From a virus, in IMG/VR virus record IMGVR_UViG_3300027302_000031, positions 1 to 23,425 of that record: a DNA stretch of 23,425 bases; one strand, given 5' to 3'. The notes under the pieces are model-generated. The model was given only the letters and a program-made list of their open reading frames with translations, made no database searches and was not told where the DNA came from. The position numbers and the translations under genes are program-made. How positions within the stretch are numbered: the first letter of the stretch is position 1; every line of letters starts with the position of its first letter. Positions 1 through 23,425 of this stretch are shown one piece after another.

Positions 1-2
1 TA

Positions 3-1673
3 ACAGGGGAATTGGGTTATAATGGTAATCCTAATCTAAAACTACCCGGAACAAAACAATCATTAACACTAGAACAAATACAAGAATTATATCGCTGTTC
101 TATTGACCCGGTTTATTGGGCTGAAAAATATATTAAGATTGTTAGTGTTGACTATGGTGTTATTCCAATTAAATTATATGATTTCCAAAAAGAAATTATT
201 GAAGCTACATTGAACAATCGACGTGTTATTGTATTGACTGGTCGTCAACAAGGTAAAACTACAGTGGCAACGATTGTATTATTGCATTTTGCTATTTTCA
301 ATAATGCTAAACGCATTGGTCTACTTGCCAATAAAGCGGACTCAGCACGTGAAATTTTAGACCGTATACAAATGGCGTATGAAAATCTTCCCCGTTGGAT
401 GCAAATAGGGGTTAAAGAATGGAACAAGGGTTCTGTTGAGTTTGCTAACGAATCTAAAATCATTGCTGCGGCTTCTTCTTCAAGTTCCATTCGTGGTAAG
501 TCTATGGCGTTCTTATACATTGACGAAACTGCATTCGTTGAAAATTGGACTGATTTTTACGCATCAACATTCCCAACTATTTCTTCTGGTAAAACAACAA
601 AAATGTTGTTCACGAGTACCCCTAATGGTTTGAATCATTTCTATGATTTCTGGAAAGGGGCGACTGATGGTACGCCAGATGAGTCTGGAAAAGTTGAACT
701 TAATGGATTTACGCCTATTTTTGCACCTTGGTATAAAATACCTAATCGTGACGATAAATGGAAGTCAGACACATTAAAAGCTTTGAACTATGACTTTGAC
801 CGTTTTCGTCAAGAATATGAAGGTGAGTTTTTAGGCTCCGCTGGTACACTTCTAAACTCAAGTACATTAGGTAGATTATTACCAGTCCCACCCATTACGT
901 CAAATGATTTTTTAAAACAATTTGAATTACCAGAAAAAGACAGAATATATTTTATGACGTGTGACGTTTCACGTGGTAAAGGGTTGGATTATTCTGCATT
1001 TAGCGTTTTTGATGTTACAGAAGTTCCGTATCGTCAAGTTTGTATTTTCCGTAATAATAAAATAACCCCAACCGATTATGCAAGTTGGATTTATCGTATT
1101 GCAAAAATGTATAACAATGCATACACTATTGTCGAAACAAACGACTTGGGAGAACAGGTCGCTGTGCTTCTACAATACGATTACGGCTACGAGAACATCC
1201 TAAGTACAGAATCTGCCGGAAGGGCCGGTAAACGTCTTTCTACAGGCTTTGGAAGGGGTGTAGAAATAGGGTTGCGCACCACCACCACGGTTAAACGTCT
1301 TGGATGTTCGGTTTTGAAGTTAATGCTTGAACAAAATACCATGTTGTTGCGTGATGAGGCGACCATCAAAGAATTGAGAACATTCTCCAAGAAGGGTGAT
1401 GGTTATTCCGCTGAACCCGGAAACCATGATGATATGGTCATGACTTTAGTGTTATTAGCATTTTTGACACAGGATAATTATTTTCATGAATTAGCTAATG
1501 GTAATATATTGCCACATATGCGTGATTTTTCGGATGAAGATATTGAAAATGATCTTATTCCATTTGGATACGTTAATAACCAAGATACTACAAATGCCCC
1601 TACATACGTTAAGTTCAAAGGCGAAAAGGGTGTGTGGGAAGAAAAAGACCCTGATGACTCATTTAGATGGTGA
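3..1673 (+). CDS. 17: Terminase large subunit, gp17-like (5' partial)
   Basis: This is the DNA-packaging motor ATPase and headful nuclease, acting at the portal vertex of the prohead. The frame is open to the left edge, and T4 gp17 carries extra N-terminal sequence before the matching GNPNLK region, so the true start probably lies upstream; a TTG at 12 is the first possible internal start. Counting from that TTG, the ATPase domain shows Walker A GRQQGKT (77-83), Walker B LYIDE (168-172) and the coupling motif TSTPNG (201-206). The RNase H-fold nuclease shows acidic residues in CDVSRG (Asp318), VETN (Glu375) and NHDD (Asp473/474). All key residues are present, so the enzyme looks functional. 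The gene is followed after 3 nt by a GNAT-like gene. Confidence 0.96.
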   Translation, partial: TGELGYNGNPNLKLPGTKQSLTLEQIQELYRCSIDPVYWAEKYIKIVSVDYGVIPIKLYDFQKEIIEATLNNRRVIVLTGRQQGKTTVATIVLLHFAIFNNAKRIGLLANKADSAREILDRIQMAYENLPRWMQIGVKEWNKGSVEFANESKIIAAASSSSSIRGKSMAFLYIDETAFVENWTDFYASTFPTISSGKTTKMLFTSTPNGLNHFYDFWKGATDGTPDESGKVELNGFTPIFAPWYKIPNRDDKWKSDTLKALNYDFDRFRQEYEGEFLGSAGTLLNSSTLGRLLPVPPITSNDFLKQFELPEKDRIYFMTCDVSRGKGLDYSAFSVFDVTEVPYRQVCIFRNNKITPTDYASWIYRIAKMYNNAYTIVETNDLGEQVAVLLQYDYGYENILSTESAGRAGKRLSTGFGRGVEIGLRTTTTVKRLGCSVLKLMLEQNTMLLRDEATIKELRTFSKKGDGYSAEPGNHDDMVMTLVLLAFLTQDNYFHELANGNILPHMRDFSDEDIENDLIPFGYVNNQDTTNAPTYVKFKGEKGVWEEKDPDDSFRW

Positions 1674-1676
1674 TAT

Positions 1677-2084
1677 ATGAAATTTACAACACATTTTGTG
1701 AAAATGTTTAATGAAGACTTTTCATACGGAAAGTCTTTAGTTGGTGATAAAGGTGAAAAAATCATAACTGATGGCGGTTATATTGATGTCCAACATCAAA
1801 CAGAATATTCCCCTAGAAAACAATCGGTTGTTGATTTTGTCGTCGATGAAAATAAACGTGGGAAAGGAATTGGGGATAAATTGTTGAAACATGCCAAACA
1901 ACGCCATTCTGATCTTGGTGGACAAGTATCTTCACTTGCCAGTTTGAAAGTATTTCATAACAATGGATTTAGAAACCCCGGTCTTGGTGACAAGGGGTTT
2001 GAAGATCACGTCAAAGAGTTTCATGAAAACGGTGGGAGTTTGTTCATGGCCATGAATGACCATGAAGGTAAACCATACGTCTAA
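1677..2084 (+). CDS. GNAT-like N-acetyltransferase, 135 aa
   Basis: This is a probable acetyl-CoA-dependent acetyltransferase of the GNAT fold; its substrate is unknown. Residues 51-70 read like beta4 plus the acetyl-CoA pyrophosphate loop (VVDFVVDENKRGKGIGDKLL, with the R-G-K-G-I-G signature at 61-66). Residues 89-98 (SLKVFHNNGF) look like GNAT motif B. The N-terminal 50 residues are not recognisable, and at 135 aa the protein is at the short end for GNATs. The ATG lies 3 nt after the terminase stop, so the gene is probably translated by coupling. It ends exactly where a convergent gene ends at 2085. A phage gene of this type could modify host or virion proteins, but nothing in the sequence tells which. 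Confidence 0.75.
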   Translation: MKFTTHFVKMFNEDFSYGKSLVGDKGEKIITDGGYIDVQHQTEYSPRKQSVVDFVVDENKRGKGIGDKLLKHAKQRHSDLGGQVSSLASLKVFHNNGFRNPGLGDKGFEDHVKEFHENGGSLFMAMNDHEGKPYV

Positions 2085-2837
2085 TCACATCATGTTGGGG
2101 TGGAAATCCCTTTTGAAGAATATTGGAAGGTCTTTTAGGATATTGGTAACAAATCCTGACGGGCCTAACAATTCTTTGGTTCCATGAAATAAACCAAATA
2201 CTTTATCCTTTACACCAATATCTTTATCAGTGAAATATAGCATTCCAGTCATTATTGATATAGCTACCCAGAAAATTATACTCGCACCAATCATGACAGC
2301 GACACGAGTTTTATAGTCGTCTGCATAATCTCTCATATAAACATCGAATGCCACATGACGATGTTCTATTTCTTCGGAAGAATGCCATTTTATCAATTCC
2401 TTGTATGGTTCATCAAACGATGACAACCATTTAGGGTTATTGAGTATTTCCATCCCCATTGATGCGGTATAGTGTTCAAGTGCAACTGTTACTGCTAAAC
2501 ATTGTTTAACTGTCAATTTCTTTTCTATTTGTTTCAACGCAACATTGATAAAATCTTCTATCTTTGTTAATGGAACATTATGAGTTTCCGCATAAAGATT
2601 CATGGTTTTATGCGCCATAGAATGCCATGCTTCTTGACCAATAAATCCAGAAATATCTTTTTCCAATTCGTCTTTAGTATTTTTACGATGCGCCCTAACT
2701 GCTCGTACAAAGAAATCTTCGCCGGGCGGAAAGGTAGAGGATAATGCGTTAAAAAAGTGGGTAATAAGTTTGCTATCTTTATAGTAATACTTTTCTGTAT
2801 TTGAAAAATCAAACTTGTTTTTGCGAACTGGTATCAT
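2085..2837 (-). CDS. Ferritin-like metal-dependent hydrolase family (PF10118 type), membrane-anchored
   Basis: The protein matches by eye the bacterial 'predicted metal-dependent hydrolase' family PF10118/COG3687, a helical, ferritin-like, probably metal-binding fold of unknown reaction. Diagnostic stretches are PPGEDFFVRAVRAHR (37-51), GFIGQEAWHSMAH (64-76), VALEHYTA (118-125) and WHSSEEIEHRHVAFDVY (151-167). They supply a set of Glu/His pairs (E40, E69, H72, H76, E121, H122, E155/156, E158, H159) suited to a di-metal site. Residues 179-201 form one hydrophobic segment, so a membrane anchor is likely. The gene runs against the surrounding late genes, has SD AGGAG before the ATG, and lies behind a consensus sigma70 promoter. 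It looks like a moron or auxiliary gene. The family call is fairly firm; the reaction is unknown. Confidence 0.85.
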   Translation of the reverse strand: MIPVRKNKFDFSNTEKYYYKDSKLITHFFNALSSTFPPGEDFFVRAVRAHRKNTKDELEKDISGFIGQEAWHSMAHKTMNLYAETHNVPLTKIEDFINVALKQIEKKLTVKQCLAVTVALEHYTASMGMEILNNPKWLSSFDEPYKELIKWHSSEEIEHRHVAFDVYMRDYADDYKTRVAVMIGASIIFWVAISIMTGMLYFTDKDIGVKDKVFGLFHGTKELLGPSGFVTNILKDLPIFFKRDFHPNMM

Positions 2838-2852
2838 GATCTACTCCTACAT

Positions 2853-2893
2853 GTCAACTGTGACATTATACAATGTATTTATACAGTTGTCAA
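2853..2893 (-). promoter_or_regulatory. Perfect sigma70-type promoter with operator-like inverted repeat
   Basis: Reading the minus strand, -35 TTGACA (2893-2888) is followed by exactly 17 nt and then -10 TATAAT (2870-2865), both perfect consensus. An inverted repeat, 8 of 9 positions matching, flanks it: plus-strand GTCAACTGT at 2853-2861 sits over the expected start site, and ACAGTTGTC at 2883-2891 overlaps the -35. The spacer also contains TATAAATA (2883-2876), the T4 late box. The promoter begins directly after the stop codon of the upstream minus-strand gene and drives the gene starting at 2837. Confidence 0.82.
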
Positions 2894-3097
2894 TCATTTA
2901 AGACATGTATCGTAGGTCATGATCCATTTTAAAACACTAGGTATTGGTGTTTGTTTATGAAAAAATATTTTTATTTGATCTTCGAGTATATAGAGATGTT
3001 CAACAGCATCTTGGTTGGAGAGATAATACTGTTCGTATATTAGTTCTTGAAGTATTATGGTTTTATATGATTCGATGTCACAATAAAAGCGATTCAT
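2894..3097 (-). CDS. Small hypothetical protein, 67 aa
   Basis: I do not recognise this protein. It has a good SD (GAGGTG, 7 nt before the ATG), and its stop abuts the -35 box of the promoter for the downstream ferritin-like gene, which suggests a real gene in a two-gene reverse cassette. It is predicted mostly helical, rich in Tyr, Ile and Leu, with three Cys and no clear transmembrane segment. Its 5' side faces the late promoter of the tail tube gene, so the two genes diverge. No function can be inferred. Confidence 0.6.
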   Translation of the reverse strand: MNRFYCDIESYKTIILQELIYEQYYLSNQDAVEHLYILEDQIKIFFHKQTPIPSVLKWIMTYDTCLK

Positions 3098-3110
3098 AAT
3101 TTCACCTCAA

Positions 3111-3118
3111 TATAAATA
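3111..3118 (+). promoter_or_regulatory. T4-type late promoter box TATAAATA (tail tube)
   Basis: An exact TATAAATA lies 47 nt before the tail tube ATG in the divergent intergenic region. This is the T4 late promoter -10 consensus, read by a gp55-type sigma factor in the T4 family. A similar SD (AGAGGATAA) follows before the gene. Confidence 0.75.
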
Positions 3119-3165
3119 AAGTTAAATAGTATGTAACAGATATTTAATTTAAGAGGATAACAAAA

Positions 3166-3783
3166 ATGCCATTTAATGCTAATGAATTTAGAAAGCAATT
3201 GAAAAATGGTGGTGCCCGTCCAAACCAATTCCAAATTGAGTTGTTAAGTGCACCTGCATCTTTCACCACAGCAGCAGGTTCAGGCAATGCAATGTCTTCC
3301 TTTACATATATGACTAACGCAGCAGACCTACCCGGTTCAGTTATTGGTACAATTCCTGTTCCTTACTTCGGTCGTTTCATTAACGTTGCTGGTGATCGTA
3401 TGTTTGAAGATTGGACATGTGCAATTTATTGTGACGAAGATTTTATAACCCGTAATGCCTTTGAAGCATGGAATAACTCCATGTCTTTCTTAAACTTTGA
3501 TACATTCAAAGAACATGGTACGTCATCCGAAACTATTGATAAGTATGTTTGTGACATAAAAGTGTCTCATTATACAAAAACTGGTAAGGTTGATAAAATA
3601 TATGTTCTTCATAATGCATTCCCATATGTTGTATCTCCTGTCCAATTATCATGGCAGGCTAATGATCAGGTGATGATGTTCGAAGTAACTTGGAAGTATG
3701 ATTATTTCACTACTAACTTCAATGCGTATAACAAAAATGAAATTTCGTTGACTGATGTTGATGCATCGGCAAGACGTGAGTAA
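3166..3783 (+). CDS. 19: Tail tube protein, gp19-like
   Basis: This is the major subunit of the inner tail tube of the contractile tail. The match to the T4 gp19 family rests on the N-terminal pattern of a short polar start followed by RPNQFQIEL, the PVPYFGRFINVAGDR segment, and the typical EDWTCAIYCDEDFITRNAFEAWNN block, where tube proteins describe their inter-ring contacts. At 205 aa it is longer than T4 gp19 (163 aa) but normal for the cyanophage-like branch. It has its own late promoter box, SD AGAGGA and an ATG start. A second tube-like protein is encoded at 21443-21931. Confidence 0.9.
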   Translation: MPFNANEFRKQLKNGGARPNQFQIELLSAPASFTTAAGSGNAMSSFTYMTNAADLPGSVIGTIPVPYFGRFINVAGDRMFEDWTCAIYCDEDFITRNAFEAWNNSMSFLNFDTFKEHGTSSETIDKYVCDIKVSHYTKTGKVDKIYVLHNAFPYVVSPVQLSWQANDQVMMFEVTWKYDYFTTNFNAYNKNEISLTDVDASARRE

Positions 3784-3795
3784 TGGAGAATTATA

Positions 3796-4656
3796 ATGGA
3801 TTTAACTAATGCAATTTTATCATCAGTATACCCCCACCAGCAAGGAAATGCCACTGATGCTTCAAATACCTTGATGGGTAATATGGTTGACAATCAATTG
3901 AATGGTCATTTGGTGCGTATTAGTCCAAATGCATTCATCTATTTGTCTAATGATACTGATGATGATGGAAATACATGCCCATCATGTCATATTGTTGTGT
4001 CTACTGATTCTGACCATTATGTTGGTGGTTTATCTACTGATATACCAGTTAATCAAAGTGACGATAATATAACGCCTAATCCAGAACCAGTTTCGGATAA
4101 TGGTTGTGATGGCGATACTTCCGAACAAGATGCAAACTCTGTTGTGTTGCCAGTTGGTGAAATTGTACCATTTGTTGAAAATGGTCAAGATGACACAAAC
4201 AACGATACTGACAATGATTTAGACATTGCTGATTTGGTATCAGATGCACAACCAGCACCTACAGTTGATGATAATATTGATGTTCAACCTGCACCAGATG
4301 CTGACATAGCCGCTGCAATTGATACACCGATTGATACAACAATGGCACCTGCGGTTGATGTTGTTAATGATCAAAATGACATGATTAAAACGGAACTTGA
4401 AGAAAAATGTGATGACGATGAATCTCACAAAGATTCTAAATTAGATGAATCAGCATATATCGAATACCCACACCAAGTTGAAAATTTAGATGAAGCACTT
4501 CAACAAATTTCAACCGCATTAACAAATCGTTATGGTGGGTCAATCATACTTCATGAGGGTCACTGTTTAACACATGTTAGAAAAGATGGTTTAGTTGATA
4601 AGGTACAAGCTGTACAAGGTAAGTACAAAATCAGAACACATAAGCTAAAAGTTTAA
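3796..4656 (+). CDS. Acidic low-complexity hypothetical protein, 286 aa
   Basis: I do not recognise this gene. It lies 12 nt behind the tail tube gene and ends in a strong terminator. The middle (about residues 50-220) is extremely rich in Asp, Pro, Ala, Thr and Val with repeats of the type DxxPAPxxD, and is predicted disordered and strongly acidic. The last ~65 residues look folded: a helix (ENLDEALQQISTALTNRYGG) followed by a beta-rich, basic tail ending in KYKIRTHKLKV. The place between tail tube and portal is where T4-like phages often carry small variable genes. A prohead core or virion role is possible because of the acidic character, but is not shown. Confidence 0.8.
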   Translation: MDLTNAILSSVYPHQQGNATDASNTLMGNMVDNQLNGHLVRISPNAFIYLSNDTDDDGNTCPSCHIVVSTDSDHYVGGLSTDIPVNQSDDNITPNPEPVSDNGCDGDTSEQDANSVVLPVGEIVPFVENGQDDTNNDTDNDLDIADLVSDAQPAPTVDDNIDVQPAPDADIAAAIDTPIDTTMAPAVDVVNDQNDMIKTELEEKCDDDESHKDSKLDESAYIEYPHQVENLDEALQQISTALTNRYGGSIILHEGHCLTHVRKDGLVDKVQAVQGKYKIRTHKLKV

Positions 4657-4671
4657 TCAGACCATTGATTC

Positions 4672-4696
4672 AAAAAAGCCGCCCTGCGGCTTTTTT
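4672..4696 (+). terminator. Rho-independent terminator after the acidic gene
   Basis: An 11-bp stem AAAAAAGCCGC / GCGGCTTTTTT with loop CCT ends in a T run. It separates the tail tube transcript from the portal gene. The flanking A and T runs also allow it to work on the opposite strand. Confidence 0.9.
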
Positions 4697-4699
4697 GCT

Positions 4700-4708
4700 A
4701 TATAAAAT
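4700..4708 (+). promoter_or_regulatory. Possible late promoter before portal (TATAAAAT variant)
   Basis: ATATAAAAT just after the terminator and 27 nt before the portal ATG is one substitution from the TATAAATA late box. It is well placed for a transcript starting at the portal gene, but the match is imperfect in an AT-rich gap. Confidence 0.4.
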
Positions 4709-4734
4709 TAGAAACAATATATCAGGATTAAAAT

Positions 4735-6375
4735 ATGCAATTTAAAATTTTTGGCTTTAGCTTTGGCTCTGCCGATAAAAACTCTGCAAGTGGTGTTACG
4801 CAATACATTGCGCCAAGTCTAAACGATCCTTCTGTAGACCTTTATTCTGGTGGTTTCATGACGCCTATGGCGACATCATTACAAATAACATCAATGGTTA
4901 AAACAGAAAACGATGCGATTGCTCAATATAGAGATATAGCAAGACAGGCAGAAGTTGATTTAGCAGTAGAAGAAATAATTTGTGAAATGGTTGTGATGGA
5001 ACATCAAAAACCGGCTGTTACTTTGAATATGGATGCCATTGATATTTCGTTGGAGTTGAAAGAAGTAATTAATAAAGAGTTTAAAACAATTCTTGGGTTA
5101 TTAGATTTCAACACTGACGCTCATACAGTTGCTAAACGCTGGTATGTTGATGGCCGTATTAATTATTTGGTTTCTATTGATGAAAACAATCCTCAGTACG
5201 GTATTCAACAATTACAATATGTTGAACCAACGAAAATAAAGAAAATACGTGAAATAAATCGTGATATACAAAATGGCCATCCAATTGTCAGGAATATAAA
5301 AGAGTTTTATATCTTTAATGAAAACGGAATAGATCAAAGTGCATCGACGGCGGGTGGCGCAACTTCCACTACTATTACATTAACACCGGAATCAGTTGTT
5401 CAATGTAATTCAGGGATTTATGACGCTGATCGTGGTTTCATGGTATCCGCTTTGGAAACTGCTATACGTACTACTAATTCCATGCGTATGTTAGAAGAAA
5501 GCGGGATTATCTATATGCTTACACGTGCGCCCGAACGTAGAATATTCTATATCGACGTTGGTAATCTTCCTAAAGCAAAAATTGACCAATATATCAAAGA
5601 AATCGCTGACAAGTACCGTACAAAAATTCTTTATGACCCCGTTACCGGCAAAGTGAAAAACGAAAAACGATTCATGTCAATGAATGAAGACTTTTTCATA
5701 CCCCGTCAAGGTGGTAGCCGTGGCACAGAAATTGATACATTGCCCGGTGGTGACTCTTTCGACAATACTAGTCAATTGGATTATTTCAAAACTCAATTGT
5801 GGGATGCATTAAAAGTTCCAGCGTCCCGTTTTCAACAAGGTTCCTTGTATACACATGGTTCTGAAATTACTCGTGATGAATTACGCTTCTTTAATTATAT
5901 TCAACGTTTGCGTATTCAATTCTCAAAGCTTTTTGCTGAATTGTTGAAACGACAGTTAGTATTAAAAGGAATAATTGGATTAGATGATTGGGAAGAATTC
6001 CGTGACAATTTGTATTTTGATTTTACCGTTGACAACTATTTCAAAGAATCTGTAGAAAATGAAATTTTACAAGGTCGTTTGAATATGATTGGGGCAGCAG
6101 ATGCTTTTGTTGGAAAATATTATGGCCCTGATTATGTTTATACCAATGTCTTACACGTAACAGAAGAAGTTGCAGCGGAATTGAAAAAACAAGCAGCACA
6201 ATATCGTCAAGAAAATATTCAGAATAGAATTAATGAACAACAATTGACTGCACAGTTACAAGCAGAATCCGATTCATCATTAACTGATATATTGGGGAAA
6301 CAAGGAATAGATGCGTCAAATTACATTGCTGTTGCACAACAAATGCAACAAGAGCAAGATCAAATGCAACAATAA
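4735..6375 (+). CDS. 20: Portal vertex protein, gp20-like
   Basis: This is the dodecameric portal at the unique head vertex: it nucleates prohead assembly, docks the terminase and later joins the tail. Family-typical stretches include YRDIARQAEVDLAVEEI near residue 63, DGRINYLVSID, QLQYVEPTKIKKIREI, the highly conserved PERRIFYIDVGNLPKAKIDQY, the region DPVTGKVKNEKRFMSMNEDF, and the GGSRGTEIDTLPGG segment followed by a helix-rich region LDYFKTQLWDALKVPASRF. The C-terminal ~50 residues are Gln-rich (QQMQQEQDQMQQ) and probably a coiled or flexible tail. Length 546 aa is close to T4 gp20 (524). It is the first gene after the terminator and upstream of the core and protease genes, as in T4. Confidence 0.97.
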   Translation: MQFKIFGFSFGSADKNSASGVTQYIAPSLNDPSVDLYSGGFMTPMATSLQITSMVKTENDAIAQYRDIARQAEVDLAVEEIICEMVVMEHQKPAVTLNMDAIDISLELKEVINKEFKTILGLLDFNTDAHTVAKRWYVDGRINYLVSIDENNPQYGIQQLQYVEPTKIKKIREINRDIQNGHPIVRNIKEFYIFNENGIDQSASTAGGATSTTITLTPESVVQCNSGIYDADRGFMVSALETAIRTTNSMRMLEESGIIYMLTRAPERRIFYIDVGNLPKAKIDQYIKEIADKYRTKILYDPVTGKVKNEKRFMSMNEDFFIPRQGGSRGTEIDTLPGGDSFDNTSQLDYFKTQLWDALKVPASRFQQGSLYTHGSEITRDELRFFNYIQRLRIQFSKLFAELLKRQLVLKGIIGLDDWEEFRDNLYFDFTVDNYFKESVENEILQGRLNMIGAADAFVGKYYGPDYVYTNVLHVTEEVAAELKKQAAQYRQENIQNRINEQQLTAQLQAESDSSLTDILGKQGIDASNYIAVAQQMQQEQDQMQQ

Positions 6376-6399
6376 ATAATATAAACTTTTGGGGTAATT

Positions 6400-6675
6400 A
6401 TGTTTAATTCAGCAATTTATGGCATGCCAATGCCAATGCCAGTAAGCACTGATGTTCAAACGGTGTTTGGACGTATTGGCCCCAATATATATGCACAAAC
6501 AGGTGATTACACCGCAGCTATGGTAGGGGCCGACCCTGTTGGTGAGGCTTCGGCGGTAATGGTCACTCACATTAATGGTTCAAACCCCCATGTGCAATAT
6601 GCGTTGAAAACTGATTTGGAAGCATATTTTGATGCAGCAATTGCATATTTTGACAATAATATCAATTTGCCATAA
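6400..6675 (+). CDS. Mini protein with tail-fibre-type motif, 91 aa
   Basis: Residues 18-37 resemble the short beta motif common in phage tail fibres (typically VFGRTG..V.AQTGDY): here QTVFGRIGPNIYAQTGDY. It is followed by VGADPVGEA and HINGSNPHVQYA, also typical fibre-shaft wording (ADPxGxA, HxxxxxPHxQY). The remainder is a short helix. The N-terminus has a Met-Pro run (MPMPMPV). A normal fibre protein is many times longer, so this is a stand-alone mini version, perhaps a small trimeric virion decoration or whisker. It sits 24 nt after the portal and before the core genes, which is unusual for a fibre-like gene. The motif call is good; the role is a guess. Confidence 0.75.
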   Translation: MFNSAIYGMPMPMPVSTDVQTVFGRIGPNIYAQTGDYTAAMVGADPVGEASAVMVTHINGSNPHVQYALKTDLEAYFDAAIAYFDNNINLP

Positions 6676-6686
6676 AAATGAAATGT

Positions 6687-6694
6687 TATAAATA
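6687..6694 (+). promoter_or_regulatory. T4-type late promoter box TATAAATA
   Basis: An exact TATAAATA lies 24 nt before the ATG at 6719, in the gap after the mini fibre gene. A strong SD (TTAAGGAGT) follows. It would start a late transcript for the core-protein and protease genes. Confidence 0.7.
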
Positions 6695-6718
6695 TTCTTA
6701 TGTTTTAAGGAGTTATAA

Positions 6719-7171
6719 ATGAAAATCCCTAATAAAGATTTTGTTAAATTGATCATGAATGAAAAGCTAATTGATAAATTGTCTTCTGGTAATTTATTAG
6801 AAATGCGTATGGCCCCTGATCAATCGAGTTACCCATTGACACGTAGACAAGTTGAAAAAATGCTTGCTCAATATGAAAGACGTGAAGATGAAGAAAACTG
6901 GAACGATGATCCAGAATACCGTAGCCAAGATGGATGGTTAAAGGCGAAATGGTTTGCACCTGAATTGAACTCGGATTTCAATTCTCAGGACGTAGATACT
7001 AGTGGAAGCCAAAGACCTGCTAAATTGATGCCGTATGATTATTACTACACTAATTTTAAACAAAGCAATGACCAATTTGATTTGCCATATAATAACGTCA
7101 ACGACGATGATGATTTGGAAGATGCCAATGAAAATCAGGATTGGTCTGGCGAACATAATCCTTGGCAATAA
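6719..7171 (+). CDS. Hypothetical core-region protein, 150 aa
   Basis: I do not recognise the family. The protein has a helical, basic N-terminus (residues 1-30, ending SGNLLEMRM), a charged middle (TRRQVEKMLAQYERREDEENWNDD) and a strongly acidic, Asn/Asp-rich C-terminus. L26-L27-E28 and M13-N14-E15 resemble sites cut by T4-type prohead protease (L/I-x-E). Its place directly before the acidic and basic core proteins, with SD AAGGAG and its own late box, suggests a prohead core or head-associated component, but this is context only. Confidence 0.75.
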   Translation: MKIPNKDFVKLIMNEKLIDKLSSGNLLEMRMAPDQSSYPLTRRQVEKMLAQYERREDEENWNDDPEYRSQDGWLKAKWFAPELNSDFNSQDVDTSGSQRPAKLMPYDYYYTNFKQSNDQFDLPYNNVNDDDDLEDANENQDWSGEHNPWQ

Positions 7172-7183
7172 GAGGAAAAATAA

Positions 7184-7585
7184 ATGGATTACAATATAAC
7201 AGACGACGATTTGGATGATGTTTTTGATATCGTTTCACCTTCAAATGATAGTGATGTTCCTGTTGATGACATGGATATTCCTGATGTTGATACCAGTGAT
7301 ATAGAAAATATCAATGCCGATGATATTGAAGATGACGACGATGACTTTGAATATACGCCAGCGCCAGATGATATAACAGATGATGAAATGTCAGAAGACG
7401 GTATTTCTGAAAATGATTTGGTTGTTGTTAATAAAGATGGCTCATACGTAGTAATGTCACCTGATATTGCAGAAGTTCTTATGTCAAACCCATCATTTAT
7501 CGACAAGATGGATGCTGGTTTTGATGATATAGACGATTTTACTAATACAGTTCAACCAATTTTACAGGGAGTTAGTCATGACTAA
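7184..7585 (+). CDS. Acidic prohead-core-type protein (gp67 position)
   Basis: The first ~85 residues are almost entirely Asp, Ile, Glu, Val and Pro (a DDDLDD-type composition), followed by a short folded-looking segment with KDGSYVVMSPDIAEVL. In T4 the small acidic core protein gp67 is encoded between portal (20) and gp68; this gene has the same place and acidic character, though it is longer (133 versus 80 aa) and I see no clear alignment. It overlaps the following basic core gene by 8 nt, so the two are probably made in fixed proportion. I infer a role in the prohead inner core; it could also be an unrelated acidic structural protein. Confidence 0.7.
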   Translation: MDYNITDDDLDDVFDIVSPSNDSDVPVDDMDIPDVDTSDIENINADDIEDDDDDFEYTPAPDDITDDEMSEDGISENDLVVVNKDGSYVVMSPDIAEVLMSNPSFIDKMDAGFDDIDDFTNTVQPILQGVSHD

Positions 7586-7988
7586 TATTGTTAAGACTAT
7601 GTTAAAAGAATCACTTGACCGCTTGGCATTAGAAAAAACAGCTTCGATGTTGGGTGAAATGACAACTGATGAAATTATTACCGAATCTCTTGATGAGAAC
7701 ATGACTCATCGTCCTCATCCATTTGAAAGACGTATGGGGCGTATTGCTATTGTCAATCGTGTACGTAACGGAAGCTTGCAGATGAACAAGCGTGTTGATG
7801 TTATGGGGAAGGGATATAAATTAATGCCCGGTGGGCAAGTTATTAAGATGCAACCACGTGAGATTATAAATCGTAAACGTGCTGCTAAACGTGCTGCAAG
7901 AAAGCGTCAAATGAAAATGTCTATGATCATACGCAAACGCATGCGTTCTATACAACGTAGAAATAGTGAATTGGGGTATTTTAAATGA
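7578..7988 (+). CDS. 68: Basic prohead core protein, gp68-like
   Basis: The C-terminal half resembles the gp68 family of T4-like phages: RMGRIAIVNRVRNGSLQMNKRVDV, then GYKLMPGGQVIKM, then a long Arg/Lys helix (NRKRAAKRAARKRQMKMSMIIRKR in part) ending near RRNSELGYFK. Family members share this RIVNRVR...GGxxxRM...RRKxAxRKAxRKRxxK layout from memory. The N-terminus (MTNIVKTMLKESLDRL) has L9-K10-E11, a plausible prohead-protease site. It acts in the scaffolding core that shapes the prohead. It overlaps the acidic gene before it by 8 nt and the protease after it by 4 nt (ATGA). Confidence 0.8.
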   Translation: MTNIVKTMLKESLDRLALEKTASMLGEMTTDEIITESLDENMTHRPHPFERRMGRIAIVNRVRNGSLQMNKRVDVMGKGYKLMPGGQVIKMQPREIINRKRAAKRAARKRQMKMSMIIRKRMRSIQRRNSELGYFK

Positions 7989-8659
7989 TTAGTAAAAGTA
8001 ACATATTGCCGTTTCATGATCAACTTTTCGAAGATACTGAAATATTGAGCGAGACAGTTAACGGTAAAAAGTATTGGTACATAAAAGGTATCTTCATGCA
8101 GGCGAACATTGTTAATAGAAACAATCGCATGTACCCAAAAGATATTCTTGATGCTGCGACAAACACTTATATTACACAGTTTGTTAATAAGAGACGTGCC
8201 GTAGGCGAATTAACACATCCAGACACCACGAAAATCAATCCTGATCGTATTTCTCACTTAACAGAAGAAATAAAGATTGATGGTAATTATTATATCGGTA
8301 AGGCAAAAGTGCTTGATACCCCTTGTGGGAAAATCGCACAAGCTTTGTTAGAAGGCGGCGTACAATTGGCTGTTTCTTCTCGTGCTGACGGTTCTGTACG
8401 TGAACGTGGTGATGGTGTAAATCAAGTTAATCCCGGTCTTATTTTACGTGCTATTGACATTGTATATGACCCATCTGCACCAGAAGCATTTGTTGATGGT
8501 TTAATGGAAGGAACTATTGCATGGGACACATCTGACCCTGATGTTGCAATAGCCGAAGAAATCCGCCGTTCAATAAAAAATGCATCTTCGAGAAATCTTC
8601 AAGAGGCTAAATTGGAAGCATGGAATAAACTAATGAAATCATGTATTAATGGCTCATAA
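7985..8659 (+). CDS. 21: Prohead core protease, gp21-like
   Basis: This serine protease of the herpesvirus-assemblin-like U9/S78 group cleaves core, scaffold and capsid proteins at (L/I)-x-E sites during prohead maturation. Typical family stretches are the N-terminal KKYWYIKGIFMQANIVNRNNR pattern, then GELTHPDT with the catalytic His78, and LAVSSRADGS with the catalytic Ser at 131/132. LRAIDIVYDPSAPEAFV (about 153-169) supplies the conserved Asp region. Length 224 aa matches T4 gp21 (212). The gene overlaps the gp68-like gene by 4 nt. Confidence 0.96.
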   Translation: MISKSNILPFHDQLFEDTEILSETVNGKKYWYIKGIFMQANIVNRNNRMYPKDILDAATNTYITQFVNKRRAVGELTHPDTTKINPDRISHLTEEIKIDGNYYIGKAKVLDTPCGKIAQALLEGGVQLAVSSRADGSVRERGDGVNQVNPGLILRAIDIVYDPSAPEAFVDGLMEGTIAWDTSDPDVAIAEEIRRSIKNASSRNLQEAKLEAWNKLMKSCINGS

Positions 8660-8704
8660 AATTTTTGAACCATTAAATAAAAAGAACTACAGAATGTTGA
8701 ACTA

Positions 8705-8712
8705 TATAAATA
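8705..8712 (+). promoter_or_regulatory. T4-type late promoter box TATAAATA (scaffold)
   Basis: An exact TATAAATA lies 45 nt before the scaffold ATG at 8758, in the gap after the protease gene. It is the nearest exact late box upstream of the capsid gene, so scaffold and capsid may share this transcript. Confidence 0.75.
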
Positions 8713-8757
8713 GATAAAACAACATTTTAAAAATATTCACAATTATTGGAGTGGAAA

Positions 8758-9843
8758 ATGAAAACCATTAAAGAAATTTTAACAACTATGTCAGAGGCAG
8801 CATACCGTCCAGCAGATAACACTGATGTCGGTCAAGTTGCACCTGTCACCTTGGAACCTCAAGATTTCCAAGCTGCCCCACCTGCACCAGTAGAACCTTA
8901 TCCTGCAAACGAAACAGGTAATGTTGTGTCTGGTGATGGTGGTTTGGACGAAAAGGATTTTATCAATGATCCTAATCTTCCTGCGTCTACAGGTGGTGAT
9001 ATCACTAGTGTTGATGACATTCAAGATCGTATCAACGGTGTTGTTTCCGAAGATTCCGTTAACGGTATTTTGGACAAGGTTATCGGCAAGTTGATGGCAG
9101 AATCAATTTATGAAGTACAATTGAAGTCTGAATTGGGTTCTATGTTTGAATCGCAAGGCTTGAATGAAGATTTCACTAGCAAGGCAACTGACATTTTCGA
9201 AGCTGCTGTTACTTCCGCAGGTAAGAAGCATTTGTTGGCTATTTCCGAAGCTGCTGAAACTTACATTGCTCAGGAATTGGAAAACTTCCAACAAGCTCAA
9301 CAAGCTTCTATCAATGAGTATTTGTCTGTCGTTGTTAACGAATGGGCAGAAGAAAACAAGTTGGCACTTGAACTTGGCGCACGTACCCGTATCGCTGAAT
9401 CGTTCATGGATGGCTTGAAAGGTTTGCTTGAATCTCATTATGTTGAATTGCCAAAGGATAAGGTTGACCTTTATGAAGCTGCTGTTAAGAAAGGCGACGA
9501 AATTCTTTCTCAATTGGATGAAGAAAAGGCAAAATCTGCTGCTCTTGCAGAAGAAGTTAATACATATAAGAAGAACGCAATTCTTGAATCTGCATTGAAA
9601 AATGTTAGTGCTGTTAAAGCAGAAAAGATTCGTGGGTTGATGGAAAGCGTTGCATTCTCTGATGCAGACTCGTTCCGTGCTCGTGTTGATATTGCAGTTT
9701 CTAGTTTGGCCCAAGCTGCTGCACCTGCTAAGCCTATTTCCGAAGACACTGTTTCTCAGCCAGCTAAGCCTTTGACTGAAAGTGTTGGTAACGAAATCGA
9801 AGAAATCGCTAAGAAAATTAGCCGTATTAACCGTACATCGTAA
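8758..9843 (+). CDS. 22: Prohead scaffold/core protein, gp22-like
   Basis: This is the main scaffolding protein that fills the prohead and is degraded by the protease before packaging. It is 361 aa, acidic, Ala/Glu/Lys-rich and helical from about residue 80 on, with a Pro/Ala-rich linker before it and a short basic end (EIAKKISRINRT), as in T4 gp22. The ATG at 8758 is chosen over an upstream TTG at 8746 because TTGGAGTGG lies at SD distance from it. Many L/I-x-E motifs (IFEA, ISEA, LYEA, ILES, ISED) are spread through the protein, fitting multiple cuts by the gp21-type protease. The gene lies directly between protease and major capsid protein. Confidence 0.92.
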   Translation: MKTIKEILTTMSEAAYRPADNTDVGQVAPVTLEPQDFQAAPPAPVEPYPANETGNVVSGDGGLDEKDFINDPNLPASTGGDITSVDDIQDRINGVVSEDSVNGILDKVIGKLMAESIYEVQLKSELGSMFESQGLNEDFTSKATDIFEAAVTSAGKKHLLAISEAAETYIAQELENFQQAQQASINEYLSVVVNEWAEENKLALELGARTRIAESFMDGLKGLLESHYVELPKDKVDLYEAAVKKGDEILSQLDEEKAKSAALAEEVNTYKKNAILESALKNVSAVKAEKIRGLMESVAFSDADSFRARVDIAVSSLAQAAAPAKPISEDTVSQPAKPLTESVGNEIEEIAKKISRINRTS

Positions 9844-10034
9844 TTAATACATGGATTTTAGTGAATTAATTTTCACTAAAATCACCGAAAATGATAAAAA
9901 ATTAAAAAATAATTTTTTTACAGTAAATAAAAGTATAACAACTTATTGTTTACAAAACGAAAAATTTTCAAAACTTTTTTTGTCAGTAAATAAATAAGAT
10001 TAAACAAATTTTTAAAATTATAGAGGAAATCGAA
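9844..10034 (+). other. AT-rich leader between scaffold and capsid genes, with 12-bp hairpin
   Basis: This 191-nt gap holds no gene. Just after the scaffold stop is a perfect 12-bp inverted repeat (GATTTTAGTGAA at 9854-9865, TTCACTAAAATC at 9872-9883, loop TTAATT) with no T run directly behind it. A weaker AT-only hairpin and T run follow at about 9902-9920. The phrase CAGTAAATAAA occurs twice, each behind a T run (9921-9931 and 9984-9994). No exact TATAAATA is present. It may be an mRNA stability or processing element that sets capsid against scaffold amounts. Confidence 0.6.
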
Positions 10035-11336
10035 ATGACTGATTTAGTTCAAAAGTGGCAAGCGGTTCTTGAACACAGTGACTATCCTAAGATTAAGGAT
10101 GCTCACCGTCGTAAGACTACAGCTACCTTGTTGGAAAACCAACTAAAAAATTCGACTGCTGTTGATGCATTCGGTGGTACTTTGAATGAAGATGCTGCTG
10201 CAAGCAACGTAACTGCAAATGTCGCAAAATATGACCCAATCTTGATTAATTTGGTTCGTCGTTCTATGCCAAACTTGATCGCTTATGATGTTTGTGGTGT
10301 TCAGCCTTTGACTGGCCCATCTGGTTTGGTTTTCGCTTACAAGCCAAAATACATCGCTGGTGCAACTCGTACTGATGCTTTCTATCGTGAAGCTAATACT
10401 GCATTCTCTGGTACTGGTTCTCATGGTGGTACTGATCCATCTGTTCTTAACCTTGGCGTTCCCGGAACATATACTTCTGGTACTGGTATGGCAACTGCTA
10501 CTGGTGAAGCTTTGGGTACAGATACAGGTGATGCATTCGGTGAAATGGGCTTCGACATTGATTCGTTCACTGTTCAGACAAAGACCCGTGCATTGAAGGC
10601 AACTTATACTGTTGAATTGGCACAAGATTTGAAGCAGATTCATGGTCTTGACGCTGAAACTGAATTGGCAAACATTTTGTCCGCACAATTGTTGGCTGAT
10701 TTGAACCGTGAAGTTATTCGTACAATTTATGTTACTGCTAAGGTTGGTGCACAAAACACTGATTTGTCAACACCCGGTATTTTCGACCTTGACACTGACT
10801 CTAACGGTCGTTGGTCAAAAGAAAAATTCCAAGGTATGTTGTTCCAGATCGACCGTGATGCTAACGCAATCGCTAAAGAAACTCGTAACGGTAAAGGTAA
10901 TTTCATTATCTGTTCGTCTGACGTAGCTTCTGCTCTTGCAATGTCCGGTATGTTGGATTATCAACCTGCATTGTCTACTGACTTGCAAATTGATGATACT
11001 GGTAATACATTCGCTGGTGTGTTGAACGGTAAGTATCGTGTTTATATCGACCCATACGCAGTTGGTAACTTCTACGTTGTCGGTTACAAGGGTGCTAACC
11101 AATATGACGCAGGTATCTACTACTGCCCATACATCCCATTGCAACTTTACAAAGCTGTTAGTGAAGATAGCTTCCAACCTAAGATTGGTTTTAAAACCCG
11201 TTACGGTTTGGCAAGCAACCCATTTGCTAATATCGACGTGAACGGAAACGCTGTTTCCAACGGTGCATTGACTGCTAACGCAAACGTCTACTACCGCCGT
11301 GTTCGTATCGAAAACTTGGCAGGTGCTGCATCCTAA
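10035..11336 (+). CDS. 23: Major capsid protein, gp23-like
   Basis: This HK97-fold major head subunit assembles around the scaffold. The stretch NVAKYDPILINLVRRSMPNLIAYDVCGVQPLTGPSGLVFA follows the cyanophage-type gp23 pattern almost word for word (shown in part; residues about 63-103). Other family signs are QTKTRALKATYTVELAQDLK, FIICSSDVASALAMSGML and the C-terminal GFKTRYGLASNPFA. A probable propeptide cut by the prohead protease lies at L50-N51-E52 before D53, where cyanophage capsids have a similar L-T-E/A site. Length 433 aa is within the family range (T4 521). Codons here are richer in C- and G-ending forms than in neighbouring genes, as expected for a very highly expressed gene. A UUCG-loop terminator follows. 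Confidence 0.98.
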   Translation: MTDLVQKWQAVLEHSDYPKIKDAHRRKTTATLLENQLKNSTAVDAFGGTLNEDAAASNVTANVAKYDPILINLVRRSMPNLIAYDVCGVQPLTGPSGLVFAYKPKYIAGATRTDAFYREANTAFSGTGSHGGTDPSVLNLGVPGTYTSGTGMATATGEALGTDTGDAFGEMGFDIDSFTVQTKTRALKATYTVELAQDLKQIHGLDAETELANILSAQLLADLNREVIRTIYVTAKVGAQNTDLSTPGIFDLDTDSNGRWSKEKFQGMLFQIDRDANAIAKETRNGKGNFIICSSDVASALAMSGMLDYQPALSTDLQIDDTGNTFAGVLNGKYRVYIDPYAVGNFYVVGYKGANQYDAGIYYCPYIPLQLYKAVSEDSFQPKIGFKTRYGLASNPFANIDVNGNAVSNGALTANANVYYRRVRIENLAGAAS

Positions 11337-11359
11337 TAGCAATATTAGTGTGATTTAAT

Positions 11360-11387
11360 AAAAAAGAGTCTTCGGACTCTTTTTTTA
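11360..11387 (+). terminator. Rho-independent terminator after capsid gene (UUCG loop)
   Basis: The stem AAAAAGAGTC / GACTCTTTTT is closed by a TTCG tetraloop (11371-11374) and followed by a T run. A C(UUCG)G loop is unusually stable. It ends the capsid message 24 nt after the stop. Confidence 0.93.
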
Positions 11388-11408
11388 TTCCTGTAAAAAA
11401 AGAAGTAA

Positions 11409-11416
11409 TATAAATA
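11409..11416 (+). promoter_or_regulatory. T4-type late promoter box TATAAATA
   Basis: An exact TATAAATA lies right after the capsid terminator and 26 nt before the ATG at 11443. It would start the transcript of the three post-capsid genes up to the terminator at 13803. Confidence 0.75.
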
Positions 11417-11442
11417 CAGTAAACCAATTGAAGGTAAGTAAT

Positions 11443-12573
11443 ATGGAAAACGATGTAACATTATCAAAGTCAGATGAAAAAAAGAGCCGTTCATATTATG
11501 GGGTTAGACCTGATTTCACCGATAACGATTCTACCGGGGATCAAGTATATTCCGGTGGGGAAGATTCCGTTAATGATTTAGATTTAAATGATGGAAAAAA
11601 TCGTTATGTTGTAGTTGCACCAGATCAAAACTCACGTGATATAGAGTCAATCATGAAGAGAAAATACCCAAAATCTTCTTTTTCACGTATTAACAATGAT
11701 GAGTTCAAAATGATTTCTTCGAATGGAAATGAAATAGCAATTGTCCATTCAAATAAACAAGGTAAACATGTCATATTGGTAGAACGTCCATCAAATCGTT
11801 CTAAAGCTAAAGAAAATGTAGAACAACCAGTGTCAGAGGGTAAAAGTTTATCGGAAGCAAAATTTGGAAACCGATATAACAGCCATTACATGCCTCATTT
11901 GTGGCATGGTGAAAAGGAACGTGAAAATGACGAAGTAATGCGCCGCCCATCTAAATCATACCCTGCGTATACACCTCCTAAAAAAGATCATTATTTGGTT
12001 GTGAAGTCGCATACACCACTTGACACCCCAGCACATGAAGGTATCAAGGTTGGTGAACATACTTATGCAGTTCCAGTAACAAAAGATGACCATGATAAGG
12101 CAAATGCTTTATTCCCTTCTTATCATTCATCACATGACGATTCAGAAGTTATTTCAGATGAAGATTACAGAAGTCGTGAATTGCCAAAATATAGAAAGAG
12201 TGTCATGAGTAAAGTATTACCGGGCGTGGATGCTGAGTTTGTTGGTGCAAGAAAAACAGCACACCAAGAGAAGAATGACCATTATGCATTATTACATGTT
12301 CCTGCTGGTGCGGAAGAAGATGTTAAAAAATTACCAAATGTTAAAGTTTCTCCGAAGGGAAGATACTATACAATGATACCAAAAAGTGTACATGAAATGG
12401 ATACAACCAATAAAAATATATCCGTTGGTGATATGGTCGGATACCATGACATAAACAATGTTAACAACCCTAAGCGCCATATGTGGGCACCAAATTATAA
12501 TATGGATCACGCTATAAAAGTTGAAAAAACATTATCCCCAGAAGATATTATTAAAATGAAAAAGGAAGGTTAA
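11443..12573 (+). CDS. Hypothetical post-capsid protein, 376 aa
   Basis: I do not recognise this protein. The ATG at 11443 is chosen because GAAGGTAAG lies at SD distance before it; a TTG at 11428 is in frame but would overlap that SD. The protein is hydrophilic. Residues ~55-115 look like a small alpha/beta domain (NRYVVVAPD ... SRINNDEFKM ... KHVILVERP), then a charged linker with L136-S137-E138-A139, which fits the prohead-protease rule, then a His/Lys/Tyr-rich region and a C-terminal part (DHYALLHVPAGAEEDVKKLP ... GRYYTMIPK). It has its own late box and sits after the capsid gene, so a head or internal protein is possible. No function is assigned. Confidence 0.82.
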   Translation: MENDVTLSKSDEKKSRSYYGVRPDFTDNDSTGDQVYSGGEDSVNDLDLNDGKNRYVVVAPDQNSRDIESIMKRKYPKSSFSRINNDEFKMISSNGNEIAIVHSNKQGKHVILVERPSNRSKAKENVEQPVSEGKSLSEAKFGNRYNSHYMPHLWHGEKERENDEVMRRPSKSYPAYTPPKKDHYLVVKSHTPLDTPAHEGIKVGEHTYAVPVTKDDHDKANALFPSYHSSHDDSEVISDEDYRSRELPKYRKSVMSKVLPGVDAEFVGARKTAHQEKNDHYALLHVPAGAEEDVKKLPNVKVSPKGRYYTMIPKSVHEMDTTNKNISVGDMVGYHDINNVNNPKRHMWAPNYNMDHAIKVEKTLSPEDIIKMKKEG

Positions 12574-12576
12574 AAA

Positions 12577-12981
12577 ATGGATTATAAAGTTATTTCGTCA
12601 AGAAACTTGACAAATGGTGGTGTTGAAAGTATCGCTGTAGACCAAGCTGGCAGTGGTTATACTTCGGTGCCAACTGTTACCATTACCCCTGCAAACGGAG
12701 ATACTACCGGCCACGGGGCATCCGCATTTGCAGTTATTGAAGATGGTAGTGTTGTCTCTATCGTAATGTTAGATTCCGGTAAGGGATATTCGGCTACCCC
12801 AACTGTTACTATTACTGGTGGTGGTGGAAGCTCGGCAACAGCAATTGCAACATTAGATGATTTAGTTACCAAGGTTAATGTTTTTACAACTGATGGTTGG
12901 GATGTTGTTGGTGGGGTCGTCATTTCAAAAATTGGCGGTTCTTCTTATTACTATCAAACCATAACATATACCCCGCAATAA
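12577..12981 (+). CDS. GSGYTSxPTVTI-repeat structural protein, 134 aa
   Basis: Two copies of a beta-rich repeat are visible: residues 18-53 (ESIAVDQAGSGYTSVPTVTI ...) and 58-93 (SVVSIVMLDSGKGYSATPTV ... GGGGSSATAIATL). This repeat (GxGYxxxPTVTITGGGGxGATATA) is widespread in phage tail, fibre and head-decoration proteins. The remaining 40 residues (VFTTDGWDVVGGVVISK ... YYYQTITY) look like another beta hairpin pair. The gene starts 3 nt after the previous stop. I infer a small virion surface or decoration protein; a head decoration role fits the place behind the capsid gene, but a tail-related role cannot be excluded. Confidence 0.82.
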   Translation: MDYKVISSRNLTNGGVESIAVDQAGSGYTSVPTVTITPANGDTTGHGASAFAVIEDGSVVSIVMLDSGKGYSATPTVTITGGGGSSATAIATLDDLVTKVNVFTTDGWDVVGGVVISKIGGSSYYYQTITYTPQ

Positions 12982-13003
12982 TATATTGGAGTAGGAAACG
13001 GAT

Positions 13004-13816
13004 ATGAATATTCTAGATATTTTAGTCAATCTAAATGAGTCCGCAACCTCATATAAAGAACTTTCTGATATGGAAAACGGTCGTTTTTTCTCAGAATATA
13101 AACATGATGAACCCGCTGAGTTAGCCTCCCGTAAATTGGAGGCTAAATTGCGTGATATTAATCCAAAATCAACTGTTATACGTCATGACCCATATCATTT
13201 TGTTATGGTTCATCCCGGAGGCGATTTAATTACATCGGCGGAATCGACTGAGCATAAACATATGGTAGCTACTTATCATATATCTCCATTTGCTCGTGAT
13301 TTTGGTAAGAAAACTGAGCCAACTAAATCAAAACATGTTTTGTATGAGTCTATAGAAAATAAATTAGATGAAATTAAATTGTTTGAAGACGTAGGTGCAG
13401 TCAATGCTGATTATATCGTGCATGATAGTCATGGTAAAGTTTTTTTCAGACATAAAAACGCTACGGTTTTAAAACATGCTATTGCCAACATGCAAAAGCA
13501 TTTTTTTCATGACAATCCAAAGGCTCATCATGTAGACCCAGAAAACTTACATGTTTCGTCTCGTGATGAATATATTAGAAAGTTTGGTAGTGGTGAATTA
13601 CATCATCCAATTCCTACACCACCAATGTCTGAAAGCTTTCATGATTCGTTTGAGGTGGAATATTCTCATGTGAAACGTGGTGATAGGAAACGTGTTAAGA
13701 AAAAGTTCAAGATAAATTATGCAATTAATAAAGAGCATGCGCAACAAATTGCCCATCGTATTGCACGTAAACGTAGATTGCTTGGTTTTAGGATTCACGT
13801 AAAAAAAGGAGCATAA
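13004..13816 (+). CDS. Hypothetical protein with possible capsid-targeting N-terminus, 270 aa
   Basis: I recognise no family. The N-terminus MNILDILVNLNESATSY is a short amphipathic helix ending in L10-N11-E12 before Ser, like the capsid-targeting peptides of T4 internal proteins, which the prohead protease cuts at (L/I)-x-E. Further L-x-E motifs occur near the middle (LYES, LFED). The protein is His-rich, with a segment of 145-180 (IVHDSHGKVFFRHKNATVL ...) and a very basic C-terminus (RGDRKRVKKKFK ... RIARKRRLLGF) that could bind DNA. These traits fit a packaged internal head protein. SD TTGGAGTAGG precedes the ATG; the stop codon lies inside the terminator loop. Confidence 0.8.
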   Translation: MNILDILVNLNESATSYKELSDMENGRFFSEYKHDEPAELASRKLEAKLRDINPKSTVIRHDPYHFVMVHPGGDLITSAESTEHKHMVATYHISPFARDFGKKTEPTKSKHVLYESIENKLDEIKLFEDVGAVNADYIVHDSHGKVFFRHKNATVLKHAIANMQKHFFHDNPKAHHVDPENLHVSSRDEYIRKFGSGELHHPIPTPPMSESFHDSFEVEYSHVKRGDRKRVKKKFKINYAINKEHAQQIAHRIARKRRLLGFRIHVKKGA

Positions 13817-13826
13817 GCTCCTTTTT
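13803..13826. terminator. Bidirectional terminator between convergent genes
   Basis: The symmetrical stem AAAAAGGAGC / GCTCCTTTTT with loop ATAA has T runs in both directions (13822-13826 on plus; 7 on minus). The stop codon of the plus-strand gene forms the loop. It serves both the 13004 gene and the converging uvsW operon whose last stop is at 13830. Confidence 0.9.
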
Positions 13827-13829
13827 CTT

Positions 13830-14247
13830 TTAGTGTAATTGTCGTTTATTTAACTGCACAACATTTGAAGAATCTGTATCATCCACATTCATTTTTTCAC
13901 TTTCAGCCTTTGCATCAAGTTGTTTTTGAATGCGTGTTTTTTGATATTCAATATAATCTGCTTTAAAACTAGCATCAATTGATGATGCATATAATATTTT
14001 ACTACTATCAATAACAGTGAAATTATCTTTTGAAGCCATGCATATAGGTTTGAAGAAGTATTGGAAAACTTGGTTTTCATCAACATAACCCTCCATTAAA
14101 ACCGGGTTAAACAATATCGTTTTTTCTCCGGATTTCTTTTGCATTGCATATGATAGTGTCTGAGTTGACCAGTGTTAAAACACACAATATTGACGTTTTG
14201 AAATTCTCTTGAAGTTCGTCATGGGTTAAAGATAAAAATAGACTCAT
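13830..14247 (-). pseudogene. uvsW-linked small gene, split by an apparent +1 frameshift
   Basis: Two overlapping minus-strand frames belong together. The first starts at ATG 14247 with a strong SD (AAAGGA, 10 nt behind the uvsW stop) and encodes 46 aa to a TAA at 14107-14109. The second encodes 104 aa from ATG 14144 to 13830 and has no SD. Skipping one A in the GCAAAAG run near 14139 joins them into a 138-aa protein reading ...LTLVNSDTIICNA-KKSGEKTILFNPVL... This order (LVNGDxII, short gap, LxNPVxM, a hydrophobic strand, then SKILxxSxID before a helix) resembles small Sm-like beta-barrel proteins common in T4-like phages; that likeness is from memory. It may be a real lesion, a base error or programmed +1 frameshifting. 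The C-terminus is charged. Confidence 0.65.
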
Positions 14248-14256
14248 ATATTTCCT

Positions 14257-15729
14257 TTATTTTGTATTAATTGTTTTTTCAATAACATCGAATCCTTCGT
14301 TTTGATATATTTTCAAACGTTCTAAACAATGTTTAAGTGTATAATTAAGTTTTTTGCGACTGCCACGCAAATCGTCGGCAATATCAAAGACACGGCAATA
14401 TTCTTTATCATCGTGTTTTCTCAACCCACGGCCAATTGATTGTAGCAATCTAATAACAGATTTTGTTGGCGACCCCAAAATCAAATTTGGTAAGTTACGA
14501 ATATTGACACCAGCTTGGAAAACAGGATACGATGCCAAAATTATCACATTCGAATGTGATTCAGCAATTTTACGAACAGATTCACGATCATCAGCATCAG
14601 TTCCCCCATAAACAAAATAGACTTGTTTATCAGGGCATGTTTCTTTTAACATTTGTTCTAAAACACGACCCTGTTTTTCAATATATTGAATAAGTATAAG
14701 TGTATTTCCATTTAATGATTTTGCCAACTTACTAATGTATCTATTACGGTAATCATTGCGGACAATCCAATCCATTTCCGCAGCATAATCAAAATACTTT
14801 GTCTCTTTTACGATATCATCTGGATACTTTAAAGTCAACAAAAATATTTTCAATTTTGCCAATATATTTCTTTCGATTAGATCACTAGTAGAAGACACCC
14901 TTCTAATAGGCCCAAAATGGCCTATAAGGGCCGTTTCAGCTATAAGTGACCCGTCGAGTGTCCCGGACACTCCAACACGGTAGAATGCGTTTATAGAGCG
15001 TTCCATGATGGCTGATAACGATGCTGCCGCACAGGTATGACATTCATCGGCAATGATAGCTTCAAAACGCTCAAAATAGTCGTTATCTTTGATGTTATAA
15101 ATGCTTTGCCAAGTGCTGATATAAATCTTTTTTGAAGAATTTTTATCTTTTCCGCCCATGATCATGTGCACACTTCCATCAACATCCCATTTATTGTTGA
15201 CTGAGTAATCTTTAAAGTCGTTGAAAAGCTGTGTTACAAGGCCCACTGTGGGAACCAATATCAATATTTTTCTGTCTTCTTCCATATAGTCAAGAATAGA
15301 ATGAATCATCATGTAAATTGTCATTGACTTACCAGAACCAGTGGCGCTAAGAATAACTTGGCGTTTTTTGCTAGTGAATATTTCCAAAGCGTTTAATTGG
15401 TAATCATGTGGCTCATGAGGAAGTTGTAGCGTTTTGTAATCAAACTTTATTTTTTCTTTGAAGCGTGAGAATCCTTCATCTAAAGTAAACTGATAATCGT
15501 TGTCTTTCAAATACTGAATTACCTTTGGCACAATACCTTTTGGACAGTATCCGTTTTTTGTGTTGATTGGTCGGATATAACCATCCCATACACCAGCTTT
15601 ATAGCGTGTCATGAATTGATAACCTTCTACTCTGAAAGAAAACTTAGTGGAAAGTTCCCTCAAAATGGAAACGTCAGTATTCAATCTAACAAAAGATTCG
15701 TTAATTGATTCTAAATGTACAATACTCAT
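14257..15729 (-). CDS. uvsW: UvsW-like DNA/RNA helicase
   Basis: This superfamily 2 helicase, in T4, unwinds R-loops and branched DNA, switches replication from origin- to recombination-dependent mode and helps with repair. It shows a UvsW-type N-terminal domain (FRVEGYQFMTRYKAGVWDGYI in part), a Q-motif-like HDYQ (108-111), Walker A ATGSGKS (129-135), DECH box (228-231), motif III SGTLDG (255-260) and the C-terminal motifs including QSIGRGLRK (430-438). Length 490 aa is close to T4 UvsW (503). It is read from the minus strand and followed after 9 nt by a small, apparently frameshifted gene. Upstream it faces a divergent gene across a 100-nt gap with an inverted repeat. Confidence 0.96.
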   Translation of the reverse strand: MSIVHLESINESFVRLNTDVSILRELSTKFSFRVEGYQFMTRYKAGVWDGYIRPINTKNGYCPKGIVPKVIQYLKDNDYQFTLDEGFSRFKEKIKFDYKTLQLPHEPHDYQLNALEIFTSKKRQVILSATGSGKSMTIYMMIHSILDYMEEDRKILILVPTVGLVTQLFNDFKDYSVNNKWDVDGSVHMIMGGKDKNSSKKIYISTWQSIYNIKDNDYFERFEAIIADECHTCAAASLSAIMERSINAFYRVGVSGTLDGSLIAETALIGHFGPIRRVSSTSDLIERNILAKLKIFLLTLKYPDDIVKETKYFDYAAEMDWIVRNDYRNRYISKLAKSLNGNTLILIQYIEKQGRVLEQMLKETCPDKQVYFVYGGTDADDRESVRKIAESHSNVIILASYPVFQAGVNIRNLPNLILGSPTKSVIRLLQSIGRGLRKHDDKEYCRVFDIADDLRGSRKKLNYTLKHCLERLKIYQNEGFDVIEKTINTK

Positions 15730-15767
15730 TCAATTCTGTTCCTTTATGTGTGAAAATATATTTGTTG

Positions 15768-15797
15768 GTAACGTAAATAAAAACATGTAGACGTTAC
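15768..15797. promoter_or_regulatory. Inverted repeat in divergent uvsW/phoH-operon gap
   Basis: GTAACGT (15768-15774) and ACGTTAC (15791-15797) form a perfect 7-bp inverted repeat separated by 16 nt, centred between the uvsW start and the plus-strand gene at 15834. It may be an operator for one or both genes, or an RNA hairpin. I find no convincing consensus promoter in this gap. Confidence 0.4.
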
Positions 15798-15833
15798 ACA
15801 TATATCTACATGAACTTTTTACACGGGGATTTT

Positions 15834-16091
15834 ATGATAAGTTATAACGACTTTTTAGGAATTAAAACTCTTTCAGAAACGGTCATGACCGACATTCGCA
15901 ATATCAATACACAAGATGATTTTCAACAAATCATTCAAACCAGCTATCAAAGTCTATATCTTCATCTCAAATCATTGTCAAACGTATATCTATTAAAAGG
16001 AGACGTTCAAACTTCCAGAAGACTTATGAGTATGGCCTCGCAATTGGCAAGTACATTGAACCAAACACAACAATTCCAATTTAGAAAATAA
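15834..16091 (+). CDS. Small helical hypothetical protein, 85 aa
   Basis: I do not recognise this gene. The ATG at 15834 is preferred over one at 15810 because GGGG lies 5-8 nt before it. The protein is all-helical by eye: MISYNDFLGIKTLSET, then two helices rich in Gln, Ser and Leu (QTSYQSLYLHLKSLSNVYLL; RRLMSMASQLASTLN). The N-terminus carries L13-S14-E15 before Thr, similar to capsid-targeting peptides of T4 internal proteins. It lies 45 nt before phoH and probably shares its transcript. Confidence 0.7.
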   Translation: MISYNDFLGIKTLSETVMTDIRNINTQDDFQQIIQTSYQSLYLHLKSLSNVYLLKGDVQTSRRLMSMASQLASTLNQTQQFQFRK

Positions 16092-16136
16092 TTGGAGAGT
16101 AGAGTTTTATATTAACCATTAACAAAGGAATGCATT

Positions 16137-16970
16137 ATGCGTAACAAGCGTGTGATAACAGAAGAAAACATAAGTGATATCAGCGATTATCTAACCCCTC
16201 GCCAACTTGCAAGGTTAGAGCGTAAACAACGTAAAACCGCTGTTCAAGAACAACCCACCCACCAAAAGGCCGAGCGCCACCACCAAAATAAAATATCAAG
16301 CTTGAAACCATTGCAAGCGAAAACAGAAGCACAATATAATTTGATACACGCATTAGAAACCTACGATCAAGTATTGGTTTATGGGCCTGCTGGTACTGGT
16401 AAAACTTATGTGACAACAACTTTTGCTGCGCATGAGTTTATCAAGGGTAATTATGATAAAATAATTATAACAAGACCCACTGTTGCTGTTGAAACGTCAA
16501 TTGGTTTCTTCCCCGGAACATTAGAAGAAAAAATGAGTGTGTGGTTGGCTGAAACAATTAATATTTTAAAAATGCATATGGGGCCAGAAGCATACGGCAT
16601 CGCCTTGAAAAATGGTGATATAGAAATTGTTCCTTTTGAAGTTATTCGTGGTAGATCATTGAACAATTCATTGATTCTTTTAACAGAAGCACAAAACACT
16701 ACTGTTAAAGAAATGACTGCATTTGTAACACGTACTGGTGAAAACTCAAAAGTTGTTATAGATGGTGATATACGTCAATCAGATATTGGAACATCAAATG
16801 GTCTTGAATGGGCCTTGCGTATGGTTAACAAATATAAATCATTGGGTGAATTGACTGGCATCGCCGAGTTTGATTCTGATGATATTGTTCGTTCTGGTCT
16901 TTGCGGGGCATGGGTAAGAGCCATTGAAAAACAATACGATACAAACCCTGAATTAGTAAAACGTGTGTAA
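16137..16970 (+). CDS. phoH: PhoH-like P-loop ATPase
   Basis: This protein belongs to the PhoH family of P-loop ATPases, common in marine and other large phages; its cellular role is not settled, with RNA-related ATPase activity proposed. The N-terminal ~60 residues are basic and predicted disordered (QLARLERKQRK ... HHQNKISSLKPLQ). The core begins with AKTEAQYNLIHAL and shows Walker A GPAGTGKT (83-90), TRPTVAVETSIGFFPGTLEEK (112-132) and the sensor stretch NSKVVIDGDIRQSD (203-216). The Walker B motif reads LILLTEAQNTT (179-189), with Thr183 where the family usually has Asp (DEAQN). Length 277 aa fits phage PhoH proteins. A strong terminator follows directly. Confidence 0.92.
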   Translation: MRNKRVITEENISDISDYLTPRQLARLERKQRKTAVQEQPTHQKAERHHQNKISSLKPLQAKTEAQYNLIHALETYDQVLVYGPAGTGKTYVTTTFAAHEFIKGNYDKIIITRPTVAVETSIGFFPGTLEEKMSVWLAETINILKMHMGPEAYGIALKNGDIEIVPFEVIRGRSLNNSLILLTEAQNTTVKEMTAFVTRTGENSKVVIDGDIRQSDIGTSNGLEWALRMVNKYKSLGELTGIAEFDSDDIVRSGLCGAWVRAIEKQYDTNPELVKRV

Positions 16971-16973
16971 ACA

Positions 16974-17003
16974 AAAAAGCCAATGCTAAAACATTGGCTT
17001 TTT
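16974..17003 (+). terminator. Rho-independent terminator after phoH
   Basis: A 12-bp stem AAAAAGCCAATG / CATTGGCTTTTT with loop CTAAAA (16986-16991) lies 3 nt behind the phoH stop. The T run continues into an AT-rich stretch. Confidence 0.92.
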
Positions 17004-17020
17004 ATTTTATTTTGTATATA

Positions 17021-17043
17021 GAAGATATAATATCTTCTTTTTT
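17021..17043 (+). promoter_or_regulatory. Palindrome containing TATAAT, followed by T run
   Basis: GAAGATA (17021-17027), TAA, TATCTTC (17031-17037) form a perfect 7-bp inverted repeat with T6 behind it. It also contains TATAAT (17026-17031) 33 nt before the start of the next gene, but no good -35 at 16-18 nt. It is either a second, tandem terminator or a promoter -10 embedded in an operator. Confidence 0.4.
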
Positions 17044-17058
17044 ATTATGGAGATATAA

Positions 17059-17202
17059 ATGGACTTTATCGGAGAAAAAAACGTGGAAATAATTTGCATA
17101 TCTTGCGAATCAGAATTTAAAATAAAGGAATTACATTCCGATTACAACATACACTATTGTCCGTATTGCGGAGAAGAATTGGATATAGAGATTGAGGACT
17201 AA
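17059..17202 (+). CDS. Zinc-ribbon mini protein, 47 aa
   Basis: A 47-aa frame with good SD (GGAG, 6 nt spacer) encodes ...IICISCESEF ... YCPYCGEELDIEIED. The two CxxC knuckles (Cys13/16 and Cys34/37) with the second as CPYCGEEL are a typical zinc ribbon. Its stop overlaps the next start by one base (TAATG), so the two genes are coupled. Proteins of this size and pattern are often adaptors or regulators; nothing more specific can be said. It heads the operon with the His-rich and RuvC-like genes. Confidence 0.8.
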   Translation: MDFIGEKNVEIICISCESEFKIKELHSDYNIHYCPYCGEELDIEIED

Positions 17203-17684
17203 TGATGGAAACTAACGTAGTTAAACCTGATAATGTCGATTTTAATGATATTGAAAATGAAATAAACTTAAACCCTTTAGAAAGAAGCTCATACAAGTTT
17301 TTTGCACAGGGGTTGGATGAAGATTTCAATGATATGCGCAATATGCATGCTAGTAAAGTTGAAATGGACAGTCATCCCGTGGGAAGCCCAGAACATCATA
17401 TAGCTGCTGCAAAGATGTACGGTCATATTATAAACCATAGTAAAGACATGGTGCGTTTTCATCATGAAAACGGTGACACTGAAAAACAGCTAAGGCACCA
17501 GAATATAATTAACAATGCACACGCAGAAGTAAGTCACCATCTAGCTCAGTACCATTTTTCTATGGCGAAACAACATGCGACCAATGGAAACCTAGCATCT
17601 GCAATTAGACATCAAGTTAAAGGTGAGGCAGAACAACAACGTCATACTAACTTGTTACATAATTTAAATAACACAGGGGAATAA
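17202..17684 (+). CDS. His-rich helical-repeat hypothetical protein, 160 aa
   Basis: I do not recognise this protein. Its C-terminal 100 residues are rich in His, Asn, Gln and Ala and show an internal repeat of about 37 aa: HHENGDTEKQLRHQ (87-100) and QHATNGNLASAIRHQ (124-138), each followed by a helix. This looks like two or three TPR-like helix pairs in the second half. The first 55 residues are acidic and unlike the rest. The ATG at 17202 overlaps the preceding stop; a second ATG at 17205 is equally possible. The next gene (RuvC-like) starts 1 nt after the stop, so all three are likely made from one message. Confidence 0.75.
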   Translation: MMETNVVKPDNVDFNDIENEINLNPLERSSYKFFAQGLDEDFNDMRNMHASKVEMDSHPVGSPEHHIAAAKMYGHIINHSKDMVRFHHENGDTEKQLRHQNIINNAHAEVSHHLAQYHFSMAKQHATNGNLASAIRHQVKGEAEQQRHTNLLHNLNNTGE

Positions 17685-17685
17685 A

Positions 17686-18246
17686 ATGATTTTAGCTGGT
17701 ATAGATTATTCTATAACATGTCCAGCTTTAGTTATTGGAAAGGTAGGGTCGTCTTTTGATGACCTTAAATTTTATTCATTTGCAACTAAAAAAAGACATT
17801 ATTCAAATAAATCACAAATAACTTTGTTGACATATCCGTTGTGGAAAACAGATCAGGAAAGATATGATCGTCTTTCAGAACTATTCATGGAAATACTTAA
17901 AACTGAAAAAGTTGATCATGTTATGATGGAGGGATATGCATATGGCAGTTCTGCCGGTCAAGTATTTCAAATTGCTGAAAATACAGAAGTATTGAAATAT
18001 AAGATGTATAAAAATGACATACCTTATGATGTATTGGCACCAACCCAGATAAAAAAATATTTTACAGGAAGCGGTAATTCTAACAAAGGTATGATGTTTC
18101 TTTCATTTAAAAAGATTTGTCCATATGATATTCATATGGCTATAGGCGACCCATCAGAACCAAATGATGTAGGGAACCCTGTATCGGATATGGTAGATGC
18201 TTATGCTATATGGTGTATGAATAATCAACAATACATGGTGAAATAA
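17686..18246 (+). CDS. RuvC-like Holliday-junction resolvase
   Basis: This is an RNase H-fold nuclease of the RuvC type that probably resolves branched DNA before packaging, the job done by endonuclease VII (gp49) in T4. The expected acidic residues are visible: Asp7 in GIDYS, Glu82 in MMEGYAYGSSAG, and Asp168/Asp171 in PVSDMVDAYAIW. The conserved stretch PTQIKKYFTGSGNSNK (119-134), with the basic residues used for DNA contact in RuvC, is also present. Length 186 aa is near RuvC (173). Many T4-like phages of the cyanophage branch carry such a gene. The start has SD GGGGA; the stop lies in a hairpin shared with the converging gene. Confidence 0.88.
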   Translation: MILAGIDYSITCPALVIGKVGSSFDDLKFYSFATKKRHYSNKSQITLLTYPLWKTDQERYDRLSELFMEILKTEKVDHVMMEGYAYGSSAGQVFQIAENTEVLKYKMYKNDIPYDVLAPTQIKKYFTGSGNSNKGMMFLSFKKICPYDIHMAIGDPSEPNDVGNPVSDMVDAYAIWCMNNQQYMVK

Positions 18247-18256
18247 GTTTCACCAT
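18235..18256. terminator. Hairpin at convergent gene ends
   Basis: ATGGTGAAA (18235-18243) and TTTCACCAT (18248-18256) form a perfect 9-bp stem with loop TAAG, followed by TTTTG. The plus-strand stop is in the loop and the minus-strand stop in the right arm. The T run is short, so it is a plausible but not strong bidirectional terminator. Confidence 0.6.
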
Positions 18257-18897
18257 TTTGTATATGTAACCACCTTCATGCCATTTTCATGTATTAATTT
18301 TTCAACGTCACCTAGTAAGTTTTCATTTGGTGAAGAATACATTAATTTAATTTTTTTAATTAAATCTTCTGATACTTCAAATCCTTTATAAACACGATAA
18401 TATTGTTCATTTCCCGCAGGTTCCGCATCGCATAGATTAAAGTAATAGTGCTTTCCATCACTTTCCGATAAAAATGAAATATATCCATCATACCACATAA
18501 GAGATAATGTTACGCTTTCTGCAAACTTTTTATCCCACAAGGTTTCCGGCACCGTCCATACATGTTCACATAATCCTGCTTCCTGCATTTTGTCGAAAAG
18601 TGTAATATATGCAGAGTGATACTTCTTATTATATTCTTTATTAACTTTCCCAATGACGAAATAATAACCATCATTAGTAACAAAAAAAGCATTGCCGTTT
18701 TCATAAAGAATTTTTACAATAGTGGTTGTCATTATTTCACCTTCTTCAACAAAGTCAATAGGTTTTTGTTTAAATGACACAGGAACATCCCAATATGAAC
18801 TTATTTTACCATAAACACGAAACGGTATTTGCGTTGGTGCCACAAGCTCATATGGCATGGTTTGTTCAAATAACACCCAATCATTTATAATTTGCAT
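18250..18897 (-). CDS. Hypothetical protein with two related domains, 215 aa
   Basis: I do not recognise the family. The protein appears to contain a domain twice: residues ~60-110 (ILYENGNAFFVTNDGYYFVI ... LFDKMQEAGLC) and ~130-190 (LMWYDGYISFLSESDGKHYYF ... SEDLIKKIKLMYSS). Each has two or three beta strands with a DG turn followed by YYF and a helix. The neighbouring 111-aa protein carries one more such unit. It is the last gene of the minus-strand operon and overlaps its neighbour by 13 nt. Confidence 0.78.
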   Translation of the reverse strand: MQIINDWVLFEQTMPYELVAPTQIPFRVYGKISSYWDVPVSFKQKPIDFVEEGEIMTTTIVKILYENGNAFFVTNDGYYFVIGKVNKEYNKKYHSAYITLFDKMQEAGLCEHVWTVPETLWDKKFAESVTLSLMWYDGYISFLSESDGKHYYFNLCDAEPAGNEQYYRVYKGFEVSEDLIKKIKLMYSSPNENLLGDVEKLIHENGMKVVTYTKW

Positions 18898-19220
18898 TTA
18901 TACATACCTTTCTTTTTACAAACTTCTATAAGTTCTTTTAAAATTCCGCCATTCGCATAACCAAGTTCATATTCATAACGATCACTAACATCGCCCAAAA
19001 TATATTTTTCGTCGTTATCTACACGGATTATGTGGTTGTTTTCTGTTTCTATCAATTCAAAAATTGTACCAATTAAATGAATAATTTCATTGTCTCCATC
19101 AATAATTGTACCATTGATGTGTAAATGATTTGCTTTTGACGGGATACATGTATAGAAGTCCTCATGAGGACTTCCACTGTTTAGTATACCACATATTTCC
19201 CAGCAATCAATTTTTTGCAT
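18885..19220 (-). CDS. Hypothetical protein, 111 aa, related to its neighbour
   Basis: I do not recognise this protein. The start ATG at 19220 is chosen because it overlaps the end of the kinase-like gene by 14 nt, in line with the overlaps elsewhere in the operon; an ATG at 19253 would overlap by 47 nt. Its C-terminal half (FELIETENNHIIRVDNDEKY ... LKELIEVCKKKGM) has the same layout as the units of the next protein, and both proteins begin with MQxIxxW, suggesting gene duplication. Confidence 0.72.
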   Translation of the reverse strand: MQKIDCWEICGILNSGSPHEDFYTCIPSKANHLHINGTIIDGDNEIIHLIGTIFELIETENNHIIRVDNDEKYILGDVSDRYEYELGYANGGILKELIEVCKKKGMYKCKL

Positions 19221-19755
19221 TAATAATCTCAAATATTTTATTGGATGTATCATAATCTGTTTTGATGATATGATACTCTATGTTGTGTTTATCCAAAAAC
19301 TTTAAAATTTTATTTGAAAGTTTCTGTGCTTGTTTTTCGGTTTTGTTTCTTCCTTTTTCAACATATTCAAAATCACGTTGTAAGAAAAAGTTGATATTTT
19401 GGTATGAATGGTGCATTTCCAACAACAAAGGGAGAAAGTTCTTGTAATAGTTTTTTGGTCTATACAAAGCAGACATTAATACTGGACTGTCAGTAATACA
19501 ATATTCAACATTATGTGAAACCAAGTTCAGTTGTTTATTATTCTGGGTTGCGGAAATATAAACTTGATTCGTGAAATGGTCAGGGTGTTGTCTTTCCCAA
19601 ACCATGTCTTTTGCATATTCTGTAATCAACTCAACATCATAATGTTTCTTTTTCATTAAATGAAAAAGACCTGCTGCTGTAGTAGATTTTCCCGATCCGG
19701 GGCCGCCCCAAAGATTAATTACTTTTAATGGATAACAAAGCTTCGTATTTTTCAT
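19207..19755 (-). CDS. P-loop ATPase/kinase (AAA_28-like)
   Basis: This is a small P-loop protein resembling the AAA_28 group (PF13521; related to the nicotinamide riboside kinase part of NadR and to several phage kinases). Visible motifs are Walker A GGPGSGKST (17-25), LITEYAKD (43-50), ITDSP (87-91) as the Walker B-like strand and a basic lid region around RNKTEKQAQ. Length is 182 aa. Its substrate is uncertain; nucleotide or NAD-precursor phosphorylation is possible. It overlaps the upstream gene by 41 nt and the downstream one by 14 nt, so translation within the operon is strongly coupled. Confidence 0.85.
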   Translation of the reverse strand: MKNTKLCYPLKVINLWGGPGSGKSTTAAGLFHLMKKKHYDVELITEYAKDMVWERQHPDHFTNQVYISATQNNKQLNLVSHNVEYCITDSPVLMSALYRPKNYYKNFLPLLLEMHHSYQNINFFLQRDFEYVEKGRNKTEKQAQKLSNKILKFLDKHNIEYHIIKTDYDTSNKIFEIINAKN

Positions 19756-20122
19756 AATTTCTCCAATAAGCTGGTATTTTATAATCCTTTACTTGATGTA
19801 TTTCAGCCAATGTTATCTTATTGACGAAAAATAAACATACTTGCTCATAATAGCTTTCATCACTTACTTCACGGTTATCTTGCTTCAAGCTGATTTTATG
19901 CGGTCGAATGTCATCTATAAGTTCAAGACGATCAATCGTGATGGTCAAACGGTTGTCTATCAATCGTGACAGTATATTTGCCAACATCTTATAACGAATT
20001 GGTTGCTTTGAGTAAAAACGACGATAGACCATTTCAACTTTATGCATGCTATATTTGCTCTTACATGCTCGTAAAAACAAGTCTTCAATATTTTCTTGTG
20101 TGTACTTCTTAATAACCTTCAT
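19715..20122 (-). CDS. Hypothetical protein, 135 aa
   Basis: I do not recognise this gene. The protein is basic, Tyr/Lys-rich and mixed alpha/beta, beginning MKVIKKYTQENIEDLFLRAC. It has SD-like AAAGGTG before the ATG, which overlaps the upstream stop by 4 nt (ATGA). The 3' end overlaps the kinase-like gene by 41 nt in another frame, a long overlap even for a phage. It is part of the minus-strand operon behind the sigma70-like promoter at 20517. Confidence 0.75.
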   Translation of the reverse strand: MKVIKKYTQENIEDLFLRACKSKYSMHKVEMVYRRFYSKQPIRYKMLANILSRLIDNRLTITIDRLELIDDIRPHKISLKQDNREVSDESYYEQVCLFFVNKITLAEIHQVKDYKIPAYWRNYEKYEALLSIKSN

Positions 20123-20496
20123 TCAAACACCTTTCGGTCTAACATTTCCAATCTAACTTTAGCGGCAGCTTTCCAATATGAATAATTTCTATTATACGCA
20201 GTACCGTTAGAATATATAAAACATGGTACAACAGAACCATTAATTTTCATTGCTGGCGTCCCACGTGTAGACCATTGTTGAAAATCTACATTTTCATTTA
20301 ACACGCCATTTTCAACCAATATATCACTGGTAGAATGCCAATCTTCGAGTATACCAACTTCAACATACATGTCTTTTGTAGCATATCTGTCGATTGTTTC
20401 ATAGCAACGTTTAAAATTGAAAACTTTATATGCACTGTATTCTTCATATACCCTTTTAGGGCTGCAATTAAGAACATCAAATGACCATTTGAACAT
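20119..20496 (-). CDS. Hypothetical protein, 125 aa
   Basis: I do not recognise this gene. The protein is soluble-looking, Tyr- and Trp-rich, with mixed helices and strands and no catalytic motif I can name; WSTRGTPAMKINGSVVPCFI (74-93) is its most patterned stretch. SD AGGAG and a sigma70-like promoter lie directly upstream, so it is the first gene of its own transcript. It ends with a 4-nt overlap with the next gene. Confidence 0.75.
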   Translation of the reverse strand: MFKWSFDVLNCSPKRVYEEYSAYKVFNFKRCYETIDRYATKDMYVEVGILEDWHSTSDILVENGVLNENVDFQQWSTRGTPAMKINGSVVPCFIYSNGTAYNRNYSYWKAAAKVRLEMLDRKVFE

Positions 20497-20516
20497 GTTG
20501 TTCTCCTAAAAATTAA

Positions 20517-20545
20517 ATTATACAATAAAATATATTTGAATACAA
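20517..20545 (-). promoter_or_regulatory. Sigma70-like promoter
   Basis: On the minus strand TTGTAT (20545-20540), 17 nt, and a perfect TATAAT (20522-20517) precede the ATG at 20496 by 20 nt. The -35 starts directly after the stop codon of the upstream gene. It would allow early expression of the 125-aa, 135-aa and kinase-like genes apart from the late boxes. Confidence 0.65.
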
Positions 20546-20860
20546 TTATTCTTGTGTATTGTTTTGTAAACCAGCTAGTCTCATGGCTTCTTCTGGGCCA
20601 AATTGATGCCAATTGGTATAAGATATAAGACCACCACTTTTTACATCATGGTGTGGCCAATATTTTTTAGCGTGAAGTACATATCCGGTGCATATCTTAG
20701 TTTCATCTTCATGACATGCCCAATTATGCCCACTTTCTTCCTTCATCTTCTTAATGTCATATGGTTCTGGAAGACAACCAAGACCCTGTACGTATTCCGA
20801 TTCATCCGTAAAAGCAAAAGGGCATGCACCACAGCAGCCCTTCTTATTAGTATGACCCAT
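20546..20860 (-). CDS. Cys-rich hypothetical protein, 104 aa
   Basis: The N-terminal half holds a Cys/His cluster: CCGACPF (Cys9, 10, 13), GLGCLPEPYD (Cys29), ACHED (Cys49, His50) and ICTGYV (Cys57). The CxxCP..., CH..., CxG layout is like small phage and bacterial proteins of the DUF6283 type, from memory and not certain; it suggests a bound metal or Fe-S cluster. The ATG at 20860 is chosen over an upstream TTG at 20881; GGAG lies 11 nt before it, a somewhat long spacing. It overlaps uvsY by 14 nt. Function unknown. Confidence 0.75.
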   Translation of the reverse strand: MGHTNKKGCCGACPFAFTDESEYVQGLGCLPEPYDIKKMKEESGHNWACHEDETKICTGYVLHAKKYWPHHDVKSGGLISYTNWHQFGPEEAMRLAGLQNNTQE

Positions 20861-21287
20861 TTTCAAACTTTCTCCACTCAATTGCGTCCCTGATATTCCA
20901 GTTTCTTCCTTGAATGCTTTTTAAAATAGATTCTAGGAATTCAATTTTTATGTGTTGAACCCCCACCTTTGTTTTTAATTCTATCACGTCAGGTCTATTG
21001 GCAATAACAGTTGGTATGTCCTGTCGCATTACTTTTTTATCCTGAACTAGAGGAAGATTATAATGATTCAATTCTTCAATCGTTAGTGTTTTATTATAAA
21101 ACTGTTCTAAAACATGTTCCTTTTCTTCTAGTTTTGTTTTCAGCTTTATCAAAACCATTTTTTCATGCACAAGTATTTTGTAATACTTAGCATGTAGTTT
21201 TGGTATCTTTAGACTTTCAGAGTCCAATTTAAGAGGATTAATTTCAACGTCTTCCGCCCATTGCTTTTCTATATCTTCTAATAACAT
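20847..21287 (-). CDS. uvsY: UvsY-like recombination mediator
   Basis: This is the recombination mediator that loads the UvsX recombinase on single-stranded DNA coated with gp32. The protein is helical and charged and matches the cyanophage-type UvsY pattern: LEDIEKQWAEDVEI at the start, ESLKIPKLHAKYYKILVHEK (24-43), a basic helix LKTKLEEKEH, and the C-terminal LESILKSIQGRNWNIRDAI followed by EWRKFENG. Length 146 aa matches T4 UvsY (137). SD AAGGA lies before the ATG, and a tiny membrane-protein gene is just upstream. The match rests on remembered family sequence. Confidence 0.88.
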   Translation of the reverse strand: MLLEDIEKQWAEDVEINPLKLDSESLKIPKLHAKYYKILVHEKMVLIKLKTKLEEKEHVLEQFYNKTLTIEELNHYNLPLVQDKKVMRQDIPTVIANRPDVIELKTKVGVQHIKIEFLESILKSIQGRNWNIRDAIEWRKFENGSY

Positions 21288-21296
21288 TTCAATCCT

Positions 21297-21404
21297 TCAT
21301 TTCAAACATTTACTATAATAGTGATAATAACAGCTAACCAACAATGGTAAACCCGGAACTAACACTGTCATCCCAACAATCAAAATAGCATATAAATCAT
21401 TCAT
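21297..21404 (-). CDS. Small membrane protein, 35 aa
   Basis: A 35-codon frame with a strong SD (CGGAGTG, 7 nt before the ATG) lies 9 nt upstream of uvsY. It encodes one hydrophobic segment (residues 4-25: LYAILIVGMTVLVPGLPLL in part) followed by a short basic, Tyr-rich tail. The layout fits a single-pass inner-membrane peptide. No homologue is known to me; the SD and the tight spacing are the evidence that it is real. Confidence 0.6.
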   Translation of the reverse strand: MNDLYAILIVGMTVLVPGLPLLVSCYYHYYSKCLK

Positions 21405-21442
21405 AATTTCACTCCGAATTGTACCATAAAAAACATACAAAG

Positions 21443-21931
21443 TCAAACGTCATAAAACTCTATTTCGTAACGTTGATATTTCAATATCAACATGCTGTAT
21501 ATTTCCATAGTTTCTGATGTTTGTTCACTAAAATCAAGTTCACCCAAAGAGACAGGAACCACATCCATAAATGTAACCTTCATCATTGGATTATTATGGC
21601 TGGTGTATATTGTCATTGCTGCGTCAACATATGTGAATTCTGCACTGATAGGATGTTCTGACGGATTGGCTATACCCCACATCCACTTAAATACCTCATA
21701 CCAATTCTGCATGTTTTCACTAACAGCAAACTCCAAATATAAGTCACCAAAATATAATTTGTCACCATAAATCGGTTTATCAAATAAAGGCGAAGATTGT
21801 TGGGCGACCCCAAGATTTATTCCGGGTAAAGGATAACGTTGTAATGTAAAACTCAAATGTGGAAATGCTGAAAACTCTAGGGTTGCACGATTGCTAGTAA
21901 GTTTGTTTAAATTTTGGTATAAATCTGTCAT
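21443..21931 (-). CDS. Tail-tube-like structural protein
   Basis: The protein resembles small virion proteins of T4-like phages related to tail tube or tube-initiator subunits (gp19/gp54 type): LQRYPLPGINLGVAQQSSPL, then a G-D-K-L-x-F-G-D-L segment with a following strand, SENMQNWYEVFKWMWGIANP, a TIYTSHNNPMMKVTFMDVVP strand pair and PVSLGELDF. This order (P-G-x-N-L-G, P-x-x-G-D-K-L, N-W-x-E-x-F-x-W, N-N-P, P-V-S-L-G) recurs in cyanophage tail proteins, from memory. The ATG at 21931 is chosen because AGGAG lies before it, although the frame stays open to 22003. It is 162 aa, like T4 gp19 (163). Confidence 0.78.
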   Translation of the reverse strand: MTDLYQNLNKLTSNRATLEFSAFPHLSFTLQRYPLPGINLGVAQQSSPLFDKPIYGDKLYFGDLYLEFAVSENMQNWYEVFKWMWGIANPSEHPISAEFTYVDAAMTIYTSHNNPMMKVTFMDVVPVSLGELDFSEQTSETMEIYSMLILKYQRYEIEFYDV

Positions 21932-21971
21932 AAACACTCCTATTGTAAATAGACAAAAATGAGAAGGTAAA

Positions 21972-23425
21972 ATGCAAGTATTATTGGATAAAACACTAAA
22001 CATTATTTCAATTCAAGAGAATGGTCTTCTTATACATTCAACTTGTTTGTATCCGTTTTATTCACCAGATGGCACTAAAGTTGCTTTTTGGGTTCAAGAC
22101 TATGACTATCAAAACGATACATATCTATCTACTTACCAATTATATTGTAAAAACTTAATAACAAATGATTTATTTCAGATAAACAGCGGAAACGGTAGTT
22201 GTCCACTTCCACCAAACACTACGTTAAACGAATTGGTATACAATGCGGCATTTTCTCCTGATGGTTCCAAAATACTTTTTCTAACTACATCAACAAATTT
22301 AATACCCGCTGATACGATTTTATCTGCGCAAAATCCAAGTGGAAATAGATGGTATGTATATGATTTTGTTGATACGTCATTTACCCGTGTTTCATCCACA
22401 TCTTCTGTTTTTGGCAATAATATAGACAGAAACGAAGCATTATGGTATGATAATGACAACGTTGTTTTTGTTACCCTTTCTAATAATTTAGTAAGTGGTA
22501 TTAATATAAATTCACATTATGAAGTTTATATGAAAAACATTTCTTCTGGAAACATAATTCACGTTTCCAGAAAAGAAGACACCAACATAACACCTTATTT
22601 TATTGGTAGCTGTATAAACATTGCGGTTGCTCCAAATAAAGTTTCTTTCTATTCATATGAATTGGGATTTGTCATAAAAAATATGGTGGATACATCAATA
22701 CAACGTGTGCAAGAATTGCCAGAAATTCTTGGTTTTGGTATTGTTACACCTGAAACACTAACTTGGTCTGATGATGGAACCAAGATGTTATTTCGCATAA
22801 CCACCGGAACTTCTATAACTTCAGACACAAATGGATTAGTAGATGATTTCGTTTATGACTTTTCGAACGATACAATAATACCGTTGAATGAAAATAGCTT
22901 AGAGACTATTTATGGTAATGGTTATTCCAAAAATGCTACATTTTCGCCTGATGGAACTAAGGTAGCATTTATATCAAACTCATATAATATTGATCCTTCG
23001 TCAACAAACCCTATAGATAATTTGTATTTCAAAGATTTAGATACAAGAATATTAACCCGTGTATCTAAATCTGCAACTAATGGAAATATATCAAGCAATG
23101 TATTAGGATACACATGGGTAACAAATGATACATTGGCGTTTACCAGTTTCAGTAATGACATTGTTTCAGGTGACACCAATACTGATGTTGATTGGTTTTT
23201 TAGAGACACACAAAATAATACGACCATACGTATTAATTACAATATGAACCAACAATTGTTTTCATCTAATAACCAATATGAAGGCGTTATAAGAAAAGCC
23301 GTGTTTAACAACGTAGGAACTCGTATTTTATTCACTACTAAGTTAAAGACGTTAAACCCTACCTTTTATACTCCTAGTTATGATGAATATGATATATTTG
23401 AAAAAATATTCATTGAAGAATATGT
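21972..23425 (+). CDS. Beta-propeller repeat protein (3' partial)
   Basis: An open frame of at least 484 codons starts at ATG 21972 with SD GAGAAGG and runs off the window. It is built of repeats of the TolB/PD40 kind: YSPDGTKVAFW (30-40), FSPDGSKILF (94-103), WSDDGTKMLF (265-274), FSPDGTKVAF (324-333) and FNNVGTRILF (445-454). Between them are loops of the type S-N-x-L-V-S-G-D-T-N ... D-x-F-x-R-D, at 107-114, 170-177 and 394-411, which in bacterial secreted propellers are Asp-rich, probably Ca-binding turns. I infer a 5-7-bladed beta-propeller. Opposite it lies the tail-tube-like gene, 40 nt away. A virion surface or receptor-binding role is possible. No signal peptide is seen. Confidence 0.85.
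   Translation, partial: MQVLLDKTLNIISIQENGLLIHSTCLYPFYSPDGTKVAFWVQDYDYQNDTYLSTYQLYCKNLITNDLFQINSGNGSCPLPPNTTLNELVYNAAFSPDGSKILFLTTSTNLIPADTILSAQNPSGNRWYVYDFVDTSFTRVSSTSSVFGNNIDRNEALWYDNDNVVFVTLSNNLVSGININSHYEVYMKNISSGNIIHVSRKEDTNITPYFIGSCINIAVAPNKVSFYSYELGFVIKNMVDTSIQRVQELPEILGFGIVTPETLTWSDDGTKMLFRITTGTSITSDTNGLVDDFVYDFSNDTIIPLNENSLETIYGNGYSKNATFSPDGTKVAFISNSYNIDPSSTNPIDNLYFKDLDTRILTRVSKSATNGNISSNVLGYTWVTNDTLAFTSFSNDIVSGDTNTDVDWFFRDTQNNTTIRINYNMNQQLFSSNNQYEGVIRKAVFNNVGTRILFTTKLKTLNPTFYTPSYDEYDIFEKIFIEEY

Follow-up and report, generated by a model that had tools for sequence, protein, structure and literature searches.

A PF10118 protein of predicted AurF/CylC-like diiron type stands in the tail-sheath position of a T4-like phage

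The DNA analysed here (the window) is a virus record of 23,425 bases from a T4-like phage. Between its terminase and tail-tube genes, in place of the tail sheath found there in relatives, it carries a minus-strand gene of Pfam family PF10118 (Metal_hydrol), whose members go by the name of predicted metal-dependent hydrolases. We propose, at a rough probability of 55% for the explanation as a whole, that the product is an O2-activating diiron enzyme with an auxiliary role, which would oxidise an acyl-type substrate and be transcribed both early and late in infection. The features on which the argument draws are listed below by position in the window.

12 to 1673, plus strand: terminase large subunit (T4 gp17-like, by Pfam/PHROGs), left border of the slot
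1677 to 2084, plus strand: GNAT acetyltransferase ORF, convergent to the PF10118 gene, the stop codons of the two directly abutting
2085 to 2837, minus strand: PF10118 protein of 250 aa, a predicted ferritin-like enzyme of diiron-oxygenase type; putative site residues E40, Q68-E69-x-x-H72, E121 and H152-x-x-E155-E156-x-x-H159
2844 to 2849, minus strand: probable ribosome-binding site TAGGAG by sequence, 6 nt before the ATG of the PF10118 gene
2852 to 2861, no strand assigned: arm 1 of an imperfect inverted repeat (9/10, 21 nt between arms) that flanks the promoter
2865 to 2893, minus strand: sigma70-type promoter TTGACA-17-TATAAT from the promoter scan, both boxes perfect
2876 to 2883, minus strand: T4-type late promoter box TATAAATA, nested in the sigma70-type spacer, 46 nt from the start codon of the PF10118 gene
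2883 to 2892, no strand assigned: arm 2 of the inverted repeat, partner of 2852 to 2861
2894 to 3097, minus strand: ORF of 67 aa, its ATG preceded by GAGGTG and its stop codon ending directly before the -35 box
3166 to 3783, plus strand: tail tube (T4 gp19-like), right border of the slot, with a late box at 3111 to 3118 on the plus strand

The gene is real. The ORF at 2085–2837 starts with ATG and matches the PF10118 HMM over profile positions 2–244 of 247 (E 9.9e-69; 232.2 bits against a cut-off of 33.2), so that the original prediction of a minus-strand gene of this family, for which an HMM search had been proposed as a check, was borne out with 199 bits to spare. The match is full-length, although the protein is shorter at both ends than eight other aligned members. 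Two further IMG/VR contigs with other record numbers (57,932 and 37,690 bases) come from the same phage, being 99.9 and 100% identical to the window, respectively, over the shared stretch, and both carry the gene in the same place with 100% protein identity. The window differs from the larger contig at 20 positions, none of which falls within 2085–3165; an exact-pattern search to extend the phage contig returned no new contig. As three contigs hold the same gene in the same place, an assembly accident is hardly likely. A chimera or host contamination would agree with the family being common in bacteria and with the bacterial look of the 5 inspected among 11 matches in a public phage collection, but it is refuted by the three contigs unless all of them share one chimera, and the composition of the gene equals that of the phage (GC 0.352 against 0.354 for the window); we give it a negligible chance. 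The same agreement in GC indicates that the gene is probably not a very recent import.

An AlphaFold2 model of the window protein (pLDDT 96.5, pTM 0.93) is ferritin-like, as the original prediction had anticipated in setting structure prediction as a check. In VIA-align, the closest fold was CmlI (Z 14.6; 232 residues aligned, rmsd 4.8), followed by AurF (Z 13.7), R2 (13.6), R2lox (13.2) and the MMO hydroxylase (12.7), and all 50 matches listed were of the ferritin-like type, nearly all of them di-metal enzymes. A second model, of an ACP-linked phage relative, gave the same fold neighbours (CmlI Z 13.3). Two points count against our explanation here: Z values of 13–14 are close to those that helical bundles can score through the arrangement of their helices alone, and Foldseek against the PDB was weak (best E 0.05). 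A fold search of BFVD gave nothing below E 0.001, the best matches being ribonucleotide reductase small chains at E of at least 0.16 among unrelated proteins. Sequence searches of the PDB, with the single protein and with a profile, returned no credible relative of the window protein; NCBIfam held no credible match for it or for two phage relatives, and PADLOC had none for it at E up to 1.

For the family as a whole, a redundancy-filtered alignment of 82 rows was used (the window protein, 64 bacterial and 17 other viral sequences). Fourteen columns are invariant in 82/82 rows, the query included: E40, Q68, E69, H72, H76, E121, H122, W151, H152, E155, E156, E158, H159 and P247. Nine of these (E40, Q68, E69, H72, E121, H152, E155, E156 and H159) follow the pattern of the AurF/CylC diiron site in order, and the spacing also matches within two motifs. 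Ligands were assigned from sequence positions and the helix boundaries of the model, in which E40, E69/H72, E121 and H152/E156/H159 lie on four separate helices. The Glu/His pairs of a putative di-metal site, which had been noticed in the window protein, are thus a property of every row. We consider a fold and a site of diiron type almost certain for the window protein.

The diiron site of AurF and the CylC halogenases is described in passages of PMC12101540 as QExxH, HxxDExxH and two further residues, AurF E196 being named; according to the same passages, CylC halogenases act on acyl-ACP. With the CylC/NocO dimetal halogenases, PF10118 shares the QExxH motif (Q68-E69-A-W-H72, with Q, E and H in 82/82 rows), the three His positions and a ferritin-like fold, and in other phages it has an ACP as its partner, just as CylC has CylB in that excerpt. 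It differs in having HxxEExxH (E155 in 82/82 rows) where CylC, compared here by its motif description, has HxxDExxH, and no ACP partner was found in the 57.9-kb fragment of this phage. The N-oxygenases AurF and CmlI (PF11583) are the closest solved folds to the model, and all seven ligand positions of the 3-His/4-carboxylate site are present by motif; in contrast, the window protein has no PF11583 match at E up to 1, and the second-sphere D135 of AurF corresponds to Gln, as in CylC. The passages available from PMC8406957 name no Pfam family for CylC.

Profile comparisons point the same way from a distance. In a scan of 200 genomes, four bacterial PF10118 proteins, matched by coordinates, hit the AurF HMM PF11583 below its cut-off (E 2e-5 to 6e-4), and hhalign of PF10118 against PF11583 placed the motif columns in register (E 0.0013), with a probability of only 18%. 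The AurF ligands themselves we take to be numbered E101, E136, H223 and E227. When the acyl-ACP desaturases (PF03405) were sought for profile comparison, one strong member was found. We take PF10118 to be a distant relative of the AurF/CylC type, for which the name 'hydrolase' is unsupported.

The family name does speak for a true metal-dependent hydrolase (a peptidase, esterase or thioesterase), for instance one that releases acyl groups from carriers. So would PMC8960859, where a PF10118 protein is filed among proteases, being treated as a candidate lanthipeptide protease and linked by correlation to a lanthipeptide precursor; this counts against our explanation. Such a hydrolase is nevertheless improbable, as the neighbours of the predicted fold are ferritin-like di-metal oxygenases and oxidases, and E + ExxH + E + HxxEExxH, invariant in 82/82 rows, is the O2-activating diiron pattern of the PMC12101540 passages. 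The protein is very likely an oxygenase or oxidase. 'Predicted metal-dependent hydrolase' is probably a misnomer for PF10118, and the modelled fold suggests that the name misleads.

The protein had also been described as membrane-anchored by one transmembrane helix. Residues ~179–197 are indeed hydrophobic (19-residue Kyte–Doolittle mean 2.29). A 19-residue stretch that exceeds 1.6, however, occurs in only 34 of the 82 rows, so a hydrophobic helix is no constant feature of PF10118. Structural alignments to the soluble CmlI and AurF span residues 1–246 with this helix included, and a transmembrane helix therefore overstates the case, the membrane anchor being only partly supported.

A search of IMG/VR gave 43 further contigs with PF10118 (34 from a first search, the phage's own two contigs excluded, and nine new from a second), mostly of a lineage separate from the window gene. 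Two of them, L176 and L177, were kept in this count; their matches lie within 54 bases of the contig end and look like provirus host flanks. Four of the 43 measure 259–345 kb. A terminase was found in 3 of 19 PF10118 records tested, all three above 320 kb; the 259-kb record was negative and most of the others are short fragments. Some viral neighbours match virion, tail and tail-collar families. Near the PF10118 gene of L173 (331 kb, with a terminase in the record) lie bacterial-type transporter and racemase genes. As a separate observation, an ORF close to the PF10118 gene of the 259-kb contig L190 looks by eye like an aminolevulinate-synthase-type enzyme and is next to a 2OG-Fe(II) oxygenase (PF13759), the coordinates being 5551–6744 on the minus strand and 10750–11217 on the plus strand.

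In 14 of the 43 contigs, jumbo-sized ones included, the next ORF downstream of PF10118 encodes an ACP (L174, L175, L178, L179, L180, L182, L184, L186–L189, L192, L194 and L206; about 10 distinct sequences). The two genes frequently overlap. Four of the 43 contigs stop so near the PF10118 gene that an ACP could not be seen. All nine viral ACPs tested matched PF00550; eight of the scores exceed the cut-off of 20.8 bits and the ninth, 20.6 bits, falls just short of it. No ACP was found beside PF10118 at any of 80 bacterial loci (up to 4 kb on each side, 16 of them shorter). The control was a profile made from the nine viral ACPs: it recovered ACPs in 5/5 bacterial genomes, with E as low as 5e-22, and judging by coordinates no such ACP is a neighbour of PF10118. 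An ACP directly downstream in 14/43 viral contigs and at 0/80 bacterial loci suggests carrier-bound acyl substrates in those phages. Since no ACP was found in the 57.9 kb of this phage, which is a fragment, the argument reaches the window gene only through relatives at ~24–36% identity, which weighs against our explanation.

The best bacterial relatives of the window protein are from Acinetobacter, Pseudomonas, Alcanivorax and Marinobacter, genera with many degraders of oil and lipids. Paralogues are numerous, with 10 and 8 in two Acinetobacter genomes and 12 in one Alcanivorax. Within the family of A. venetianus (Moraxellaceae), PF10118 occurs in 30 of 41 genomes, at up to 16 copies per genome, against 29 of 200 genomes of the phylum. 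One copy, on a plasmid, has a cytochrome P450, a ferredoxin and PaaI thioesterases in its neighbourhood. It counts against our explanation that the bacterial neighbours show no dominant pathway, among the 25 families listed of 103, and no adjacent ACP. In the Minicystis rosea genome (G007, C1 ~2377152–2388118), a PF10118 match in a 918-aa frame and an ACP-domain match in a 431-aa frame are ~10 kb apart; the region is possibly a biosynthetic cluster.

In the public phage collection INPHARED, PF10118 turned up in 11 records: 10 go under the name 'Acinetobacter phage MD-2021a' and the remaining one under 'Pseudomonas phage sp.'. Five were inspected and none of the 11 was counted as a phage gene. 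Four inspected MD-2021a loci proved to be bacterial chromosome, with EF-Tu, trp, pyrG and gltD neighbours, and the Pseudomonas phage sp. copy appears to lie beyond attR. The MD-2021a records (CAKLQH), being bacterial chromosome filed as phage in the four inspected, would mislead annotation by similarity.

Among the open-licence PMC papers listed by our searches, we found no PF10118 member with tested activity, which also counts against our explanation, and no description of PF10118 in phages, of a PF10118–ACP pair or of the AurF/CylC signature in the family; the passages of PMC11924767 that mention a phage ACP do not name PF10118. As far as these searches reach, the family is known and uncharacterised within that literature, and its phage occurrence, ACP pairing and AurF/CylC signature are not described there.

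That the window enzyme would act on an acyl or lipid substrate is argued by analogy: copies of the other phage lineage are paired with an ACP, CylC offers a parallel, the family is distributed among lipid degraders, and the plasmid neighbourhood contains P450, ferredoxin and thioesterases. We put it at even odds. The enzyme might instead be a diiron protein for a non-lipid substrate, serving nucleotide, cofactor or defence purposes through amine N-oxygenation like AurF and CmlI, peptide or protein oxidation, or radical storage. This reading, which draws on the N-oxygenases and ribonucleotide reductase R2 as best structural matches and on the three-His signature, is unlikely, if still to be reckoned with: the ACP pairing and the abundance of PF10118 in lipid- and alkane-degrading genera point to acyl chains, and no PADLOC match speaks for defence.

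The origin of the window gene was approached with a maximum-likelihood tree of 82 proteins (82 of 113 were kept by the redundancy filter, L176 was then dropped and the window row added; L177 is also out). The window protein belongs to a set of 13 rows (99/98), together with 11 Acinetobacter rows and one Bacteroidetes row, whereas the 17 other phage rows lie on one side of a branch, apart from it, and the 18 phage rows together need two changes. The branch of the window protein is long (1.17), and its exact place and sister in the tree are therefore unsure. Two separate captures of PF10118 by phages would be the simplest reading of this tree, and a Moraxellaceae host for the phage may reasonably be inferred from it.

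With respect to the slot itself, the phage was assigned as T4-like since Pfam/PHROGs recognise its terminase, portal, tail tube and UvsY; ORFs of baseplate, prohead-protease, capsid and topoisomerase-like type were picked out by visual inspection of the translations. The Pfam/PHROGs assignments confirm the location first reported, between terminase/GNAT and tail tube. The slot contains the GNAT ORF (1677–2084), the PF10118 gene and the 67-aa minus-strand ORF (2894–3097). Two of its features are additions to the original prediction: what relatives carry at this position, and the 67-aa ORF abutting the -35 box. Of 69 terminase relatives fetched, 50 span both borders, and all 50 have a tail sheath between them. 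The sheath profile was built from the own sheaths of 14 relatives; at least 36 of the 50 were unused for it, some being near-copies of used ones. The same profile found no tail sheath in the 57.9-kb contig or in the window, even at E up to 10. A search of other phages for the same insertion, suggested at the outset, gave 0/69: tblastn at E 1e-4 returned no match to PF10118 or GNAT in the flanking DNA of the relatives, many of which are short fragments. The PF10118 gene is carried by a T4-like phage at the position of the sheath, and since the sheath itself is missing there, this is not a simple insertion.

Seen from the phage side, the stretch 1674–3165 of the window lacks a T4-like tail-sheath gene at its usual place. 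The baseplate-like ORFs suggest a contractile tail, so that the sheath gene must lie elsewhere or be replaced. Near the end of the window, the minus-strand ORF 21443–22003, amid non-structural genes, looks by eye like a second tail-tube-like protein; it had no NCBIfam match. The 67-aa ORF had no match in NCBIfam or PADLOC and no relatives in the loci fetched (best E 0.63); it is possibly the first gene of a two-gene reverse cassette with the PF10118 gene.

The sigma70-type site TTGACA-17-TATAAT at 2893–2865 on the minus strand was correctly reported as perfect in both boxes. It is the sole 12/12 site in window positions 1–12000, and two such sites were seen in the 58-kb composite against 0.2 expected. 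Looser promoter-like sites stood at chance level (51 found in window positions 1–12000 against 47.4 expected), and sites of at least 11/12 in the composite numbered 7 against 4.8 expected, an excess that is weak on its own. All seven are on the minus strand, where most non-structural ORFs of the phage also lie, and they may thus be ordinary early promoters of the phage.

It had been held that the neighbouring late genes use TATAAATA boxes instead, and that the gene would be expressed early or outside the lytic late programme. The contrast fails, as a perfect TATAAATA lies inside the spacer of the same promoter (2883–2876, minus strand). This T4-type late box is, by sequence, as good as those of the late genes, and expression outside the late programme is accordingly not supported by the sequence. 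The octamer occurs six times in 58 kb, against 10.5 expected from composition, and every occurrence is 19–55 nt upstream of a listed ORF start, where ~3% of strand positions qualify; two of these ORF starts are TTG, and the true starts may be a few codons on. At 46 nt, the box of the PF10118 gene is no worse placed than the boxes of late genes such as the tail tube. With all six boxes just upstream of ORFs, nested early and late promoters are likely and offer the simplest reading, and both promoters of the PF10118 gene are probably used. The inverted repeat around them may be an operator, or chance.

These results bear on the description of the gene as a moron. Like phage morons and auxiliary metabolic genes, it is an accessory gene of a bacterial family, in a variable place, with a promoter sequence of its own; it differs from them in having a phage late box, in replacing a structural gene and in being without a terminator-like site. 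Zero bases lie between the GNAT and PF10118 stop codons, so no terminator separates the two genes, and a consensus scan found no terminator-like site within the PF10118 gene or at its end. A classical moron would be inserted, independently expressed, of benefit to the host or active in excluding other phages, and silent in the late lytic programme. The reverse orientation, the strong sigma70-type promoter sequence and the failure to find the gene in the relatives examined are what such a moron would show; the perfect late box within the promoter, the abutting stops, the sheath missing from the slot and the phage-like GC are not, and we consider this reading quite unlikely. Of the moron claim, the accessory character and the own promoter sequence stand, while the lack of a terminator-like site, the phage-like composition and the late box speak against it.

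We therefore return to the auxiliary diiron enzyme as the preferred explanation. A T4-like phage would have acquired the gene from an Acinetobacter-like lineage of PF10118 paralogues. Its product, a ferritin-like non-haem diiron (or Mn/Fe) enzyme with the AurF/CylC-type signature, would activate O2 and, most likely as an auxiliary metabolic enzyme, would oxidise (hydroxylate, desaturate or otherwise functionalise) an acyl-type substrate of the host during infection. The substrate would probably be a fatty acyl chain, carrier-bound or membrane-bound, so that host lipids would be changed, presumably to the benefit of the phage. Early transcription by host RNA polymerase would start from TTGACA-17-TATAAT and late transcription would continue from the nested TATAAATA.

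A wider reading, which we put forward tentatively and as rather doubtful, is that PF10118 is an unrecognised AurF/CylC-like diiron class that was captured by phages on two or more occasions, serving to oxidise or halogenate acyl chains. In one lineage, found on jumbo-sized and smaller contigs, some members carry an ACP of their own, near tail and appendage genes; the other, in this T4-like phage, would act on host acyl carriers or lipids. If this is true, phages would remodel the fatty acids of their hosts, or parts of the virion would receive an acyl-derived modification. PF10118 is widespread, no member with tested activity having been found in open-licence PMC papers, and the chemistry that its name implies is probably the wrong one. 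An experimental handle comes from the phage copies, in that the neighbouring carrier protein shows what to load the substrate on. If our explanation is right, the family would represent an enzyme class not seen before that acts on lipids and depends on O2, and phages could alter host membranes by a new route.

Follow-up and report, generated by a model that had tools for sequence, protein, structure and literature searches.

Beta-propellers in phage tails are already known from the receptor-binding proteins of phi11 and 80alpha, from phiKZ gp131 and from the nozzles of T7 and SU10, and the propeller described here is a rare variant. The phi11 receptor-binding protein is a trimer with a five-bladed propeller that acts in host recognition by the tail (PMC4901313), and the corresponding protein of 80alpha carries its beta-propeller within the tail host-recognition device (PMC7048315). 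phiKZ gp131 is described as a protein at the periphery of a myovirus baseplate, with a C-terminal seven-bladed propeller (PDB 4GBF) proposed to bind a receptor or to act as an enzyme (PMC4901313). In the podoviruses T7 (gp12) and SU10 the propeller is likewise a part of the tail, in a structural nozzle role, with inserted nozzle domains and with docks for fibres (PMC9509320).

Outside phages, propellers of the PD40 family (PF07676) occur in secreted and surface proteins of bacteria, where one subfamily shows the repeat TRVS...SxDGxxVAFxS...N(L/I)VxGDTNxxxDxFVxD. We analysed a stretch of 23,425 nt recorded as a virus fragment (the window), in which this repeat recurs in an open reading frame at the 3′ end, termed gene A. 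Profile matches identify T4-type portal, prohead protease, major capsid protein and tail tube genes in the window (homologues of gp20, gp21, gp23 and gp19), and together with a gp18-like sheath gene they bear out the myovirus setting proposed in a first-pass annotation. The features of gene A and its immediate surroundings are as follows.

21443–22003, − strand: divergent neighbour, a second tail-tube (gp19-like) gene with likely start at 21931 (PHROG 45 tail tube, 4.4e-19)
21944–21951, + strand: tentative candidate late promoter TGTAAATA, one mismatch to the T4 late sequence
21961–21967, + strand: RBS-like GAGAAGG, 4 nt 5′ of the gene A ATG (sequence reading)
21972–23425, + strand: 5′ part of gene A (484 of 933 aa), an N-terminal TolB/PD40-type beta-propeller (ORF, Pfam PD40, blade HMM, AlphaFold)
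22062–22082, + strand: blade motif SPDGTKV, aa 31–37 (motif scan)
22254–22274, + strand: blade motif SPDGSKI, aa 95–101 (motif scan)
22767–22787, + strand: blade motif SDDGTKM, aa 266–272 (motif scan)
22824–22844, + strand: intact acidic loop DTNGLVD, aa 285–291 (loop scan; conserved in bacterial relatives)
22944–22964, + strand: blade motif SPDGTKV, aa 325–331 (motif scan)
23172–23192, + strand: intact acidic loop DTNTDVD, aa 401–407, partly within SNDIVSGDTN (loop scan; conserved in bacterial relatives)

The propeller of gene A

The ORF list of the window confirms the annotated frame, which is still open at the window end, so that gene A is truncated there. Pfam PD40 matches the window ORF with E=2.5e-10 (40.4 bits, curated cut-off 20.9) and the full 933-aa protein with 36.3 bits. 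With an HMM of 164 bacterial blades, gene A reaches 86.5 bits and six domain hits, where the best of 200 shuffles reached 3.2 bits. AlphaFold, run with 49 aligned rows, yields about seven blade-like strand sets with blade pLDDT mostly between 65 and 94. The TolB/PD40-type propeller that the first-pass annotation had read from the repeats is thereby borne out, and structure prediction, which it had named as the check on the fold, gave a probable propeller rather than none.

Several details of that reading changed. Four blade motifs are present (aa 31, 95, 266 and 325) instead of at least five, and the full SNDIVSGDTN loop occurs once (aa 394–403) and not several times; even so, three copies of the strict SPDG-type motif (S-x-D-G-x-K) were reached in none of 2000 shuffles. 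Instead of five to seven blades we count about eight repeat units, of which seven are modelled with fair to good confidence and one, at about aa 203–250, is degenerate. AlphaFold models the segment 203–241 poorly, and its spacing suggests a degenerate further blade.

The proposed calcium or metal loops fared less well. Only at aa 285–291 and 401–407 is the acidic D-x-N-x3-D core complete; the loops of the other blades have decayed by comparison with bacterial homologues, which keep the loop D and N in about 90% of rows and the loop in nearly every blade. Because just two loops are left, metal binding by the phage propeller appears doubtful from its sequence.

Among solved structures, Foldseek places TolB and S9-peptidase propellers at the top (1e-13 to 1e-11, probability 1.00). 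The TM-scores stay low, which the poor confidence of half of the gene A model explains in part; those to E. coli TolB lie at about 0.36–0.41 of the target, with about 16% identity. Unlike gene A, TolB combines a six-bladed propeller with a separate N-terminal domain. The presence of S9 peptidases in this list raises the possibility that the propeller is, or is part of, a peptidase S9-like or glycan-degrading enzyme on the tail. TolB itself is a non-enzymatic propeller, and a Pfam search of all 933 aa returned no peptidase or hydrolase match, including the alpha/beta-hydrolase catalytic domain sought 3′ of the propeller for an S9 peptidase. Although some phage propellers are endosialidases (PMC4901313), we regard an enzyme as very unlikely here.

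The complete gene and the A/B cassette

We recovered the same phage on two further IMG/VR contigs at 99.9% nucleotide identity. One of them, L003, supplies the remainder of the gene that the first-pass annotation had wanted: gene A is complete at L003:10001–12802 and encodes 933 aa, the 484 residues in common with the window ORF being identical. The protein consists of the propeller (aa 1–484), a linker, a PKD-like domain and a C-terminal core, the last two together spanning aa ~605–933. Since AlphaFold confidence for aa 485–906 is mostly below 50, a fibre architecture of the protein is an unproven model. The order in L003 is gene A, an 832-aa ORF, a 647-aa ORF and a 1188-aa gp18-like tail sheath gene, and gene A is thus flanked by the gp19-like gene upstream and the sheath gene downstream.

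As the first half of gene A resembles bacterial proteins and the gene lies at the end of the window's contig, we considered whether bacterial DNA had been joined to phage DNA during assembly. The same upstream join of phage and propeller sequence is found in datasets 3300027126 and 3300027597 at 99.9% identity, the SNPs in gene A across contigs are exclusively synonymous, and the reading frame in L003 runs on into a phage-type C-terminus. With three contigs carrying the join, an artefact is hardly credible. The same SNPs support translation of the gene A ORF, since 6/6 among the three samples are third-position changes that do not alter the protein.

A first genome scan with full-length gene A alone gave no match. 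The C-terminal half, compared over the PKD-like region, is homologous to Xanthomonas phage XacN1 ORF372 (9e-7) and to a protein of Alteromonas phage R22Y (3e-8); the XacN1 copy matches a K319L-like PKD model at 1.2e-4, below cut-off. Directly 3′ of gene A lies gene B, homologous to XacN1 ORF371 (8e-25) and to proteins of R22Y (2e-10) and Microcystis phage Mic1 (1e-9), with a profile match of 2.7e-26. In XacN1 (ORF372/ORF371) and R22Y a PKD-like A-core is followed by a homologous B as it is here, and in all three phages the stop of A and the start of B are separated by a 2-nt gap or overlap by 1 nt. By these comparisons, the A/B pair appears to form a mobile cassette for a tail appendage.

The N-terminal domain is where the cassettes differ. 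Gene A begins with the propeller in this phage, whereas R22Y A is without an N-terminal extension and XacN1 A starts with a cysteine-bearing, possibly zinc-ribbon region and Thr/Pro linkers. The search for the same domain in related phages was negative: unlike this phage, XacN1 and R22Y lack the PD40 propeller in their A/B genes, and PD40 was not found in the XacN1, R22Y or Mic1 records or in related contigs. In XacN1, ORF370–372 (L005:5646–16199) form an unannotated candidate tail-fibre locus with two fibre-like proteins; for XacN1, tail fibres are reported as not visible and no fibre homologue as annotated (PMC5852040), so that its A/B genes are unannotated candidates there.

Mic1 provides an indirect link to virions. 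Virion mass spectrometry identified 23 proteins, mostly encoded in three regions, one of which is the tail gene block ORF20–35, with ORF25 and ORF26 not named singly (PMC7156551). The gene B homologue is ORF25, inside this block. ORF26 has the right position for A and a marginal similarity to it (profile probability 23% with ORF26 left out of the profile); a profile match of A to ORF26 was discarded as circular, as the ORF26 sequence was contained in the profile.

A one-base shift near TTTTTCTGTAAG (L003:15170–15190), either a sequencing indel or a true frameshift, apparently interrupts gene B itself: the 832-aa ORF runs out of frame and stops, and the 647-aa ORF carries on the homology, which is one ORF in XacN1 and R22Y. 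AlphaFold gave a mean pLDDT of 29, so gene B is known from sequence alone.

Further observations concern the surrounding structural genes. The tail sheath (L003:17269–20835), at 1188 aa, is about twice the 605-aa phiM12 gp18, from which it differs by a ~330-aa N-terminal extension and inserted GSGYT-type repeats; an NGGSGYT-type repeat is common to three predicted structural proteins (window 12577–12981, L003:15300–17243 and L003:17269–20835). The phage has two tail-tube (gp19/PHROG 45) paralogues, at window 3166–3783 and 21443–22003, the second divergent from gene A. Its terminase and tail genes are separated by a predicted metal-dependent hydrolase at window 2085–2837 (− strand; PF10118, 9.9e-69). 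The T4 late promoter core TATAAATA occurs exactly five times in the window (2876, 3111, 6687, 8705 and 11409), a number equalled or exceeded in 24/100 shuffles and hence not beyond chance. All five sites lie shortly 5′ of starts of genes other than gene A, and it is their placement, not their number, that is suggestive of promoters. We placed no reliance on TGTAAATA as a T4-late promoter of gene A, given that it is a one-mismatch match only.

Bacterial relatives and distribution among viruses

The sequence relatives of the propeller are bacterial, with at least 592 candidate stretches and at least 375 confirmed. Among the matches listed, they include Alphaproteobacteria, Planctomycetota, Chloroflexi, Actinomycetota and cyanobacteria and reach E-values of 1e-22 over up to ~490 aa; example loci of GDTN propellers come from Methylobacterium goesingense (L021), Microvirga arsenatis (L036) and Planctomycetota (L022). 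Compared with these proteins, the phage copy (i) has lost most acidic loops, a conserved (G)DTN-x3-D not being found in most blades, (ii) lacks a signal peptide and (iii) is joined in one protein to a phage tail core. The absence of a secretion signal agrees with the first-pass annotation: no signal-peptide-like hydrophobic stretch occurs in gene A (maximum Kyte-Doolittle 15-mer 0.78).

Among viruses, tblastn against annotated phages found no propeller relative, nor did a bacterial-like consensus query, and no PDB chain was matched by the propeller sequence. A motif scan of IMG/VR returned six hits, of which one, L017, is a true propeller, and two alignment scans of IMG/VR returned this phage and L017 only. 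L017 is a viral contig whose propeller belongs to a secreted protein of bacterial type; this protein begins with a hydrophobic stretch and has, as read by eye, a C11-type-peptidase-like region. Since short peptide patterns underlie the collection scans, it is safe to call a propeller of this sequence type rare in viruses, and not safe to call it unique. At the level of fold, propeller-like matches were obtained in other viral proteins, for example a virion structural protein of Pseudomonas phage Phabio. The expectation that such proteins are rare in phage structural regions consequently fails for the propeller fold, which has several precedents in phage tails, and holds for the GDTN/PD40 sequence type, for which no other phage was found among those searched.

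Judged by these relationships, the propeller was most likely recruited from secreted or surface propellers of bacteria, the transfer presumably having run from bacterium to phage. Such an origin would also fit a host-derived cargo gene (moron) whose product works inside the infected cell or after export and has no place in the virion, as the bacterial relatives look secreted or surface-type (L017 among them) and gene A sits at a strand switch. We consider this unlikely: the propeller is fused to a core common to other phages, gene B follows directly with the tail sheath gene after it, and nothing resembling a signal peptide precedes it.

Role of the propeller in the tail

The product of gene A probably belongs to the machinery for host recognition. 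A role in the virion is supported indirectly, as gene A is fused to, and then followed by, parts common to other phages and lies 5′ of the tail sheath gene, and a translated tail protein is supported by the neighbourhood, the cassette and the 6/6 third-position SNPs. We therefore favour, at a probability of roughly 0.5 for the reading as a whole, a tail-appendage protein of a T4-like myovirus whose propeller would bind the host surface. Its C-terminal half would belong to a two-gene cassette (A-core, then B) of unrelated tailed phages, A and B would assemble into a peripheral tail structure, the propeller would offer a binding face to an envelope glycan or protein, and binding would add to or tune adsorption.

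The propeller may plausibly be a head that binds a receptor or glycan, and the phi11 and 80alpha receptor-binding proteins and phiKZ gp131 may serve as precedents. Like the phi11 and 80alpha proteins, gene A would place a beta-propeller in tail host recognition; unlike it, they have five blades and sit in siphovirus baseplates, and a comparison of the propeller with PDB chains found no sequence relation. The phiKZ gp131 propeller, by its published description, is C-terminal where that of gene A is N-terminal.

Four observations count against the favoured reading as a whole: the mostly low AlphaFold confidence for aa 485–906, the marginal homology of Mic1 ORF26 to A, the two acidic loops left in the propeller, and the N-terminus of XacN1 A, which suggests an anchor and not a head in that phage. 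On this precedent the propeller of gene A may be a dock. In XacN1 the first ~350 aa are common to A and a second fibre-like protein (53%), as in anchors. Gene A would then encode an adaptor whose propeller attaches to the phage's own baseplate or sheath and whose C-terminus holds B, the real adhesin. This arrangement would suit the conservation of the C-terminus and B beside an N-terminus that differs per phage, a second propeller-like part possibly present in B (a 29-position stretch matches designed propellers), and the structural, fibre-docking propellers of the T7 and SU10 nozzles. Against it, the nearest sequence relatives among the matches listed are bacterial proteins and not phage docking parts, and a dock is not needed in R22Y, where A has no N-terminal extension. 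The anchor-like variable N-terminus in XacN1 and the structural nozzle propellers make docking a serious rival, if one that we judge less than likely.

The unannotated A/B tail cassette occurs in a T4-like myovirus, a jumbo myovirus and a podovirus, with gene B also in a siphovirus, and its N-terminal domain varies from phage to phage. We tentatively propose, as one possible history, that this mobile cassette captured a secreted-type bacterial propeller as an interchangeable host-recognition head and that most acidic loops were lost after capture. The locus connects a very common bacterial propeller family, for which no solved structure was matched by sequence, to phage tails, and if the proposal is true, a module of bacterial-surface origin would serve a T4-like phage for host binding.
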